Source: Catenuloplanes niger
Lineage (GTDB): Bacteria > Actinomycetota > Actinomycetes > Mycobacteriales > Micromonosporaceae
Direction: 5' to 3'
DNA length: 64,000 nt
NCBI RefSeq assembly: GCF_031458255.1
Contig: NZ_JAVDYC010000001.1
Coordinates: 7,922,501 to 7,986,500 of the forward strand
Part shown: positions 1-64,000 of the stretch, in pieces
Layout: every line of letters begins with the position of its first letter
Position numbering within the stretch: position 1 is the first letter of the stretch
Position numbers and translations under genes: made by a program
Notes under the pieces: model-generated
The model's input: only the letters and a program-made list of their open reading frames with translations
Told to the model about the DNA's origin: nothing
The model's database searches: none

Positions 1-337
1 CCGCCCAGCGGCTCCGGCGCCGCCTCACAGTGACATTCTGCGACGTGCGCTCCCGCCCGGCCGGCCTCCGCGGTTGCCGGGGGAGCGCGTCCGGACGCGT
101 CCGCGCCGAGGACGGAGGCGGCCCGCCTGAGTGATTGCTCAGTTAATTACCGTTGCCGCCGGGATGTGGGAGCGGCGGGACTTCGATAGCGTGCGCGGAG
201 GGTATGACGGTCGGTGCGCTGGTCGTCGCTTAAGTTGATCACCCGTCAGTGTGGTCTCTAGCTGCGGGGCTGGGTCCGTGGGTACCATCCCGGCGGCGCG
301 GCGGCGCGCCGGCCGGGAACGGGTGGGGGAGACAGCA
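1..337. other. Left-edge non-coding stretch
   Basis: No convincing gene lies here. The only structure I see is an inverted repeat, CTGAG-N6-CTCAG, at 127-142, next to an AT-rich TTAATTACC. It could be an operator or part of a promoter for the Hsp70-like gene or for a gene beyond the left edge. The rest is GC-rich sequence without a credible coding frame. Confidence 0.4.
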
Positions 338-1591
338 GTGGAGAGTCCGTCGCAGCTGGCGGTGGATCTGGGCACGACTCACACGGTCGCGGTCGTCGGG
401 CAGCCCGGTGAGGCGCCTCGTACGCTGCTGTTCGACGGGTACTCGCTCATGGATTCGGGCGTCTACCTGGATGCCGAGGGCAACATCGTGACCGGCCTGG
501 AGGCGACCCGGCTCGGTGCGAACGACCCGGTCCGGTTCGAGCCGCACCCGAAGCGGCGCGTCGGCGAGGGGTCGATCCCGCTCGGCGGTGTCGAGGTGCC
601 GGTGGTGCTGCTGCTCAGCGCGGTGCTGTCCCGGGTCGCGTACGAGGCGCGGATGGCCGGGGTGAACCCGGACGGCGCGTTGCTGACCTGCCCGGTCGGG
701 TGGGGGCGGCAGCACCGGGAGATGCTGACGGACGCGGCGCGCCGGGCCGGCATGGGCGAGGTGCGGCTGCTCGAGGAGCCGGTCGCGGCCGCGGTCTACT
801 GCACGCAGGTCGAGGGCCACCACGTACCGTTCGGTGGCTCGATCGCGGTGTTCGACTTCGGCGGCGGCACGCTGGACGTCACGGTCGTGCGCCGGGAGAT
901 CAACGGCTGGCAGGTGGCGAGCACGGGCGGCCTGGCCGACCTCGGCGGCGTCGACATCGATCTGGCGCTGCTCGACCACCTGCGCCGGCACCTGGCCCGC
1001 CGCGACCCGGAGACGTGGAAGCGGCTGTTCCGGCCGCGCACGGCCGCGGAGCTGCGGTCGCGGCAGGACTTCCGGACGGAGGTGCGCGGCGCGAAGGAGG
1101 CGCTGTCCCGGAACTCGGCCGTGACGGTGCGGGTGCCCGGCTGGGACCGGCCGTTGCACCTGACCCGCGACGAGCTGGAGCACGTGGCGGAGCCGCTGGT
1201 CGCCCGCGCGGTCGAGGAGACCCGGCGGGTGGTCGAGGCGGCGGGTGTGTCGTCGTTCCTGCTGAACTCGCTGATGCTGGTCGGCGGGTCGAGCCGGATG
1301 CCGCTGGTGTCCACGCGCCTCTACGCCCGGCTCGGCACCACGCCGTCCGTCCCGGAGCAGCCGGAGCTGCCGGTCGCGGTCGGTGCGCTGGCCTACCACC
1401 GGCTCAGCCGCAACGAGGAGACCGGCGACCTCTCCCAGGTCGTCGCGATCACGCCGGAGTCCGGGCACGTCACGCGCGCCGGTCAGGCCGCGCAGAGTTT
1501 CCGTGTCCCGGTCGCCCAGCCGAAGCTTCGGCACCTGCAGCGGCGCTGGCTCGGCGCGGTCCGCAACGCGTTCAAGACACCGCGGGACTGA
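338..1591 (+). CDS. Hsp70-like (DnaK/actin-fold ATPase) protein
   Basis: A 417-residue protein with the Hsp70/actin-type nucleotide-binding fold. Near the N-terminus DLGTTHTVAV is the phosphate-1 loop. In the middle, VFDFGGGTLDVTVV is the phosphate-2 loop. LVGGSSRMP is the adenosine-binding motif. The length covers the ATPase domain only, and the C-terminal substrate-binding domain of true DnaK is absent, so I would call it an Hsp70-like ATPase and not a full chaperone. The GTG at 338 is preferred over the upstream ATG at 251 because GGGGGAG lies just before it and the family homology begins only there. The partner and role are unknown. No grpE or dnaJ is adjacent. Confidence 0.85.
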   Translation: MESPSQLAVDLGTTHTVAVVGQPGEAPRTLLFDGYSLMDSGVYLDAEGNIVTGLEATRLGANDPVRFEPHPKRRVGEGSIPLGGVEVPVVLLLSAVLSRVAYEARMAGVNPDGALLTCPVGWGRQHREMLTDAARRAGMGEVRLLEEPVAAAVYCTQVEGHHVPFGGSIAVFDFGGGTLDVTVVRREINGWQVASTGGLADLGGVDIDLALLDHLRRHLARRDPETWKRLFRPRTAAELRSRQDFRTEVRGAKEALSRNSAVTVRVPGWDRPLHLTRDELEHVAEPLVARAVEETRRVVEAAGVSSFLLNSLMLVGGSSRMPLVSTRLYARLGTTPSVPEQPELPVAVGALAYHRLSRNEETGDLSQVVAITPESGHVTRAGQAAQSFRVPVAQPKLRHLQRRWLGAVRNAFKTPRD

Positions 1592-1643
1592 CCGCGCCTG
1601 TGCGTGTCGGCGTGCGCGCCGCGGCCGCACGTCGACGCCGGCG

Positions 1644-3341
1644 TCAGATCGGGATGGACCAGGTCAGCAGGGTGCCGGAGGAGTGGGGTGCCGGGGCGGC
1701 GGCGACGTCGAACGTGCCGGCGTGCGTGCCGGCCCGGTCGGCGAGGTTGACCAGGCCGCTGCGGGCCGCGTCGGGTGGGCAGCCGACGCCGTTGTCGAGC
1801 ACGGTCAGCGTGAGGCGGCCGGCCGCGACGCGCACACCCACCTCGACCAGCGTCGCCCGCGCGTGCTTGACCACGTTGGACAGCGCCTCGCGGAGCACGG
1901 CCAGCAGGTCGTCGCGGACGTGGTCGGGGACCGCGCTGTCGACCGGGCCGAAGAGGTCCAGGCGGGGACGGAAACCGAGCGGTGCCGCGGCCGCGTCGAC
2001 CATCTCGCCGAGGTCGGCGCGCAGTGCGGGGGCGACCGGGGCGCGCAGCTCGAAGATGGCGCGGCGGATGTCGCGGATCGTGCTGTCCAGGTCGTCGACG
2101 GCCGCGTTGATCCGGGCGCCGGCCTCCGGGCGGCCGGCCAGCGGTATCGCGGTCTGCAGCTGCAGACCGGTGGCGAACAGCCGCTGGATGACCACGTCGT
2201 GCAGGTCGCGGGCGATCCGCTCGCGGTCCTCCAGCACCACCAGCAGCTCGCGTTCCTCCTGTGCCCGCGCGCGTTCCAGCGCCAGCGCGGCCTGCCCGGC
2301 GAACGTGCTGAGCATGGTCAGGTCGTCGCCGTCGTGCCGGATGGCGACCGGGTCGTGCGCGACCACGAGCGCGCCGTGCAACGCCTCCGCGCTGCCCAGC
2401 GGTGCGATCATGGCGGGGCCGCCGGGCACGTCGCCGGGCCAGGCCGCGGCCTTGGTCAGGCTCTCCACCGTGACGGTGCCGGCGCCGGTGACCGCGGGCA
2501 GGAACGCGGTCTCGCTGGCCACCAGCTGGGCGCCGGGGGACACGGACGAGTCGCCGTCCACCACCTCGACGGTGAGCCGGTCCGCGTCCGCGTCGTAGAG
2601 CAGGACCAGCACCAGGTGCGCGCCGGAGACCTCACGCGCGCGGCGGGCGATCAGCGAGAGCGCGTCGGTGCGGCGGACCTCGGACAGCAGCACGCCGGTG
2701 ATCTCCGCGGCCGCGGCCAGCCACTGTTCGCGGCGGTGCGAGATCGCGTAGAGCCTGGCGTTCTCGATCGCGACGCCGGCCGCGGCCGCGAGCGCGACCA
2801 CGACCTCCTCGTCGTCCACCGTGAACTCGGCCGCGCCCTGCTTCTCGGCCAGGTAGAGGTTGCCGAAGACGTGATCGCGGATGCGCAGCGGCACGCCCAG
2901 GAACGAGTGCATCGGCGGGTGGTTGGCCGGGAACCCGTACGACTGCGGGTGCTGGGTGATGTCCGGCATGCGCACCGGGCGCGGGTCCTGTATCAGCAGG
3001 CCGAGCACGCCCCGCCCGTGCGGCAGGTCGCCGATGTGCGCGGCCTGCTCGTGGGTCATGCCGTGGGTGATGAAGTCGGTCAGCCGGCGGTCCGGCCCGA
3101 CCACGCCGAGCGCGCCGTAGCGGGCACCGGCCAGCTCGCACGCGGCCTCCACGATGCGCTGCAGCGTGCTGCGCAGGTCGAGGTCGGTGCTGATGCCGAC
3201 GACCGCGTCGAGCAGCGCGCGCAGCCGTTCCCGGCTGGCCACCACGTCGCCGACGCGGTCGAGCATCTCCTGGAGCAGTTCGTCGAGGCGGACCCGGGAC
3301 AGCGGTCCGAGTCCGAGCGAGGGCGTTTGGTCAGCGGCCAC
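1644..3341 (-). CDS. GAF-domain sensor histidine kinase (DevS/DosT-like)
   Basis: A cytoplasmic two-component sensor of about 565 residues. It has two GAF domains in its first two thirds. Next comes a HisKA_3 dimerisation domain with the phospho-acceptor in ERIARDLHDVVIQRLF, then a HATPase_c domain ending near residue 560 with DNGVGC and SGLVNLADRA as its N and G2 boxes. This is the order found in mycobacterial DevS/DosT, whose GAF-A binds haem to sense O2, NO or CO; haem binding here is inferred. The GTG start lies 5 bp after the stop of the nitroreductase gene, so the two are very likely one transcript. No response regulator is adjacent. Confidence 0.87.
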   Translation of the reverse strand: MAADQTPSLGLGPLSRVRLDELLQEMLDRVGDVVASRERLRALLDAVVGISTDLDLRSTLQRIVEAACELAGARYGALGVVGPDRRLTDFITHGMTHEQAAHIGDLPHGRGVLGLLIQDPRPVRMPDITQHPQSYGFPANHPPMHSFLGVPLRIRDHVFGNLYLAEKQGAAEFTVDDEEVVVALAAAAGVAIENARLYAISHRREQWLAAAAEITGVLLSEVRRTDALSLIARRAREVSGAHLVLVLLYDADADRLTVEVVDGDSSVSPGAQLVASETAFLPAVTGAGTVTVESLTKAAAWPGDVPGGPAMIAPLGSAEALHGALVVAHDPVAIRHDGDDLTMLSTFAGQAALALERARAQEERELLVVLEDRERIARDLHDVVIQRLFATGLQLQTAIPLAGRPEAGARINAAVDDLDSTIRDIRRAIFELRAPVAPALRADLGEMVDAAAAPLGFRPRLDLFGPVDSAVPDHVRDDLLAVLREALSNVVKHARATLVEVGVRVAAGRLTLTVLDNGVGCPPDAARSGLVNLADRAGTHAGTFDVAAAPAPHSSGTLLTWSIPI

Positions 3342-3346
3342 GGACG

Positions 3347-4312
3347 CTAGCGTACGGCGGACCTGTCGATCAGTTGCGCCGCCGGCATCCGTGGCGTGGC
3401 CGGCGGGCCCGCGTGGTCGGTGTCCGGCAGGCCCAGGCGCACCACCAGGTACGGGTAGCCGAGCTCGGACAGCGTCATCCGCAGCGCCGTGCGCGTCACC
3501 TCGGTCTCGATCACGCCGGACAACGGCAGCACGCCGATGCCCCGCTCGGCCGCGGCCAGCCACGCCGCGGAGAGCGCCTCACCGGCCCGCAGCCACGTCC
3601 TCGGCTCGTCGTCGGCACCGAAGATCACCCCGTACGACGCGAAGGTGTCGTGGCCCTCGCCGACCGGCAGCCGGCCGTGCTCGCCGAAGTCCCGGTTCGG
3701 CACGGTGGACTGCACCGGCGTCTCCGGCAGCGACTCGGCCGGCAGCGTCTTCGCCTTCCAGAACTCCAGCTCGTGCTGCACGAACGGGTCGCGCGCCTCG
3801 ACCTCGTCGGCGCGCCCGGCGGCCGCGGCCAGCTCGTAGACCTGGTCGTCGACCAGCAGGTGCAGGTGCACGCCGTGGTCGGAGACGATGCGCTGCAGCG
3901 CGGTCAGGTCGGCCGGGTCGACGGCCTCGTCGCGGGTCGGCCGCCGGTCGGTGCGCCGGGTCCGCAGCTGCTGCACGCGCCGCATCGCGGCCGGCGTGAC
4001 CTCGCACGGCGCGCCGAGCGTGATCCGGGCCAGCAGGTCCGGCCCGTCGAAGCGCTCGACCGCGGCGGTGTGGCCCAGCGCGGCGAGCGCGACCACCGCG
4101 TGGTGCAGTGCCGCGCCGACGCTGACCGTGAGCAGCCGGCCGACCGGGTCGATGGAGAGCAGTTTCCGCTCGGGTACGGCGTACAGCTCCAGCGCCTCCG
4201 GCAGCACCCGCCACCGCCACGGCTGCGTGTTGTGCACCGACGGTGCGAAACCGGCCGTCGCCGCGGCCTCGGCGAGCACGGACGCCGCCGTCCGGGTGGT
4301 CTGGCTCGTCAT
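3347..4312 (-). CDS. Acg-family nitroreductase-like protein
   Basis: About 321 residues, related to the Acg/Rv2032 group of FMN-binding nitroreductase-like proteins. The family signature APSVHNTQPWRW is near the N-terminus, and the C-terminal part carries LRAGEALSAAWLAA and a YPYLVVRLG segment. In mycobacteria, Acg proteins belong to the DosR (DevR) dormancy regulon. Here the gene lies immediately upstream of a DevS-like kinase, which supports a hypoxia or redox role. The ATG at 4312 is chosen because AGGGAGG precedes it by about 7 nt. The catalytic reaction of the family is poorly defined, so no substrate is proposed. Confidence 0.82.
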   Translation of the reverse strand: MTSQTTRTAASVLAEAAATAGFAPSVHNTQPWRWRVLPEALELYAVPERKLLSIDPVGRLLTVSVGAALHHAVVALAALGHTAAVERFDGPDLLARITLGAPCEVTPAAMRRVQQLRTRRTDRRPTRDEAVDPADLTALQRIVSDHGVHLHLLVDDQVYELAAAAGRADEVEARDPFVQHELEFWKAKTLPAESLPETPVQSTVPNRDFGEHGRLPVGEGHDTFASYGVIFGADDEPRTWLRAGEALSAAWLAAAERGIGVLPLSGVIETEVTRTALRMTLSELGYPYLVVRLGLPDTDHAGPPATPRMPAAQLIDRSAVR

Positions 4313-4412
4313 GGTGTGCCTCCCTGTATCGCATCGCTGTGCACGAGTCTGCCCGCCGGCGGCCCGGGCCGGCAGGGCCGCCGGCACCGGTGCGGCGGGA
4401 CCAAGGTCCCGG

Positions 4413-5117
4413 TCAGGACGCCGGGGGTGGGAACGCGCAGAACTCGTTGCCCTCCGGGTCCGCCATGATCCACCAGCGGTTGTCGGCGTCCGGCGCGCGC
4501 AGCACGGTCGCGCCGGCCGTGACCAGCGTGTCCGGTGTGGCCCCGGTGAGCGTCACGTCCCAGTGCAGGCGGTTCTTCACGGTCTTCGGCTCCGGCACGT
4601 TCTGGAACACGAAGTAGTCGAACGTCTGGCCGGCGCCGTTCCGCACGGCGGCGAAGTCACCGGACTCCTCGACGTCCCCGCCGAGGATCTCGCGCCACCA
4701 CCGGGCCTGGGCCGCGCCGTCCCGCGCGTCCACGACCAGCTCGTACAGGCGGGGCGGGCGCCCGTCCGGGGCGAACACGCAGAACTCGTTGCCCTCCGGG
4801 TCCCGCATCAGCCACCACTTCTCGTCCGGCCGCGGCTCCAGCAGCACCGTCGCACCGGCCGCCACCAGCGGCGCGATCGTCTCGCCGGGGCCGAGCCGCA
4901 GGTCGAGGTGCACGCGCGTCTTCACCGGCGGCGGCGCGTCCGGTACGTCGTTGATCCACATGACGGGCGCGTCCTCGATGCCGGGCGTCAGCCACCAGAG
5001 CTCCGGGTGCGTCCGGTGCCGGGTCCGTTCCGCGTGCAGCGCGAGCTGCCAGAACCCGGCCGTCCGGTCGAGGTCGGAGGCGTCGATGCAGATGTCCTTC
5101 AGAGCGGCGAGCGGCAT
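4413..5117 (-). CDS. Two-domain VOC (glyoxalase-fold) protein
   Basis: A 234-residue protein formed of two related VOC halves. Each half ends in a near-identical signature: WWLMRDPEGNEFCVF in the first and WWIMADPEGNEFCAF in the second. That layout matches bacterial VOC/CatD-like proteins with an internal duplication. The fold covers glyoxalases, extradiol dioxygenases and drug-binding resistance proteins, so the substrate cannot be given. AGGA lies about 7 nt upstream of the ATG. It is divergent from the AAA+ gene, with only about 60 bp between the starts. Confidence 0.8.
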   Translation of the reverse strand: MPLAALKDICIDASDLDRTAGFWQLALHAERTRHRTHPELWWLTPGIEDAPVMWINDVPDAPPPVKTRVHLDLRLGPGETIAPLVAAGATVLLEPRPDEKWWLMRDPEGNEFCVFAPDGRPPRLYELVVDARDGAAQARWWREILGGDVEESGDFAAVRNGAGQTFDYFVFQNVPEPKTVKNRLHWDVTLTGATPDTLVTAGATVLRAPDADNRWWIMADPEGNEFCAFPPPAS

Positions 5118-5177
5118 GGTCACATCCTGCCCGATCGTCCCGTGCGTGGCAGACTCGATCGGAGAGGGAGGTTCCAC

Positions 5178-6623
5178 ATGACCGACGACCGCCTCAGGCC
5201 GCCGAGCGAGACCGTCGAGTGCCGGGGCGCGTCCGTCCGGATCGTGGACCCGGACCGGATCCTGCTGGCCGCGGCCGGCCCGGAGCCGGTGGAGCTGCTG
5301 CACGGCGCGCCCTTTCCCGGGCAGTTGCGCGCGGTGACGCTGACCGCGGGCAGCCGGCTGTCGACGAACGGGCCGGTCTACCGGTTCGTGGGCACGGCGC
5401 GGCGGGCCGCCGGGCTCGACGCGCTGCGGATCGGGCTGACCGGGCCGGTCGGCGTGATGCTCGCGCGGCAGATGGCGACGAAGGACCCGCTCGGGTTCGC
5501 GGCGCGCACCGCGTCGCTGGCCGGTGAGACGATCCGGCGGCTGGGCGAGCGGCCGGCCGACCTGCCCGCCGACCGGACCGTGGTGGACGCGGTCTCCGGG
5601 CTGTCCGTCCGCGTCGCCTACGCCGTGGAGCCGGCCGGGCTGCCGCAGCAGGTGTCGGTGACCGTGACCGCCGAGGCGCCGCGCCGGGCGGACACGGCGC
5701 TCACCCCGTACCTTCGCGGTTTCGTGGTGTCGTTCTTCGAGGTCCTGGCGGAGCTGGCCGGTGGCGAGCTGAGCGGGCGGTACACGCTGACCACGGATCC
5801 GGAGATCTCCGACGAGCGGGCGAACCGGACCACGCTCGACCAGGTCGGCGGGCTCGACCACATCGTGTCCCAGCTGCGCGAGGTCGCGGTGAGCTTCAAC
5901 CATCCCGAGGCGATGGCCCGGTGGGGCGCGCGACGGCCGCAGGGCATCCTGCTGTATGGGCCGCCCGGCACCGGCAAGACCATGCTCGCCACCGCGCTGG
6001 CCAACGAGATCGGCGGTGAGCTGCGCGAGATCCGCACGCCGGAGATCCTGGACCGGTGGCTCGGCGCGTCCGAGCGCAACATCAAGAAGATCTTCACCGA
6101 GGCGCGCCGCTACACCACGCCGACCGTGCTGCTGTTCGACGAGTTCGACTCGATCATCAGCTACACCGGCGGCGGGCAGGACGCGGCCGGTCAGGCGATC
6201 AACTCGGTGGCCGGCATCTTCAAGCAGGAGATGAACACGCTGATCGAGGCGAACCCGCAGGTCATCGTGGTCGCCACGACGAACTTTCCGGATCGGGTGG
6301 ACGCGTCGCTGACCCGGTCCGGCCGGTTCGACATCAAGCTGTCCGTGCCCAGGCCGGACACCGACGGCCGCGCCGAGATCATCGCGAAGATGCTGCGTGC
6401 GCTGATCGCCGCGCACGAGACGCCGGGCTTCCGGATGTTCGGCGACGACGTCGACGCGCGCGAGCTGGCCGCCGCGAGCCCGGGCGCGACCGGTGCCGAC
6501 ATCCGCGAGGCGCTGCGCCGCGTCCAGTTGCAGAAGGCCATGCAGGAGGCCCGGGGGTACGCGCCGGAGCCGATCAGCCAGTCCGAGTTGCTTCAGGCGC
6601 TCATGACAGTTTCGCCGGCTTGA
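5178..6623 (+). CDS. AAA+ ATPase (CDC48/FtsH-type single module)
   Basis: About 481 residues. The first 210 form an unassigned N-terminal domain. A classical AAA module follows, with Walker A GPPGTGKT near residue 260, Walker B VLLFDEFDS near 318, sensor-1 VVATTNFPD and an arginine-finger region SGRFD. The lid helix contains PGATGADI. No protease domain or membrane segment is present, so it is probably an unfoldase or remodeller with an unknown client. The ATG at 5178 has GGGAGG seven nucleotides before it. Its end overlaps the convergent M15 peptidase gene by 23 bp. Confidence 0.85.
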   Translation: MTDDRLRPPSETVECRGASVRIVDPDRILLAAAGPEPVELLHGAPFPGQLRAVTLTAGSRLSTNGPVYRFVGTARRAAGLDALRIGLTGPVGVMLARQMATKDPLGFAARTASLAGETIRRLGERPADLPADRTVVDAVSGLSVRVAYAVEPAGLPQQVSVTVTAEAPRRADTALTPYLRGFVVSFFEVLAELAGGELSGRYTLTTDPEISDERANRTTLDQVGGLDHIVSQLREVAVSFNHPEAMARWGARRPQGILLYGPPGTGKTMLATALANEIGGELREIRTPEILDRWLGASERNIKKIFTEARRYTTPTVLLFDEFDSIISYTGGGQDAAGQAINSVAGIFKQEMNTLIEANPQVIVVATTNFPDRVDASLTRSGRFDIKLSVPRPDTDGRAEIIAKMLRALIAAHETPGFRMFGDDVDARELAAASPGATGADIREALRRVQLQKAMQEARGYAPEPISQSELLQALMTVSPA

Positions 6624-7212
6624 ACCCCCAGTGCCACGGCTCGCGCGGCGTGTCCTCCTCGAAACCGTACTTCCCGGCGTTCTGCCGCATCCAGGACAGC
6701 GCCTTCGCGTTCAGGTCGAGGTCGGTCGCCATGCCCCAACCGTGGTCGGACGTGCCCGGCTTCGCGGCCAGCCCGCCCTGTGAGTAGAGGCCCTTGCGGC
6801 GGACCAGGTCCACCTGCTCCTCGTACGGCCGGTACGAGTCGGTGATCCCGATGGTGACGCCCTGCGCCTTGGCGTCCGAGATCATCTGGGTCAGCTTCTC
6901 CGCGGCCGGCGCCCACAGCTTGTGACCGGTGCCGCCCACCTGACCCAGCGCGTTCGCCGGGATCCTGCCGTTGCCGTACCCGGCCAGGTCCTCCGGGATC
7001 CCCTTCGAGTTGACCCTCATGCTCGCGGTGGTGCCGGCCGTCGCGGTCGGGGCCGTGCCGCCGTGCACCGCGCTGGCCAGCGCGGACGCGAACGCCTGAC
7101 CGGTGTTGGACACCGCGCTCGCGGTCTTCGCCGCGGTCTGCTGCGTCATCGACGCGATCCGGTGCTCGATGTCGTTGATCCGCGCGGTGATGCCCGTGAT
7201 GCCGTTCAGCAC
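6601..7212 (-). CDS. M15-family peptidase (D-Ala-D-Ala carboxypeptidase type)
   Basis: About 203 residues. The C-terminal half is an M15/VanY-type zinc peptidase: ITDSYRPYEEQ, then SDHGWGMATDLD supplying the first His and Asp ligands, and EPWHWGF with the last His. The N-terminal 65 residues are Ala/Thr-rich and predicted helical, and no classical signal peptide is visible, so the export route is uncertain. Cell-wall peptide trimming is the usual role of the family. The 3' end overlaps the convergent AAA+ gene, which requires shared coding sequence on both strands. Confidence 0.83.
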   Translation of the reverse strand: MLNGITGITARINDIEHRIASMTQQTAAKTASAVSNTGQAFASALASAVHGGTAPTATAGTTASMRVNSKGIPEDLAGYGNGRIPANALGQVGGTGHKLWAPAAEKLTQMISDAKAQGVTIGITDSYRPYEEQVDLVRRKGLYSQGGLAAKPGTSDHGWGMATDLDLNAKALSWMRQNAGKYGFEEDTPREPWHWGFKPAKLS

Positions 7213-7277
7213 GCTCCACCCCCCATGCGTGGTTCAACCACCCATCGGCGGCCGCCGCCCGGACCTGAGGGGAACGG

Positions 7278-7748
7278 TCAGGACACCGGGATCAGCCGGA
7301 AGATCCGGATCGGCCGGTCGCCGGCGGTGGCCAGATATGTCCGGTAGGCGGGCCAGCGTGCCACGATCGCGGACCAGAACCGGTCGTACTCCGCCCGGTC
7401 GGTGACCTCCTCGGCCCGGACCGCGAGGTCGGCGCCGCGCACGGTGACGATCGCGACCGGCGTGGCGCGCAGGTTGAACACCCAGCCGGGCGGGCTCGGG
7501 CGGCCCCAGTTCGTGCCCACCACCACGAACGCGTCGCCGTCGCGCAGATAACTGATCGGGTTCCGCCGGGGCCGGCCGGTGCGCCGGCCGGTCGTGGTCA
7601 ACAGCAGGCTGGGCAGCATGCCGAGCGCGACCACCCGGCCCCGGGTGACCCGGCCGGCCAGCCGGTCGAGCGGCACCGCGGCCGCGGCGAACCGGGTGAA
7701 CCACGGCCGGCGACTCATCCGCGCGCAGATCGTCCGCCACCATCTCAT
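7278..7748 (-). CDS. Deazaflavin (F420)-dependent nitroreductase family protein
   Basis: About 156 residues, related to the Ddn/FDOR-B split-beta-barrel family: LLLTTTGRRTGRPRRNPISYL followed by VVVGTNWGRPSPPGWVFNLRA are the family hallmarks for cofactor binding. Members use F420H2 (some bind flavins or fatty acids) to reduce quinones or nitro compounds; the substrate is unknown here. The start is uncertain. I place it at the ATG at 7748, with GAGCGG just before it, but an in-frame ATG at 7790 would add 14 residues and would lie within the divergent promoter region. Confidence 0.75.
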   Translation of the reverse strand: MRWWRTICARMSRRPWFTRFAAAAVPLDRLAGRVTRGRVVALGMLPSLLLTTTGRRTGRPRRNPISYLRDGDAFVVVGTNWGRPSPPGWVFNLRATPVAIVTVRGADLAVRAEEVTDRAEYDRFWSAIVARWPAYRTYLATAGDRPIRIFRLIPVS

Positions 7749-7781
7749 CCGCTCACGATCCCGAATGCCGGCGAAAAAATC

Positions 7782-7787
7782 TAGAAT
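7782..7787 (+). promoter_or_regulatory. -10 element of a leaderless promoter
   Basis: TAGAAT lies 7 nt upstream of the GTG of the phosphotransferase gene, the spacing expected when transcription starts at the start codon itself. I see no convincing -35. The same -10-to-start geometry recurs at many other genes in this window. Confidence 0.5.
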
Positions 7788-7794
7788 CATCTCC

Positions 7795-8676
7795 GTGTTC
7801 GCCGAACCACCGGACCTCGACCGTGCCGAGGTGACCGGCGCGCTCCACAGTGGATGGGGAATCGCCGTCGCCGCGCTGGACTACGCGCCGGTCGGTTACG
7901 GCGCGCACCACTACCGGGCGCGGGACACCGGCGGCGCGGAGTGGTTCCTCAGCGTGGACCTCGAGCCGGACGTGCCGGCGCTGGAGCGGGCCTTCGGCAC
8001 GGCCGCGGCGCTGCGCGAGGCCGGGCTCGAGTTCGTGGCGTCGCCGGTGCGCCGGCCGGACGGGCGCTGCGTGACCGTGACGGCCGGTGGCGCGGCGGTC
8101 TCGGTGGCCGCCGTGATCGACGGGCGGTCGCACCGGTTCGGCGACGTGCTGCCCGCGCCGGTCCGCGCGGATCTGCTGGACGCGCTCGGCCGTCTGCACT
8201 CGGTGCCGGTGCCGCCGGGCGCGCCGGTCGACCCGCTCACGGTGCCGTACCGGGACGAGCTCGACGGACCGTGGGGCGACGGGCCGTACGCGCGGCCTGC
8301 CCGCGAGCTCCTCGCGGCCCGGCGCCGGGTGGTGGCGGACCTCTTCGTCCGGTACGACGCGCTGGTCCCGGTCGTGACGGCCGCCCGGGACACCTGGGTG
8401 GTCACGCACGGCGAGCCGCACCCGGGCAACGTGATGCTGCCGGCCGGCGGTGGCCTGCGGCTGATCGACTGGGACACGGTCGCGGTCGCGCCCCGCGCAC
8501 GCGACCTGTGGATGGTCGCGCCGGACGACTCGCCCGCGACCGCGCTCTACCGGCTGCGCTGGACGCTCACCGACATCTGCGCGTTCGTGCGCGACCTGCG
8601 CGCGCCGCACGCGGACGACGCGGACACCCGGCTCGCCTGGCGCGAACTGAGCGGATACCTCACGCCCGCCATATGA
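7795..8676 (+). CDS. Aminoglycoside phosphotransferase-like (APH) protein
   Basis: About 293 residues with the APH/choline-kinase fold. The Brenner motif HGEPHPGNVM is near residue 205, and the metal-binding segment LRLIDWDTVAVAPRARDLW follows it. The family phosphorylates aminoglycosides, spectinomycin-like drugs, homoserine or other small alcohols, and nothing here fixes the substrate. The GTG at 7795 is chosen because of the -10 box seven nucleotides upstream; an ATG at 7765 is an in-frame alternative. The stop codon region contains the -10 of the next gene. Confidence 0.78.
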   Translation: MFAEPPDLDRAEVTGALHSGWGIAVAALDYAPVGYGAHHYRARDTGGAEWFLSVDLEPDVPALERAFGTAAALREAGLEFVASPVRRPDGRCVTVTAGGAAVSVAAVIDGRSHRFGDVLPAPVRADLLDALGRLHSVPVPPGAPVDPLTVPYRDELDGPWGDGPYARPARELLAARRRVVADLFVRYDALVPVVTAARDTWVVTHGEPHPGNVMLPAGGGLRLIDWDTVAVAPRARDLWMVAPDDSPATALYRLRWTLTDICAFVRDLRAPHADDADTRLAWRELSGYLTPAI

Positions 8677-8684
8677 TCGGCCGC

Positions 8685-9335
8685 ATGGCACGAATCGTGA
8701 TCGTCGGCGGGCACGGCAAGGTCGCACTGCTGCTGGCACCGCTGCTGGTGGCGGCCGGTGACGAGGTGACGTCGGTGTTCCGCAACCCGGAGCACGTCCC
8801 GGACGTCGAGGCGACCGGCGCGCACCCGGTCATCGCGGACGTGGAGTCGCTGGACACCGAGGCGATCGCGGCGCTGCTCGCCGGCCACGACGCGGTGGTC
8901 TGGTCGGCCGGTGCGGGCGGCGGCAGCCCGGTCCGGACCTACGCGGTCGACCGGGACGCCGCGATCCGGACCATGGACGCGGCCGAGCGGGCCGGCGTGC
9001 GGCGGTTCGTGATGGTGTCCTACTTCGGTGCCGGGCCGGACCACGGCGTGCCGGCGGACAACGGCTTCTTCCCGTACGCGGAGGCGAAGTCCGCGGCCGA
9101 CGCGTACCTGGCCGGGACGTCGCTGGACTGGACGATCCTGCGCCCGAGCCGGCTCACGGCGGACGCGCCGACCGGGCTGATCGAGACGTCCGCGCAGGGC
9201 GCGACGCCGGGCGCGGTGTCCCGGGCGGACGTGGCCGCGACCGCGGCGGCCGCGCTGGCCGACCCGTCGACCCGCGGCCGGACCGTCGAGTTCAACAACG
9301 GCGGCACGCCGATCGCGTCAGCGCTCGTACCGTAG
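8685..9335 (+). CDS. NAD(P)-binding atypical SDR protein
   Basis: About 216 residues with a Rossmann start IVIVGGHGKVALLLAPLL (GxxGxxA type) and the atypical-SDR pattern seen in NAD(P)H-binding, YwnB-like or NmrA-like proteins. FVMVSYFGAG and the Y-x3-K-like YAEAKSA segment are visible, followed by LDWTILRPSRL. The reaction is unknown. TATGAT at 8672-8677 lies 7 nt before the ATG at 8685, which supports a leaderless transcript. A coupled start at 8673 that overlaps the preceding TGA would add four residues and is the alternative. It ends 18 bp inside the convergent methyltransferase gene. Confidence 0.78.
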   Translation: MARIVIVGGHGKVALLLAPLLVAAGDEVTSVFRNPEHVPDVEATGAHPVIADVESLDTEAIAALLAGHDAVVWSAGAGGGSPVRTYAVDRDAAIRTMDAAERAGVRRFVMVSYFGAGPDHGVPADNGFFPYAEAKSAADAYLAGTSLDWTILRPSRLTADAPTGLIETSAQGATPGAVSRADVAATAAAALADPSTRGRTVEFNNGGTPIASALVP

Positions 9336-10133
9336 GTACCGGGACATGTGGCGGACGGCCGGGAACGGCCGGAGCAGGGACGAGACGACCCGGGTGCCGC
9401 GCGGCAGTTGCTCCGCGCCGGGCGCGGTGAGCGCGTCGACCGCGTCCCGCAGGCGCAGCCCCGGCACGTCCCGCACCAGCTCGCGCGGGTGGTCCACGCT
9501 CCAGTGCAGGGTGGCGCCGGACATCCGGACCGCCGGGTTCGTCCGCTGCGTGCGGATGGCCAGCCGGTTGAACGCGTCGAAGGCGATCGTGGTGCCGCCG
9601 TTGAACCGGTCGGTGATCCGGCGCAGCAGCGTGAGCCCCTGTTCCTCGGTGAGGTACATGCTGAGGCCCTCCGCGATCGCCAGCGTGGGCCGCCCGGTCG
9701 GGATCTGCGCCAGCCAGTCGTCGTCCGTGACGGACACGCCGATCATGCGGTAGCCGGGCCGCTCCGGGAAGAGCGCGCGGCGGATCTCGATCACCTCGGG
9801 GAAATCCACGTCGAACCACGTCACGCCCGGGCCGGGATCGATCCGCCAGACCCGGCTGTCCAGCCCGGCGCCGAGGTGCAGCACGGTCGCCTCGCCGTCG
9901 TGCTCGCGGAGGAACTCGCGCACCCAGCCGTCCAGGAACTTCGCCCGCACCGCCACGGTGGGCGCCGTCCGCGGCGTGAGGTGCGTCCTGCGGAAGTCGA
10001 AGTCGATCGCGTCGACCGCCTCCGCGGCCATCGTGTCGCCGAGCACCGGATGGGCCGCGCGCGCGTCCAGCGCCCGCCCGTAGAGCGTGACCAGCAGCGT
10101 CTCGCGCGCCTCGGTGAGGCGGATCGGCACCAT
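9318..10133 (-). CDS. Class I SAM-dependent methyltransferase (LCMT/PPM type)
   Basis: About 271 residues. The SAM-binding motif VLHLGAGLDSRVWRID and the following VTWFDVDFPEVIEIRR are diagnostic of the leucine carboxyl methyltransferase/TcmP-like family. AIAEGLSMYLTEEQ is the conserved mid-domain segment. Actinobacterial members often act on polyketides or small carboxylates, and the substrate is unknown. The GGAGG directly abuts the ATG at 10133, which is a poor spacing. Initiation at the next codon, GTG, or at an upstream ATG is possible. Confidence 0.8.
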   Translation of the reverse strand: MVPIRLTEARETLLVTLYGRALDARAAHPVLGDTMAAEAVDAIDFDFRRTHLTPRTAPTVAVRAKFLDGWVREFLREHDGEATVLHLGAGLDSRVWRIDPGPGVTWFDVDFPEVIEIRRALFPERPGYRMIGVSVTDDDWLAQIPTGRPTLAIAEGLSMYLTEEQGLTLLRRITDRFNGGTTIAFDAFNRLAIRTQRTNPAVRMSGATLHWSVDHPRELVRDVPGLRLRDAVDALTAPGAEQLPRGTRVVSSLLRPFPAVRHMSRYLRYER

Positions 10134-10409
10134 CCTCCGACGGTACGCGCGACGCCGGGCCGCGCGGTACCGACGCGGTGCGGCATACGGCAGAACGGGC
10201 GCACTACACATTTCACACCCGCCGGCCGTCGCGGCGGCGATATGGTGCACCGGGGTCGACCGAACAGCATCCGTTAAAGCCGCGTTAAGGCGCGATGACC
10301 GCGCTCGGTGATCCATGCCTCACTGGGGCCGTTGCGCCGGTTCCGGGCGGAGGGTTTACGGTGAACGGAAGGTCTACCCAGAGATCTGCCGGTAAAGCGA
10401 GGGAAATAC

Positions 10410-11708
10410 ATGACGGACGTCAAGGCGAGCGATGTCAAGCTTGAGCATCCTGGCGGACAGCTGTCGATGCCGGTTCGAAGCGCGGTTGAGGGTCCGGCGG
10501 GTGTCGACGTCGGTCAGTTGTTGAAGGAAACCGGATACGTCACCCTCGACACCGGCTTCGTCAACACCGCCTCCTGCACCTCCGCGATCACCTACATCGA
10601 CGGCGACGCCGGCATTCTGCGCTACCGCGGTTACCCGATCGACCAGCTGGCGGGTAACGCGTCGTTCCTCGAGACGTCGTACCTTCTCATCTACGGTGAG
10701 CTCCCGACCGCGGAGCAGCTCGCCGAGTTCGACTCCCGCGTCCGCAAGCACACGCTGCTGCACGAGGAGATGCGCCAGTTCTTCGGCGGTTTCCCGCGTG
10801 ACGCGCACCCGATGGCCGTGCTCTCCTCCGCCGTGAGCGCGCTGTCGACGTTCTACCAGGACGCGCTCGACCCGTTCAATCCCGAGGACGTGGAGATCTC
10901 CACGGTCCGGCTGCTGGCCAAGGTGCCGACCATAGCGTCGTACGCCTACAAGAAGTCGATCGGCCAGCCCGCGCTGTTCCCGGACAACAACCTGGGCTAC
11001 GTGGAGAACTTCCTCCGCCTGACGTTCGGCGTCCCGACCGAGGACTACGAGGTCGACCCGGTCGTCGCCAAGGTGCTCGACATGCTGCTCGTCCTGCACG
11101 CGGACCACGAGCAGAACTGCTCCACGTCGACCGTGCGCCTGGTCGGCTCGTCGCACGCGAACCTGTTCGCCTCCGTCTCGGCCGGCGTGAACGCGCTGTT
11201 CGGCCCGCTGCACGGCGGTGCGAACGAGGCCGTGCTGACCATGCTCAACGGCATCCACCAGTCCGGCGGCGACATCAACGCGTTCGTCGAGCGGGTGAAG
11301 AAGAAGGAGCCCGGCGTCAAGCTGATGGGCTTCGGGCACCGCGTCTACAAGAACTACGACCCGCGCGCCGCCATCGTCAAGAAGGCCGCCCGGGACGTGC
11401 TGGAGCGCACCGGCGGCAACGACCCGCTGCTCGAGCTCGCGATGAAGCTGGAGGAGATCGCGCTCGCCGACGACTTCTTCATCTCCCGCAAGCTCTACCC
11501 CAACGTGGACTTCTACACGGGCCTCATCTACAAGGCGATGGGCTTCCCGACCAAGATGTTCACGGTGCTCTTCGCGCTCGGCCGGCTCCCCGGCTGGATC
11601 GCGCAGTGGCGCGAGATGATCAACGACCCGGCGACCAAGATCGGCCGCCCGCGGCAGCTCTACACGGGCGAGGCGGAGCGCGCCTTCCTCCCGATCGAGA
11701 ATCGCTGA
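10410..11708 (+). CDS. gltA: Citrate synthase (type II)
   Basis: A 432-residue enzyme that condenses oxaloacetate and acetyl-CoA at the entry of the TCA cycle. Full length for hexameric type II enzymes. Landmarks are GILRYRGYPIDQLA near residue 70, the catalytic His region LHADHEQNCSTSTVR near 230, GPLHGGANEAV with the second active-site His, and MGFGHRVYKNYDPRA near 310. The C-terminal SRKLYPNVDFYTG carries the catalytic Asp. The ATG at 10410 follows GAGGGAAATAC. A strong hairpin terminator follows the stop, so this is a single-gene transcript. Confidence 0.97.
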   Translation: MTDVKASDVKLEHPGGQLSMPVRSAVEGPAGVDVGQLLKETGYVTLDTGFVNTASCTSAITYIDGDAGILRYRGYPIDQLAGNASFLETSYLLIYGELPTAEQLAEFDSRVRKHTLLHEEMRQFFGGFPRDAHPMAVLSSAVSALSTFYQDALDPFNPEDVEISTVRLLAKVPTIASYAYKKSIGQPALFPDNNLGYVENFLRLTFGVPTEDYEVDPVVAKVLDMLLVLHADHEQNCSTSTVRLVGSSHANLFASVSAGVNALFGPLHGGANEAVLTMLNGIHQSGGDINAFVERVKKKEPGVKLMGFGHRVYKNYDPRAAIVKKAARDVLERTGGNDPLLELAMKLEEIALADDFFISRKLYPNVDFYTGLIYKAMGFPTKMFTVLFALGRLPGWIAQWREMINDPATKIGRPRQLYTGEAERAFLPIENR

Positions 11709-11723
11709 TCGGAGTCGACACCG

Positions 11724-11760
11724 AGAACCGCGCCCAGGGTACGCCCCGGGGCGCGGTTCT
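11724..11760 (+). terminator. Rho-independent terminator after gltA
   Basis: A perfect 11-bp stem, AGAACCGCGCC pairing with GGCGCGGTTCT, with a 15-nt loop, followed by a short T-rich TTTCG. It lies 16 bp past the citrate synthase stop. Confidence 0.85.
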
Positions 11761-11846
11761 TTCGTACGCCCCGGAGCCCGTAGCGAAAGGTCGGGTTCAC
11801 GTCGATGTCGCCTGCGGTCAGCCCGCGGCGGACATCATGTGGGCTC

Positions 11847-13874
11847 ATGTGGAATCGACGACTGTTGACCGCCGCGCTGGCATCGGCGCTGATCGTGGGA
11901 ACGCTGGTGGCCCCCGCGGCGGCGTCCGCCCGGCGGACCTTCGACCTGCAGGCGCACCGCGGCGGGCTCGGCCTGCGCGTGGAGAGCACGCTCGCGTCGT
12001 TCGGCAACGCGCTCCAGCTGGGTGTGTCCACACTGGAGCTCGATGTGCAGATCACCGAGGACCGGCAGGCCGTGGTCACGCACGACCGCCGGGTGGCCGG
12101 CACGAAATGCACGGACACCGCGCCCGCGGTCGCCGGTGACCCGGAGTTCCCGTACGTCGGGAAATACGTCAACACGCTGACGCTGGCCCAGGTCCGTACC
12201 CTCGACTGCGGCTCCACGATCCTTGCGGACAGGCCGGGTCAGCGGGCCGTGCCGGGTGCCCGGATGCCGCTGCTGAGCGAGGTCTTCGCGCTGGTCAAGC
12301 GCTACCGCGCGGACGAGGTGCAGCTCAACATCGAGACCAAGGTCGAGGCGGGCGCGCCGGCCGAGACCGCGCCGCGCGAGCAGTTCGTGCAGGTGACGCT
12401 GGCCGAGATCCGCAGGGCCGGCATGCTGCGCCAGGTCACGATCCAGAGCTTCGACTGGGGCGCGCTCAAGCGGTTCCGTGAGGTCGAGCCGCGACTGCCG
12501 CGGGTGGCGCTGACCAACTACGACTTCCTCCAGACCGGGCAGCCCGGCGCGTCCCCGTGGCTGGGCGGCCTGGACATCGACGACTTCGGCGGCGACCCGG
12601 TCCGGGCGATCAAGACGTTCGGCGCGTCCGCGTTCTCGCCGGTGCACGGCTTCCCGCAGAACGGCACGGTGACCGACCCCGGATACCGGCCGTACGTCAC
12701 CTCCGCGATGGTCGCGCACGCCCACCGGAACGGCATCAGGGTGATCCCGTGGACCGTCAACGACGTGCCCACCATGGCCAAGCTGCTCGACGACGGCGTG
12801 GACGGCCTGATCACCGACTACCCGGACCGGCTGCGCACGTTGCTCGCGTCGCGCGGCTACCGGCTGCCCCGCGCGTACCGCTCGCCGTTCGACGTCCAGG
12901 CGCACCGCGGCGGCCGGGCCACCCTGCCGGAGAACACGCTGCCGGCCTTCGCCGCCTCGCTGGCGAACCCGGGCGTGTCCACACTGGAGCTGGACACCGG
13001 CGTCACCCGCGACGGCCACCTGGTGGTGCTGCACGACCGCGCGATCAACGGCTCCCACTGCGTCGACACCGTACCCGCGGTCCCGGGCGACCCCGCCTAC
13101 CCCTACGTCGGCGACCTGGTCCACTCGCTGACGCTCGCGCAGATCAAGACGCTCGACTGCGGTACGCGGACGAACCTGCCCACCCAGACCCCGGTGCCGG
13201 GCGCGCGCGTCCCCACGCTGGCCGAGGTGTTCGACCTGGTGCGCTCCTCCGGCCGGTCCGATGTGCGGCTCAACATCGAGACGAAGATCAGCCCGACGGT
13301 GAACGACACCGAGCGGTACGACGTCTTCACCCGCCGGCTGGTCACCGCGATCCAGCGGGCCCGCCTCACGTCCCGGGTCACCGTCCAGTCCTTCGACTGG
13401 CGGACCATCCAGCTCGCCCGCCGCCTCGACCCGCGCCTCGAGACGGTCGCGCTGGTCTGGCAGTACGGCCCGGCCGAGTGCGCGTCACCGGCCGACGAGT
13501 GCTCGCTGCAGGCCGTTTACGGCGACCCGTCGGTCCGCAGCGCGTGGACCGGCACCCTCGACTGGTGGCGCTTCCGCGATCTCGGCACGCTCGTGCGCGC
13601 CGCCGGTGCCGGCACGGTCTCCGCCAACTGGCAGGTCCACGACCCGTCCCAGCCGGCGGCACCGCACCCGGACTGGTACGTGCGCACCGACCCGTCGTAC
13701 TTCCACGGCCCCGCGATCCCGGTCCTGCAGCGGCGTGACCGGCTGAAGGTCGTCCCGTACACGCTGGACGACCCGGCGGTCATCCAGCGCGCCATCGATC
13801 TCGGCGTCGACGGCATCATCACCGACACCCCCGCCCTGGTCATCGACATCGCCATCCGCAACGGCCTCCGCTGA
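11847..13874 (+). CDS. Exported tandem-domain glycerophosphodiester phosphodiesterase
   Basis: About 675 residues. A signal peptide ends near residue 27 at an APAAASA site. Two complete GDPD domains follow, roughly residues 30-335 and 345-672. Each has the RGG motif (LQAHRGG and VQAHRGG), then TLELD with VVxHD, NIETK, and a C-terminal DGLITDYPD or DGIITDTPA. Both halves therefore keep the catalytic His and acidic metal ligands. Family members hydrolyse glycerophosphodiesters to glycerol-3-phosphate plus alcohol. Outside the cell this scavenges phosphate from lipids or teichoic acids. Two active domains in one chain are unusual. A hairpin terminator follows. Confidence 0.88.
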   Translation: MWNRRLLTAALASALIVGTLVAPAAASARRTFDLQAHRGGLGLRVESTLASFGNALQLGVSTLELDVQITEDRQAVVTHDRRVAGTKCTDTAPAVAGDPEFPYVGKYVNTLTLAQVRTLDCGSTILADRPGQRAVPGARMPLLSEVFALVKRYRADEVQLNIETKVEAGAPAETAPREQFVQVTLAEIRRAGMLRQVTIQSFDWGALKRFREVEPRLPRVALTNYDFLQTGQPGASPWLGGLDIDDFGGDPVRAIKTFGASAFSPVHGFPQNGTVTDPGYRPYVTSAMVAHAHRNGIRVIPWTVNDVPTMAKLLDDGVDGLITDYPDRLRTLLASRGYRLPRAYRSPFDVQAHRGGRATLPENTLPAFAASLANPGVSTLELDTGVTRDGHLVVLHDRAINGSHCVDTVPAVPGDPAYPYVGDLVHSLTLAQIKTLDCGTRTNLPTQTPVPGARVPTLAEVFDLVRSSGRSDVRLNIETKISPTVNDTERYDVFTRRLVTAIQRARLTSRVTVQSFDWRTIQLARRLDPRLETVALVWQYGPAECASPADECSLQAVYGDPSVRSAWTGTLDWWRFRDLGTLVRAAGAGTVSANWQVHDPSQPAAPHPDWYVRTDPSYFHGPAIPVLQRRDRLKVVPYTLDDPAVIQRAIDLGVDGIITDTPALVIDIAIRNGLR

Positions 13875-13882
13875 CCCCGCCT

Positions 13883-13915
13883 CCGGGGCTGCCGTCCGCC
13901 CGGCGGCGGCCCCGG
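13883..13915 (+). terminator. Hairpin terminator after the GDPD gene
   Basis: CCGGGGCTGCCG pairs with CGGCGGCCCCGG (11 of 12 positions) around a short loop, 9 bp after the stop codon. There is no T tract, as is common in actinobacteria. Confidence 0.6.
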
Positions 13916-14234
13916 TCCGGCCCTCATCGCGTGGCGGCGTCCCCGGCGAACGGGGTCCGTGGGACGCCCGTCCGCGCGCCGGTTTCCGGGGGCGGGTCGC
14001 GGGCCCGGTCGTGCGGCCACGGATCTGTCAGGGAGGCCGGCCGACGGCCGACCGTTGCCCGCGGGAGCATGCGGACGGTGATGGGCACTCACGGGGCACA
14101 TCCGGAATGTGTGGTCGTGGCGTACGAACGCCGTCCGGCGCGGTTGTCCTCGGCCCGGCGCGGGTTCGCAGTTCATGCGATGTTCACCGGGCATAGGCAT
14201 CTTTGCCGGCGTGACGACGGGGTATCACCCTGTC
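13916..14234. other. Spacer upstream of ppk2
   Basis: No coding frame is convincing. It contains the PHO-box-like direct repeats listed separately and probably the ppk2 promoter. Confidence 0.5.
14171..14192 (+). promoter_or_regulatory. Candidate PHO box (PhoP site) upstream of ppk2
   Basis: Two adjacent 11-nt units, GTTCATGCGAT and GTTCACCGGGC, share the GTTCA core in exact 11-nt register. This is the direct-repeat architecture of Streptomyces PHO boxes bound by PhoP under phosphate limitation. The match is by eye only. Confidence 0.5.
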
Positions 14235-15167
14235 ATGGTGGACATGACGCACGGCGATGATCTTCAACCCGTTCTGGACCAGCTCGGGGAGTACGACGTG
14301 CGCGACGACGACGATGACGACCCGGTCCTGATCAAGCCGGACGGGTCGCCGGTCGACACGTGGCGCGAGGACTACCCGTACGGGGAGCGCCTGCCCCGGC
14401 CGGACTACGACCGGGACAAGCGGCTGCTGCAGATCGAGCTGCTGAAGTTGCAGAACCACTGCAAGGCCAGCGGTGAGCGGCTGGTCATCCTGTTCGAGGG
14501 GCGGGACGCGGCCGGTAAGGGCGGCACGATCAAGCGGTTCATGGAGCACCTGAACCCGCGCGGCGCCCGGGTCGTGGCGCTGGAGAAGCCGAGCGAGCGC
14601 GAGTCCACCCAGTGGTACTTCCAGCGGTACATCCAGCACCTCCCGGCCGCGGGGGAGATCGTGCTGTTCGACCGGTCCTGGTACAACCGGGCCGGCGTCG
14701 AGCGGGTGATGGGCTTCTGCACCCGCACCGAGTACCTCGAGTTCATGCGGCAGGCGCCGGAGCTGGAGCGGATGCTGGTCCGGTCCGGCATCAAGCTGGT
14801 CAAGTTCTGGTTCTCGGTCACGTCCGGCGAGCAGCGCACCCGCTTCGCGATCCGCCAGGTCGACCCGGTCCGGCAGTGGAAGCTCTCCCCGATGGACCTC
14901 GAGTCCCTGGACAAGTGGGACGACTACACCGAGGCGAAGGAGGCGATGTTCTTCTACACGGACACGGCCGACGCCCCGTGGACGGTCGTCAAGAGCAACG
15001 ACAAGAAGCGGGCCCGGGTCGAGGCGATGCGGCACGTGCTGAGCCGCTTCGACTACGAGGGCAAGGACGTGAAGCTCGTCGGCACGCCCGACCCGCTGGT
15101 CGTCGGCCCGGCCTCGCTCGCGGTCGAGGGCGTGCAGGCCTCACCGCGGGTCTTCCCCCGCCTGTGA
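14235..15167 (+). CDS. ppk2: Polyphosphate kinase 2 family protein
   Basis: About 310 residues. Walker A is VILFEGRDAAGKGGTIKRF near residue 85. The lid and Walker-B region is EIVLFDRSWYNRAGVERVM near 145, with the RFAIRQVDPVRQWKLSPMD segment typical of single-domain class I PPK2. It moves phosphate between polyphosphate and nucleoside diphosphates. An acidic run of six Asp sits near residue 25. The ATG at 14235 is chosen, with a second ATG three codons on. The PHO-box-like repeat upstream suggests phosphate control. The last 27 bp overlap the convergent phosphotransferase gene. Confidence 0.93.
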   Translation: MVDMTHGDDLQPVLDQLGEYDVRDDDDDDPVLIKPDGSPVDTWREDYPYGERLPRPDYDRDKRLLQIELLKLQNHCKASGERLVILFEGRDAAGKGGTIKRFMEHLNPRGARVVALEKPSERESTQWYFQRYIQHLPAAGEIVLFDRSWYNRAGVERVMGFCTRTEYLEFMRQAPELERMLVRSGIKLVKFWFSVTSGEQRTRFAIRQVDPVRQWKLSPMDLESLDKWDDYTEAKEAMFFYTDTADAPWTVVKSNDKKRARVEAMRHVLSRFDYEGKDVKLVGTPDPLVVGPASLAVEGVQASPRVFPRL

Positions 15168-16217
15168 CGCCCACCTGACGATCAGCTCCACCAGGCCGCG
15201 CAGCCGTTCCAGCTCCGCGGCGTCGTCGTCGAGCGGCCGGCCGTAGGAGCCACGGGCCTTCGAGCCGCGGATCATCCGGCCGAGCACGGCCGGCCCGAAC
15301 CAGCTGTACTTCGCGGCCCCGCACGCCGCGATCGCCCGCCGGACCAGGTCCGGATCGCCGCGCCAGCCACCGTCGCGCAGCCCCTCCAGGTAGCCGGCGG
15401 TGGCCGCCTCCTCGATCTCGGGCAGCAGCGCGGCGTCGATCAGACCGTCCGTCACGCTGTCGATGACGAGGTTGGCGATGTCCTCACCGAGCGCGCCGGC
15501 ACCGGTGAACGCCCAGTCGATCAGCACGGTACGGTCGCCGTCCGCGATCAGGTTCGTCGGCCAGACGTCCAGGTGGGCGAGCGTGCGCGGCATCGTCTCG
15601 GCGACCCGCAGCACCCGCTCCCGCCCCTCGTGCAGCGCGCGCAGCTCGCGGGTGGGCCAGGCCGCGGTGATCGGGTGCGCGTAGTCCTCGTCGGTGCGCA
15701 TCCAGACGATGGTGGCGGGTCCGTGCGCCAGATAGTTCCGCAGCCAGCGCCGGGACAACCAGGGCAGTTCGGGTACCCGGCCGGCCCAGCGCGCCTGACC
15801 GGTGCCGAGCCGGCGCGCGAAGTCCCGGAACCGCCCGGGCGGCCAGGCCGTGCCGTGCGCGCCGGTGGCCTCGGCCAACCAGAGCTCGACCGCGCCGTCC
15901 GGCCGCTCGACCACGTCGATCAGGTCCGGCGGGACGATGCCGGTGCCCGCGTAGACCTCGGCCGCGAAGCCGGTGGTGTAGGCCAGAACCTCGCGGCGCC
16001 AGTAGTTCCAGTGCTCCGGCGCGTCGCTGGTCTGCCAGCTCGGGCTGCCGGTCGGCGTGGCCGACGGGGGCCTGGCTATCTTGCGGATCGCGGTGCCGGC
16101 CGGGCCGTGCACGCGCCAGATTCCGCCGGTGGCCGCGTTGCCGGAGTTGTGCGTCAGCGGCTCGGCGCGCGTGACGACGCCGCCGATACGAGCCGGGACG
16201 TGCGGTGGTGCCTCCAC
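15141..16217 (-). CDS. APH/choline-kinase-fold phosphotransferase
   Basis: About 358 residues. The catalytic loop LAHLDVWPTNLIAD replaces the usual HGDxxxxN by HLDxxxxN, and VLIDWAFTGAGALGEDIANLV is the metal-binding segment. The fold is that of aminoglycoside and related small-molecule kinases, and the substrate cannot be read. The GTG at 16217 is chosen because CCGGAGG lies 6 nt before it; upstream in-frame ATGs at 16259 and 16256 lack such a site. The C-terminus is encoded opposite the end of ppk2. Confidence 0.75.
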   Translation of the reverse strand: MEAPPHVPARIGGVVTRAEPLTHNSGNAATGGIWRVHGPAGTAIRKIARPPSATPTGSPSWQTSDAPEHWNYWRREVLAYTTGFAAEVYAGTGIVPPDLIDVVERPDGAVELWLAEATGAHGTAWPPGRFRDFARRLGTGQARWAGRVPELPWLSRRWLRNYLAHGPATIVWMRTDEDYAHPITAAWPTRELRALHEGRERVLRVAETMPRTLAHLDVWPTNLIADGDRTVLIDWAFTGAGALGEDIANLVIDSVTDGLIDAALLPEIEEAATAGYLEGLRDGGWRGDPDLVRRAIAACGAAKYSWFGPAVLGRMIRGSKARGSYGRPLDDDAAELERLRGLVELIVRWASQAGEDPR

Positions 16218-16282
16218 GGCGGACCTCCGGTGACGATCGGGCGCAGTGACGATCATCATGGCCCGGTACGGCGCGCGGGCAC

Positions 16283-16321
16283 AAAAAAGCACCGGCAGTC
16301 GGTGGCTGCCGGTGCTTTTTT
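16283..16321 (-). terminator. Intrinsic terminator of the cold-shock gene
   Basis: AAGCACCGGCAG pairs with CTGCCGGTGCTT around a 7-nt loop, with A and T runs on both sides, so it can act on either strand. It lies about 54 bp past the csp stop and before the APH-like gene starts, separating the two minus-strand genes. Confidence 0.92.
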
Positions 16322-16374
16322 ATGAGTCTTGGGCACCGCCCGGCCCGGATGGCTACGGGCGGTGGATGTGGTCC

Positions 16375-16578
16375 TTAGAGCGGACGGATGTTCGCGGCCT
16401 GCGGGCCACGCTGTCCCTGCGTGATCTCGAACTCGACTCGCTGGTTCTCGTCGAGCGAGCGGTAGCCGCTGGACTGAATCGCCGAGAAGTGCGCGAAGAC
16501 GTCGTTGCCGCCGTCATCAGGGGTGATGAAGCCGTAGCCCTTGTCCGCGTTGAACCACTTGACGGTGCCGACAGCCAT
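16375..16578 (-). CDS. Cold-shock protein (CspA family)
   Basis: A 67-residue single cold-shock domain protein with both RNA-binding motifs, KGYGFI (RNP1) and VFAHF (RNP2), beginning [16 protein letters not shown]. It acts as an RNA chaperone in the cytoplasm. AAGGAG lies 6 nt before the ATG. A spacer of about 200 nt upstream is probably a long leader of the kind used for temperature control in csp mRNAs. Confidence 0.96.
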
Positions 16579-16790
16579 GTACTTCTCCTTGCCAAATCGA
16601 ACCCCGCGTCTTGCGGGGTCGCTAGGTAATGAGCTCGCAACTCACGAGCCCGTTCGTTGCAATTCCGGCCCCAACGCAAGAAGCGCCCGCGGTCGTAATC
16701 CCGCAGGCGCTGCCGAACTCTCAAGAGAAGCAGGCTCTCGAGAGAGATAACACTGGGAACCAAAACTGCAACGTTGCGATGCTAACACGG
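16579..16790 (-). promoter_or_regulatory. Probable long 5' leader and promoter of csp
   Basis: On the minus strand this stretch contains a possible -10 (TAGCAT within TGTTAGCAT) at its far end. A GC hairpin (CCCCGC-AAGA-CGCGGGG-like) lies just before the ribosome site. Several smaller inverted repeats are also present. No protein is encoded. A thermoresponsive leader is inferred from the csp family, and the transcription start is not established. Confidence 0.5.
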
Positions 16791-16859
16791 TTACCGGCCC
16801 GCGCCAGATGAATCCGCGTGAAAACCCGGGCGTTCACGTCGTGGGCCCGGTAACCCCGC

Positions 16860-17036
16860 GTTGACGTGCGCGCCGGGGGTACGCGAGCATGGCCGTCGAG
16901 CGGATGCGGAGGAAACCCGGTGCGAGTCCGGGACGGTCCCGCCACTGTGACCGTGCGGCGGCGTCGCACGGGAGTCAGGTCACTCCGGCCGCTCGTACCG
17001 ACCACCAGCGCGGGCGTGGACACCCGCGGAAGGGAC
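16860..17036 (+). promoter_or_regulatory. Cobalamin (B12) riboswitch
   Basis: The B12-box core is visible: GAGGAAACCCGGTGCGAGTC, then GACGGTCCCGCCACTGTGACC (GCCACTG at 16941-16947), then GGGAGTCAGGTCACT, and finally CACCCGCGGAAGGGACATGAGC. These are the conserved joints of the adenosylcobalamin riboswitch. Downstream lie cobalamin genes. The GGAAGGG just before the leader ORF ATG is the likely ribosome site controlled by ligand binding. The exact 5' and 3' limits are approximate. Confidence 0.92.
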
Positions 17037-17069
17037 ATGAGCATGCGGCCGCCTCTGAGCGCGGAATGA
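17037..17069 (+). CDS. Leader peptide ORF coupled to the ChlI/ChlD gene
   Basis: A 10-codon ORF, MSMRPPLSAE, starts 3 nt after a good ribosome site (GGAAGGG) at the riboswitch end. Its TGA overlaps the ATG of the chelatase gene (AATGA). The chelatase start has no good ribosome site of its own, so ribosomes delivered by the leader ORF would have to restart there. I infer that the riboswitch acts on the leader and passes control on by translational coupling. The alternative is that the leader is a chance ORF and the chelatase starts by weak direct initiation. Confidence 0.55.
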   Translation: MSMRPPLSAE

Positions 17070-19075
17070 CCACCCCCTACCCGTTCTCGGCCGTCGTCGG
17101 CCTCGACGATCTGCGCCAGGCCCTGCTGCTCACCGCGGTCTCGCCGGCGATCGGCGGCGTGTTGGTCCGTGGCGAGAAGGGCACCGCGAAATCCACCGTG
17201 GTCCGCGCGCTGGCCGCGTTGCTGCCGTCGATCGACGTCGTCGCCGGGTGCCGCTTCGCCTGCGACCCGGCCGCGCCGGACCCGTCCTGCCCGGACGGGC
17301 CGCACACGCTCGCCCCCGGCGCGGTGGACAGCCGCCGGGCGCCGCTGGTCGAGCTGCCGGTCGGCGCGACCGAGGACCGCGTGGTCGGCACGCTCGACCT
17401 CCAGCGCGCCCTGGCCGACGGTACGAAAGCGTACGAACCGGGCCTGCTCGCGGCGGCCCACCGCGGCGCGCTCTACGTCGACGAGGTCAACCTGCTGCCG
17501 GACCACCTGGTGGACCTGCTGCTGGACGCGGCCGCGATGGGCCGGGCGCACGTGGAGCGGGACGGCGTCTCGGTCAAGCACGCGGCCCGGTTCCTGCTGG
17601 TCGGCACCATGAACCCGGAGGAGGGCGAGCCGCGCCCGCAGCTCGTCGACCGGTTCGGCCTGGTCGTCACCGTGGTGGCGCCGCGCGAGGCCGGGGCGCG
17701 GGCCGAGGTGGTGCGGCGACGGCTCGCGTACGAGGCGGACCCGGACGGGTTCGCGGTGCGGTGGACGGCGGACGAGCGGGACCTCGCGGACCGGATCGTC
17801 GCGGCCCGCGCCCTGCTGCCGTCCGTGACGCTGCCGGACGCGGAACTGGACCGGATCGCGCGGATCTGCATCGCCTACGCGGTGGACGGCATGCGCGCGG
17901 ACATCGTGGTGGCGCGCGCGGCGATCGCGCTCGCGGCCTGGGACGGACGGACGGTGGTGACCGGCGACGACGTGCGCGCGGCCGCACGCCTCGCGCTGCC
18001 GCACCGGCGCCGGCGCGACCCGCTCGACCCGCCGGGCGCGGACGAGGAGAAGCTGGAAGAGGCACTGAACGAGGCGGGCGCGGACCCGGAACCGCCGGCC
18101 GGCCCCACGGACGACGGCGATCCGTCCGACGGTGACCCGTCCGACGGCGACCCGGACGGTGGCCCGGACGGTGGCGGACCGTCCGGTGGCCCGCTCGGTG
18201 GGCCGGACGGCGCGGGCGCGCCGCCGTCCTCGGCGCCCGCGCCGGCGACGAACGGTTCGCCGGACGCCGCTCCACCGCCGGGCGACGGCACCGAGCGGAC
18301 GGCGGCCCGGCCGGCGCCGGTCGGGGCCGCGTTCCGGCCGAAGGCGTTCACGGTGACCGGCCGGGGCGAGGGCGCGCACGCCGGCCGGCGCTCGCCCGCG
18401 TTCGCCCGCCGGGGCCGGGTGATCGGAGCCCGCACCCCGATCGGCCGTCGTGGTTTCGCTCCGCACCTCCCGGCCACGGTGCGCGCGGCCGCGGAACGGG
18501 GCAGCCGTACCGTCGAGGCCGTCGACCTCCGCGAGGCAGTGCACGTGGGCCGGGAGGCGAACCTGGTGCTGTTCGTGGTGGACGCGTCCGGGTCGATGGC
18601 GGCCCGGCAGCGGATGCGGACCGTGAAGACCGCGGTGCTGTCGCTGCTGCGCGACGCGTACCAGCGGCGGGACCGGATCGGCATGATCACCTTCCGGGGT
18701 GGCGAGGCCAGCACGGTGCTGCCGCCCACGTCCAGCCACGAGGTCGGCGTGGCCCGGCTCGCGGAACTGCGCACCGGCGGGCGTACGCCGCTCGCGGCCG
18801 GCCTGCGCTCCGCCGCCACCGTGATCGCCGCCGAACGCCGTCGGGACCCGCGCCGCCGCCCGCTGCTCGTGGTGGTCACGGACGGCCGCGCGACCAGCGG
18901 ACCCGACCCGCTGACCGTCACGCCCGCGCTGGCCGGCACCTCGGCCGTGGTCGTCGACTGCGAGTCCGGGCCGGTCCGGCTCGGCCTGGCCCGCCGGCTC
19001 GCCGGTGCGCTCGCGGCCGACTGGATGCCGCTCGACCAGCTCTCCGCCTCCGCGATCTCGGTGCGGACGGTCTGA
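17066..19075 (+). CDS. Fused ChlI/ChlD-type chelatase ATPase subunit
   Basis: About 669 residues. The N-terminal 330 form a ChlI-like AAA+ ATPase, with Walker A VRGEKGTAKST near residue 40, ALYVDEVNLLPDHLVDLLL as Walker B, and a LVDRFGL sensor region. A Pro/Gly/Asp-rich linker of about 100 residues follows. The C-terminal 170 residues are a VWA domain with the MIDAS motif VVDASGSM near residue 505. This I+D fusion serves the ATP-driven cobaltochelatase in actinobacterial cobalamin operons. The large CobN subunit is not in the window. The next gene, cobO, starts 1 bp after its stop. Confidence 0.9.
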   Translation: MTTPYPFSAVVGLDDLRQALLLTAVSPAIGGVLVRGEKGTAKSTVVRALAALLPSIDVVAGCRFACDPAAPDPSCPDGPHTLAPGAVDSRRAPLVELPVGATEDRVVGTLDLQRALADGTKAYEPGLLAAAHRGALYVDEVNLLPDHLVDLLLDAAAMGRAHVERDGVSVKHAARFLLVGTMNPEEGEPRPQLVDRFGLVVTVVAPREAGARAEVVRRRLAYEADPDGFAVRWTADERDLADRIVAARALLPSVTLPDAELDRIARICIAYAVDGMRADIVVARAAIALAAWDGRTVVTGDDVRAAARLALPHRRRRDPLDPPGADEEKLEEALNEAGADPEPPAGPTDDGDPSDGDPSDGDPDGGPDGGGPSGGPLGGPDGAGAPPSSAPAPATNGSPDAAPPPGDGTERTAARPAPVGAAFRPKAFTVTGRGEGAHAGRRSPAFARRGRVIGARTPIGRRGFAPHLPATVRAAAERGSRTVEAVDLREAVHVGREANLVLFVVDASGSMAARQRMRTVKTAVLSLLRDAYQRRDRIGMITFRGGEASTVLPPTSSHEVGVARLAELRTGGRTPLAAGLRSAATVIAAERRRDPRRRPLLVVVTDGRATSGPDPLTVTPALAGTSAVVVDCESGPVRLGLARRLAGALAADWMPLDQLSASAISVRTV

Positions 19076-19076
19076 C

Positions 19077-19679
19077 ATGCCACAGGGGAAGGTGGAGGTC
19101 GTACCGGACGACGGGCTGACCACGCGGCAGCGCCGCCGGCAGCCGGTCCTGGCCGTGCACACCGGGCCGGGCAAGGGCAAGTCCACGGCCGCGTTCGGCA
19201 TGGCGCTGCGGGCCTGGTCCGCCGGGTGGCCGATCGTGGTGTTCCAGTTCGTGAAGAGTCCGAAGTGGAAGGTCGGCGAGGAGACCGCGCTGCGCGCGCT
19301 CGGCGAGGTGCCCGGCGGCGCGCCGGTCACCTGGCACAAGATGGGGGAGGGCTGGTCCTGGATCCAGCGCCCCGGCACCGAGCGCGACCACGCCGTGGAG
19401 GCCGCGCAGGGCTGGGCGCAGATCAAGAAGGACCTGGCCGCGGAGGCGTACCGCTTCTACGTGCTGGACGAGTTCACGTACCCGATCAAGTGGGGCTGGG
19501 TCGACGTCGACGACGTCGTGGCCACGCTGCGGGACCGGCCGGGCAGCCAGCACGTGGTGATCACCGGACGGGACGCGCACCCGGCGCTGCTCGAGGCCGC
19601 CGACCTGGTCACCGAGATGACGAAGGTCAAGCATCCGATGGACGCGGGCCGCAAGGGACAGCAGGGGATCGAATGGTGA
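19077..19679 (+). CDS. cobO: Cob(I)yrinic acid a,c-diamide adenosyltransferase
   Basis: A 200-residue CobA/CobO/BtuR-type enzyme that adds the 5'-deoxyadenosyl ligand to cobalt. The P-loop HTGPGKGKSTAAFGMALRA is near residue 30, and VLDEFTYPIKWGW with HVVITGRDAHPALLEAAD follows, both family hallmarks. Length is normal for the family. It lies second in the cobalamin operon, and its stop overlaps the cobB start by 7 bp. Confidence 0.95.
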   Translation: MPQGKVEVVPDDGLTTRQRRRQPVLAVHTGPGKGKSTAAFGMALRAWSAGWPIVVFQFVKSPKWKVGEETALRALGEVPGGAPVTWHKMGEGWSWIQRPGTERDHAVEAAQGWAQIKKDLAAEAYRFYVLDEFTYPIKWGWVDVDDVVATLRDRPGSQHVVITGRDAHPALLEAADLVTEMTKVKHPMDAGRKGQQGIEW

Positions 19680-21052
19680 GCATCCCGCGGGTGGTCGTGG
19701 CCGCGCCCGCGTCCGGTCACGGCAAGACCACGGTCGCGACCGGGCTGCTGGCCGCGTTCGCGGCCCGCGGCACCCGGGTGACGCCGTTCAAGATCGGGCC
19801 GGACTACATCGACCCGGGCTACCACGCGCTCGCGGCCGGGCGGCCCGGCCGCAACCTGGACGCGGTGCTGGTCGGCGAGGACCGCGTCGCGCCGCTGTTC
19901 GCACACGGCGCGGCCGGCGCGGACCTGGCCGTCGTCGAAGGCGTCATGGGGCTGTACGACGGCCGCGTCGGCGAAGGCGACTTCGGTTCCACCGCGCACG
20001 TGGCCGGGCTGCTCGGCGCGCCGGTGATCCTGGTCGTCGACGCGACCGCGCAGGGCCGGTCGGTGGCGGCGGTGGTGCACGGCTTCCGGTCGTTCTCCAC
20101 CGGCGTGCACATCGGCGGCGTGATCCTGAACCGGGTCGGCTCCGACCGCCACGAGTCGCTGCTGCGCGACGCGTGCGAGGAGGTCGGCGCGCCCGTGCTG
20201 GGCGTGCTGCGCCGGCACGACGCGGTGGCGGCTCCGTCCCGGCACCTCGGGCTGATCCCGGCGGTCGAGCGGCGGTCGGAGGCGTCCGCCGCGGTCGACG
20301 CGCTGGCGTCGCTGATCGCGTCGTCGGTGGACCTCGACGAGGTGTACGCGCTGGCGTCGTCGGCCGGGCCGCTGACGGTGGACGCCTGGTCGCCGTCCGC
20401 GGCGGTGGGCGGCTCCGCGGCCGGTCCCGCAGGCGCGCGGCCGGTGATCGCGGTCGCCGGGGGCGCCGCGTTCAGCTTCGGCTACGCCGAGACCACGGAA
20501 CTGCTCGCCGCCGCCGGCGCCGACGTGGTCACCGTCGACCCGCTGCACGACGAGAAACTTCCCGAGGGCACCCGCGGCCTGGTCGTCGGCGGCGGATTCC
20601 CCGAGGTGTACGCGTCGCAGCTCTCCGCGAACGCGTCGCTGCGCAACGAGGTGTCCCGGCTCGCGTTCACCGGCGCGCCGATCGTCGCCGAGTGCGCCGG
20701 CCTGCTCTGGCTGGCCCGCACGCTCGACGGCGCGCCGATGTGCAACGTGCTCGACGTCGAGGCCGCGATGACACCGACGCTGACGCTCGGCTACCGCGAC
20801 GCGGTCGCGCTCGCGGACAGCGTCATCACGCCGGCCGGCACCCGCGTCTCCGGCCACGAGTTCCACCGCACCATGGTCAGCCCGCGCTCCGGGCTGCTGC
20901 TCGCCCCCCGGGCGGACGCGGCCTGGGCCTGGCGCGGCGCCGAGCCCGAGGGTTTCGTCACGGAGAACGTGCACGCCTCCTACCTGCACCTGCACTGGGC
21001 CGGCCAGCCGGAGATCGCCTCCCGCCTGGTCGCCGCCGCCACCACGACGTGA
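19673..21052 (+). CDS. cobB: Cobyrinate a,c-diamide synthase
   Basis: About 459 residues. The N-terminal half is a dethiobiotin-synthetase-like ATPase with APASGHGKTTVATGLL and FKIGPDYIDPGYH. The C-terminal half is a class I glutamine amidotransferase with the nucleophile in IVAECAGLLWL, and LHLHWAG near the end supplies the His. It amidates side chains a and c of cobyrinate (or its hydrogenobyrinate counterpart) using glutamine and ATP. A long Ala/Gly-rich hinge sits near residue 240. Its stop overlaps the next gene's GTG by 4 bp. The GTG one codon after the ATG is an alternative start. Confidence 0.95.
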   Translation: MVSIPRVVVAAPASGHGKTTVATGLLAAFAARGTRVTPFKIGPDYIDPGYHALAAGRPGRNLDAVLVGEDRVAPLFAHGAAGADLAVVEGVMGLYDGRVGEGDFGSTAHVAGLLGAPVILVVDATAQGRSVAAVVHGFRSFSTGVHIGGVILNRVGSDRHESLLRDACEEVGAPVLGVLRRHDAVAAPSRHLGLIPAVERRSEASAAVDALASLIASSVDLDEVYALASSAGPLTVDAWSPSAAVGGSAAGPAGARPVIAVAGGAAFSFGYAETTELLAAAGADVVTVDPLHDEKLPEGTRGLVVGGGFPEVYASQLSANASLRNEVSRLAFTGAPIVAECAGLLWLARTLDGAPMCNVLDVEAAMTPTLTLGYRDAVALADSVITPAGTRVSGHEFHRTMVSPRSGLLLAPRADAAWAWRGAEPEGFVTENVHASYLHLHWAGQPEIASRLVAAATTT

Positions 21053-21966
21053 CCACCACCGACGGTCCGGCTTCCGGTCCCGGTCCGGCCTCGGGCCGAT
21101 CCCTCGGTCCGACCTCGGGCCGAGGGATCGGTCCGGCTTCCGGCTCTGGAAGCGGTCCGGCGACCGGTCCGGCGACCGGTTCGGTCGATCCCGCTGCGGC
21201 CGTGGTCGCTGTGCGTCCGAAGCATCGGTCCACCGAGGTTCCGGCGTCGTGCCCCGGCCACCCGCGCCGTTTCGTCGTGGGAGTCGGCGCACGGCCGCGG
21301 GCCACCGCGGAGGATCTCGGCGCGCTGATCGACGCGGTTCTCGCGGACCACGCGATCGCACCGGACACGGTCCTCGCGCTCGCGACGCTGGACCGCCGTG
21401 CCGGCCATCCCGCCGTGCGGACGGTCGCGGCGGCCCACGGCTGGCCGGTGCTCGGCTATCCGGCCGATGACCTGGCCGCCGTCACCGCGGCCGGCGCGAC
21501 GGTTCCGGCGGTTTCGGCACGGGTCCAGGCCGCGGTCGGCACGCCCAGCGTCGCCGAGGCCGCCGCGCTGCGCGCCGCCGGCGCCGACCTGCCCGATGTC
21601 GCGGGTGCATCCGTGCCGGGTGTCGCCCAGGACGGGACGTCGAGCGTCGCCGGTGTGTCCGTGCCGAGTGCCGCTTACGACGGGACGCCGAGCGTCGCCG
21701 GTGCGTCCGCGCCGCGTGCCCCCCAGGACGGGACGCCGGGTATCGCCGGGACCGCCGCGCCCCACGCGCCCGGCGCCGGAACGCCCGGTGCCGCCGGCAC
21801 CGTCGCGCCGCATGCCGCCGGTCCCGGCGCGCCGGGGGTCGCCGGGGCCGGGGCGGTGTGTGCCGTCGGCGTACCGGATCTGGTCGTGGCCAAACGCACC
21901 GTGCCCACCGCCTCCGTCGCGGTCGCCGTCCGAGCCTGCGGGCCGGGAGAGGAACGAGAACAGTGA
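21049..21966 (+). CDS. CobE/CbiG C-terminal-like protein with repeat inserts
   Basis: About 305 residues. The recognisable part is a CobE/CbiG_C domain: FVVGVGARPRATAEDL near residue 85, LATLDRRAGHPAVRTVAAAHGWPVLGYP, TPSVAEAAALRAAGAD, and a final VVAKRTVPTASVAVAV strand. The family assists ring contraction or precorrin handling in cobalamin synthesis. Two low-complexity regions interrupt it: a Gly/Pro/Ser-rich leader of about 45 residues, and five 16-residue repeats at about 184-263, placed between the SVAEAAAL helix and the last beta strand. The fold might still tolerate this as a surface loop. Both ends overlap neighbours by 4 bp (GTGA). Confidence 0.78.
   Translation: MTTTDGPASGPGPASGRSLGPTSGRGIGPASGSGSGPATGPATGSVDPAAAVVAVRPKHRSTEVPASCPGHPRRFVVGVGARPRATAEDLGALIDAVLADHAIAPDTVLALATLDRRAGHPAVRTVAAAHGWPVLGYPADDLAAVTAAGATVPAVSARVQAAVGTPSVAEAAALRAAGADLPDVAGASVPGVAQDGTSSVAGVSVPSAAYDGTPSVAGASAPRAPQDGTPGIAGTAAPHAPGAGTPGAAGTVAPHAAGPGAPGVAGAGAVCAVGVPDLVVAKRTVPTASVAVAVRACGPGEEREQ
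21598..21837 (+). repeat. Five 48-bp tandem repeats inside the CobE-like gene
   Basis: Units of exactly 48 bp start at 21598, 21646, 21694, 21742 and 21790, encoding 16-residue copies of the type VAGASVPGVAQDGTSS. A truncated sixth copy (VAGAG) follows. Divergence grows toward the 3' end, where DGTPS becomes GPGAPG. The repeats keep frame. Confidence 0.9.
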
Positions 21967-22331
21967 GCCACAGCCTCCTCACCGGCTGCCTGGTGACCGT
22001 GTGCCGGGACTGCTGCTGCGGCAGTGCCCGAAAGCATCCGCGCACCGATCATGACCGGCAGCTGACCCGCCTGCGGACCGAGCTGGGCGCCGCCGGGCAC
22101 CGCGTCCGGACCAGTCTCTGCCTGGACCTCTGCGACCAGTCCAACGTCATGGTCGTCCACCCCGCACCGGCCGCACGCCGGAAGGGCGCGCGGCCGGTCT
22201 GGTTCGGTCTCGTGCTCGACGACACGGTCGCGGACGACATCGCGGACTGGGTGCGGGCCGGCGGACCCGGCGTCGCGGAGCTGCCGGCGACGCTGGAGCT
22301 GTCCGTGGTCGACCCGCCCGGCCGCGACTGA
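21963..22331 (+). CDS. Thioredoxin-like 2Fe-2S ferredoxin of the cobalamin operon
   Basis: About 122 residues. Cysteines are arranged as VTVCRDCCCGS near the N-terminus and LCLDLCDQSNVMVV mid-protein, the pattern of thioredoxin-fold [2Fe-2S] ferredoxins. It is the last gene of the riboswitch-controlled operon and starts with a GTG overlapping the previous stop. A redox role in cobalt reduction or a ring-modifying step is inferred from context. The stop lies in the first unit of a 26-bp tandem repeat. Confidence 0.8.
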   Translation: MSHSLLTGCLVTVCRDCCCGSARKHPRTDHDRQLTRLRTELGAAGHRVRTSLCLDLCDQSNVMVVHPAPAARRKGARPVWFGLVLDDTVADDIADWVRAGGPGVAELPATLELSVVDPPGRD

Positions 22332-22428
22332 CCAATCCTGCCTCCGGCGGCGACTGATCAATCCTGCCGCCGGCGGCGACCGATCAATCCTGCCGCCGGC
22401 CGCGACCGATCAATCCTGCCGCTGGATC
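22325..22428. repeat. Four 26-bp tandem repeats between convergent genes
   Basis: Four units of 26 bp, of type CGACCGATCAATCCTGCCGC plus CGGCGG, begin at 22325, 22351, 22377 and 22403. The last unit contains the stop codon and final codons of the minus-strand lipoprotein (CAGGATTGA read on that strand). The other units are downstream copies of that gene end. Confidence 0.9.
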
Positions 22429-23246
22429 GCGCGGAGCGCGTCCTGTGCCGCGGTCAGCTCCGCGGCCGAGCCCAGCTCGCCGGGCGCCGGAGCCGACGGC
22501 GGGCGCGCCGCCCCGTACTGCGCGAAGGTGAACGACATCTGGTCCGGCCCGAACTCGCCCGCCTGCGGCACCTCGAACGAGAACTGCCGGATCCGTCCAC
22601 GGTGGTCGGTCGTGGCCCGGAACGGCAGCGAGCGTGCCCGGTCGCCGAGCGCGGCCCGGAAGTCGGCGTCCGGGATCAGCGTCAGCGTGCCCGGCTCGAC
22701 CCCGGTCAGGTCGAGCGTGCCGGAGAACGTCGCCGTGCCCTTACGCTCGACCGTGACCACGCCGGTGACCAGGCTCTCCACGCCGGTCAGCCCCTTGCCG
22801 GGCGCGGTGAACGGCAGCGGGCCGGCGAACCCGTTCGTGCTGAGCCCGCGCGGCGGCAGCCATTTCTTGCCGCTCAGCGAGTCGGGTAGGTCGGCCGGCA
22901 TGTCCGCGGTGCGCGAGAGGTCCATCCGGATCCATTCGTCGGCACCGATCCGCCGGTACCGTACGTCGTAGATGTCGGTCTCGCTGTTCTTCACCCGGTG
23001 CTGCAACTCCAGTGTGCCGCTCGGCCCGTGCACGACGCCGGAGATGTCGCCGTCCGCGCCCGAGTGGTGCGAGAACTCGTAGTTCAGCTCGTCGAGCGCC
23101 GCCACCGAGGCGAGCAGCGCCGCCTTCGGGTCCGGCAGCGCCGCCGGGCCGGATGTGGCCGGCGCGGCCGTGCTCGGGGTGGGCCCGCCACAGCCGGCCA
23201 GCATGATCAGAATCGCCGCGCCCGCGGCTATGTGTCCCCGTGACAA
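22410..23246 (-). CDS. Lipoprotein, paralogue of the 24.4-kb lipoprotein
   Basis: A 278-residue exported lipoprotein: short signal peptide ending in the lipobox LAGC near residue 19, then a Thr/Pro/Ala linker and a domain of about 220 residues. It shares the same layout with the lipoprotein at 24416-25192: a LPDxLSGKKW/LPDVMTGAKW segment, then GTLDLTxVxPG, then a PFxATxDxxGR strand, and a C-terminal YGAA. I know no function; a LolA/LppX-like lipid-binding fold is possible but unproven. The start is a TTG with GGAG 7 nt upstream. Confidence 0.75.
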   Translation of the reverse strand: MSRGHIAAGAAILIMLAGCGGPTPSTAAPATSGPAALPDPKAALLASVAALDELNYEFSHHSGADGDISGVVHGPSGTLELQHRVKNSETDIYDVRYRRIGADEWIRMDLSRTADMPADLPDSLSGKKWLPPRGLSTNGFAGPLPFTAPGKGLTGVESLVTGVVTVERKGTATFSGTLDLTGVEPGTLTLIPDADFRAALGDRARSLPFRATTDHRGRIRQFSFEVPQAGEFGPDQMSFTFAQYGAARPPSAPAPGELGSAAELTAAQDALRAIQRQD

Positions 23247-23318
23247 GGGTCGTCTCCAGTGCGTGGTTCCCGTAGAAGCGCCCCGGAGCGTACCGGCCGG
23301 GTATGACGGAGGCGCCGG

Positions 23319-24419
23319 CTATGCCCGGCCGGCCAGCGCGCGCAGCACCTCGGCCCGGCGCCGCGCGCCCGGCTCGCCGCGGTCCGCCGCGATCTCGGCC
23401 TGTGCCGCGAGCATCCGGACGTGGTCCGCGAGATGCTCGGACGGCGGCCCGGACGACCGGGTGAGCAGCGCGATGACGTCCGGGTCGGGGTTGTCGACGA
23501 CGGCGGACAGCGCGTGCTCGTCCACCCGGGCGCCGCGCCGCAGCAGCTCCGCGGCGAGGTCCGCGTCGATGCCGGCGGCACCGAACCGCAGCGCGTGCGT
23601 CACCGGCACGTCCCGCTCCAGCAGCCAGCGCGCGGCGTCGTACGCGGAGCGGGCCAGCGCGACGTCCAGCGCGGTCATCCCGCCGCGGGCCGGCTCACCG
23701 AGGTCGCAGCCCTGTGCCGCGAGGCGGGACAGCACGGTGACGTCCGCCGCGCCCCGGTCCAGCGCGAGCCGCCGCAACCGGGGCGAGCCCGCGATCGTCC
23801 CCGCGTCGAGCGCGGCCCGCCAGTCCAGCACCGCGGACCGGGCGAGCGCGCGGAGCGGGTCGCGCAGCGCCGCCGGCAGCCCGTCGACCACGTCGCGGAG
23901 GTCGATGCCGTGGTCCGGATCGTCCGTCTCCCATGGATCCTGCTCCAGCGCCAGCTGCGCGAACAGCGCCGGTACGTCCGCCGCGACCGCACCCGCGCGG
24001 TCGCCGCCGGCCAGCTCCCACCCCGGTGGCAGGCCCTGCTGCCAGGCGAAGACCTCGCCGGTGGGCAGGTGCGCGTACACCCGGTCCAGGTATTCGAATC
24101 CGCCGAACGGCAGGTAACCGGGCGGGCCGTCCTCCTCGATCCAGCCCCACAGGTCGTGATAGTCGTCGCTGCCCGGATGGAACAGCTCCCGCAGGGACAG
24201 CGCCCGGTCGGCGCCGCCGAGCGGCACGGTCAGGTCGTAGTCGAGGCCGCCGCCGAACGACGTCCGCCACAGTGCGGCCAGCCCGGCCGGGACCGGACCG
24301 CCGCAGCGTGCCGCCACCTCGGCCAGCTCGTCGTCGGTGACCGGTGGCCGCGCGTCCAGGATCAGCCGGTTCTCGAAGACCGCCAGCCCGGCGTCGGCGA
24401 GCGCGCGCGGGTCGATCAT
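23319..24419 (-). CDS. SUKH-like and ankyrin-repeat protein
   Basis: About 366 residues, cytoplasmic. The N-terminal 150 resemble SUKH/SMI1-KNR4 domains: PVTDDELAEVAARCGGPVPA, LWRTSFGGGL, and GYLPFGG with GEVFAWQ. The second half carries ankyrin-like repeats, such as GMTALDVALARSAYDAARWLLERD and DADLAAELLRRGARVDEHAL. SUKH proteins often act as immunity proteins to polymorphic toxins, though no toxin gene is next to it. Its ATG overlaps the stop of the upstream lipoprotein gene (ATGA), so the two are coupled. Confidence 0.75.
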   Translation of the reverse strand: MIDPRALADAGLAVFENRLILDARPPVTDDELAEVAARCGGPVPAGLAALWRTSFGGGLDYDLTVPLGGADRALSLRELFHPGSDDYHDLWGWIEEDGPPGYLPFGGFEYLDRVYAHLPTGEVFAWQQGLPPGWELAGGDRAGAVAADVPALFAQLALEQDPWETDDPDHGIDLRDVVDGLPAALRDPLRALARSAVLDWRAALDAGTIAGSPRLRRLALDRGAADVTVLSRLAAQGCDLGEPARGGMTALDVALARSAYDAARWLLERDVPVTHALRFGAAGIDADLAAELLRRGARVDEHALSAVVDNPDPDVIALLTRSSGPPSEHLADHVRMLAAQAEIAADRGEPGARRRAEVLRALAGRA

Positions 24420-25192
24420 TTCTGCTGGATCGCCTTCATCGCCTCGTCGTACGGTGCGATCTTCGCCGGGTCCGGCTTCGGCGGGGCCTGGGCCGCGCCG
24501 TAGCCGCTGAGCGTGAGCTCGACGTGGTTGGCCGGGACCGAGCCGGCGGCCGGGACGTCGTAGACGAACGTCAGCAGACGGCCCTCGCCGTCCACCGTGG
24601 CCGTGAACGGTACGGCGGCGGCCGCGTCGCCGAGCTGGGCGAGCAGCTCCGCGGTCGGGCCGACGCGGAGCACACCGGGGCCGACCTGGGTGAGGTCGAG
24701 CGTGCCCGCGTACGCGTTGTCGCCGGTCTCGCGCACGTCGGTGACGGCGCGGACGGCCGCGGTCGCGCCGATCACGTCGTCGCCCGGCGTGGGGAACGGG
24801 ATGCCGCCCAGCTCGGTCACGGCCGGGTCGGTGAGCGGCACCCACTTCGCGCCGGTCATCACGTCCGGCAGGGCGGACGTCAGGTTCTCCACCCGGCTGA
24901 AGTCGAGCAGCACGAACCGCTCGCCGGACACGGTCACGAAGTCGGAGGTGAACTGCTGGCCCTCGACCCGGGAGTCCAGGGTGACCCGCATCGACCGCGC
25001 GTCGGCCAGCATCGAGCCGTCGACCACCTGGTACGTCGTGGCGTGCCGGAACGTGTAGTTGCCGTCCAGCAGCGCGACCACGGAGTTGTCGAGCGCCTCG
25101 AACGGGTCCTCGGGCACCGGTTCCGTGCCGCCGCAGGCGCCGAGGGCGAGCGTGACCAGCACCACCGAAACTGCTCGTAGCTGCTTCTTCAC
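24416..25192 (-). CDS. Lipoprotein, paralogue of the 22.4-kb lipoprotein
   Basis: A 258-residue lipoprotein with signal peptide and lipobox LGAC near residue 20. It is a clear paralogue of the lipoprotein at 22410, sharing the GAKW, GTLDLTQVGPGVL and YGAA segments. Function is unknown. The start is GTG at 25192, with GGGAG and GGACGAG upstream. It is the first gene of a unit running lipoprotein, then SUKH/ankyrin, then lipoprotein. Confidence 0.75.
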   Translation of the reverse strand: MKKQLRAVSVVLVTLALGACGGTEPVPEDPFEALDNSVVALLDGNYTFRHATTYQVVDGSMLADARSMRVTLDSRVEGQQFTSDFVTVSGERFVLLDFSRVENLTSALPDVMTGAKWVPLTDPAVTELGGIPFPTPGDDVIGATAAVRAVTDVRETGDNAYAGTLDLTQVGPGVLRVGPTAELLAQLGDAAAAVPFTATVDGEGRLLTFVYDVPAAGSVPANHVELTLSGYGAAQAPPKPDPAKIAPYDEAMKAIQQK

Positions 25193-25249
25193 CGCTCGTC
25201 CGCTCCCGTCCTCGCCCGCGACCGCCGCGAAGCCTACCGTCTCCCCGTC

Positions 25250-25786
25250 TTACGCACGGGCGGCCAGTTCCGGATCGACGGTGGCGCCGGTCAACCTGTT
25301 CGCGAACGTCGACAGCGTGTAGGTGGCGATCCCGAGCACCACCTCCAGCGCGACCCGCGCATCCCACCCGGCCGCTTCGAAAGCATCACGATCATCCGCC
25401 GGTACGTCGCCGGAGTGCGCGATCACGGCCAGCGCGAACGCCCGTACCGCCGCGAGGTGTGGATCGTGGATCGGGGTTCCGGCCCGCAGCGCGTCGACCA
25501 GGTCCGCGTCGGCGCCGAGCGCGTGCAGCCGCCGTGCGTGCAACGCGACGCAGACGTGGCAGCCGTTGCGGACCGCGACCGTCATGATCACGGTCTCCCG
25601 GGCGAGCGGCGGCAGCGACGTCGACCCGAAGAGTGCGTCGAGCCGCTGGAAACCCTCCAGGAGCTGCGGCGACGTGGCCATCCGGGCGGCCGCGTCCGGC
25701 ACGTACCCGAAGTGTTTCTCGATCGCGTGCAGGCCGCGCCGGGCGCTCTCGGGTGCGGCGGCGGTGGTGTGTGCGGGGAAGTGCAC
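25250..25786 (-). CDS. Carboxymuconolactone decarboxylase (AhpD-like) family protein
   Basis: About 178 residues in the CMD/AhpD fold. The redox or acid-base motif is ETVIMTVAVRNGCHVCVALHARRL, with the CxxC (CHVC) and the downstream His that define peroxidase-active AhpD-like members. A GTG at 25786 with AGGAG 6 nt upstream is the start. It is transcribed divergently from a MarR regulator, with palindromic operators between them, and is the likely main target. Confidence 0.85.
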   Translation of the reverse strand: MHFPAHTTAAAPESARRGLHAIEKHFGYVPDAAARMATSPQLLEGFQRLDALFGSTSLPPLARETVIMTVAVRNGCHVCVALHARRLHALGADADLVDALRAGTPIHDPHLAAVRAFALAVIAHSGDVPADDRDAFEAAGWDARVALEVVLGIATYTLSTFANRLTGATVDPELAARA

Positions 25787-25800
25787 GGCATCTCCTAGAC

Positions 25801-25850
25801 TCGTCAACGTGGTTGACGAAAAAGTAAACCGGGTTGACGAACCTGTCAAC
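25801..25850. promoter_or_regulatory. MarR-type operator palindromes
   Basis: TCGTCAAC-GTG-GTTGACGA is a perfect 8-3-8 palindrome at 25801-25819, and a second pair, GTTGAC-GAACCT-GTCAAC, lies at 25833-25850. The first covers the start codon of the marR gene and the +1 site expected from TAGACT at 25796-25801. The second falls inside the coding region. Autorepression and control of the divergent CMD gene are inferred. Confidence 0.7.
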
Positions 25851-26300
25851 GGCTGGGAGCTGGCGCTGCTGCTCTTCGGCGGCTTCCGCACGCTCGTCGA
25901 CGCGCTGCACGCGGAGCTGGCCGCGCAGGGGCACCCGCACGCGCGCCCGGTGCACGGCTTCGCCATGCAGGCGATCGGCCGGCGCGGCGCCACCGGCACC
26001 GAGCTCGGCCGCCGCCTGGGCGTCTCCAAGCAGGCCGCCGGCAAGACCGTCGACCGCCTGATCGCCCTCGGGTACGCGGAACGCGCCGACGACCCGCACG
26101 ACGCCCGCCGCAAGATCGTCCGGCTGACCCCGCACGGCCTGGACTGCCTGGCCCGGTCCGCCCGCATCTTCGACACGCTGCGCGCCTCCTGGGCCGCGCG
26201 GCTCGGCCCGGACCGCGTCGCTGACCTCGAGTCCGCGCTGCGCACGGTCGTCCCGTCCGACGCGCTCCGCGTCGACGCACCCGGCTGGCTCGGCGCATGA
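25809..26300 (+). CDS. MarR-family transcriptional regulator
   Basis: About 163 residues with a winged-helix MarR core: TGTELGRRLGVSKQAAGKTVDRLIALGYAERADDPHDARRKIVRLT is interrupted here only for length, and its wing motif is DDPHDARRK. The GTG at 25809 is 7 nt after a -10-like TAGACT, so the transcript is probably leaderless. Its operator covers the start codon. Its stop overlaps the MptB-like gene start by 4 bp (ATGA). Confidence 0.85.
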   Translation: MVDEKVNRVDEPVNGWELALLLFGGFRTLVDALHAELAAQGHPHARPVHGFAMQAIGRRGATGTELGRRLGVSKQAAGKTVDRLIALGYAERADDPHDARRKIVRLTPHGLDCLARSARIFDTLRASWAARLGPDRVADLESALRTVVPSDALRVDAPGWLGA

Positions 26301-28144
26301 GGCCGCCGGACCGGCCACCGACACCGGGCGTCCCGGCACCGTCCACGCCGGATGTCTCGGGGCCGTCGGCTCCGGGTGTCCCGGGGGCGCCGAGCCCGGG
26401 TGTCCCGCTGCCCCCGCCGCCGGGTGTCCCGGGACCGGCGGGCGCCGGGAGCGCGGACGGCGGCGCGCGAGCGGTGCGGGTGCTCGGCTTCGTCTCCGCG
26501 CTGGCGCTGGCCGGCGGGGCCTGGTTCGCCGGTGCGCTGCCGGCCGGTCACCGCACCGGACCGGCCGGCCCGTACACCGCGGGTCTCGTCGTCTGCCTGC
26601 TCGGCCTGGCCGGGCTGATCGCCGCCTGGCTGCTGATCGCCCGCCGCCCACCGTCCCGCGGTCTGCTGCTCACCGGCGTGCTGTGGCAGCTGCCGGTGCT
26701 GTTCGCGCCGCCGCTCGGCTCCCGGGACGTCTACTCCTACGCCTGCCAGGGCTGGGTGTTCGCCGAGTCCCTGGACCCCTACGCGGTCTCGCCACGCGCC
26801 GCCGAATGCCCGTGGCTGCCCGGCGTGGCCACACTCTGGCAGGACGCGACGACACCGTACGGCCCGTTCGCGCTGCTGCTCTCCGGCGCTGCGGCGGCCT
26901 CCGGATCCTGGCTCGTCGCGCTGACCGTGCTGCGGCTGCTCGCGGTGGCCGGGCTGGCGCTGACCGCCCTCGGCGTGCACCGGCTCGCCCGGTCGTTCGG
27001 CCTCGACCCGCGCCGCGCCGTCTGGCTGGCGCTGCCCGCACCGCTGATCGCGGTGCACGCGACCAGCGGCGCCCACCACGACGCGCTGCTGGCCGGTCTG
27101 GTGGTGGCCGCGCTGGCCCTCGGACTGCGCGCGGGCCGCGCGCCGCTCCCCGCCGGCACCGCGTCCTACGCCCCGGGCATCACCGCCCCGGGCACCGCCG
27201 GTTCCTCCGGCGCCCTCGGTTCCTCTGAGGCCGCCGGTTCCGCTGGCGCCATCGGTCCCTCTGAGACCGCCGGTTCCTCCGGTGCCGCCGGTTCCCCTGA
27301 GGCCGCCGGTTCCGCGGCTGCCGCCGTTTTTACGAGTGCTGCTGGTCCGTCTGGCGCCGCGGGTTCCGCCGGTGCTGCCACCTCCGTGGGCGCCGCAGGT
27401 GCCACCGCTCATGCCGGTGCCGTTGGGCTCCGGCCGGCCGGGCCCGTCGCCGTCGCGGTCGTCGCCGGTGTGGCGCTCGGTCTCGCCGCCGCCATCAAGA
27501 TCACCGCGTTGGCCGCGCTGCCGTTCGTGCTGATCCTCGCCGCCCGCACGGCGCTCCGCCGTACCGTCGCGGTCGTCGCCGGCCTGGTCGGCTCCTTCGC
27601 CCTGGTCAGTCTCGTCTCCGGGCTCGGGCTGGGCTGGCTCGCCGCGCTCACCGAGTCGACCGGGCCGAAGCAGTGGACCTCGATCCCGACCGGCGTCGGG
27701 ATGGCCGCCGGCTACCTGCTGCGCCCCCTCGGCCTCGAGGCCCACGAGGACACCGCGCTCGCGGTCGCCCGCCTCGCGGGTCTCGTCGCGCTCGCGGTGA
27801 TCGCGACGAGCTGTCTGTGGACCGCCTGGCGGCGCCGCGCCGATCCGCGTGCGGTCGTCCTGCGCGCCGGATACGTGCTGCTCGCGCTGGTCCTGCTCGG
27901 CCCGGTCGCCTACCCCTGGTATTTCCTGACCCCGGTCCCGGTGCTCGCCGCCGCGCTGGTCACCGACCGGCACCTGCGCCGGCTCGCGCTCGGTGCCGCC
28001 CTCGCCGCGCTGCTGGTCCTCCCGGACGGCCTCGGCATCCCGTCCCAGACCAAGGCCCCGGGGGCGATCGCGGACCTGGTGCTGGTCATCGCGGCCGCGG
28101 TCGTCGCGATCCGCCGCCGTGCGTCCGGGACGCGGCACGGCTGA
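26297..28144 (+). CDS. MptB-like polyprenol-phosphomannose mannosyltransferase
   Basis: About 615 residues, a multi-span GT-C enzyme. A Pro/Gly-rich N-terminal tail of 60 residues precedes the membrane core. SRDVYSYACQGWVF matches the GT-C catalytic loop segment, with acidic DVYSY after the first helices, and TPYGPFALLL follows. C-terminal helices include YPWYFLTPVPVLAAAL. MptB enzymes extend alpha-1,6-mannan in cell-envelope lipomannan. A low-complexity Gly/Ser/Ala insert of about 85 residues (roughly 291-375) sits in a loop between helices. It is coupled to marR, although a functional link is not evident. Confidence 0.8.
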   Translation: MRPPDRPPTPGVPAPSTPDVSGPSAPGVPGAPSPGVPLPPPPGVPGPAGAGSADGGARAVRVLGFVSALALAGGAWFAGALPAGHRTGPAGPYTAGLVVCLLGLAGLIAAWLLIARRPPSRGLLLTGVLWQLPVLFAPPLGSRDVYSYACQGWVFAESLDPYAVSPRAAECPWLPGVATLWQDATTPYGPFALLLSGAAAASGSWLVALTVLRLLAVAGLALTALGVHRLARSFGLDPRRAVWLALPAPLIAVHATSGAHHDALLAGLVVAALALGLRAGRAPLPAGTASYAPGITAPGTAGSSGALGSSEAAGSAGAIGPSETAGSSGAAGSPEAAGSAAAAVFTSAAGPSGAAGSAGAATSVGAAGATAHAGAVGLRPAGPVAVAVVAGVALGLAAAIKITALAALPFVLILAARTALRRTVAVVAGLVGSFALVSLVSGLGLGWLAALTESTGPKQWTSIPTGVGMAAGYLLRPLGLEAHEDTALAVARLAGLVALAVIATSCLWTAWRRRADPRAVVLRAGYVLLALVLLGPVAYPWYFLTPVPVLAAALVTDRHLRRLALGAALAALLVLPDGLGIPSQTKAPGAIADLVLVIAAAVVAIRRRASGTRHG

Positions 28145-28220
28145 CGCGCGGCACGGCTGACGCGCGGTGCGGCGTGCGGTGCGGCTGGCGTGCGGTGCGG
28201 CTGGCGTGCGGTGCGGCTGA
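28131..28220. repeat. 16-bp tandem repeats copying the MptB gene end
   Basis: Period-16 units of type CGTGCGGTGCGGCTGG are at 28173, 28189 and 28205, preceded by CGCGCGGCACGGCTGA at 28145 and a 12-bp partial copy at 28161. The first unit is the last codons and TGA of the MptB-like gene (CGGCACGGCTGA), so the array copies the gene 3' end into the spacer. Confidence 0.85.
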
Positions 28221-28301
28221 CGCGCCGCAGGTGTCGAGCACGTGGGCCTGCCGCGGTGTCACCCGCCCGCGTGCGTCCCGGCCGGACGTGCTGCCGGCGG
28301 G

Positions 28302-29015
28302 TCAGCTCCGCAGCAGGCGGGTGGCGAACACCTCGGCGTCCGTGCCGAGCGCCTCCCGGACCGCGTCCGCGCCGCCGTTCACCCGCCGCGCCACGTCGAC
28401 CCGGGTGAACTGGGCCGGCCACAGGTGGTCCACCAGCGTGCCGCCGGTGAACTGCGGCGACATCGCGGTGTGCGTCTCCTGGGTGAGCAGGAACGTGCCG
28501 GGGCAGTGCACCGCCTCGGTGGCCAGCACCTCGCCCGCGCTCACGCCGTCCCGGCACTCGATCCGGCGCGCGCCGGCGAGCGTGTAACCGTAGGTCGCCG
28601 CGACGAGCGCGCCGGTCACGGTGAGCGTGCCGAGCACCACGACCCGGGCCTTGCGCCGCAGCACCAGGTTGCCGGCCACGGTCACGTCGCCGGGCCAGAC
28701 CCGCATCGCGCCCTTGTCCAGCACCACCGGCCCGGTCAGTGACAGCGGCGGGCCGGGCGGGACGGCCGCGGTGAGCACGCGCAGCATGGCCCAGCGCAGC
28801 GGCAGGTGGGCGCTGCTCCACTCCTTGAACGCCGGCACCTCGGACAGGTCGTCCGGGATCTCCTCGAACGACCTGTCCAGTGCGTCGGTGCCGGCGCGGG
28901 CGAACGGTGTCTCCCGTGCGAGCGTCTCCCGGAGTGACCGCCAGACGTCCAGCACCCGCGCCCTGTCCAGCGGAACCGCCGCCTCCGGCCACTCCGTCCC
29001 CGTGTCAACGCCCAC
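28302..29015 (-). CDS. Uncharacterised protein with a beta-solenoid-like core
   Basis: About 237 residues and no recognised family. The N-terminal 80 residues look helical. The middle, LSLTGPVVLDKGAMRVWPGDVTVAGNLVLRRKARVVVLGTLTVTGALVAA when read in pieces, has short repeating strands with Gly-Thr turns, as in bactofilin or polymer-forming proteins. That resemblance is only visual. GTG start, with TACGAT ending 6 nt upstream, suggests a leaderless mRNA. No signal peptide. Confidence 0.6.
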   Translation of the reverse strand: MGVDTGTEWPEAAVPLDRARVLDVWRSLRETLARETPFARAGTDALDRSFEEIPDDLSEVPAFKEWSSAHLPLRWAMLRVLTAAVPPGPPLSLTGPVVLDKGAMRVWPGDVTVAGNLVLRRKARVVVLGTLTVTGALVAATYGYTLAGARRIECRDGVSAGEVLATEAVHCPGTFLLTQETHTAMSPQFTGGTLVDHLWPAQFTRVDVARRVNGGADAVREALGTDAEVFATRLLRS

Positions 29016-29050
29016 CGGCGCATCGTAGCCCGATTGGTGGAGAAATAGAC

Positions 29051-29410
29051 CTAATTCACGCAGAGGCAGAACGGGTGCCCGGCCGGGTCGAGGAACACCC
29101 GGAACGTGGTGCCGGGCTGGTGCTCGTGCTTCACCGCGCCCAGCTCGATCACGGCGGCCTCGGCCGTGTCGAGGTCGTCCACGATCACGTCGAAGTGCAT
29201 CTGCTGCGGCTTCTCCTGACCGGGCCAGACCGGCGGCGCGAAGTTGTCCACCCGCTGGAAGTTGATGCAGGCGCCGTAGTCCGCGCGGATCTCGGCCCAG
29301 TCCGGATCGGAGTCGTCGATCTTCCAGTCCAGCATCGTGCCGTAGAACCGGGCGAGCGCGGCCGGGTCCGGACAGTCGAGCGCGATGCTGGGGTTGCGTG
29401 CGATAGCCAT
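29051..29410 (-). CDS. Single-domain VOC family protein
   Basis: A 119-residue glyoxalase-fold protein. IALDCPDPAALARFYGTMLDW is the first strand-helix unit, MHFDVIVDDLDTAEAAVIELGA the second, and VFLDPAGHPFCLCV the terminal signature. The substrate is unknown. TAGCGT ends 6 nt before the ATG, so it may be leaderless. Confidence 0.85.
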   Translation of the reverse strand: MAIARNPSIALDCPDPAALARFYGTMLDWKIDDSDPDWAEIRADYGACINFQRVDNFAPPVWPGQEKPQQMHFDVIVDDLDTAEAAVIELGAVKHEHQPGTTFRVFLDPAGHPFCLCVN

Positions 29411-29464
29411 GCCATCACGCTAGAACCGATTCCCGACAGCCGTTGACGGGTTTGTCGAACGGGA

Positions 29465-30508
29465 TCAGGCCGGGTTCCGGTGACCGGGCAGCAGGTCGAT
29501 GATCGAGCTCGACCGCAGCGCGGCACTGTTCGTACCCGCGTGGTGTGACATGCCCTGGACCAGCTCGTCGAGCGCGGCCCAGGCGTCGTGGCGCGGCGCC
29601 CAGCCCAGCTCCGTCGCGGCCCGCCCGGCGTCCAGCAGCGGCACGCCCACGGCCAGGTCCAGCCAGCCCGCGTCGGTCGGCTGCAGCCGCGCCCGCCAGG
29701 TGGCCGCGGCCAGCCCGCGCAACACCGCCAACGGCACCGGCACGGTACGCCCGTGGAAGTGATGGGCCAGCCCGGCCGGTTCCAGCACCGGATCGGCCAC
29801 GATGTTGAACGCGCCGGACACGTCCGCCCGGATCGCCCGCAGGTACGCGTCCGCGACGTCGTCCGCGTGCACCGCCTGCACGCGCAGCCGTGGGTGGTCC
29901 GGGATCAGCGGCACGCGCCGGAACCGCAGCAGCGACACCGGCAGCAGCGGCCCGAGGAACAGCCGTGCGATCCCGGAACCCGCGTCGTGCTGGAAGATCA
30001 GTCCGGGTCGCAGCAGCACCACCCGCGGCCCGTCCGCCGCCCGCAGCAGCGCCTCCGCCGCCACCTTGTCCTGGCTGTAGCTCGACGTCGGGATGCCGGT
30101 CGCCGGATGCGACTCGTCCACCGCGTGGTCCTTCGGCCCCTCGCCGTAGACGCCGACCGACGACGCGTGCGCGAGCACCGGCACGCCCGCGCGGCGCACC
30201 GCGTCCAGCACGTGCCGGGTCCCGCCGACGTTGGTCCGCCGCAGCTGCTCGCGGTCGTGGCTCGGCTGGATCTGCCACGCCAGGTGGATCACCGCGTCCA
30301 CCCCGGCCAGCCATCCGGCCAGCGGTTCCACCACGGCCGGATCGCCGAGGTCGGCCGCGTGCCAGCGCACCCCGTCGTAGGGCGCGCCCGCGCCGAGCGG
30401 CGGCACCCGCCGCGCCACCCCGATGATCTCGATGTCCGGCTCCGCGCTCAGCCGCCGCAGCACCGCCGTACCCACGTTCCCGGTCGCGCCGGTGACAAGA
30501 ATCCGCAT
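29465..30508 (-). CDS. NAD-dependent epimerase/dehydratase (extended SDR)
   Basis: About 347 residues. MRILVTGATGNVGTAVLRRL carries the GxxGxxG cofactor motif. HASSVGVYGEGPKDH and a SYSQDKVAAE segment give the Ser and Y-x3-K catalytic residues (YSQDK). IRPxLIFQ-like VVLLRPGLIFQ follows. Substrate likely a nucleotide sugar or a terpenoid-type ketone; it cannot be decided. Conserved length. It stands alone, with about 150 bp of apparently non-coding sequence upstream to the BTAD regulator. Confidence 0.85.
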   Translation of the reverse strand: MRILVTGATGNVGTAVLRRLSAEPDIEIIGVARRVPPLGAGAPYDGVRWHAADLGDPAVVEPLAGWLAGVDAVIHLAWQIQPSHDREQLRRTNVGGTRHVLDAVRRAGVPVLAHASSVGVYGEGPKDHAVDESHPATGIPTSSYSQDKVAAEALLRAADGPRVVLLRPGLIFQHDAGSGIARLFLGPLLPVSLLRFRRVPLIPDHPRLRVQAVHADDVADAYLRAIRADVSGAFNIVADPVLEPAGLAHHFHGRTVPVPLAVLRGLAAATWRARLQPTDAGWLDLAVGVPLLDAGRAATELGWAPRHDAWAALDELVQGMSHHAGTNSAALRSSSIIDLLPGHRNPA

Positions 30509-30657
30509 GACCAGCCGTTTACCCCGCCACACCGAAACCATCCAGCGGTACGGCGCCGGAGCCGCCCGGATCCGCCCGCACTCCCACGTTCCGCGGCTCC
30601 ACCCCGGGCGGCACCCGGCCGGGCGGCGTCGCCGCCGGTCCCCGGCGCCCGCCGCGG

Positions 30658-31470
30658 TCAGGCGGCCCCGCAGCGGTGGGCCTCCGGCACCCGCATGCGC
30701 GTGGACCGCCGCGGTCCCGGCACGTCCGGCGGTGGGCGCAGCAGCGAGTCGTGCAGGCCGCGCAACTCCGGTCCGGGCCGGACGCCGAACTCGTCGGCCA
30801 GCCGGCGCCGGTGCCGGTCGCACTCGCGCAGCGCGTCCGCCGGCCGGCCGGTCACGATCAGTGCCCGGACCAGCGCCGAGGTCAGCGCCTCCACGTCCGG
30901 GTGGTCGGCGGCCGGGCCGCGCAACCCGGCGAGCACGTCCGCGGCGGACCCGGTCCGCGTCTCCACCTCGGCCCACGCCACCAGCGTGTCCAGGCACTCC
31001 CGGTGCAGCAGCTCGCGGGTGCGGACGGCCCAGTCGCCGGGCACGCCGGTGAGCGGTTCGCCGCCGGGCAGCGCGACCGCGCGGCGCAGCCCGGCCAGCC
31101 GTTCCCCGGTGCCCCGGTCCCGGTCGCGCGCCTGCCGGACCAGGCGGCGCATCAGGTGCAGGTCGACGCGGTCCGGGTCGACGTCGAGCCGGTAGCCGCC
31201 GGGCTGCCGCACGATCCGCGGCGGCTCCGGCCAGTCCACGTGCGAGATCACCCGGCGCAGCCGGGTCAGGTGGGTGCGCAGCGTCTCCGCCGCCTTCGCG
31301 GGTGGGTCGTCGCCCCAGACGCGGTCGACCAGCGTGTTCCGGCCGACCACCGTGCCCGCGTCGACCAGCAGCGCGGCCAGGACCGCCCGCCGCCGCGGCT
31401 CACCGACCGCGACCGGTTGCGTTCCGTTGTCGATCTCCACCGGCCCGAGCAGCCGGAATCCCGCGACCAT
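30658..31470 (-). CDS. SARP-like BTAD-domain transcriptional regulator
   Basis: A 270-residue protein with an OmpR-type winged helix at the N-terminus (FRLLGPVEI and RRRAVLAALLVDAGTVVGRNTLVDRVWG in part), followed by the all-helical BTAD domain from about residue 100 (VDLHLMRRLVRQARD, LRECDRHRRRLADEFGVRPGPELRGLH). This is the domain pair of SARP activators, which switch on secondary-metabolite genes. It has no ATPase extension. It is divergent from the repeat-peptide gene, with a spacer of 131 bp, which makes that gene the natural candidate target. Confidence 0.88.
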   Translation of the reverse strand: MVAGFRLLGPVEIDNGTQPVAVGEPRRRAVLAALLVDAGTVVGRNTLVDRVWGDDPPAKAAETLRTHLTRLRRVISHVDWPEPPRIVRQPGGYRLDVDPDRVDLHLMRRLVRQARDRDRGTGERLAGLRRAVALPGGEPLTGVPGDWAVRTRELLHRECLDTLVAWAEVETRTGSAADVLAGLRGPAADHPDVEALTSALVRALIVTGRPADALRECDRHRRRLADEFGVRPGPELRGLHDSLLRPPPDVPGPRRSTRMRVPEAHRCGAA

Positions 31471-31601
31471 GATCGCCCCCCGATGCGGTCGTGCCCCCTG
31501 CGAGCCACAACGCTTTCGTCAGCCCTCAGGTTGCATACTCGCTCGGCACCGGGCCGGTCGGCCACGGGGGCGGCCACGACCGGTGCACCGAAGGAGGAGA
31601 G

Positions 31602-31982
31602 ATGACCCGGAACATTCGGATGACCGCCGGGCTGGCGGCCGTGCTGGTACCGGCGGCCGCCCTGCTCGCCGTCGGCACGTTCCTGACCGGTTCGTACCAC
31701 GACCTCGGTGTGGTCCTGGCCGGCACGCACTGGGACGGCGTGATCCCGGCCGTGCTGGCCGGCACGCACTGGGACGGCCTGGTCCCGGCCGTGCTGGCCG
31801 GCACGCACTGGGACGGCCTGGTCCCGGCCGTGCTGACCGGCACCAACTGGGACGCGCTGATCCCGCTGTCGCGCGGCGGCGGGCAGACGCTCGCGCCCGG
31901 CCTCGCCGACATCAGCTGGGGCGCCCTCGGCGGCAAGGACTGGACGGCCGCCGGCCTCGCCGGCCTCCACGAGGCCCGGTAG
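31602..31982 (+). CDS. Small membrane-anchored repeat peptide
   Basis: A 126-residue protein with no family I know. Residues 8-27 form one hydrophobic segment, a signal anchor. Residues 38-89 are four 13-residue repeats of VLAGTHWDGLVPA type, the fourth being VLTGTNWDALIPL. A degenerate copy (FLTGSYHD) comes before them. The tail contains ISWGALGGKDW. AAGGAGGAG precedes the ATG by 3 nt. The gene is divergent from a SARP-like regulator. It could be a cell-surface or secreted factor, or a precursor of a modified peptide. Only loosely, the Thr-x2-Asp ... Pro-Ala spacing recalls AfsS-type repeats; I do not claim homology. Confidence 0.7.
   Translation: MTRNIRMTAGLAAVLVPAAALLAVGTFLTGSYHDLGVVLAGTHWDGVIPAVLAGTHWDGLVPAVLAGTHWDGLVPAVLTGTNWDALIPLSRGGGQTLAPGLADISWGALGGKDWTAAGLAGLHEAR
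31713..31868 (+). repeat. Four 39-bp in-frame tandem repeats
   Basis: Units of 39 bp starting at 31713, 31752, 31791 and 31830 encode the VLAGTHWDG-type repeats. The middle copies are almost identical at DNA level (ACGCACTGGGACGGCCTGGT), which points to recent duplication. Confidence 0.9.
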
Positions 31983-32047
31983 TCACGAACCGGCGGTGGC
32001 GGCCACGATCCCGCGCGTGGCCGCCACCGCCGTCGTACCGTCGTGGG

Positions 32048-32686
32048 TCAGGACTCCCGGGCCGGTTCGCGCAGCGACGCGGCGGAGTTGACCCAGGCCA
32101 GGATCAGCGCGCAGCCCGGCAGCGTGGCCAGGCCCAGGACCGGCGCCTGGTTGACCGCCACCGCGGCCGCGGCCAGCACCAGCAGCGTCAGGCCGCTCAG
32201 CCACCACCGCCGCACCGCCGCGTAGGCCGCGGTCAGCAGGCCGGGCCACAGCCGGGTGCCCGGCCGCAGCGGCAGCAGCGCCAGCGAGACCACGCCCGCG
32301 GCCGTGACCAGCACGGCCAGCACCACGAACAGCGGCACCAGGTACGCGCCGGCCGGGTGGTCGTGCAGCGCCACCACGTCCGCGACGAGCACGCCGAGCA
32401 GCGCGGTGGTGAGCGCGCCGCGCAGCAGTGCCGGCCGGAGGAACCGGCGGTACGCGGCCACGTAGGACGTCTCTCCGTGCAGGTAGCCGAACGCGGCCGC
32501 GACCGACGGCCCGACGCTCAGGGTCAGGGTCGCGAAGAACAGCGGGTACGCCGTGGGCTCCGCGACGATCGCGAGCGCGGCCAGCAGCGGCAGGTTCGCC
32601 ACCGCGAGCGCCAGGTTCAGCACCAGCGCCCGGTGCAGGAACGACCAGACCGTCTCCCAGGTGCCGTACGAAACGTTGATCATCAT
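32048..32686 (-). CDS. YesL-like (DUF624) membrane protein
   Basis: About 212 residues with five or six predicted membrane segments. The start MINVSYGTWETVWSFLHRALVLN and the later RPALLRGALTTALLGVLVADVV match the YesL/DUF624 pattern, found at the end of many carbohydrate ABC-importer operons. Its ATG overlaps the permease stop (ATGA), so it is the last gene of that operon. Precise role in uptake is not known. Confidence 0.8.
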   Translation of the reverse strand: MMINVSYGTWETVWSFLHRALVLNLALAVANLPLLAALAIVAEPTAYPLFFATLTLSVGPSVAAAFGYLHGETSYVAAYRRFLRPALLRGALTTALLGVLVADVVALHDHPAGAYLVPLFVVLAVLVTAAGVVSLALLPLRPGTRLWPGLLTAAYAAVRRWWLSGLTLLVLAAAAVAVNQAPVLGLATLPGCALILAWVNSAASLREPARES

Positions 32687-33558
32687 TTCAGCCCCGAGGT
32701 CGCGATGCCCTGCACGAAGTAGCGCTGGCCCAGCAGGAACACCGTCAGGATCGGCACCACCGAGATCACCGAGCCCGTCATGATCATGGCGTACTCCGCG
32801 TCGTAGAGGCCGACGAACGCGCGCAGGCCGATCTGCACCGTCCACAGGTCGTTGCTGGTCAGGTAGATGAACGGGCCCATGTAGTCGTTCCAGGTGTTCA
32901 CGAACGTGAGCAGCGCCAGCGACGCGAGCGCGGGTTTGGACAGCGGCAGGATCACCCGTGCCCAGATGCCGTACTCGGAGAGCCCGTCCAGCCGCGCGGC
33001 CTCGCTCAGCTCGTCCGGGATGGTCAGGTAGTACTGCCGCATCAGGAACACGCCGAACGCGCCGAACGCCTGCAGCAGGATCAGCGACAGGTGCGTGTCC
33101 ACCAGGCCGAGCTTCTGCATGATGATGTACTGCGGCACCATGTACGCCTGCCACGGCACCGCGATCGTGGCGATGTAGGCCAGGAACAGCGCGTCCCGGC
33201 CGGGGAACCGGACCTTCGCGAAGCCGTACGCGGCGAAGCTGCCGGTCAGCACCTGCATCACCGTGACCGAGACGCTGAGCAGCATCGAGTTGCCGAGGTA
33301 GGTCCACAGCGGGATCCGGTCCCAGATCTCGGCGAAGTTCTCGACGCGGAACTCGGCCGGGATCCACTGGATCGGGACCGTGAACACCTCGTTGTTCTGC
33401 TTCAGCGACGACGAGACCATCCAGGCGAACGGGATCATCACCAGCAGCGACAACGCGATCAGCAGCGCATAGCCGAGGATCTTCCCGGCCGTACCGCCGC
33501 GGGGTTTCGCCGGTGGGGTGGTGACCACCGCCGGTGGCGTCTCGAGCAGCGTGGTCAT
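32683..33558 (-). CDS. Carbohydrate ABC transporter permease (MalG type)
   Basis: A 291-residue inner-membrane permease with six spans. The EAA loop, near residue 190, is ELSEAARLDGLSEYGIWARVILPLSKPALAS in part, the docking site for the ATPase. The start overlaps the upstream permease stop by 4 bp. A shared ATPase (MsiK-type) is presumed, as no ATPase gene is in the operon. Confidence 0.94.
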   Translation of the reverse strand: MTTLLETPPAVVTTPPAKPRGGTAGKILGYALLIALSLLVMIPFAWMVSSSLKQNNEVFTVPIQWIPAEFRVENFAEIWDRIPLWTYLGNSMLLSVSVTVMQVLTGSFAAYGFAKVRFPGRDALFLAYIATIAVPWQAYMVPQYIIMQKLGLVDTHLSLILLQAFGAFGVFLMRQYYLTIPDELSEAARLDGLSEYGIWARVILPLSKPALASLALLTFVNTWNDYMGPFIYLTSNDLWTVQIGLRAFVGLYDAEYAMIMTGSVISVVPILTVFLLGQRYFVQGIATSGLK

Positions 33559-34454
33559 CGCTCACTCCTCTGCTGGAGGCGGAACTGGATCAGCGTGACC
33601 AGCAGGACGATCACGAACAGCACCATCGAGATCGCGGACGAGTAGCCGAAGCGCCCCTGCGTGATGCCCTCCCGGAAGATCAGCTGGGACAGCACCAGCG
33701 TGGACCGGCCGGGCCCGCCCTCCGTCATCACCTGCACCAGGTCGAAGACCTTGAAACTGGAGATGGTCAGCATGATCACCACGAAGAACGTGGTCGGCCG
33801 CAGCGACGGCAGCGTGATGTGCCGGAACCGGGCCCAGCGGCCGGCGCCGTCCACCTTCGCGGCCTCGTACAGCTCCTGCGGAATGGTCTGCAGGCCGGCC
33901 AGGTAGAGCACCATGTAGTAGCCCATGTCCCGCCACACGCTGGTCAGGATCACCGCGGGCATGGCCCAGTCGGACGACGTGGTCCAGCCGGGCGGGTTGT
34001 CCACCCCGATGCCGCGCAGGAACTGGTTGACCGGGCCGAGGTCCGGGCTGAACAGCATGTTCCACACCACCGCGACCGCGACCAGCGACGTCACGTACGG
34101 GAAGAACAGCGCGGTCCGGAACAGCCCGACGCCGCGCAGCGGCCGGTTCAGCAGCATCGCGAAGCCGAGCGCCGCGACCAGCGTCAGCGGGATGTGCCCG
34201 ATCGCGTAGTAGCAGGTGTTCCACAGCGCCACCCAGAACGTGGAGTTGTTCCACATCCGTGTGAAGTTGGCCAGCCCGACCCACTCCGGCGTGCTGTAGG
34301 AGTCCCACTCCATGAAGGACAGGGCGAGCGCGGCGACGACCGGGACGAGCGTCAGCGCCGCGAAGCCGAGGAAGTTCGGCAGGATGAAGCTCCAGCCGAT
34401 CAGGGTGGTGCGGCGGCGTGTCTTCGGCGCGGCCGTCCGGGTCATGATCGCCAC
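33555..34454 (-). CDS. Carbohydrate ABC transporter permease (MalF type)
   Basis: About 299 residues with six predicted spans. The EAA loop is ELYEAAKVDGAGRWARFRHITLP, written as two pieces: ELYEAAKVDGAG and RFRHITLP. The start is GTG at 34454, or ATG at 34445, both after GGAGGGGAG. It forms a heterodimer with the next permease. Confidence 0.93.
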   Translation of the reverse strand: MAIMTRTAAPKTRRRTTLIGWSFILPNFLGFAALTLVPVVAALALSFMEWDSYSTPEWVGLANFTRMWNNSTFWVALWNTCYYAIGHIPLTLVAALGFAMLLNRPLRGVGLFRTALFFPYVTSLVAVAVVWNMLFSPDLGPVNQFLRGIGVDNPPGWTTSSDWAMPAVILTSVWRDMGYYMVLYLAGLQTIPQELYEAAKVDGAGRWARFRHITLPSLRPTTFFVVIMLTISSFKVFDLVQVMTEGGPGRSTLVLSQLIFREGITQGRFGYSSAISMVLFVIVLLVTLIQFRLQQRSER

Positions 34455-34518
34455 GTGGTCTCCCCTCCGCGGTGCGGGGCCGGCCGTGGCGCGGCCGGCC
34501 CCGCACGGTGTCCTGCGG

Positions 34519-35784
34519 TCAGCCGACCTCGTTCTTGACCCGCTCGCCCATCTCCCTCAGGCCGTCCGGGACCGTCTTCTCACCCGCCATGATCAGCTCG
34601 TGCTGCTCCTTGAGGATCGCGTCCACGTCGGAGGACGTCTCGCTGACCGGCATCTCCAGCATGATCTCGTCCGGCGCGAACGCCTTCTTCGCGGTCTCGT
34701 CGTTCGGCATGCCGGCCACCCCGGCGTACGCGGCCAGCACCGCGTCGTCGGTGAACGACGGGTAGATGCCGATCTTGGCGACCGCGGTCGCGCCCTTCTC
34801 GCCGGACGCGAACTCCACGAACTTCCGCGCACCCGCCGAGTTGGCCGCGTTCTTGTTCACCGCGAACGCGGTCGGCGAACCGAACGTCTTGACGCCCGCA
34901 CCCTCGGCCGGCTGCGGCATCGGCGCGACGCCCCAGTCGATGTCGTGCTTGCCGGCGGCCTTGTCCGCGAGCAGGCGGGCCGAGTACCACGCGCCCATCG
35001 GCACGAACGCGGCCTTGCCGGTGGAGAACTGGCTGTCGTAGCTGACCTTCTGGCTGTTCGCGGTGGCCCACGGCATGATCGAGCCGGACTTCTCCAGGTC
35101 CTGCGTCATCGTGTACTGGTCGGCCATCCAGGAGTAGTCACCGCTCAGCTGGTCGCCGCCGTTCTGTGACGCCGCGATCGCCTGCACGACCGAGCGCCAG
35201 ACGTGGTGGTACGCGCCGTAGACCTTGTTCGCGCCGTCGCCGGTGGTCTTCTCCTTGACCAGCGCCGCGTACTCGTCCCAGGTCAGGTTCGCCAGGTCCG
35301 CGTCGCCGACCAGCTCCCTGTTGTAGTAGAGGACCCAGAAGTCCTGCCGGTACGGCAACGCGTAGTACTTGCCGTCCAGGTCGTACGAGTCCAGCCCGCG
35401 ATAGCTCTCCTTGGGCAGGCCGTCCACCAGGTCGGTCAGGTCCGCGAGCTGGCCGCGGGTGCCGTACCGGGCGTAGTCGGTCACGTTCTTCATGGTCAGC
35501 ACGTCGGTCTTGTCGCCACCGGCCAGCATGGTGGTGACCTTCTCGGCGTAGTCGTCGCCGGCCAGCAGGTCGACCGGCTGGATGTCGATCGTCGGGTTCT
35601 CCGCCTCGAACGCGTCGAACAGCGCCTTGAACTCCGGCGTCTGGTCGTACGCCCAGACCGCGACGGTCAGGACGTCCTTGCCGTCCGCGGTCTTGGCCGG
35701 CTCGTCACCGCCGCCGCCACAGGCGGAGGTGACCAGGACCAGCGCGGTCGCGACCGCCAGGTTTTTCATGAGGTGCCTCTTCAT
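34519..35784 (-). CDS. Sugar ABC transporter substrate-binding lipoprotein
   Basis: A 421-residue lipoprotein with signal peptide and lipobox TSAC at about residue 20-23. The mature part is a cluster-B (MalE-like) extracellular binding protein: LTVAVWAYDQTPEFKALFDAFEAENP (in part), ALPYRQDFWVLYYNRELV, and GAWYSARLLADKAAG. AAGGAG lies about 9 nt before the ATG. Aromatic residues around YYALPYRQDFWVLYYN suggest a sugar ligand, but which one is unknown. Confidence 0.93.
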   Translation of the reverse strand: MKRHLMKNLAVATALVLVTSACGGGGDEPAKTADGKDVLTVAVWAYDQTPEFKALFDAFEAENPTIDIQPVDLLAGDDYAEKVTTMLAGGDKTDVLTMKNVTDYARYGTRGQLADLTDLVDGLPKESYRGLDSYDLDGKYYALPYRQDFWVLYYNRELVGDADLANLTWDEYAALVKEKTTGDGANKVYGAYHHVWRSVVQAIAASQNGGDQLSGDYSWMADQYTMTQDLEKSGSIMPWATANSQKVSYDSQFSTGKAAFVPMGAWYSARLLADKAAGKHDIDWGVAPMPQPAEGAGVKTFGSPTAFAVNKNAANSAGARKFVEFASGEKGATAVAKIGIYPSFTDDAVLAAYAGVAGMPNDETAKKAFAPDEIMLEMPVSETSSDVDAILKEQHELIMAGEKTVPDGLREMGERVKNEVG

Positions 35785-35812
35785 GAAAAATGACTCCTTT
35801 GTCGGTTATTTC

Positions 35813-36820
35813 TTACGCGTGCGTCGTGAGCAGGTCTGCGGTGACTTCCGCGTGCAGCGGTTCGGCCGCGACCCAGCGGCCCAGCTCGTCCAGCGCGAAG
35901 TCGCTGAGCCGCAGGATCTCCGTGCCGAGCGACCCCGCGATGTGCGGCGTGATCATGACGTTGGGCACGGACCGGAGCGGATGGTCCCGGGGGAGCGGCT
36001 CCGGGTCGGTGACGTCGAGGATCGCGAAGAGCCGCCCGGACCGGCACTCGCGCTCCAGGGCCCGCGGGTCGATCAGGCTCCCGCGCGCGGTGTTGATGAC
36101 GGTGGCGTGGTCGGGCAGCAGCGCCAGCTCGGCCGCGCCGATCATGCCTCTGGTGTGCTCGTTCTCCGGTGCGTGCAGGGTCAGCACGTCGCTGGTGCGC
36201 AACAGCGATTCCAGATCCGCGGGTACGCCACCGGCGCGCCGCACCTCGGCCGGGTCGGCGAACGGGTCCGCCACCAGGCACTGCGCGTGGTCGAGCAGGC
36301 CGAGCAGCCGAACCACGCGGCGCCCGATCCGGGAGAAGCCGACCACGCCGATCGTCCGGCGGAAGTTGGACAGGTCGCCGTAGCCGTCCCGGTGCCCCCA
36401 CGCGGTCTGGTTCGCCGGGTCCGCGGCCAGGAACGGCGCCTTCTTGCCGGCCAGGATGATCGCCGCGAGGGTGAACTCGGCGACCGGGATCGCGTTGATG
36501 TCGGCCGCGTTGCTGACCCGCAGACCCCGGCGCCAGACCTCGTCGCTGACCAGCGGGCGGACCGTACCGGCGCAGTGGATGATCGCCTTGAGCCGTGCCG
36601 CCCCGGCCAGCCGCTCGCCGGTCAGCTGCGGCGCCCCCCACGACGTGAGCAGCACGTCCGCGTTCCTCAGTCGTTCCTGGGCGCCGGGCGAGTCGAGCTC
36701 GTCCACCCAGACCGGGTCGCCCAGTGCCACCATGCCGGCCAGCCGGTCGAGGCGCTCCCGGTCGAAGTGCGCCCGGAACGAGCTCTCGTCCATGACGAGC
36801 AGCGCCCGCGGCTTTGACAC
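35813..36820 (-). CDS. D-2-hydroxyacid dehydrogenase family protein
   Basis: About 335 residues. The NAD-binding motif IGVVGFSRIGRRVVRLL is near residue 165. The catalytic Arg segment is INTARGSLID, the Glu is in AILDVTDPEPL, and the His in ITPHIAGS. Members reduce 2-keto acids or oxidise sugar-derived hydroxyacids. It is the first gene of the ABC-importer operon (28 bp before the binding-protein gene), so it likely acts on the imported compound or its product. GTG start with GGGAGG 6 nt upstream. Confidence 0.88.
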   Translation of the reverse strand: MSKPRALLVMDESSFRAHFDRERLDRLAGMVALGDPVWVDELDSPGAQERLRNADVLLTSWGAPQLTGERLAGAARLKAIIHCAGTVRPLVSDEVWRRGLRVSNAADINAIPVAEFTLAAIILAGKKAPFLAADPANQTAWGHRDGYGDLSNFRRTIGVVGFSRIGRRVVRLLGLLDHAQCLVADPFADPAEVRRAGGVPADLESLLRTSDVLTLHAPENEHTRGMIGAAELALLPDHATVINTARGSLIDPRALERECRSGRLFAILDVTDPEPLPRDHPLRSVPNVMITPHIAGSLGTEILRLSDFALDELGRWVAAEPLHAEVTADLLTTHA

Positions 36821-36951
36821 TGGTGCCTCCCGCTCAGATTCGGTAAAAGGTGAGCTGGGTTACATGAATAACGGCAGGCGAACATGGAGGCCAGACCTCG
36901 TAACCTGCCGGACACAAACGTTCAGACTCGAACACCGCACCTGGGGGCGCC
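36821..36951. promoter_or_regulatory. Divergent promoter region of the importer and its regulator
   Basis: The 131 bp between the dehydrogenase and the DeoR/LacI gene contain GTTC-AGACTC-GAAC (36920-36933), an inverted repeat, and GTTACATGAATAAC (around 36858), a partial palindrome. Either could be the regulator's operator. No -10 stands out. Confidence 0.4.
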
Positions 36952-38058
36952 GTGCAGCCGGATCGCATGTTCAACCTGCAGCGCCAGGAACGCCTGCTCG
37001 GCGAGCTGCGCCGGCACGGCGCGGTCCGGGTGCGTGACCTGGCCCGTGACTTCGGCGTCTCCGAACTGACCATCCGCCGCGACATCGCCGCGCTCGCCGA
37101 CCGCAACCTGCTCACCAAGGTGCACGGCGGCGCCACGCTGCCGATCGACTTCGTGCCACCGTCGCAGCGGCCGCGGCGGGCGCCGGCGACCCGGTTCACC
37201 ATCGGGATGGTGGTGCCGTCGCTGGACTTCTACTGGCCCGCGATCGTCGCCGGCGCGCGGACCGCCGCCGCCGTGCTCGGCGTCAGCATCCAGCTCCGCG
37301 GCTCCAGCTACGACCAGGACGAGGACCGCCGCCAGATCACCCGCCTGATCGAGGCGCAACAGGTCCAGGGCCTGCTGCTGGCCCCGAGCCCGGACGGCGA
37401 CGGCGACCGCCTGGACGAGATGATCGAATGGATCGGCCGGCTACCGGTCCCGACGATCCTGGTCGAACGTCAGCCGTCCCGCTGGACCCCGACGCCCCGG
37501 CAACTGGAATGGGTCCGCAGCGACCACGCGCTCGGCGTCGAGCTGGCCGTGCGCCACCTGTGGGAGCACGGGCACCGGCGGATCGGCCTGGTGCTCTCCA
37601 AGGGCAGCCCCACCTCCGCACACCTGGAACGCGGCTGGCGCGCGGTCTGCGCCGACCTCGGGCTCCCGGACGAGCTGCTGATCCGCGAGTCGGTGGCGCT
37701 GGACGCGCCCGGCCACCGCGAGAAGATCGCCGCCATCCTCGCGGCCTGCCGCCGCACCGGCACGCGCGCGCTGATCGTGCACAGCGACCCGGACGCGATG
37801 TCGGTCGCCCAGTTCTGCGCGGAACAGGGCATGTCCATCCCCGGCGACCTGGCCATCGTCTCGTACGACGACGAGGTGGCCCACCTGGCCGAGCCCGCGC
37901 TGACCGCGGTCCGCCCACCGAAGAACCACGTGGGCCGGGTCGCGGTCGAACTGATGGTGTCCCGGCTCCTGGAGGGCGAGCGCCGCCCGTCCCAGCAGGT
38001 CCTGGTCACCCCGGAACTGGTGATCCGCAGCTCGTCCCTGCCGCGCGTGGTGCGATAG
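36952..38058 (+). CDS. DeoR-HTH/LacI-sensor hybrid transcriptional regulator
   Basis: About 368 residues. The N-terminal 60 are a DeoR-type helix-turn-helix (RQERLLGELRRHGAVRVRDLARDFGVSELTIRRDIAAL shown in part as GVSELTIRRDIAAL). From about residue 82 follows a LacI-type periplasmic-binding domain (FTIGMVVPSLDFYWPAIVAGA, GHRRIGLVLSKGSP, AIVSYDDEVAHLAEPALTAVRPP). The effector is presumably a sugar. It is divergent from the importer operon and is its likely regulator. GTG at 36952 is preferred (GGGGGC upstream); an ATG five codons later is possible. A GC hairpin follows the stop at about 38058-38093. Confidence 0.9.
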   Translation: MQPDRMFNLQRQERLLGELRRHGAVRVRDLARDFGVSELTIRRDIAALADRNLLTKVHGGATLPIDFVPPSQRPRRAPATRFTIGMVVPSLDFYWPAIVAGARTAAAVLGVSIQLRGSSYDQDEDRRQITRLIEAQQVQGLLLAPSPDGDGDRLDEMIEWIGRLPVPTILVERQPSRWTPTPRQLEWVRSDHALGVELAVRHLWEHGHRRIGLVLSKGSPTSAHLERGWRAVCADLGLPDELLIRESVALDAPGHREKIAAILAACRRTGTRALIVHSDPDAMSVAQFCAEQGMSIPGDLAIVSYDDEVAHLAEPALTAVRPPKNHVGRVAVELMVSRLLEGERRPSQQVLVTPELVIRSSSLPRVVR

Positions 38059-38118
38059 CAGCGTCGGCGTCCGCCGATCGCTACGCTGCTTGCGTATCGA
38101 CGCGAATCATGGACGGGG

Positions 38119-38589
38119 ATGCGGATGACGCAGGTGACCGGTGCGCGGCCGTACGCAGCGGCTGGGGCGCTCTTCCAAGACGATGCGGGCCGCGTTCTGC
38201 TCGTGATTCCCACCTACAAGCAGCAGCACGACATTCCCGGTGGCATGGTGGAGCCCGGCGAGACGCCCCGGGCCGCTTGCGAGCGGGAGATCCGCGAGGA
38301 ACTGTCGCTGCACCGTACAGTCGGACGGCTTCTGGTAGTCGACAGCCAGGTTTATCCGACCGGCGATGACATCCTGCTGTTCATCTTCGACGGTGGTGAA
38401 TTGTCGCCCGACGAGCGGGACTCCCTCGCTCCGGACGGCGTCGAAATCTCCGGGTTTCACTTCGCCGCGCCGGAGACACTCGATCGGTTCGTTCCCGGAG
38501 ACTTCGCGTCTCGCCTGGTCAACGCCGTAGCGGCGCGTCGTTCCGGTGACACCTTCGACCTGGACAAGGGCCGTCGGACGTGCGCGTGA
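38119..38589 (+). CDS. NUDIX hydrolase
   Basis: About 156 residues. The Nudix box is GGMVEPGETPRAACEREIREEL (given as GGMVEPGET and EREIREEL), fully conserved. These enzymes cleave X-linked nucleoside diphosphates. Its stop overlaps the GTG of the SIR2-like gene by 4 bp. This coupling suggests work on NAD or ADP-ribose derivatives, but that is inference. The ATG at 38125 is an alternative start. Confidence 0.88.
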   Translation: MRMTQVTGARPYAAAGALFQDDAGRVLLVIPTYKQQHDIPGGMVEPGETPRAACEREIREELSLHRTVGRLLVVDSQVYPTGDDILLFIFDGGELSPDERDSLAPDGVEISGFHFAAPETLDRFVPGDFASRLVNAVAARRSGDTFDLDKGRRTCA

Positions 38590-40520
38590 ACGAGGAGATG
38601 TCCCTCGACGAAGCGGTGGACTGGCTGGCAGCGGACCGATCTTGCCTGCCGTTCTGCGGTGCGGGTGCCTCCATCCCGGCTCCGGCCTGCGCCCCGGGCA
38701 TCGCCGTGCCGCTCGGCGCCACCACCAGGTTGCTGGCCGAAGTGGCGGGATGGCCGGATTTCGATCACTCTCCCGGGATGGAGCGGGTGCGTGGTGATCT
38801 CCTGCCCGAGTCGTGTTACGGCGCGATCGCCTCCGTCGCGGGCACGGCCGACCACCTCCGGCTCTGGTCCTCGTATGCGTGGAGTGACGTGCCCGGAGAA
38901 CCGGGGCCACTGCCGAACGCCGGACACCACCTGTTGGTCCACATCGCGCAACGGCATGCCCTCCCGGTGCTGACGACGAACTTCGACTGCTTCATCGAGG
39001 ACGCGGCGGAGCGCCAAGGACTACGACCGATCGTGGCGCTGCCGGACCGGCGGGACCGTTTCCCGAAGATACGCACCAGAGACGGCGAGGTGGCGGTCTG
39101 GAAACTGCACGGCAGTGCGTCGGACATCGGCACGATCCGAAGCCAGGCAGCGGACCTGGCGCGCAGTTCACCCCGGGCGCTGCGGGACCAGCTGCGGCTC
39201 GGAGCGAAGCGGGTGCTGATCGTCGGCTACAGCGGGCGCGATTTCGACATCTTCCCGGTGCTTGCCGAACTTGCCACCACCGCCGAATGCGTATGGGTGG
39301 ACCTGAACTTCCCTCCGGAACACCGCGCCTTCACAATGCGAAACTGCCGCCGGGTCACGGCGAGCTTCGAGGACCTCGCGCGCCGGTTCTGGCGGGCACA
39401 CCCGGCTGGCTCGGATGCGGCGCGTACCGCGCTTGACGCGGTTCTCTCGCGGTCGGACACGCATTCGGAGGAGATCAGACTCCGGTACGTCGGCCGGGTG
39501 CGCGATGCCACCGTGGCGAGCCTGGCACCCGTTCTGAACAGTAATCCGCGTCGTGCCTCACTGGCGCTCGCCACCGCGGTGGCTACGGTCGCCGACTTCC
39601 CCGTCGTCAACGAGATCCTCGCCGCCGGTGAGAGCACGACGGTGCGCGGCCTGTTGCTCGAATCATTCGCCGCGAGTTCGACGGATCGCCACCGCGACGC
39701 GGAACAGGCGGCACGCGCCGCGGGACGCGCAGCCTGGCGTGCGGGGGACGTCTTCGGTGTCGGCCGTGCCGAGATCGCGGTGTGTTACGCCCGGGTCCGC
39801 CGATTCGTCGGTACGATTCGGGATCCCGAGATCTCCGCGCCGTCACCGGAACCTGTGCGGGCGGTGCTGGCCTCAGCCCGGCTGGTCGCCGACGTCCTGC
39901 TGCTGTCACCGGTCTTCGCGGTCGCGTCCGCTCTCGTCGCCCGGCGCGCGGAGAACAGGCGGCATTACGACGCGCTCGACTTCTGCGCCGACTACGCTGA
40001 ACAGCTGATCCGGTTGGGCGGGATGGTAGCCGTCATCCTCGGGCGCCTGCCTCGAGGCACCGGGCGTGCGTCGGACACGATGTGGCGGTTGATCGGCGCC
40101 GCCGCCTCATCCGTCGGTTACATACGCGGTGTCCTCAACACCAAGAAGTACCGGTCCCGGGGGCAACCGGTGACGGAGGCGGAAGAGGCCGCCATCGCCG
40201 CGTCGTTCATCGGTGACGCGGTGGCGGGTGCCCTTCTTGCCCGAGACAACGCGGCTCGCCACCTAAAGCAGATGACCGAGGCGTCCGACGCGGACCGAGA
40301 GGCCGTCCGCGCCGCCGCCGAACGTGACCTCCATCGAGGCTATCTGCTGGCGACACGCGCGGACGTACCCTCTCTCCAGCTGAAGATCCTGCTGATGGTG
40401 CGTCGGCATGGCCTGATCGAGCCACCTCTTGCCGATCCCGCCGGCGTTGTCGGCAGGCTGCAGGGTGAGGCCGACGAACATGCTGCCGCCCAGGTGAGGC
40501 ACCTGCTGCTGGGCCCGTGA
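38586..40520 (+). CDS. SIR2-like domain protein, candidate defence effector
   Basis: About 644 residues. The N-terminal 240 form a SIR2-like NAD-binding domain: FCGAGASIP near residue 25, LTTNFDCFIEDA with the Asn-Asp pair, VWKLHGSASD with the catalytic His, and LIVGYSGRDFDIFPVL near residue 215. The C-terminal 400 residues are helical and match nothing I recognise. SIR2-type domains with such extensions act as NAD-depleting effectors in several anti-phage systems. GTG start overlaps the NUDIX stop; the ATG four codons on is possible. It ends 8 bp before the convergent 2-TM gene. Confidence 0.82.
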   Translation: MNEEMSLDEAVDWLAADRSCLPFCGAGASIPAPACAPGIAVPLGATTRLLAEVAGWPDFDHSPGMERVRGDLLPESCYGAIASVAGTADHLRLWSSYAWSDVPGEPGPLPNAGHHLLVHIAQRHALPVLTTNFDCFIEDAAERQGLRPIVALPDRRDRFPKIRTRDGEVAVWKLHGSASDIGTIRSQAADLARSSPRALRDQLRLGAKRVLIVGYSGRDFDIFPVLAELATTAECVWVDLNFPPEHRAFTMRNCRRVTASFEDLARRFWRAHPAGSDAARTALDAVLSRSDTHSEEIRLRYVGRVRDATVASLAPVLNSNPRRASLALATAVATVADFPVVNEILAAGESTTVRGLLLESFAASSTDRHRDAEQAARAAGRAAWRAGDVFGVGRAEIAVCYARVRRFVGTIRDPEISAPSPEPVRAVLASARLVADVLLLSPVFAVASALVARRAENRRHYDALDFCADYAEQLIRLGGMVAVILGRLPRGTGRASDTMWRLIGAAASSVGYIRGVLNTKKYRSRGQPVTEAEEAAIAASFIGDAVAGALLARDNAARHLKQMTEASDADREAVRAAAERDLHRGYLLATRADVPSLQLKILLMVRRHGLIEPPLADPAGVVGRLQGEADEHAAAQVRHLLLGP

Positions 40521-40528
40521 ATCGATAC

Positions 40529-41554
40529 CTACCGCGGAGATCCACGAGTCCCGTCCAGGGCGGAGGCGCCGACGGAACCGAGGAAGCGGGCACGTGACCT
40601 CTCGAACTCTTCCGAGAGTTCGTGGAACAGGACATCATCCAGAGTGTCACCGGTCATCGCCTCGAAAAGTCCGACGACGTCGTCACGAGACGTCGAAACG
40701 GTGATCTCAAATCGCCGGGTAGAGGGAGATCGGCGAATCCTGGACAGCTCCGACTGTTGCATTCTATAGATTATAGAATCGCGCGGGAAACGCACCGTGC
40801 GAGGGAACACGGTGCCTCGATCCATGTCGCTGAAAAGCGATACCCAAACAGAGGCGTCGAATAACTCGAACCTGTCGAGTGCGGGCTCCTGAATGAACAG
40901 TATCTCAATGGAGTCGCAGCTGTGGCGCGCCTCGAAGAGCCCAACAAGCCCGGACAGCAGTGATCGGCGCATGTGTTGCCGCAGTTCGTCAGGACTTCTC
41001 GCGCCGACGCTTTGCTGAGCCAGGCGATATCTGAGACGGGCGTCCAGCGCGTACGGAACCCTAGGGTCTGGCAAGACGAAGTGAGCCTGAACCTGTCGGT
41101 TTCGGCTGGCCAGCAGTCGCATTGCGCAGAACTTCGCATGCAGGCCGTTGTACCAGTACTCCTTCGAGCTGTGCAGATCGTCCGTCATCTGCTCGTTGAA
41201 TGCCTGATTCGGGCGATCGGACGGCTCGAACTCGTCGGTGGGGAAGTAGCGCCTATGGTGTAGCCGTATGGCACTACGCATCTCATTGACAACCGACTGC
41301 CCGAGGCTTTCGCGAGTGAGCTTCTCGACAAAAAATGACTGCATGATGCCGAATGAGGCAGATACCAGAAGACCCGTCGCGACAGCGTTTATGCTGCTGC
41401 TAAGAAGGCTGTGGGGAAGAGTTGATCCCCACCAGAGAAGGCATATTGACAAGATGGCTGAGCCAAGGAGAAGGCTGATCTGGCTTGTTTGTGAGAGGCG
41501 CTTCAGTGTGGCGCTCAATGTGGCTCGAAGATTTTCCTCAGGCGAATATGGCAT
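40529..41554 (-). CDS. 2-TM membrane protein with PLD-like soluble domain
   Basis: About 341 residues. Two hydrophobic segments (residues about 25-45 and 50-70) are followed by a soluble domain of 260 residues. Its segments AHFVLPDPRVPYALDARLRYRLAQQS and SIEILFIQEPALDRFELFDASVW have the strand-helix pattern of phospholipase-D-like or related domains, but I see no HKD motif, so catalysis is doubtful. It resembles the 2-TM protein at 49361 in layout. The DNA here is visibly less GC-rich than the flanks. Function unknown. Confidence 0.6.
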   Translation of the reverse strand: MPYSPEENLRATLSATLKRLSQTSQISLLLGSAILSICLLWWGSTLPHSLLSSSINAVATGLLVSASFGIMQSFFVEKLTRESLGQSVVNEMRSAIRLHHRRYFPTDEFEPSDRPNQAFNEQMTDDLHSSKEYWYNGLHAKFCAMRLLASRNRQVQAHFVLPDPRVPYALDARLRYRLAQQSVGARSPDELRQHMRRSLLSGLVGLFEARHSCDSIEILFIQEPALDRFELFDASVWVSLFSDMDRGTVFPRTVRFPRDSIIYRMQQSELSRIRRSPSTRRFEITVSTSRDDVVGLFEAMTGDTLDDVLFHELSEEFERSRARFLGSVGASALDGTRGSPR

Positions 41555-41604
41555 GGGCAGAATCTAGCACATAGAACGCTTCCGGAATGGAATGGTAAAT
41601 ATTA

Positions 41605-43034
41605 TCACGGCATTTCTTGGAAGCCGTGAATCCACGGCTTCTTGTTGTCGCTGAGCGTCATGACCGATTTGCTGGGGCGGTCACCTCTTGATTGTGCCAA
41701 GCTCAGTAGGATGGCGGCCAGGGCGCGCACCGAGTTTCGATGTAGTTCGATTCCGCTTCGCGATGCATCTGATTTCAAAAAGTCTTCGAATAGGTCCTTC
41801 CTGGCTTGGTTGCCAAGGCTGTCCGACGCGCTACCGGCGTTCCGGGGAACGAAAACTGTGCGACTGTCTGGCCGCCGATCAGATCGCTGTTGCGATAGAT
41901 GGAGACGTCAAACGAGTTTTCCGTCCTGTCGTCGGAACCACTTTGATAAGAGTGCGCTTGAATACTCATCAGCGGGCCGACCTGGACTGTGAGCCGTTCG
42001 TGGCGCGCTCGGCCGTTGCTCTTGTATGTGTCCGTGGGAAGGTTGAGCCAGGCGCGTCGCGAGAACGATGTCTGGAGTAGGGACAGTACTGTTGAAGTGA
42101 TCACCGAGGATCGCCGAAGGAATTGTCCTGTGATAATGGCGTCAGTTTCTCCCCACTGCTGCCTGGGGAGGGTGGAAGGGCGATCGAAATCCGCGAATCG
42201 ATTCCATTCTTCTTTGCCGAATGCGCGACGATAAGAGGAATCTGTCAGTTGATCAGTAAGGTCCAAAGGGCCGGAACTTGCCGACTCGAAGGAAAGATGG
42301 GTCGGTGGGCGATCGGCGTGGAAATTCGTCTCGCTTAGCCAGCACAGCAGATCCACGAAGTGATATCCGGAGTGCAGTAGTTTTCCATATCCGTACCGGT
42401 AAGGGTGGCCTTCCCGGAGGGCGAACTCCCATGGCATGTTCCAGGTTCCATCTGCGTGATATATGTCGATGTAGGTGATCGGCACGCCGAACTTTCTTAT
42501 GACGTCCTCTAGCGCCGACCTGATGGCGGTGTATCCCGGGTGCGCCCGTCGCTGCGTCTGTATGACCACGTGGCTACCCGTGGAGGTGGACCGTTCCGCC
42601 AGGTGGTTGTAGTCATCTATTAGGCGCAGGGCTGTTGACGAACTCCCTGCTCTCAGGTCGCGAGCGGTCGGTGGCTTCTCCAGCAGAACGTTGATCCCCC
42701 GCATCAGTGCCCATTCCGCGTACTGGAGATGGTGCATCGGTTCAGTTGCCACGATGCATCCCCAAGGGCGCTGGCCGTCGGACAGTAGTGTCCTGTCCAG
42801 CTGTTCCGTCGTCACATGCTTTTGGTGCGCTTCCTTGTCGTCGAGTAGAAGAACTGTGCTCGGCTGGACTGTGCGCGTGGACAAGTAATCGTACACCTCC
42901 TTCCGCTTGGATTCAATATCCACGATCGCTGATATATAAACCGATCCGCTGATATGGTGGCGTTCAAGTAGCGGATAGTAGAACGTCCTGGCGTACGGAC
43001 CGAAGCCGAACAGGATTATTGGACGACGAGTCAT
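41605..43034 (-). pseudogene. Frameshifted Gfo/Idh/MocA-family dehydrogenase
   Basis: The N-terminal Rossmann part is intact: IILFGFGPYARTFYYPLLER, then WGCIVATEPMHHLQYAEWAL and the EKPPTA motif. The reading frame closes at 41775, but another frame with clear coding character carries on to a TGA at 41605-41607. It includes SLGNQARKDLFEDFLKSD and MTLSDNKKPWIHGFQEMP. Adding one base in the GGGG run at 41844-41847 joins them into about 476 residues. So this is either a lost base in the genome, a sequencing error, or recoding. The gene is AGGAG-preceded and divergent from the TauD gene with only 45 bp between. The substrate is unknown; sugars or cyclitols are typical for the family. Confidence 0.72.
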
Positions 43035-43079
43035 TTTCGTAACTCCTGTCCCTTTTTTCTGAAGTAAAGGGTGAATATC

Positions 43080-44015
43080 GTGGATATCGCCAAATTGGAA
43101 TTTGTGCCAATCGCCGGTCATCTAGGGGCGGAAGTTCGAAATATCAGACTTGATCGTCCTTTGGGTGCGGATGCGGTGGCCGCCGTCCAGCAAGGGCTGA
43201 GCCGGTTCAAGGTGCTCTTCTTTCCGGAGCAGTGGTTGTCCCATGAGCAACAGACTGCTCTCGCGCAGCAATTCGGTACGCTTGCCAAATCGCATCCGTG
43301 GATCTCTGTGGTTGCCGGCCATCCCGCTGTTCATCCCTTGGTGACCGGGCGTTCCACGATTGTCGGACTGCAGGCTGCGCACCGCGCGCGGTGGCGCCGG
43401 CCTGCAGCTCTGTCGGGATGGCACGCGGATCTCACCGCGGTCGTCAACCCGCCGAAGTTCAATATCCTCAGAGCGGATTCGGTGACGAGTCGAGGAGGTG
43501 ACACGATCTGGGCGGACATGGTGGCCGCATATGAGAACCTGTCTGATCCACTCCGACGTCTGGTCGACGGTCTGACGGCTCTGCACCGATACGGTGTCGG
43601 CTACGTGCCGTACGGAGGCGTGCAGGATGAGTACAGCGAAAGGGTCCGCTCTGTAGCTTTGGCCTCGTGTCATCCGGTAGTTCGAGTTGTCCCGGAAACG
43701 GATAAGCGGGCGCTCTTTGTGAACCCGTCCTTCACCAGCCACATCGAAGAAGTCAGCCCGGCGGAAAGCGCGCATCTGCTTGCGCTGCTCTTTGAGCACG
43801 CCACCCGGACGGAGTTTACGGTGCGGTACCGATGGCGCCCTGGTGATCTTGCTCTTTGGGACAATCGCACCACGATCCATGCCGCACCCGAGGATCATGA
43901 ACACCTCGGTGAGGAACGCGTGATGTATCGAGTGTTCGTCGCAGGTGATCGCGCAATTGGCCCGCTTGGGCAGGTCTCCCGAACTGTGTGCGGTGAGGAC
44001 TACCCGAGGGCGTGA
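43080..44015 (+). CDS. TauD/TfdA-family 2-oxoglutarate dioxygenase
   Basis: About 311 residues. The iron triad is HxD in SGWHADLTAVV (about residue 115-117) and the distal His in TTIHAAPEDHEH, with the 2OG-binding Arg in VMYRVF. Further: FKVLFFPEQWLSHEQQTALAQQFG and LALWDNRTTIH are classic TauD/TfdA segments. Members hydroxylate taurine, herbicides or unusual amino acids; the substrate is not known. GTG at 43080 has AAAGGG about 8 nt upstream; GTG at 43071 is an alternative with worse spacing. It is divergent from the Gfo/Idh gene. Confidence 0.88.
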   Translation: MDIAKLEFVPIAGHLGAEVRNIRLDRPLGADAVAAVQQGLSRFKVLFFPEQWLSHEQQTALAQQFGTLAKSHPWISVVAGHPAVHPLVTGRSTIVGLQAAHRARWRRPAALSGWHADLTAVVNPPKFNILRADSVTSRGGDTIWADMVAAYENLSDPLRRLVDGLTALHRYGVGYVPYGGVQDEYSERVRSVALASCHPVVRVVPETDKRALFVNPSFTSHIEEVSPAESAHLLALLFEHATRTEFTVRYRWRPGDLALWDNRTTIHAAPEDHEHLGEERVMYRVFVAGDRAIGPLGQVSRTVCGEDYPRA

Positions 44016-44795
44016 CGCTGGCTGGAGCGTCATGGGACCTGCAGAATCGGCCGCACCGGCCACTCCGGGCCGTATGACGGAATGATGAGCAGCGGCCCGT
44101 CATGGGTGAAGCTCAGGTGAGCGCGGAAGCTTACCCTGTCGCCTGGCCGGCAGAAACAGAATGCCTTGGACAGGCTGACCACGGTGACCTCCGCGAACCG
44201 CCGATTTCCCACCATTGCATCCGTGAGCGTGAAAATCGATGGCAGGTCCAGATGCTCATCGGCCATAGGTGCGATGAAGGTGGCGTGGACCATCTCGGCC
44301 GCCTGCGGTTCGGTGCGCGGAACCGGTGCCGCGCGTGCCCGGTCGTTGCGACGACGGGAGTGATAGGCGATGGAGACCCGAGCCCCTCGGTAAAGGAAGT
44401 TGAATCGGTCTCTTCCGTTGTTCTGGAAGACTTTGTATAACTCTTCTGTCGTGATCTCCGGGTATGCGGCGCGCCAGACATAGAACAGATTAGTCTGTTC
44501 GTCGGGCGGCCACCGAATCTCCCAGTCGGAGGTGGGATCCCTGACCATCGTCAGCAGCGCGCTGGCAACCCTTCGAGCCGATATGGCGCCGTATACGTCC
44601 AGGTCGAAGTCCGACTCGTTGACGGCGAGCCCGCACGCGTAGGAACCATTCAATCCGAGGTCGTCCTCGGGGATGATCCGGGTCAGTGACAACAGCATCG
44701 TCCGTAGATGCGGTGAGACCTCCGCTTCTCCGCGCAGTACCCGTGCGGCGGCCTCCTCAGGATTGATGTGTTCCACTATGTCGTGGGGTTGCACT

Positions 44796-45789
44796 GAGGT
44801 GATCTCAGTGAGTTTCGGGCAGGATTCGGTATTCGAAGTGGGTGAGGTGAAGTGCGGCGGCGACGATGTCACCGATTCGTCGTGGGCTGGCGGTGGTATG
44901 GCGTAGCGTTTTCCAGCGGCCGACGAGGATGGCGAAGCCGCGTTCGCCTTGCCAGCGCAGGCCGCGTAGCAGCCGGTTCACCGTCCGGTTCGCCACCGCG
45001 AGTTGCCGGCCGCCGGCCGGTTGTTTGGTGGGGGTTTTGATGCCGTGACCTGCTCCTTCGTAGCCGGCGTCGGCGAGGGCCGGCAGCTGCAGTTCGGCGG
45101 CGGCCCAGTTCAACGCGGCGGTGACGCCCAGCTGCTGAGCGCAGCTGAGATCATGCATATGCCCGGGCAGTGACGGTGAGGTCCAGATGATCAGCCCGTC
45201 AGGGCGCATGACGGCCTGGACGTTCGCGCCGAAGTCCCGGTGCTTTCCCGAGTACCAGGCGTCGATCGTCTCGCCCTTCACGCTGGTGGCGGTCTCCGCG
45301 AGGCGGTCACAGTCGAACAGCTTGCCGTCCAGAATGACGAACGCCCAGCCCTCGTCGGCGGCCCGTTGTAACGCCTCATGCAGATCAGGTGCCTGGGCGG
45401 ACAGCACGGTGATGCCTTCGGCGAGATACCGGTAAACGGTGGCCCGGGAGATCCCGAACCCGGCGCCCAGCACCGTGGCGTCTTCGGCTTTGCGGAACCA
45501 CACTATGACCAGCAGCGCCTGGTAGAAGCAGGTCAACGACCGTGTCCCGCGACGGGTGCCCCTCGCCCGCCGTTCGGCGGACAGCAGCTGGGCAAGGTAG
45601 CGCACCAGTTCCCTGGGCACGTCGAGCATGGCAGGATAAGCGATCACGTGGAGCCCTCTCGTAGACCTGTTCCGTCGCAAGAACCTGTCTATCGATGGCT
45701 CCACGCCCATATCCAGCACCATCCGCTTCGACCCGATATGCCCGTGTCTACAGCAGAACCGCGCCGCAAGTCCTCGTTGAGATCACCTC
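44796..45789 (-). mobile_element. 994-bp IS5-family insertion element with ACT target duplication
   Basis: Terminal inverted repeats are GAGGTGATCTCAGTGAG on the left and, read inward from the right, GAGGTGATCTCAACGAG (15 of 17 match). ACT directly flanks both ends (44793-44795 and 45790-45792), a 3-bp target duplication. It carries one transposase gene and interrupts the nucleotidyltransferase-like gene. The size, single ORF, DDE transposase type and 3-bp duplication fit the IS5 group (ISL2-like). Confidence 0.88.
44805..45722 (-). CDS. IS5-family DDE transposase
   Basis: Up to 305 residues, with a helix-turn-helix stretch (FGISRATVYRYLAEGI) and a DDE_4 domain: the first Asp in VILDGKLFDCDRL, the second in HMHDLSCAQQLGV, and ADAGYEGAGHGIKTP, with a later acidic residue in RWQGERGFA. 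The frame is intact, so the element could be active. A GTG at about 45648 may be the true start, with MLDVPREL as the family-like N-terminus; the ATG at 45722 also lies inside the element. Confidence 0.88.
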   Translation of the reverse strand: MVLDMGVEPSIDRFLRRNRSTRGLHVIAYPAMLDVPRELVRYLAQLLSAERRARGTRRGTRSLTCFYQALLVIVWFRKAEDATVLGAGFGISRATVYRYLAEGITVLSAQAPDLHEALQRAADEGWAFVILDGKLFDCDRLAETATSVKGETIDAWYSGKHRDFGANVQAVMRPDGLIIWTSPSLPGHMHDLSCAQQLGVTAALNWAAAELQLPALADAGYEGAGHGIKTPTKQPAGGRQLAVANRTVNRLLRGLRWQGERGFAILVGRWKTLRHTTASPRRIGDIVAAALHLTHFEYRILPETH

Positions 45790-46113
45790 ACTAGCTCGAA
45801 CGCTCGGTGGTAGACCGGAACATAAGCGAAAGCAAGTTGGCGGGGGGTGGGCCGGCCGTCCGGCCATCTGTGGTCTCGGACCTTCACCATGCGGTCTCGA
45901 TGGGGAAGGTCGTCGCTGGGGGCCGCACTGAGCGGCGCCCAATCCGGCACGGACAGTATCCCGGCCTCCGGATGCAGGTCGCCTATGGCTTTGTAGATCC
46001 AGCCGTTGCGTAACCGCATCTTATCGGCGTAACGAATCCCGCTGTCCCGGAGATCGTACGTCCGCCAGGTGGGAGTGGAGTTCTGCCAGGTCGGTGATGC
46101 CACCGTCCATGCC

Positions 46114-47871
46114 TCAGTCATCCGTTCCTCCCAAGAGAGCGTTCAGGTCCATGAAGACAAGTCGTGAGTTGTCGAAGTCGCTGATCAAGGCGGTGCGTTC
46201 GGCCGAATCCACGCTGATGAAGCGTGGGAAGTAGAGGCTTCCGGCGAGGCGGGTCGTCGTGTCGGCGAGAGACCGAATGTCCCCGTTTCTGGCCGCTAGG
46301 AGAAGCCGGTGGTTGCCGGTGTCGACGATGAGCATCCTTTCGTCCTCGAGCACCGCTATCGCGCGTGGATGGCGGAGTGGGATCCCGGTAAGGTCCGAGA
46401 CCTGCTCAGCGTTGATAGACCATGTGATGGTGCCGTCGACGGCGACGCGAACGACGCGATGTGCGCCAGTGTCGCAAACCAACACTTCGTCGCCGAGGGC
46501 AAGAGCCATGTGCGGATCGTTGAAACCGTGCCACGACATGGAGGAAGTGCCGTCGATCCGGAGTCTGACGACACTTCCCGCACCGCTGTCGGTGATGAGG
46601 AGGTCCGTGGAACCTTTGATGACGGATATGTGATGCGGGTCTACGAACGGTACTGGTTCGCTCGCATCGGTCAACCGCCAATCATGCAGCGACTGCTTGA
46701 CCCGGCCGTCGTGGTCGAGCCAAGTCAACCGGCCGTTGCGCCCATCCGCGACGACGGTGCCCTCCGGCGTTTGTACGGCGAACCGGGGCCAGTCCAGGTT
46801 TGTTTGCTCGCGCAGCGTCGGCGGTGGCAGTTCCTGATGGATTTGGCCGTCCGGAGAGAGAGCGAGTACTCGGCAGTTGTGGGAGTCCGTCACCACTATT
46901 CGGTCTGGAGCGGCGAAGTGGCCACCTCGAGGCTGAATGATTTCAGTGGAGGTCACCTCTGCTGATCCATGCAGTTCCACGAGGCCACCGTCCGGAGCGA
47001 TCTGGAGGAGCCGGCCACCTCGACCCTCGGCCACCAAGAGGCTTCCGTCGTCGCACATCACCGCGGTGTTCGGGTACCACAGACGGAATGACGGTTCGGA
47101 GAAAGAGTCGAGCATGCCCCAGGAGCGGTGCAGTCGATCACCATCGAACTCCAGCAGACGATTGTTCTTGGTGTCCGTTACGAGCACCGTGCCTTGAGAG
47201 GTGAACGCGGCGAATCGTGGTGCGTTGAGCAAACCGTCCTGCTTGCCGGCCCAGCCAGGTCGGCCCGTCACCCGCCGCGGTGGTCGGCTGCGGAACGGGA
47301 CAGGGAAGTGGAGCACGATGTGCCGACGCGCGTCAGCGACGAGAAAGCCGGTACCGTCCGGCGCTGCGCTGACTCCGGACGGTTCCTCCAGTCCGTCAGG
47401 TGCGCCGCCCTCGAAACGCAAGGCGCCCGATAAGTCGTAGCCCCGTATCAGTCCTGAGGTGGGGAAGACCGCGACCACCAGATCGTCCCCGATCAGCGTT
47501 GCTGCTGTTGCTGGGCAGGAGAAGGCGGTGCTCTCGACGTTGTCGCCCGCTCTGTCTCGACCGTGGAGCTCGAGAATACCGTCACGGATCATAAGCAGCC
47601 GTGATCCTGACACCGAGGCAAACGTTACTCGTCTATCACCGGTGGAGCGCCATCCTTCTATTGGGCTTACGTGGCCGAGGCCCTCCGTAGTGTGCACTGC
47701 TAGAAGATGATCTCGACCGAGTGGGAAGGCGCATGCGAAACCGGTATTCATCAGTGCGCTGCGGTGTACGGCACCGGGTTGCCTGAGCCGCCTGCCCAGC
47801 TCCCACGCGATATTTCGACCGTGTAGATCTTCCCGAGGAATGCGGTGTTGTGCCGGCGACTGCCCTACCAT
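46114..47871 (-). CDS. NHL-repeat beta-propeller protein
   Basis: About 585 residues with repeated NHL units: LVTDTKNNRLLEFDGDRL, IVVTDSHNCRVLALSPDG, VLVCDTGAHRVVRVAVDGTI, LIVDTGNHRLLLAARNGDI. These make a six- or more-bladed propeller, a ligand or protein platform. No signal peptide is seen. The ATG at 47871 overlaps the SDR stop by 7 bp, which suits the tight operon; an ATG at 47751 gives a 545-residue form and cannot be excluded. In this operon it may be a lyase-like or scaffold partner; its function is unknown. Confidence 0.72.
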   Translation of the reverse strand: MVGQSPAQHRIPREDLHGRNIAWELGRRLRQPGAVHRSALMNTGFACAFPLGRDHLLAVHTTEGLGHVSPIEGWRSTGDRRVTFASVSGSRLLMIRDGILELHGRDRAGDNVESTAFSCPATAATLIGDDLVVAVFPTSGLIRGYDLSGALRFEGGAPDGLEEPSGVSAAPDGTGFLVADARRHIVLHFPVPFRSRPPRRVTGRPGWAGKQDGLLNAPRFAAFTSQGTVLVTDTKNNRLLEFDGDRLHRSWGMLDSFSEPSFRLWYPNTAVMCDDGSLLVAEGRGGRLLQIAPDGGLVELHGSAEVTSTEIIQPRGGHFAAPDRIVVTDSHNCRVLALSPDGQIHQELPPPTLREQTNLDWPRFAVQTPEGTVVADGRNGRLTWLDHDGRVKQSLHDWRLTDASEPVPFVDPHHISVIKGSTDLLITDSGAGSVVRLRIDGTSSMSWHGFNDPHMALALGDEVLVCDTGAHRVVRVAVDGTITWSINAEQVSDLTGIPLRHPRAIAVLEDERMLIVDTGNHRLLLAARNGDIRSLADTTTRLAGSLYFPRFISVDSAERTALISDFDNSRLVFMDLNALLGGTDD

Positions 47872-48566
47872 GGGTGCGCTCGGCCGTCGCGGTAGACGAA
47901 CGGGTTCGGGCTGGCCTGCTGCCGGCACAGCGAGATCAGGGACCGTGCTGCGTCGTCCGGCTCCACGTTCGCGTCCACGGCCGCGAGCCGAGTTCGGAGA
48001 GCGCCGGGATGAACAGCAAAGACTCGGATGCCGACAGCGGCGAGGTCCTGACGCAGACAAAGGCCGGCCATGTTCTCTGCGGCCTTGCCGATGCGGTATG
48101 CGTAGTGCAGGGGCCCGGTCACCTTCTCCTCGGAGGCGACGGTGCTGAAGGCTCCCCACCTCGACGAGACCAGCGCGACCGCCGGCCTGCCGGCGCTGAG
48201 CAGATTGGGGAGCAGTGCCCGGGATATGTGGATCGGCGCTAGGCAGTGAAGAGCCAAGGAGTGGCGTACGTCATCGAGGTTCAGATCGTTCAGTCCGGCT
48301 GGACCGTAGGTACGGCCCGCATTGTGAATCAGGAGGGATACGGGCGTTTTCCGCACTGCTGCGACGATGCGGTCGGCGGCCTGATCGGTGGTTACGTCGG
48401 CCACCACCGCCCGCACATGGTGGCCGAGTGCCCGGATCCGGTCTTGATCGGTGGACTGCCGGACCACCCCGACGGTTCGGACGCCCTCGCGAGCCAGGCG
48501 ACTGATCAGAGCGAAGCCGAGGCCTCGTGAGGCTCCGGTGACGACTGCCATCCCGGTCGTCGTCAC
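47865..48566 (-). CDS. Short-chain dehydrogenase/reductase
   Basis: A 233-residue classical SDR. TGASRGLGF is the cofactor motif (TGxxxGxG), HNAG is the NNAG equivalent, and the catalytic Ser lies in ALVSSRWGAF with YAYRIGKAA as Y-x3-K. C-terminal VHPGALRT is typical. The GTG start overlaps the PhyH stop (GTGA). Substrate unknown; it presumably acts on the product of the neighbouring dioxygenase or dehydrogenase. Confidence 0.88.
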   Translation of the reverse strand: MTTTGMAVVTGASRGLGFALISRLAREGVRTVGVVRQSTDQDRIRALGHHVRAVVADVTTDQAADRIVAAVRKTPVSLLIHNAGRTYGPAGLNDLNLDDVRHSLALHCLAPIHISRALLPNLLSAGRPAVALVSSRWGAFSTVASEEKVTGPLHYAYRIGKAAENMAGLCLRQDLAAVGIRVFAVHPGALRTRLAAVDANVEPDDAARSLISLCRQQASPNPFVYRDGRAHPW

Positions 48567-49315
48567 CGAAGGCTCGATTTTTCCGACCTTGCGCGTTCGT
48601 TGCCACGATAGATGGCGTCACCAGCGACGAGGATCTGCGTTGTATCCAGCGGGCGTGGGTCGAGCTCGTCGACGCTGCGATAGCTCAGAGCGATGCTCAT
48701 CCGTGTGGTGTTACCTGCGTTCCGGCCCACGGAGTGAAAGGTGAGGCTGTCCAGAAGAAGGACGTCGCCTGTCGAGGCCGGCACCGGGAGGACTTGTTCA
48801 GACAGCTCTTTGATCTCGTCGTGAGCATCTAGCCACGTGCCGCCGCCGTCCGGTTGTGGAACACCGAAGAACGGGGCGAACTGAGAACCCGGTATCACTT
48901 GCGTGCAGCCGTTGTGCGTGGTCGAGTCCTCGAGATAGACGATCGCGGTGATGACATTGCGGCTCCATTGCAGAACGTCCCGATGCAATCTCGCCTCTGC
49001 CTCGCCCGGTCCGTTGACAGATGCCTGATTGTGCCTGTTGGTCTGGAATATGATGTTCGGTCCCAGGAGCGATGTGAGCGGCTCCAGAATTCCGGGGTGC
49101 GTGATCAGGCGCCTGCCAAGTCCTGGATCGCGGTCAACGAACTGGTAGAGCTTGAGCTGGCCGCCGGTGCTGACGGCCGGTGGGCCGCTTCGCGGATCAA
49201 CACTCTCGTTCGTGATCAGCTGTTTGAGGCTTCCGACGAGATCACCACTGATGCATCCTCTGAGTATGAGATAGCCGCACTGGCGAAAGTGGCGTATCTG
49301 CTCGTGTGTAAGGAT
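48563..49315 (-). CDS. Phytanoyl-CoA dioxygenase (PhyH) family protein with an ATC start
   Basis: About 250 residues when read from the codon after a strong ribosome site. The HxD iron motif is in RLHRDVLQWSRN (about residues 111-113), the distal His in LDSLTFHSVGRN near 194, and the 2OG Arg in MSIALSYR. The N-terminus LTHEQIRHFRQCGYLILRG is exactly how PhyH proteins begin, and GGAGG lies six nucleotides before its first codon. That codon is ATC, not ATG. No ATG, GTG or TTG occurs in frame until a TTG at residue 110. The gene is therefore either started by a rare codon or has lost its start by point mutation. The stop overlaps the SDR GTG. Confidence 0.75.
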   Translation of the reverse strand: MLTHEQIRHFRQCGYLILRGCISGDLVGSLKQLITNESVDPRSGPPAVSTGGQLKLYQFVDRDPGLGRRLITHPGILEPLTSLLGPNIIFQTNRHNQASVNGPGEAEARLHRDVLQWSRNVITAIVYLEDSTTHNGCTQVIPGSQFAPFFGVPQPDGGGTWLDAHDEIKELSEQVLPVPASTGDVLLLDSLTFHSVGRNAGNTTRMSIALSYRSVDELDPRPLDTTQILVAGDAIYRGNERARSEKSSLR

Positions 49316-49360
49316 GGTGACCTCCGGTGAAGGCTTGTCCAGCGATAGTGCCGGGGACAG

Positions 49361-50116
49361 TCATTCGATGGGTGTATGGGTGCCGGCAGACTGCGTGGTG
49401 CGCCAGATCTCTTCGAATTGTTCTAACCAGTACTTGAACCACTGGCCGTCCGCTCGGGTCAGATGGATGTGCATGCGGGAGCCGATGGTGTCGTTCCGGA
49501 AGCCGTGAAACTCGACGTTCGCGAATCCGCGCGGTGACTGCGGGTCGATTGCAACGATGCTGAACCCTGGATTGAACGGGATCTCGCCGTACGCAAAATC
49601 CCCGCTGACCTGCCAGCGGGACATCGCCTCCAGGCGGTTGCGGATCTCTCGCATGGACGCCGCTGCCGCCTGCACCGGATGATCGAGAAGGGCATCCAAC
49701 TGTGCGGCGATCGGATCGTTCTCATCGAACAGCCGTAGCGTGACGATGCGTACCGTGCCATCGTTTCTCGCCAGGGCGCCACGACGGAGCATCTCGCAGC
49801 GTTCGTTCGTCAGGAAGTTCGTCCCGACCGGCGCAAAGATCCATACTTCTCGGGCGGTGCGTAAGGCGTCGGATATCGGATGACGGTCGTAGTCACTACG
49901 GTCGAGGAACCGTTCCTCTTGATGGGCGGCCAGAGCGACGCGCAACAGCAGGAAACCGATCCCCGCGAACAGCAGTGACCAGCGGAGGTTGTCCGGCAGG
50001 TCCGCGCCGATCAGTAGCAGCGCGCCGAAGATGAAAGCGACGACGGTGGTTGCGTAAAGGTCGAGGGAGCGTTTCTGCTTGATGTCGTCCACGATCTGAT
50101 GAAAGCGCCGCACCAT
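49361..50116 (-). CDS. 2-TM membrane protein with soluble domain
   Basis: A 251-residue protein. Two hydrophobic segments near residues 22-38 and 44-62 (ATTVVAFIFGALLLIGA, WSLLFAGIGFLLLRVAL) anchor a soluble domain with VWIFAPVGTNFLTNERCEML, VRIVTLRLFDENDPIAAQLDAL and GFANVEFHGFRND. The general layout matches the 40.5-kb protein. A PLD-like or signalling fold is a guess. It precedes the PhyH gene by 45 bp and may be the first gene of the operon. Confidence 0.65.
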   Translation of the reverse strand: MVRRFHQIVDDIKQKRSLDLYATTVVAFIFGALLLIGADLPDNLRWSLLFAGIGFLLLRVALAAHQEERFLDRSDYDRHPISDALRTAREVWIFAPVGTNFLTNERCEMLRRGALARNDGTVRIVTLRLFDENDPIAAQLDALLDHPVQAAAASMREIRNRLEAMSRWQVSGDFAYGEIPFNPGFSIVAIDPQSPRGFANVEFHGFRNDTIGSRMHIHLTRADGQWFKYWLEQFEEIWRTTQSAGTHTPIE

Positions 50117-50622
50117 GCCGCAAGTCTCACAGTCCTATGTGACTTTCGGAGTCCACCGTCCGGTCAGCGGTCTTGACCGTCCGGGACCATGCGTTCCGGC
50201 AGCGGCACTCGACATCGGCTACCGGCGGGCTTGGTCTCACCATGCGGAGCGACCTATCGAGGCTTCGGTCTGAGGGCCTCGCCGGTGAGCGGAGGGGTGT
50301 GTCGTACCCGATATTTCTAGATTTAGCGGTTTGCTTTCCGTGGTGGCGCTTACCGCGGCCAACAGACCGGTGATGAGCGGGCCTGACGTGCCGGCGGATG
50401 GTCCGGGTGCCCTACAGCGTCTCCTGCCGGGCCCGGGCCGTCGATATTCCCGGACCCCCGCGGATGATGTGTTCGCTGACAGAACGGCTCGGCGCGTCGA
50501 GCGCACAGCCACCCCGTAGGTGCGACGTTACGGTCGAACTGCTCGGCCTGTGGCCAGGCGGCGCGTAGGCGTCGCCGCTGACCGGTGAGGATGCGCCAAC
50601 ACGCCCGATGCGAGCACTCGCT
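50117..50622. other. Right border spacer of the accessory island
   Basis: About 500 bp with no convincing gene on either strand and no tRNA that I can fold. It contains AT-rich patches (ATATTTCTAGATTTAGCGG near 50310). I find no IS ends or direct repeats that would mark the island edge. Confidence 0.4.
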
Positions 50623-51186
50623 TCAGAGCGCGGCACTGAGGCGGGTCTGGACGCGGTCCGCTATCGCGCGGATGTGCGGGGTGCGCAGGTGGGCGACGGC
50701 CGCGTTGGGGGAGCCGGGGCCGTGGCGGTGCAGCATGTCCGCGATGCGGGCGTCGATGCCCAGCGGCTCGCCGCGGGCGCCGACGGTCTGGTCGGCGTAG
50801 GTCAGCGCGTCCGAGGTCGCCGAGGCCTCGTCCGGGTAGTCGGCCATCTCCGCCTCGAGGCCGTGCACCGCGGCGACGAAGCAGGCGCCGGAGTGGTTGG
50901 CCACGAGGCCGGAGACTCGGGCCGGCCAGCCGTGGCGGTCGAGCAGGCGGGCACCGTCCAGCGGGTGGAAGCCGGTGGCGCGCGCCAGCTCGCCGTAACC
51001 GATGTCGTGCAGCCAGGCGGACGCGACCAGGATCTCCCGGTCCTCGGCCGGGACCACGGTGGCGAGCCGGGCGGCGCGGGCGGCCACGGCCGCGGTGTGC
51101 AGCCACCGGTTACCCAGGCCGCCTATCACCCGGTGGGCCAGCTCGCGGGCGGCGTCGGCGGTGGGACGCAGCAGGACCGAAGACAT
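50623..51186 (-). CDS. HD-domain phosphohydrolase-like protein
   Basis: About 187 residues. NRWLHTAAVAARAARLA gives the first His, and VASAWLHDIGYGELA gives the HD dyad near residue 60; GLVANHSGACFVA gives a later His. The pattern is that of metal-dependent HD phosphohydrolases acting on nucleotides or phosphoesters; substrate unknown. TACCGT ends 6 nt before the ATG, so it may be leaderless. Confidence 0.85.
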   Translation of the reverse strand: MSSVLLRPTADAARELAHRVIGGLGNRWLHTAAVAARAARLATVVPAEDREILVASAWLHDIGYGELARATGFHPLDGARLLDRHGWPARVSGLVANHSGACFVAAVHGLEAEMADYPDEASATSDALTYADQTVGARGEPLGIDARIADMLHRHGPGSPNAAVAHLRTPHIRAIADRVQTRLSAAL

Positions 51187-51251
51187 CCCACCACGGTACG
51201 ACCGGGGAAGGGGACTCTGACCAGGCAGTTAGCCCGGTGTTCACCGAGGTT

Positions 51252-52475
51252 TCAGTGCCCGGTCGCTGACTCCTTGCTCAGACGTCTCGCAATGATCTCC
51301 GTAACGCGGTGGCGGGTGGGCGCGTCGAGGGTGGTGCGGTCCAGGCGGCGGACCGCCAGGTCCAGCACGGCGTGCGCGACGCGGCCGACGACCGGGTCGT
51401 CGAGACCGTCCCGCGCGGCCGGCTCCCAGCGGCCGGCGGCCGGCGCGGCCAGATCGCGCGCGAGGTCGGTGGTCTCGTCGTCGGCCAGCAGCGCGGCGAT
51501 CGCGGCGATCGGGGCGATCCACTCGTTGCCCGGTTGCGCGTCCAGGCAGCGGACCTCGAGGTAGCCGCGCGGCCGGATCGGCGGGAACAGCAGCGTGAGG
51601 TGGTAGTCGAGGTCCTCGGTGGTCGGCGGGGTGTCCAGCGCGCCGTCGATCCAGTCGTTGAAGGTGAGGCCGCGCGGTGCCGCCCAGTCGCCGTCGTCGC
51701 GGCGCACGCAGAGCAGCGGCGCGGCGAGCGCGTGCCGGGCCCACGCGTGCGCCGGGTCGGCACCGAGGTCGATCTCGCGGGTGAGCTGCCGGTCGACGCC
51801 GAACCAGGCGCGCATGCGGGCCGAGTGCCAGCCGGTGTCGATGCCGCCCTGCCGGTGCGACGTGGCGAACGCGGCCATCAGCGCGGGACCGGTCGCGTAG
51901 AGCGCGGCCCAGCGCGCGGCCAGCTGGCGCGGCTCGCCCGCGTCGACGCACGCCTGCAGGCCGGCGGTGTTGCACATCATCACGCGCCCGGCCGTACCGG
52001 TGCGGTCGAACGCCTTCTCGAGAGCGTCGAACCGCGGCGTGCGCAGCAGGCGGCGCGGGGAGCGCCACGGGTCCAGGCCGCTCTCGCCGAGGACCAGGCC
52101 CTCGGCGGCGAGCATCCGGGCCAGCTGGCGGCGGTCGCCCTCGGTGGCCGCGTAGAGCGCGGTGAGCGAGCGGAACGGCGCGGACGAGATCTCCACCTGG
52201 CCGCCGGGCTCGACCGTGACCGGCGTGCCGTTGTCCAGTGTCTCCTGTGGACTGTCCGGCGCGATGGTGGCCGGTGCGTGCGGGCCGAGCGCGCGCCGTA
52301 GCGTGCCGAGATCGATCGGGCGGGCCGGATCGTCCGCGTGGTGGACCGTGAACTCGAGCTCCGCACCGATCAGCCGGGACGGGCCGGTGCGGAAGCAGGC
52401 CGAGGCGATGTGTTCCTCCGCCTGATGACGATCAGTTACAGGTGCGTGTCGCTGAGTGATGGTGGACGATGACAA
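51252..52475 (-). CDS. egtA: Glutamate-cysteine ligase of ergothioneine synthesis
   Basis: About 407 residues. LIGAELEFTVHHADDP near residue 35, GGQVEISSAPFRSL, CNTAGLQACVDAG and WARHALAAPLLCVRRDDG are the EgtA/GshA-type ATP-grasp-like GCS2 features. PRGYLEVRCLDAQP ends the active site region. It makes gamma-glutamylcysteine, the substrate for EgtB in the ergothioneine pathway. The other egt genes are not in the window. The start is taken as TTG at 52475, with CGGAGG 7 nt before it; GTG at 52544 is a longer alternative. Confidence 0.85.
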   Translation of the reverse strand: MSSSTITQRHAPVTDRHQAEEHIASACFRTGPSRLIGAELEFTVHHADDPARPIDLGTLRRALGPHAPATIAPDSPQETLDNGTPVTVEPGGQVEISSAPFRSLTALYAATEGDRRQLARMLAAEGLVLGESGLDPWRSPRRLLRTPRFDALEKAFDRTGTAGRVMMCNTAGLQACVDAGEPRQLAARWAALYATGPALMAAFATSHRQGGIDTGWHSARMRAWFGVDRQLTREIDLGADPAHAWARHALAAPLLCVRRDDGDWAAPRGLTFNDWIDGALDTPPTTEDLDYHLTLLFPPIRPRGYLEVRCLDAQPGNEWIAPIAAIAALLADDETTDLARDLAAPAAGRWEPAARDGLDDPVVGRVAHAVLDLAVRRLDRTTLDAPTRHRVTEIIARRLSKESATGH

Positions 52476-53117
52476 ACCCTTGCCTCCGGGACGCGTGAAC
52501 CAGCGGATTCCCCGTGCGGACGTGCGAGACGGCGCCGCGCCCACATCGGCCTGGGCTGCGGCAACCCACGCGACGTTACCGGCTCACTGCGTTACGTGAC
52601 ACCCCCGCGCCGTGCAATTTTCCGTTCCGCATGGTTCACGTCACGTCGTACCACCGGACCGCGGCGGTCCCGCCCCGGAGCGCCAGATCCTCATCGGACG
52701 GGCGGTGGCCGTCCGGCAGCGGGACGCGCAGCCACGGCGGAGCCGGATCCGGCCCGGGCCGGTGCGCAGTCGTGGGTCCGCCGGAACGCGTAGCGTGCCG
52801 CCGGCGCCGGTCACGCGCCCGGCCGTCGTCCGCGGGGGTGGTGCCGGTCCGGCGCCCGCACCGGGTCTTCCACCAGATCTTCGATGACATGCGCGGACAT
52901 GTGCCGACCCCACGATCACGGGTCGGCTGCGCGGGCCCGGAACCGTCCGTCCCGACCGAGTGCCGGGCCCGCACATCAGACGAGTCAGCGCCGCCGATCA
53001 TGGTTCCGTCACTCCGGCGGCCGGGTGAGTGTGCCAGATCACGGTCCGGGAGAATTCGTGATGGCCGGGGCGCATCCCTGATGCGTCACTGTCGCACCTA
53101 CTGGGTAGTTTTCATGT
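52476..53117. other. Non-coding spacer between egtA and the kinase gene
   Basis: About 640 bp without a convincing gene. It contains the ribosome site and promoter of egtA on one strand and, at its right end, TAGTTT (53106-53111) serving the kinase gene. I see no riboswitch or RNA gene. Confidence 0.4.
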
Positions 53118-54743
53118 ATGCCAGAGGCCCCCACCATGATCGCCGGACGATACCGTCTCGGCGAAGCGATCGGCTCCGGCGGCATGGGCCGGGTGTGGCT
53201 CGCGCACGACGAGCGGCTCGACCGAGACGTCGCCATCAAGGAGATCGTCCTCCCGCCCGGGAGCGAGGAGGACGCGGCGGTCGCCCGCCGCCGGACACTG
53301 CGGGAGGCCCGCGCGGCCGCCCGGCTCAACCATCCCGGCGTGGTCGGCGTCTACGACGTGTTCGAGGCGGACGGCAAACCGTGGATCGTGATGGAGCACG
53401 TGCCGTCCCGCTCGCTCAAGGAGATCGTCCAGCAGGACGGGCCGCTCGACGACCGCCAGGCCGCGATGATCGGGCTGGAGATCCTGGAGGCGCTGAAGGC
53501 CGCGCACAAGGCCGGCGTCCAGCACCGCGACGTCAAGCCGGCGAACGTGCTGATCGCCGACGACGGCCGCGTCGTGCTCACCGACTTCGGCATCGCCACG
53601 ATCGAGGGCGACGGGCTGGTCACCAGCTCCGGCCAGCAGCTGCACGCCTCGCTCGACTACATGGCGCCGGAGCGCGCGCAGGAGGGTGAGGCCACCGAGG
53701 CGGCCGACCTGTGGTCGCTCGGCGCCACGCTCTACGACGCGGTCGAGGGCCGCGCGCCGTTCCACCGCTCGTCCGCGGTCGGCACGCTGACCGCCATCGC
53801 GGCCGACCCGCCGGACGCGATGGAGCGGGCCGGCGCGCTCGCCCCGGTGATCGACGGCCTGCTGAGGAAGAACCCGGGCGAGCGGCTCTCCAGCGCGGAC
53901 GCGAGCCGGTTGCTGCAGGCCGCGGCGGAGGGCAAGGCCAAGGTCGCGCGCGCCTCCGCGGCGCCGGTCGCGCCGTCCAGAAAAGATCAGGACCCGTCGA
54001 CGGTACGGCCGGGGCCGGCCCGACCGGTGATCATCGGCGCGGCCGCGGTCGCGGTTCTGCTGGTCGTGGCGCTGGTCACGTTCATCGCGATGCGGCCGGA
54101 CGGCACCACGGAGACGCCCGACGACACCGCCGCGGCTCCCGGGCCGGCCGCGAGCGCGGACGCGCCCTCGTCCGTACCGTCGGATGCCCCCGCCTCCCCG
54201 ACGGCGGAGCCGTCGCCGACCGGTGCCGCGACGCCGTCGCCGACCGGTGCGGCCGCCGGTGGTGGCGACAACGGCGGCGGTTCCGGCGCGGGCCGGCGCC
54301 CGCAGCTGCCGGCGGGCTGGCGGGACTACACCGACCCGACCGGCTTCAAGGTCTACGTGCCGAACGGGTGGGCGCAGTCGCAGGAGGGGACGATGGTCTA
54401 CTTCCGCAGCAACAACGGCCGGGTGCTCGGCATCGACCAGACCGACCAGCCCCGGCCGGACCCGGTCGCGGACTGGAGCGCGCAGCGGGACACCCGGCGG
54501 GCCGGCGGTGAGTTCCCCGGCTACAGCGAGGTGAAGATCGCGGAGGTCGACTACTTCCAGAAGGCGGCGGACTGGGAGTGGTCCTACGACTCGGACTTCG
54601 GGCGGGTGCACGTCAACAACCGGGGCGTGGTCACGTCGCCGAACCAGGCGTACGGCATCTACTGGCAGACCATGGAGTCGGACTGGGCCGCGGCCAACCG
54701 GGACCTCCAGCTGATCTTCGACAGCTTCGTACCGCGGTCCTGA
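53118..54743 (+). CDS. Receptor-type serine/threonine protein kinase
   Basis: 541 residues. Kinase domain residues 10-270: GSGGMGRVWLAHDERL, VAIKEI with the invariant Lys, GVQHRDVKPANVLI as catalytic loop, TDFGIAT as DFG and SLDYMAPERAQ. A single membrane span follows at about 303-322 (VIIGAAAVAVLLVVALVTFI). An extracellular Pro/Thr/Ser-rich stretch leads to a 140-residue sensor-like domain (PAGWRDYTDPTGFKVYVPNGW). Typical PknB-like topology with an unfamiliar ectodomain. Probably leaderless (TAGTTT then 6 nt). Ligand unknown. Confidence 0.93.
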   Translation: MPEAPTMIAGRYRLGEAIGSGGMGRVWLAHDERLDRDVAIKEIVLPPGSEEDAAVARRRTLREARAAARLNHPGVVGVYDVFEADGKPWIVMEHVPSRSLKEIVQQDGPLDDRQAAMIGLEILEALKAAHKAGVQHRDVKPANVLIADDGRVVLTDFGIATIEGDGLVTSSGQQLHASLDYMAPERAQEGEATEAADLWSLGATLYDAVEGRAPFHRSSAVGTLTAIAADPPDAMERAGALAPVIDGLLRKNPGERLSSADASRLLQAAAEGKAKVARASAAPVAPSRKDQDPSTVRPGPARPVIIGAAAVAVLLVVALVTFIAMRPDGTTETPDDTAAAPGPAASADAPSSVPSDAPASPTAEPSPTGAATPSPTGAAAGGGDNGGGSGAGRRPQLPAGWRDYTDPTGFKVYVPNGWAQSQEGTMVYFRSNNGRVLGIDQTDQPRPDPVADWSAQRDTRRAGGEFPGYSEVKIAEVDYFQKAADWEWSYDSDFGRVHVNNRGVVTSPNQAYGIYWQTMESDWAAANRDLQLIFDSFVPRS

Positions 54744-54747
54744 CGTC

Positions 54748-54771
54748 TTGACCTGAACCGCGGTTGAGGTC
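54748..54771 (+). promoter_or_regulatory. SoxR-box-like palindrome with embedded -35
   Basis: TTGACC (-35) is followed by the dyad ACCTGAACC / GGTTGAGGT and, 19 bp later, GAGTCT as a possible -10 that ends 6 nt before the next gene's ATG. The long 19-bp spacer with a central dyad is the architecture of MerR-family (SoxR) promoters. Known actinobacterial SoxR boxes look like CCTCAAC ... GTTGAGG. I matched it from memory. Confidence 0.65.
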
Positions 54772-54784
54772 CGAGTCTGTGCGC

Positions 54785-56035
54785 ATGGCGGATTCGGACC
54801 TCGACGAGGCGTACGCACGACTGATCGGCACCGGCCCGGAGCGGGACGGCTGGCTCTCCAACCACGCGCCGATGGCGGTGGAGGTGCTCGCCGCACGCGG
54901 CTTCGGCGGCGCGGTGCACCGGTGGATCGACGGGTACGCGGACCGGCTCGACGAACGGCCGCGCGGCATCGCCCCGATCCGGCCGGAGGAGTGGCGCGAC
55001 CCGCTCGGCGACCCGGTGCGTACCGGCGACTGGCTGGACTTCTTCGCCCACGCCACGGCCACCGCGCCGTGGCGCGACGTGCTGGTCACCTGGTGGCCAC
55101 GGCTGCTGCCCGGCATCGCGGCCGGCGCCACCCACGGCGTGATCCGCGTCGGCCACGCGGTCCGCGCCCTGCGCGCGCGGGAGACGCCGGGACGGGTGGC
55201 CGAGCTGGGGCAGGGACTGGCCTACTGGGCGGCGCGCTGGCAGCCGCTGGCGCCGGCGGGCTCCGGACCGTACCGGGCGAGCGACCCGCGATCCGCGCTG
55301 GACGCGGTGCCGCTCGTCCTCGACCAGCGCTTCGGGATCCGCTCCCGGCTCGCCCAGCTCGCGGCGATGCCGTCCTGGCCGGCCACCGCGGGCGCGATCC
55401 CCACGGTGCCGGGAGCCGGGCCGGACGCCGGCCCGGCCTCTGGTTCCGGCACGGGTGCGGGGCCCGGCGTGGCTGCGGCTTCCGGCGCGGGTCGTGATTC
55501 CGGCGCGAGTCGTGGTTCCGGCACGGTCGCAGGCTCCGGGTCCGGCACGGCCGCGGGTTCTGGAGCGGGTTCCGGTGCTGACGTGGCCGCGGGTTCCGGC
55601 GTCGCGTCGGATGTTCGGCCGGGACCCGGCGTGGCCGAGCCTTCCGCGGTGGCCGAGGCGGTCGCGGCGATCGTGGACGCGGCGGTGGCGCGGCACGTCA
55701 CGCACGGGCACCGCAACCCGGTCATGCTGGTGCACGCGGCCACCGCGCCGACGGCGGTGCTGCGGGTCCTGCCGGTGCTGCCCGCCGGACTGCACCGGGC
55801 GAGCCTGGCCGCGGCGTGGGCGGCGACCGCGGCGGTCACGGCCGCGTACTCCGCGCCGACGCCGCGACCGGCCCCCGACGGCACCTACTCGGCGGCGGAG
55901 ACGCTGGACCGGGCGCTGGCCACCGGCGATCCACACGCGATCAAATTCGCCGACGCGGCCGTCGACGCCTACGGCCGCACCGGCGACCCCCGCCTCCTCA
56001 CCGCCTCGGTGACGGCCACGGCCGACATCGGCTGA
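54785..56035 (+). CDS. Questin-oxidase-like protein with low-complexity insert
   Basis: About 416 residues resembling the questin oxidase (DUF4243) family, which includes Baeyer-Villiger-type ring-opening enzymes acting on anthraquinones: NHAPMAVEVLAARGFGGAVHRWIDGY near the start, VRTGDWLDFFAHATATAPW and GATHGVIRVGHAVRAL. A Gly/Ser/Ala/Thr-rich repeat insert (about residues 208-282) interrupts the middle. HGHRNPVMLVHAATAPTAVLRVLP and IKFADAAVDAY complete it. Control by the SoxR-like box fits defence against redox-active quinones. I am sure of the family only at a moderate level. Confidence 0.7.
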   Translation: MADSDLDEAYARLIGTGPERDGWLSNHAPMAVEVLAARGFGGAVHRWIDGYADRLDERPRGIAPIRPEEWRDPLGDPVRTGDWLDFFAHATATAPWRDVLVTWWPRLLPGIAAGATHGVIRVGHAVRALRARETPGRVAELGQGLAYWAARWQPLAPAGSGPYRASDPRSALDAVPLVLDQRFGIRSRLAQLAAMPSWPATAGAIPTVPGAGPDAGPASGSGTGAGPGVAAASGAGRDSGASRGSGTVAGSGSGTAAGSGAGSGADVAAGSGVASDVRPGPGVAEPSAVAEAVAAIVDAAVARHVTHGHRNPVMLVHAATAPTAVLRVLPVLPAGLHRASLAAAWAATAAVTAAYSAPTPRPAPDGTYSAAETLDRALATGDPHAIKFADAAVDAYGRTGDPRLLTASVTATADIG

Positions 56036-56039
56036 GCCG

Positions 56040-56250
56040 CCACCGACTGGTCGCGCTGGCTGGTCGCGCTGGCTGGTTCCGCTTGCCCGCCCCGGGGCCG
56101 GTCCCGCCAGCCAGCCCCGGGGACTGCGCCGGGGTCCGCTGTCCGGCGGGTCCCGCCAACCGGTCGCGCTGGCTGGTTCCGCCGGCCGGTCGCGTCGGCC
56201 GGTCCCGCTTGCCCGCCCGGGGCCGGTCCCGCTTGCCGCCCCCGGGGGCT
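56040..56250. repeat. Imperfect repeats in a GC-rich spacer
   Basis: GGTCGCGCTGGCTGGTTCCG appears at about 56060 and again at about 56162, and GCTTGCCCGCCC followed by GGGGCCGGTCCCG also recurs. The layout suggests a duplicated block of about 100 bp carrying small internal repeats. No coding frame. Confidence 0.6.
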
Positions 56251-56261
56251 GTGCCGGGGTT

Positions 56262-56289
56262 CGCTGTCCGGCCGCGCGGCCGGACAGCG
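56262..56289. terminator. Perfect 28-bp palindrome between convergent genes
   Basis: CGCTGTCCGGCCGC followed directly by GCGGCCGGACAGCG forms two 14-base arms with no loop bases. It sits between the stop codons of convergent genes, a likely bidirectional terminator. Confidence 0.75.
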
Positions 56290-56300
56290 GATCGCGGTGC

Positions 56301-57422
56301 TCAGGTGTGCGGGTGGCGGCCGGCGGCCTGGGAGTGGCGGAGCTGGCGTTCGGCGCGGGCGAGAAGCCGGCGGTGACCGCCCGGGAACCGGCCGGCGACG
56401 TGCGTGGCCGCGACGTTCGAGGCCACCCGGGAGAGTGCGAACCACGGCGGCCGCGGGGGCAGGCCGAGGTCGCGCAGCGCGGCCGGGCCGAGCAGCCAGG
56501 TGGCGACGGAGAGCGCCCGCTCGCGCGGTTCCGGTGCGCCGGAGTCGATCAGGGCGCGGGCCAGCGCCACGCTGTTCGCGTCCGGCGGCGGGTCGTGGGC
56601 GAGCAGGTGATAGAGCAGGCGGCGGCCGCGGCGTTCGGTGTGCGGCAGCCAGCGGTCGGCGACGCCCATCAGCGCGCCCACGTAGCTCCACAGGTGCATC
56701 ACGGCGGCGCCGTCCGCGCGGCTCACCCGCACCCCGAGCAGGCGCAGGTGCAGCAGGAAGCTGGTGCTGAACACGCCGAGCGTGCTCGCCTGGTCGTACT
56801 GGTTGATCGGCACGCCGCGGCCGGCGCGGTCCCAGGACGGGTCCGCCTCCAGACGGTGGTTGACCATCGCGTGCATGACGCGGACGTGCAGCGTCAGCCG
56901 GTGGCCCTCGGCACCCGGGCGCAGACCGCCGGGCGCGGTCACGGCCCGCCACCACTCCGTCGTCTCCGCGATCCGGCGCGCGGTCTCCGCACCGGTCAGC
57001 CGCCCGGTGCGCACCAGCGGCTCCAGCGCGGCAGCGGTGCGGTAGCCACCGAGCAGCGAGCCGTAGGCCAGGACCCGGGACGCGTCGAAACCGAACGTGC
57101 GGCACGCCTCCGCGCCCCGGTCCAGCTGCTCGTCGTCCACCCAGGACGGACGGACCCGTACCGTGTCGAGGAACTGTTCGACGGGTGCCGGCGCGGCGGC
57201 GCCGGGATCCGCGAGCGCGTCCCGGACCTGGGCCTGGGTGATCGTCCGATCGGTGAGCAGCGCCCGGGCCAGCGTCGCGCCCGGCTCGTCACGCTGCAGC
57301 AACGCGGCCCGCAGCGCCGCCAGGTCGTCGGCGGTGGGCCGGGCGCCGGGACCTGCCACGAGCCGGAGCGGACGGGCGGCACGTTCCGCCCACGCACCGC
57401 CCGATCCGAATCGCGCGACCAT
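56301..57422 (-). CDS. Oxygenase MpaB family (DUF2236) protein
   Basis: About 373 residues. The family DUF2236/MpaB contains latex-clearing proteins and fungal oxygenases. LTLHVRVMHAMVNHRLEADPSW, VPINQYDQASTLGVFSTSFL, HLWSYVGALMGVADRWLP and the later RPPWFALSRVASNVAATHVAGRF are its features, with candidate haem- or metal-binding His residues in the first. The substrate is unknown. TATGGT ends 6 nt before the ATG. It follows the dienelactone hydrolase gene by 14 bp and may also be read through from it. Confidence 0.85.
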   Translation of the reverse strand: MVARFGSGGAWAERAARPLRLVAGPGARPTADDLAALRAALLQRDEPGATLARALLTDRTITQAQVRDALADPGAAAPAPVEQFLDTVRVRPSWVDDEQLDRGAEACRTFGFDASRVLAYGSLLGGYRTAAALEPLVRTGRLTGAETARRIAETTEWWRAVTAPGGLRPGAEGHRLTLHVRVMHAMVNHRLEADPSWDRAGRGVPINQYDQASTLGVFSTSFLLHLRLLGVRVSRADGAAVMHLWSYVGALMGVADRWLPHTERRGRRLLYHLLAHDPPPDANSVALARALIDSGAPEPRERALSVATWLLGPAALRDLGLPPRPPWFALSRVASNVAATHVAGRFPGGHRRLLARAERQLRHSQAAGRHPHT

Positions 57423-57436
57423 GCACCGACCATAGA

Positions 57437-58180
57437 TCAGGCGGGTACGGAGTGCCGGTCGAGGAAGTCGAGCTGCACCCGCCAGGCCCGGTCCACGTCC
57501 GCCCGGTACTGGCCGAACGCCTGGTCGAAGAAGCTGTGCGGCGCGTCCGGGAAGAGTTCGAACGTGACGTCGACGCCGGCCTCCCGGCGTACCGTGTCGG
57601 CGAAGTTCCGGGTGTCCTCGACCGGCGTGAAATCCTTGCCCGCGGCCATCACCAGCACCGGTGAGGCGATGGCCGGTGCGGCGTCGAGCGCGGGGGACGG
57701 GATGCCGTAGAAACCGATCACGCCGGCCAGGTCGTCGCCGGCCGCGGCCTGCCGCCACGACATCGCGCCGCCGATGCAGAAGCCGACCACGAACACGCTG
57801 CGCGCGCCCGTCCGCTCACGCAGCCAGGCGACGGCCGCGGACGCGTCCTCGGCGATCTTCCCGAGATCCATGCCCCGCATGTGCTCCCGGTACGGGAAGT
57901 CCTCACCGCGCGGCCCGATCCCCGCGGTACGCCCGAAGTAGTCGATCGCGATCGCGTGCCGGCCCGCCTCCGCCCAGCGTTTCGCCAGGTCGTGGTAGAA
58001 CGTGTGCAGCCCGCGCGCGTCCGGCAGGATCACGATCGCCTGGTCGGACGCGGTCTCCGGATCGGCGTGGTAGGCACCGAACCGGGTGCCGTCGGCCGAG
58101 GTGAGGACCACCTCGCCGTGCGAGCCGAGCGGGGCGCGCTCCGGCGGGGCCGGGGCCTGGGCGTCGTCGCCGTAACACAT
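57437..58180 (-). CDS. Dienelactone hydrolase family protein
   Basis: About 247 residues, alpha/beta hydrolase fold. The nucleophile is Cys in VFVVGFCIGGAMSW (G-x-C-x-G-G), the acid is in MAAGKDFTPVEDTR, and the His is in FPDAPHSFFDQA. Members hydrolyse dienelactones or similar esters in aromatic degradation. TetR lies 12 bp upstream, on the same strand, so expression is probably controlled by that repressor. Confidence 0.87.
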   Translation of the reverse strand: MCYGDDAQAPAPPERAPLGSHGEVVLTSADGTRFGAYHADPETASDQAIVILPDARGLHTFYHDLAKRWAEAGRHAIAIDYFGRTAGIGPRGEDFPYREHMRGMDLGKIAEDASAAVAWLRERTGARSVFVVGFCIGGAMSWRQAAAGDDLAGVIGFYGIPSPALDAAPAIASPVLVMAAGKDFTPVEDTRNFADTVRREAGVDVTFELFPDAPHSFFDQAFGQYRADVDRAWRVQLDFLDRHSVPA

Positions 58181-58192
58181 GGTGCTTCTCCC

Positions 58193-58765
58193 TCAGTGGT
58201 GCGGCACCCGCATGCGCAGCAGGCGGCGGGCGAGCGTGAGCAGATGGACCCGGAGGTTGTCGTCGGTGAGGTCGGCGAGGCTCGGGTCCCGCCCGGCTGT
58301 GGCCATGCCGCCGGCCAGCACCGTCGCGGCGACGCGCGCCTCCGGTGCGTCGACGGCCGCGCCGAAGATCGCGGCCTTGAGCCGGCGGGCCTGGACCGCG
58401 AGGTCCGGGTGCGCGCGGATCAGCGCGGCCATCGCCGGGTCGCCGGAGAGCACCGAGGCCCGCTCCCGGTTCGCGACGATCAGCCCGACCACGCCGGTGA
58501 CCGCGGTCTCCCGCCGCCCGGCCCGGGTCGGCTGTGCCTCGGCCACGTCCGCCACCGCGGCGAGCGCGTCGACCGCGGGCTGCAGCACCGCGACCGCGAT
58601 CTCCTCCTTGGTCGCGAACTGGTGGTAGACCGCGGCCTTGGTCACCCCCAGCTCATCCGCGATCATCTGCAGCGACGTCCCCCCGACACCATGCCGGGCG
58701 TAGAGCCCGAGGGCGGCATCGAGCAACCGTCGCCGGGCTTCCCCCGGTGTCCGTCTCACGCCCAT
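58193..58765 (-). CDS. TetR-family transcriptional regulator
   Basis: A 190-residue repressor. The N-terminal HTH is RRLLDAALGLYARHGVGGTSLQMIADELGVTKAAVYHQFATKEE (shown in part as TSLQMIADELGVTKAAVYHQF). The C-terminal 120 residues are the ligand-binding core. Two copies of a 14-bp palindrome lie immediately upstream. It probably represses itself and the downstream hydrolase and MpaB genes. Confidence 0.92.
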   Translation of the reverse strand: MGVRRTPGEARRRLLDAALGLYARHGVGGTSLQMIADELGVTKAAVYHQFATKEEIAVAVLQPAVDALAAVADVAEAQPTRAGRRETAVTGVVGLIVANRERASVLSGDPAMAALIRAHPDLAVQARRLKAAIFGAAVDAPEARVAATVLAGGMATAGRDPSLADLTDDNLRVHLLTLARRLLRMRVPHH

Positions 58766-58770
58766 GAAGG

Positions 58771-58808
58771 TAGCCGATCGGCTAGCTTCATGGCTAGCCG
58801 ATCGGCTA
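58771..58808. promoter_or_regulatory. Two TetR operators of sequence TAGCCGATCGGCTA
   Basis: Identical perfect 14-bp palindromes occupy 58771-58784 and 58795-58808, 24 bp apart centre to centre (near two and a quarter turns). They lie upstream of the TetR gene and just beside the end of the CE4 gene. Confidence 0.88.
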
Positions 58809-58815
58809 CGTCACT

Positions 58816-59850
58816 TCAGGGGGTGCGGCACGTGACGGAGGGCGCGGTCCAGGTGCCGTTGGCCATGACGGTGAAGCCGAACGTGGTGCTGGCGCCGGGG
58901 GCGAGGGAGCCGTTGCCGTTGGGGCGCATGGTCAGCACGGTGCCGGAGGCGTCCCAGGTGGGGGTGCCGTTCCAGGTGGTGGTGACCCGCTGGGACGCGG
59001 CCAGGGTGACGGTGGAGGTCCAGCCGGTGATGGCGGTGCTGCCGGCGCGGATGGTGACCTGGCCGTTGAAGCGGTCGCCCCAGCGCTGCGTCTCGGCGTA
59101 GGTGGCGGTGCAGGCCGACGGGCCGGGATCGGTGCCGCCGTTGCCGTCCGGGGCGACGGCGCGGCCGGTCGTCGGGGAGATCATGCCGGGGCAGAGGCCG
59201 CGGGCCGCGAGGTTGGCGACGATCTGCGGCACCGCGTTGATCGTGGTCTGGTAGGCGTCGTGCATCAGGATGATGCCGCCGGACTGCAGCGAGTTCGCGG
59301 CCGCGACGATCTGGGCGGTGGACGCGTTGTTCCAGTCCTGGGAGTCGACGGTCCAGATGATCTCGCGGAGGCCGAGCTGCGCCTCGACGGACTGCAGCGT
59401 CGCGTTCGTCTCGCCGTAGGGCGGCCGGAACAGCCGGGGTGTCACGCCGGTGGCCTGCGCGATCGCGGACTGGGTCTGGGACAGCTCCTGGTTCATCTGC
59501 GCGGCGGACAGCTGGGTCATGTGCGGGTGGCTCCAGCTGTGGTTCGCGACCCAGTGGCCGGCCGTGACCTGCGCCCGGGCCAGCGCCGGATTCTGCTGGA
59601 CGCGCTGGCCGGTGTTGAAGAACGTGGCACGCGCGTTCGCGTTGCGCAGCGCGGTGAGCAGCGCCTGCGTGGTGGACGGGTTCGGGCCGTCGTCGTAGGT
59701 GAGCGCGACGTAGCCGTTCTCGCAGGCGGCGGCCGCGGCGGCCGGGCCGGTGACGGCGGCGGTGGCGGGGCCGGTCGCGACGACGGCGACGGCCGCGCTC
59801 GCCACGGCCAGCGCGGCCGTGGCGAGCGCGGTGATGCGATTCCGGGGCAT
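58816..59850 (-). CDS. Secreted CE4 polysaccharide deacetylase with CBM2
   Basis: About 344 residues with signal peptide (APATAAVTG region, cut about residue 40). The NodB/CE4 domain spans 50-230: TYDDGPNPS with the metal Asp, NHSWSHPHM (HxxxH), LFRPPYGETN, WTVDSQDWN and ILMHDAYQTT. A Gly/Asp linker is followed by a C-terminal CBM2-like carbohydrate-binding module (residues about 255-344, with Cys near each end: SACTATY and VTCRTP). It probably deacetylates chitin or xylan outside the cell. Confidence 0.92.
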   Translation of the reverse strand: MPRNRITALATAALAVASAAVAVVATGPATAAVTGPAAAAAACENGYVALTYDDGPNPSTTQALLTALRNANARATFFNTGQRVQQNPALARAQVTAGHWVANHSWSHPHMTQLSAAQMNQELSQTQSAIAQATGVTPRLFRPPYGETNATLQSVEAQLGLREIIWTVDSQDWNNASTAQIVAAANSLQSGGIILMHDAYQTTINAVPQIVANLAARGLCPGMISPTTGRAVAPDGNGGTDPGPSACTATYAETQRWGDRFNGQVTIRAGSTAITGWTSTVTLAASQRVTTTWNGTPTWDASGTVLTMRPNGNGSLAPGASTTFGFTVMANGTWTAPSVTCRTP

Positions 59851-60185
59851 CGGTGGGTTCCTTCCGGAGAACGACTGAAACATTTCGGAGTATCTATGGA
59901 ACCGGCGGCGCCATCAAGAGATGAACGTCAATAAATGCGCCCGTCGGCGGTGCCCGGTCTTCCGGAAGCAAGCCGGAAGTCCGCGACTCTGGGAACCGTC
60001 CGCCGCGGTCGCCGCCACGCACGGGTTCGCGACCGCCCGGCCGGGTCACCGGCGATCCCGCCGCGCCACGCCGCTGGGCGATCCGGCCGGCCACGCCGCT
60101 GGTGACCGGGTCGGCCGCGCCGCTGGGGGCGGGTCGGCCGTGCCGCTGGTGATCGCGGCCGGCTGTCGACCGGTACGGTGCATCG
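59851..60185. other. Spacer with degenerate GGCCGCGCCGCTGG-type repeats
   Basis: No coding frame is convincing. Imperfect repeats of CGGCCGCGCCGCTGG type recur at about 60070-60150, and TACGGT at 60174-60179 lies 6 nt upstream of the next gene's ATG. Confidence 0.4.
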
Positions 60186-61829
60186 ATGTCGATTCGACCG
60201 TGGTGGTCCGCCTTCGTCGCGGGGATCCTGGCGGTGGCCGCCGGGCTGACCTGTCTCGTGCTCGCGGACCGTGGCCTGCGCAGCGAGCCGGCCCGGGCCG
60301 ACGGTGTGCCGGTGGAGATCGTCCGGGCGGCCGGGGTTTCCGGCGCGCGGCCCGCGGTCGTGGTGGTGCACGGGTACGCCGGCTCCGGGCGGCTGATGCG
60401 GCCGTTCGCGGACACGCTGGCCCGCCGCGGCTACGTGGTGCTGCTCCCCGATCTGGCCGGGCACGGCGCGAACACCCGCCGGCTCGACGTGCCGTCGGTG
60501 ATCGACCCGGAGATCGCGTCCGTGGTCGCGCACGCGCGCGGCCTGCCGGACGTCGACCCGGACCGGGTCACGCTGCTCGGCCACTCGATGGGTGCGGGCG
60601 CGGTGGTCCGGTCCGGCGCGGCCGACCCGCGGATCGCGGCCACGGTGGCGATCTCACTGCCCGGCTCCGGCACGGGGCCCGGTCCGCGGCGGCTGCTGCT
60701 GATCGTCGGCGCACTGGAGCCGGCCGGCTTCCGGGCCGCCGGTGAGCAGGCGGCCGGTGAGCAGGCGGCCGGCGATCGGTCCACCGGCGATCGGCGCCTG
60801 GTCAGCGTGCCGTTTGTCGAGCACATCAGCGTGCTCTTCGCGCCCCGCACGCACCGCGAGGCCGCCGCCTGGCTGGACGCGGCGGTCGGCAACACCGCGG
60901 CCGGCTCCGGTATCGTCCCGCTCCGCCGCGTAACCGCCGGCACGTTCACGCTGCTCGGCGCGCTGCTGCTCCTGGCGGCCGCGCTGGCTCGCGGCTCCGC
61001 CCCGCGCCCCACCTCACCGGGCGGCATCGCGTCGGGTTCGGGCGGCGTTGCATCGGGTCCGGGCGGCACCGCGTCCGGTTCCGGCGGCGCCGTATCGGGC
61101 TCGGACGGCCCGGCGCCCAACCCGGACGGCCTCGGGCCCGGTGCTTCGCCGGTCGGTGCCGGGCCGGCCGGCCCCGAGCCGGGACATCACGGCGGGACCC
61201 GGACGCCACCCGGACCGATCCGGCCGGGCACGTTGCGGCGGCCGGTGACGTGGGCCGCCGTCGGGGCGGCGAGCGTGCTCGGCCTCCTCGGTGGCGGCGT
61301 CGGGACCGTGGCGGCGCCGTCGCCGGTGACCGGATACCTGATCGGCTACTTCGCGGCCGTCGGCGGCGGGCTCGCGGTCGCGGCCGGTGTGCTGACCGGC
61401 TGGCGGAGACCGCCGGTGCCGGGCTGGACGGCCGCGGTGTCGATGCTGGCCGGGGGCGTGGCGGTGGTCGTACCGGTGCAGCTGGGTCTGACCCTGATGG
61501 TGCCGCACGGACAGCGCTGGTTGCTGGTGGCGGCGCTGGCATCGGCGACGGCCGCGCTGCTGGCCGGCGCGCGGGCGCTGGCCGGGCCGGGGTGGGATCT
61601 CGCCGTGCTGGCCGGGACCGCCGTCCCGCTCGCCGCCGCGGCCGTCGCCGGTTTCGCGCCGGGTTTCCTGACCCTCGTCGCGCCCCTCATCGCGGTGCTC
61701 TTCGCGCTGTACGCGCTGCTCGCGGCCGTCGCCCGGCGCGGCGGCGCCGCCTGGTGGTCCCCGATCGCGGCCGGTGCCGTGATGATCGCCTGGCCGGTCG
61801 CGATCGCGCTGCCGGTGACCTTCGGCTGA
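60186..61829 (+). CDS. Alpha/beta hydrolase fused to a multi-span membrane domain
   Basis: About 547 residues. An N-terminal membrane span (FVAGILAVAAGLTCLVLA) precedes an alpha/beta hydrolase domain of about 230 residues, with VVVVHGYAGSGR for the oxyanion region, nucleophile in LLGHSMGAGAVVRS, and the His in FVEHISVLFAPR. A Gly/Ser/Pro-rich insert (about 276-350) leads to six to eight C-terminal membrane helices. The hydrolase part probably faces outside. Ester substrate unknown. The insert is repetitive (ASGSGG-like). A leaderless start is likely. Confidence 0.82.
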   Translation: MSIRPWWSAFVAGILAVAAGLTCLVLADRGLRSEPARADGVPVEIVRAAGVSGARPAVVVVHGYAGSGRLMRPFADTLARRGYVVLLPDLAGHGANTRRLDVPSVIDPEIASVVAHARGLPDVDPDRVTLLGHSMGAGAVVRSGAADPRIAATVAISLPGSGTGPGPRRLLLIVGALEPAGFRAAGEQAAGEQAAGDRSTGDRRLVSVPFVEHISVLFAPRTHREAAAWLDAAVGNTAAGSGIVPLRRVTAGTFTLLGALLLLAAALARGSAPRPTSPGGIASGSGGVASGPGGTASGSGGAVSGSDGPAPNPDGLGPGASPVGAGPAGPEPGHHGGTRTPPGPIRPGTLRRPVTWAAVGAASVLGLLGGGVGTVAAPSPVTGYLIGYFAAVGGGLAVAAGVLTGWRRPPVPGWTAAVSMLAGGVAVVVPVQLGLTLMVPHGQRWLLVAALASATAALLAGARALAGPGWDLAVLAGTAVPLAAAAVAGFAPGFLTLVAPLIAVLFALYALLAAVARRGGAAWWSPIAAGAVMIAWPVAIALPVTFG

Positions 61830-61948
61830 CGGCCCGCCCCGGGCGAGCGGCAGGGGCCGGCACTGCGGGGTCATGTGCGACGCCGGAACGCCGCCGGCGA
61901 CTGAGGGATGTGTCGCAGCCGGGAACCCGTGCGGTGCGCCGGGCGTTG

Positions 61949-62974
61949 ATGGCAGGCGTGAAGAAGATCGGATTCCTGTCGTTCGGGCACTGGCGGGACG
62001 TGCCGGGCTCGCAGACCCGCAGCGCCGCGGACTCGCTGGTGCAGACGATCGAGCTGGCCGAGGCCGCGGAGGAGCTCGGGGTGGACGGCGCGTTCGTGCG
62101 CGTGCACCACTTCGAGCGGCAGCTCGCGTCGCCGTTCCCGCTGCTCGCCGCGATCGGTGCGCGCACCCGCCGGATCGAGATCGGCACCGGCGTGATCGAC
62201 ATGCGCTACGAGAACCCGCTGTACATGGCGGAGGAGGCCGCGGCCGCGGACCTGATCAGCGGCGGGCGGCTGCAGCTCGGGATCAGCCGGGGGTCCCCGG
62301 AGACCGCGCTGCGCGGCGCGGAGACGTTCGGGTACGTGGCGGACGACGCCGCGGAGATGGCCCGGTCGAAGGCCGAGGTGTTCCTGGCCGCGATCGACGG
62401 TGCGCCGGTCGCCCGCACCGACCCGGGCCGGACCGGTGGCGTGAGCGGTCACCTGGCGATCCAGCCGCAGTCGCCGGGTCTGCGCGACCGCGTCTGGTGG
62501 GGTGCGGGCAGCCGCGCGACCGGCCAGTGGGCCGCGAGGCTCGGCGTGCACCTGCAGAGTTCGACGTTGCTGACCGAGGACACCGGCGTGCCGTTCGACC
62601 AGTTGCAGGCCGAGCAGATTCGGCTGTTCAGGGCGGCCTGGGCGGAGCACGGGCACGAGCGGGCGCCGCGGGTGTCCGTGTCCCGCAGCGTGCTGCCGAT
62701 CACCGAGGCGATCGACGAGCTGTACTTCGGCGCGCAGGGCCACGACGACCAGGTCGGGCTGCTGGAGGGGGTGCGGTCGCGGTTCGGGCGCACCTACGTC
62801 GGCGAGCCGGACCGGATCGCGGCGGAGCTGGCCGCGGACGAGGCGGTACGCGAGGCCGATTACGTGCTGTTCACGGTGCCGAACCAGCTGGGCGTCGAGT
62901 ACAACGCGCGGATTCTGGGCACGATCGCGGCCCACGTCGCCCCGGCCATCGGCTGGAAACCGGCGGGCGCGTAG
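61949..62974 (+). CDS. LLM-class flavin-dependent oxidoreductase
   Basis: About 341 residues in the luciferase-like monooxygenase fold. IGFLSFGHWRDV is the first strand, ELAEAAEELGVDGAFVRVHHF, RIEIGTGVIDMRYENPLYMAEEA and LGISRGSPETALRG carry the family segments. These bind FMN or F420. Substrate unknown. The ATG at 61949 is chosen, but a GTG at 61958 three codons later could be used as well. Confidence 0.88.
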   Translation: MAGVKKIGFLSFGHWRDVPGSQTRSAADSLVQTIELAEAAEELGVDGAFVRVHHFERQLASPFPLLAAIGARTRRIEIGTGVIDMRYENPLYMAEEAAAADLISGGRLQLGISRGSPETALRGAETFGYVADDAAEMARSKAEVFLAAIDGAPVARTDPGRTGGVSGHLAIQPQSPGLRDRVWWGAGSRATGQWAARLGVHLQSSTLLTEDTGVPFDQLQAEQIRLFRAAWAEHGHERAPRVSVSRSVLPITEAIDELYFGAQGHDDQVGLLEGVRSRFGRTYVGEPDRIAAELAADEAVREADYVLFTVPNQLGVEYNARILGTIAAHVAPAIGWKPAGA

Positions 62975-63113
62975 AACGGGTGGAGTGTCGCCCTCGCCGG
63001 ATCGCTAGCCATCAACGCACTGAGACCTACGGGTCGGACCGTCCTAAACCGACGGTCGGGGGTATCGCGCGTCGATAGCATCGGCGACCTCTCGACAACC
63101 GTGGAGGTCTTCG

Positions 63114-64000
63114 ATGCGTGTACGGAAACTGCTGGTGATGATGACGGCCGGGCTGCTGACGGCGGTGATGCTGCCCGGCCGGGCGTCGGCCGCGGAGTTC
63201 GGCGATCCGGCGCCGGTGCTGCTGGCCGACTCGTTCGACGACGGCACCCTGGCGGGCTGGGAGCCGGTGTCCGGTTCCTGGGACGCGGCACTGGACGAGG
63301 AGTGGAACGCGACGGTCGCGCGCACCACCGGCCCCGGCCTGCTGCGGACGGCCGGGCCGGGCTGGGCCGACTACGCCGTGACCGTCGACGTCCGGCCGAC
63401 GCCGGGGCAGACGGGTGCCGGGGTGGCGGTGCGGGTGCGCCCGGACGGTAGCCACTACCGGATGGTCATCCGCAACGACATGGTGCCGGCGCTCCAGTAC
63501 GTCTCCGCCCGGGGCACGGTGCAGACGCTCGACACCCTTCCGGCACTGGTCACCCCACCGGGCTGGCGGTCGGCGCGGCTGATCCTCGCGGTCAGGGGCA
63601 GCACGCTGGTCGGGTACACGGCCGGCACCGGTGGTGCCCTGTTCGCCCGCGACGTCCGGTTGGGCGGCGGCCCGGCGGCGCTGGTCAGCTACGGCGGCCC
63701 GGTCGACTTCGACAACGTGCGCGTCGAGTCGTACGCCGCGGCGCAGCCGGACATCCGCTATCCGCTCCGGCCGCCGGGTGCGGACGTGGTTCGCGTCGAG
63801 CCCGGCTACGCGACGATCCGGGTCCACCCGACGATCGACGACACCGGTGTCACGGACTACGTGGTGTATCGCACGTACACGACGGAGTCCAGCGGGGTGA
63901 TCGCGACGCTTCCCGCGGCCGGTACGGTCCGGCTCCCGCTGGACCCGATCGCGCCGTGGATGAACTTCCACGTCATGGCGCGGGACGCGGCCGGCAACGA
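63114..64000 (+). CDS. Secreted protein, cut by the window edge
   Basis: At least 295 residues, running off the right end. A signal peptide ends near residue 26 (PGRASAAEF). A LamG/concanavalin-like domain of about 180 residues follows: LLADSFDDGTLAGWEPVSGSWD, VTVDVRPTPGQTGAGVAVRVRPDG and FDNVRVESYA, with jelly-roll spacing as in DUF1080 or LamG modules. Then a fibronectin-type-III-like strand pattern begins (IRVHPTIDDTGVTDYVVYRT). GGAGG lies 7 nt before the ATG. The missing C-terminus may carry a catalytic domain. Confidence 0.8.
   Translation, partial: MRVRKLLVMMTAGLLTAVMLPGRASAAEFGDPAPVLLADSFDDGTLAGWEPVSGSWDAALDEEWNATVARTTGPGLLRTAGPGWADYAVTVDVRPTPGQTGAGVAVRVRPDGSHYRMVIRNDMVPALQYVSARGTVQTLDTLPALVTPPGWRSARLILAVRGSTLVGYTAGTGGALFARDVRLGGGPAALVSYGGPVDFDNVRVESYAAAQPDIRYPLRPPGADVVRVEPGYATIRVHPTIDDTGVTDYVVYRTYTTESSGVIATLPAAGTVRLPLDPIAPWMNFHVMARDAAGN

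Follow-up and report, generated by a model that had tools for sequence, protein, structure and literature searches.

The 64,000-nucleotide stretch of the Catenuloplanes niger genome analysed here (the window) carries a damaged copy of a compact gene set on a segment that is absent from sister genomes, and this copy is probably the inactivated remnant of a small, rare, horizontally acquired pathway of specialised metabolism. The set is very rare and combines two oxygenases with a nucleotidyltransferase-like protein (NTase) that belongs to no recognised family; because its reading frames are open in Streptomyces phaeofaciens JCM 4125, a named and deposited strain, it can be tested directly. As it stands, an apparently undescribed cluster and a clear case of loss after transfer in a soil-type actinomycete are of moderate interest.

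Gene content and layout of the cluster

Pfam searches confirmed the first-pass annotation in that two 2-oxoglutarate (2OG) oxygenases (PhyH and TauD families), an SDR oxidoreductase, a Gfo/Idh/MocA-type dehydrogenase, an NHL-repeat protein and the NTase, the last recognised by its motif and by eye, are encoded together. The sequence also contains the proposed overlaps of 4, 7 and 8 bp that join four of these genes: PhyH and SDR share GTGA, SDR and NHL share ATGGTAG, and NHL and NTase share ATGACTGA. Beyond the NTase gene lies TauD on the opposite strand, convergent with NTase and divergent from Gfo/Idh, which follows it. The families originally proposed for the gene models stood, and the models themselves required revision in that TauD is encoded on the plus strand and the NTase reading frame had been started inside an insertion sequence, the gene being split around a transposase that had gone unmentioned. 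Likewise, the cluster, previously placed at 41605-49315 with the genes named above, extends to a 2TM gene (49361-50116) that belongs to the conserved set. The features are as follows:

38059..50627, no strand: stretch that four sister genomes lack at this site (blastn of the window; ends located to within about 10 bp)
38125..38589, plus: NUDIX protein, left end of the stretch (Pfam NUDIX, E 2.3e-14)
38580..40520, plus: SIR2-like protein, 646 aa, same stretch (Pfam SIR2_2, E 1e-11)
40529..41554, minus: second membrane protein (by eye), same stretch, no Pfam match
41632..43034, minus: Gfo/Idh/MocA-type dehydrogenase, frameshifted (tblastn of S. phaeofaciens Gfo; Pfam GFO_IDH_MocA, E 4.7e-5)
43071..44015, plus: TauD-family Fe(II)/2OG oxygenase (Pfam TauD, E 4.1e-54; 57% identity to S. 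phaeofaciens)
44030..44792, minus: NTase gene, 3' part with GS..SD.DLDV motif (48% identity to S. phaeofaciens NTase, 252 columns)
44796..45789, no strand: insertion sequence, 994 bp, ends GAGGTGATCTC/GAGATCACCTC, flanked by ACT on both sides
44805-45722, minus: DDE_Tnp_4 transposase of the insertion sequence (Pfam)
45790..46121, minus: NTase gene, 5' part (52% identity to the N-terminal 107 residues of S. phaeofaciens NTase)
46114..47871, minus: NHL-repeat protein, 585 aa, ATG start, frame checked open (Pfam NHL, E 1e-21)
47865..48566, minus: SDR oxidoreductase, GTG start (Pfam adh_short, E 3.3e-24; 47% identity to S. phaeofaciens)
48563..49315, minus: PhyH-family Fe(II)/2OG oxygenase (Pfam PhyH, E 3.5e-21; 50% identity to S. 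phaeofaciens)
49361..50116, minus: 2TM protein, 251 aa, whose gene heads the conserved set; two transmembrane segments (by eye)

A colinear locus in Streptomyces phaeofaciens and transfer of the cluster

Of the intact relatives that had been anticipated elsewhere, one was found, in S. phaeofaciens JCM 4125, where 2TM, PhyH, SDR, NHL, NTase, TauD and Gfo/Idh follow each other in the same order and on the same strands as in the window, all seven frames being open and the two copies being 39-57% identical (47% over 588 columns for NHL). The PhyH/SDR (GTGA) and NHL/NTase (8 bp) overlaps are identical in the two loci; the SDR/NHL overlap differs, with 20 bp in S. phaeofaciens, where the first GTG is used, versus 7 bp in the window. 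In the alignments, HRD of PhyH, HAD of TauD and EKP of Gfo, which we take to be the catalytic motifs, are retained in both copies. Only S. phaeofaciens has a SIR2-like gene between 2TM and PhyH, overlapping each by 4 bp. In addition, it encodes, 2-7 kb beyond Gfo and as possible further members at most, an AMP-binding/carrier/thioesterase protein (at about 2 kb), an epimerase, a SnoaL-like protein and a prephenate dehydratase, none of which has a counterpart in the window.

In a seeded scan covering about 85,000 species, the cluster turned up elsewhere only in S. phaeofaciens; an NHL profile at 1e-30 matched nothing besides the window's own genome among 256 genomes, and PhyH at 1e-15 matched nothing in 150 genomes, a set without a known positive. 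The gene set is known from two genomes, and the case for more than chance co-occurrence is made by shared gene order at about 50% identity rather than by many independent occurrences; overlapping, co-directional tailoring enzymes are conserved together in more than one genome, namely in these two only. The earlier view that no characterised cluster is known to have this combination was supported: none was found in the literature, as far as the titles and abstract openings of the looser matches listed tell, and no PADLOC model corresponds to it.

The cluster sits on a 12.6-kb stretch with 62.5% GC between flanks of 73.1% and 74.8%, as the reduced GC content noted at first sight implied. The transfer suggested on that basis is borne out by the sister genomes: none of the four other genomes of the genus covered by the search carries stretch 38059-50627 at this site, the NTase is found nowhere in these genomes, and the insertion site is variable. 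No tRNA was detected in the window and no integrase among the stretch proteins scanned. By sequence, the SIR2 gene at 38580..40520 and the SIR2 gene of the S. phaeofaciens operon are not orthologues (E 0.045), and neither the former nor the NUDIX and second membrane protein genes have a clear counterpart in the S. phaeofaciens locus. These additional genes and the variable site would fit neighbours thrown together by transfer without a common function, given that unrelated genes could ride on one inherited transfer; however, the conservation of gene order and strands across seven genes at such divergence, with two overlaps retained, makes this explanation highly improbable.

Relatives of the components and predicted function

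In the intact form, as represented by S. phaeofaciens, the pathway would comprise one coupled, presumably co-transcribed row (2TM, SIR2, PhyH, SDR, NHL, NTase) and the divergent pair of TauD and Gfo/Idh. As we infer from the protein families, Gfo/Idh and SDR would carry out hydride transfers on a polar substrate resembling a sugar, cyclitol or nucleoside; PhyH and TauD would catalyse one C-H oxidation each (hydroxylation, epimerisation or ring closure); the NTase might attach a nucleotide, either to activate the compound or for self-protection; and the NHL propeller could be a scaffold or a lyase. The putative product, an oxidised small molecule, and the order of the steps are deduced in the same way. 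The 2TM-SIR2 pair built into the operon would probably confer NAD-dependent immunity or self-protection. The conserved set lacks a core scaffold enzyme, a transporter and a dedicated regulator, and no enzyme that would build a core scaffold was detected among the ten window proteins scanned.

SnoK and SnoN are paired Fe(II)/2OG oxygenases of the nogalamycin pathway, and the three PDB matches of the PhyH profile are SnoN, human PhyH and SnoK (E 4e-8 and 5e-7 for SnoN/SnoK). The cluster resembles those of the nogalamycin type in the possession of such an oxygenase and an SDR, in overlapping genes and in the actinomycete host, but differs in the lack of a core enzyme from the conserved set and in the presence of NHL, the family-less NTase and SIR2-2TM in the operon. 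Among the 12 plasmid matches of Gfo listed, four were opened: three (31-33% identity) belong to clusters holding GNAT, aminoglycoside-phosphotransferase-like (APH-like), LLM and PIG-L genes, and the fourth, from Mesorhizobium (28%, longest coverage), has a different setting. The plasmid clusters of Embleya, Streptomyces and Kitasatospora, which also hold aldolase, MaoC and phosphodiester-glycosidase-like genes, share the Gfo/Idh protein with the present cluster, but no second cluster gene matches in about 19 kb around each. A Gfo match in one further genome (104 bits) is a distant relative (26-27%), and an NHL relative (28%) lies within a YcaO/nucleotide-sugar cluster.

The best PDB match of the TauD profile is a putative taurine dioxygenase (E 1.5e-86), and PhyH shows a weak likeness to methylphosphonate hydroxylase (1e-7; 31.7 bits, the cut-off being 500), as might be expected if the cluster served the catabolism of a sulfonated, phosphonated or sugar-like compound, in which case TauD and PhyH would release a group and SDR and Gfo would oxidise the product. 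However, TauD scores 220.5 bits, under the curated taurine dioxygenase cut-off of 313; unlike in taurine/sulfonate catabolism, no transporter is encoded among the ten proteins scanned and the NUDIX gene, and the ABC importer genes at 32686-35784, common to three of the four sister genomes, lie outside the stretch. Moreover, NTase and NHL have no obvious place in catabolism and the cluster is very rare, so this reading appears quite unlikely. Close relatives of TauD are also numerous among ordinary TauD proteins (425 plasmid records, with identities of up to 45% in the 20 matches listed).

The NTase falls below every Pfam cut-off (best NTP_transf_2, E 0.1 for the intact S. phaeofaciens protein and 0.15 for the window 3' part), and neither NTase nor 2TM is named by Pfam, NCBIfam or PHROGs. 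By eye, the alignment contains GLNGSYACGLA..SD.DLDVYG, that is, the GS motif followed by DxD that marks the nucleotidyltransferase superfamily, with no third catalytic acid evident by eye. The profile reached Cid1 at E 0.16 only (residues 122-186). The structure prediction was poor (mean pLDDT 44, from 3 rows), and a fold search with this model gave no match at E <= 0.001, a result from which nothing is drawn. The predicted archaeal nucleotidyltransferases of COG1665, which presumably have an N-terminal domain carrying an HP motif and, following it, a GS..SDxDxxVYG motif, are a lead only; no paper naming them was found in the literature. Plasmid and phage searches yielded no NTase match. One match in 392 genomes, in a presumed Streptomyces (E 6.5e-4 over 91 residues; 3e-6 when its 3.3-kb locus is the sole target), was set aside as chance because of an opposite YgfZ-like gene (by eye) and the lack of any other cluster gene in 20 kb.

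The window 2TM protein is 39% identical to that of S. phaeofaciens over 163 columns, and 69% and 65% identical to the products of genes in two other genomes of the family. The genes for these two closest relatives likewise precede SIR2 genes, and no oxidative gene occurs in the surrounding DNA that was inspected, so 2TM-SIR2 has the appearance of a module in its own right that became attached to the pathway. Matches to 2TM were found in 11 of 121 family genomes, the window's own included; among the ten others, the two strong matches have SIR2 neighbours and the eight weak ones have no SIR2 within about 1.5 kb (for four of them, this extends to the 15-18 kb of sequence retrieved); the pairing is therefore limited to close relatives. 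Since the same five sequences went into the SIR2 profile, its hits on S. phaeofaciens and loci L054 and L055 arise by construction; independent support for SIR2 beside 2TM comes from tblastn (E 4e-10, 2e-10 and 1e-11). The S. phaeofaciens SIR2 has no match in plasmids or in 121 genomes, the latter a set without a known positive.

The pairs in two other genomes, the coupling of 2TM-SIR2 to PhyH by 4-bp overlaps in S. phaeofaciens and the variable insertion site are compatible with a nucleotide-signal defence system, in which the NTase would produce a signal that, after oxidation or trimming by the remaining enzymes, would switch on SIR2 (as NADase) and 2TM (as membrane effector). There is also a precedent in 2TM SLATT proteins beside TIR genes, predicted to be ADPr-regulated effectors in the excerpted text of PMC9503650, the window 2TM being a candidate SLATT at most. 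We nevertheless regard defence as rather unlikely, since two oxygenases, an SDR and Gfo are hard to fit in a signalling system and the third acid of the NTase is not evident. The succession of a 2TM gene and a SIR2-like gene, overlapping by 4 bp, recalls SIR2/2TM conflict systems, but here the pair is joined to an oxidative operon, and PADLOC has no model that matches 2TM or SIR2 of S. phaeofaciens. As a CBASS effector gene might, these two candidate effectors overlap the operon, but the NTase is not recognised as a CD-NTase: the window halves have no PADLOC match and, among nine S. phaeofaciens proteins, the NTase alone has one (PDC-S09, E 0.055 only). As for Thoeris, which pairs a TIR protein with a SIR2-SLOG protein (ThsA), Pfam scans detected no TIR family, and in the window the SIR2 domain of the separate SIR2 gene is the only part with a useful PADLOC match (best pAgo model E 8.8e-10, ThsA 0.003 only). 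It is also unlikely that both functions are combined, NTase and the oxidative enzymes making a modified nucleotide-like compound that is sensed or consumed by the coupled SIR2 and 2TM, with tailoring feeding an NAD-based immune response; if SIR2-2TM does depend on the pathway, metabolite tailoring would be linked with NAD-based immunity.

Lesions in the window copy

The inactivated metabolic pathway favoured here was suspected of decay from the outset, and the comparison with S. phaeofaciens exposes the damage. The insertion sequence, with its ACT duplication, interrupts the NTase gene; six further copies in the genome are 100% identical (ends of seven copies compared), and the NTase halves are frame-continuous by length (332 nt, remainder 2, plus 763 nt, remainder 1). 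The Gfo/Idh gene is frameshifted near its end, between 41847 and 41832, with homology resuming in another frame to 41632, and is recovered as two tblastn pieces of S. phaeofaciens Gfo (E 4e-148 and 3e-10). No ATG, GTG or TTG start occurs in the PhyH frame before 48988, and where S. phaeofaciens has ATG the window has ATC, at ribosome-site spacing; CTG codons occur in this frame at 49360 and 49342, and PhyH might start at one of them. The frameshift and the start change are small enough that they could be sequencing errors; the insertion sequence cannot be so explained. Finally, the SIR2 gene is missing at its S. phaeofaciens position between 2TM and PhyH. After 2TM, 20 of 33 bases in the window are identical to the S. 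phaeofaciens SIR2 start region, a level reached by 8 of 228 ATGA sites, that site included; a possible fossil of the missing start is thus only suggested by this similarity.

Layout and insertion site of the cluster

The oxidative cluster lies in a host genome assembled as a single contig of 9.74 Mb. PhyH, TauD, SDR, NHL and Gfo/Idh were confirmed by Pfam, and the overlaps of 4, 7 and 8 bp that the first-pass annotation described are present in the window sequence at PhyH/SDR, SDR/NHL and NHL/NTase, respectively.

Genes of the cluster in the window (coordinates, strand, product)
50116-49361, minus strand, 2TM (two-transmembrane protein, named by eye)
ends 48563, minus strand, PhyH oxygenase (Pfam)
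48566-47865, minus strand, SDR (Pfam)
47871-46114, minus strand, NHL protein (Pfam)
starts 46121, minus strand, NTase gene
43071-44015, plus strand, TauD oxygenase (Pfam)
starts 43034, divergent from TauD, Gfo/Idh (Pfam)

The lower GC content noted for the cluster was likewise found (62.5% over 38059-50627 vs 73.1% and 74.8% in the window flanks), and the proposed transfer is upheld by the genus search (five genomes including the window's own): this low-GC stretch is missing from the same site in all four comparison genomes. Homology to these genomes ends at 38054-38058 and restarts at 50628-50639. One sister has 39 bp between the two ends, and the remaining three have longer stretches of different DNA there (about 1.6, 2.2 and 2.9 kb). 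None of the cluster proteins had a match at the site in the four sisters, and the NTase and 2TM were absent from these genomes altogether. The site is bordered by a gene for a DeoR/periplasmic-binding-type regulator on one side and an HD-domain gene on the other; its content varies among the sisters (the 39 bp, a DHFR-like and AraC-like pair, a transposase, or a P450 with a regulator, all named by eye). Elsewhere in the window, a strong AT skew (-0.37) occurs at 26001-28000 within GC-rich DNA.

An open relative in Streptomyces phaeofaciens

Intact relatives had been suspected elsewhere, and the same gene set with open frames is present in S. phaeofaciens JCM 4125. This locus was the only one of 29 candidate stretches to encode a relative in a pattern-seeded scan of genome contigs from 84,980 species, queried with the 3' part of the window NTase. 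The genes 2TM, SIR2, PhyH, SDR, NHL and NTase lie on one strand, TauD on the opposite strand and Gfo/Idh again on the first, which is the window order with one additional gene, SIR2; all frames run open from ATG or GTG to a stop. Identity to the window proteins is 50% for Gfo/Idh, 57% for TauD, 47% for SDR, 50% for PhyH, 47% for NHL, 39% for 2TM and 52% and 48% for two parts of the NTase. The PhyH/SDR (GTGA) and NHL/NTase (8 bp) overlaps are alike in both loci, whereas the SDR/NHL overlap is not (20 bp in S. phaeofaciens, counting from the first GTG, vs 7 bp in the window); 4-bp overlaps also join 2TM to SIR2 and SIR2 to PhyH. Because the GC3 of the cluster genes is 0.87-0.96, this copy looks settled in its genome. 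Past Gfo/Idh, positions 13892-20316 of the locus encode a response regulator, an AMP-binding/carrier/thioesterase protein, an epimerase, a SnoaL-like protein and a prephenate dehydratase; these genes, for which no counterpart was found in the window, are perhaps a separate aromatic pathway or a piece of a larger cluster.

The S. phaeofaciens SIR2 protein is so labelled because of motifs recognised by eye and tblastn matches to SIR2-like genes at other loci; Pfam gave no such label. Among 121 family genomes, the closest 2TM relatives are in G111 (69%) and G110 (65%), and in both a SIR2-like gene directly follows with a 4-bp overlap. The oxidative genes had no match in 19.9 kb around the G111 gene, and the family search with the NTase found it in no genome except the window's own; the G110 contig stops 83 bases past the SIR2 frame, so that its surroundings are visible on the upstream side. 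These observations suggest that 2TM-SIR2 is a separate module, which would have been taken into the operon of oxidative genes ahead of the split between the two known copies. G111 carries two consecutive SIR2-like genes. At L054 (9556-16751) and L055 (84-7939), loci from two family genomes other than the window's own, the 2TM gene lies among several SIR2-like genes, two of them in a row in L054.

Lesions in the window copy

The window has no SIR2 gene at the 2TM/PhyH position where S. phaeofaciens has one; since SIR2 is also next to the two closest 2TM relatives, its loss in the window lineage appears more likely than a gain in S. phaeofaciens. A different SIR2 gene (38580-40520), to which the S. 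phaeofaciens SIR2 is only remotely similar (E 0.045), lies 8-10 kb off on the same stretch. At 38125-41554, a NUDIX gene and this SIR2 gene, overlapping by 10 bp, face a second family-less membrane protein, possibly a separate conflict module.

A 994-bp IS (44796-45789), flanked by ACT at both ends, interrupts the NTase gene, whose 332 nt ahead of the IS share one frame with the segment behind it. The insertion is probably young because six further copies in the genome are 100% identical. The transposase is DDE_Tnp_4, and five of the seven near-identical genome copies have matching 3-bp flanks (ACT or AGT). Two further lesions, in Gfo/Idh and PhyH, are small and could be mimicked by sequencing error. 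Gfo/Idh homology follows one frame up to 41847 and a different one at 41832-41632 (E 3e-10). The PhyH frame contains no ATG, GTG or TTG from the stop at 49361 to 48988; GGAG and six bases are followed by ATC in the window and by ATG in S. phaeofaciens, and in-frame CTG codons occur at 49360 and 49342. ATC is a very weak initiation codon.

Rarity and predicted function

The NTase matched only the window's own genome among 250 family and 396 phylum genomes, Gfo/Idh (1e-20) two of 296 genomes (its own and one distant) and NHL (1e-30) its own among 256, in overlapping samples whose counts are not additive and which cover a minority of species. As a positive control, the NTase query gave one match in the S. 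phaeofaciens genome; a match in one of 392 genomes of a large genus, taken as Streptomyces, was judged to be chance. Plasmids and phages yielded no NTase match.

The gene content, a pair each of oxygenases and dehydrogenases plus an NTase, suggests that the cluster tailors a polar small molecule. Relatives of PhyH (SnoN/SnoK), an NHL relative in a YcaO cluster and Gfo/Idh relatives at three of the four plasmid loci opened have secondary-metabolite-like settings; the Mesorhizobium locus has a different context. We favor, with some reservation, a pathway to a specialised metabolite to which an NAD-dependent protective module has been joined. That the whole cluster is a defence signalling system is unlikely, and a catabolic pathway seems slightly less probable still. 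In the open-access literature, we found no paper joining PhyH, NHL repeat, nucleotidyltransferase and biosynthetic gene cluster; titles and abstract starts of the matches listed in a looser open-access search mentioned no such cluster, and those of papers on S. phaeofaciens biosynthetic gene clusters did not mention this locus.

The plasmid loci of Embleya, Streptomyces and Kitasatospora (L014, L016 and L017) share a conserved cluster of aldolase, MaoC, GNAT, APH-like, LLM, Gfo/Idh, phosphodiester-glycosidase-like and PIG-L genes.
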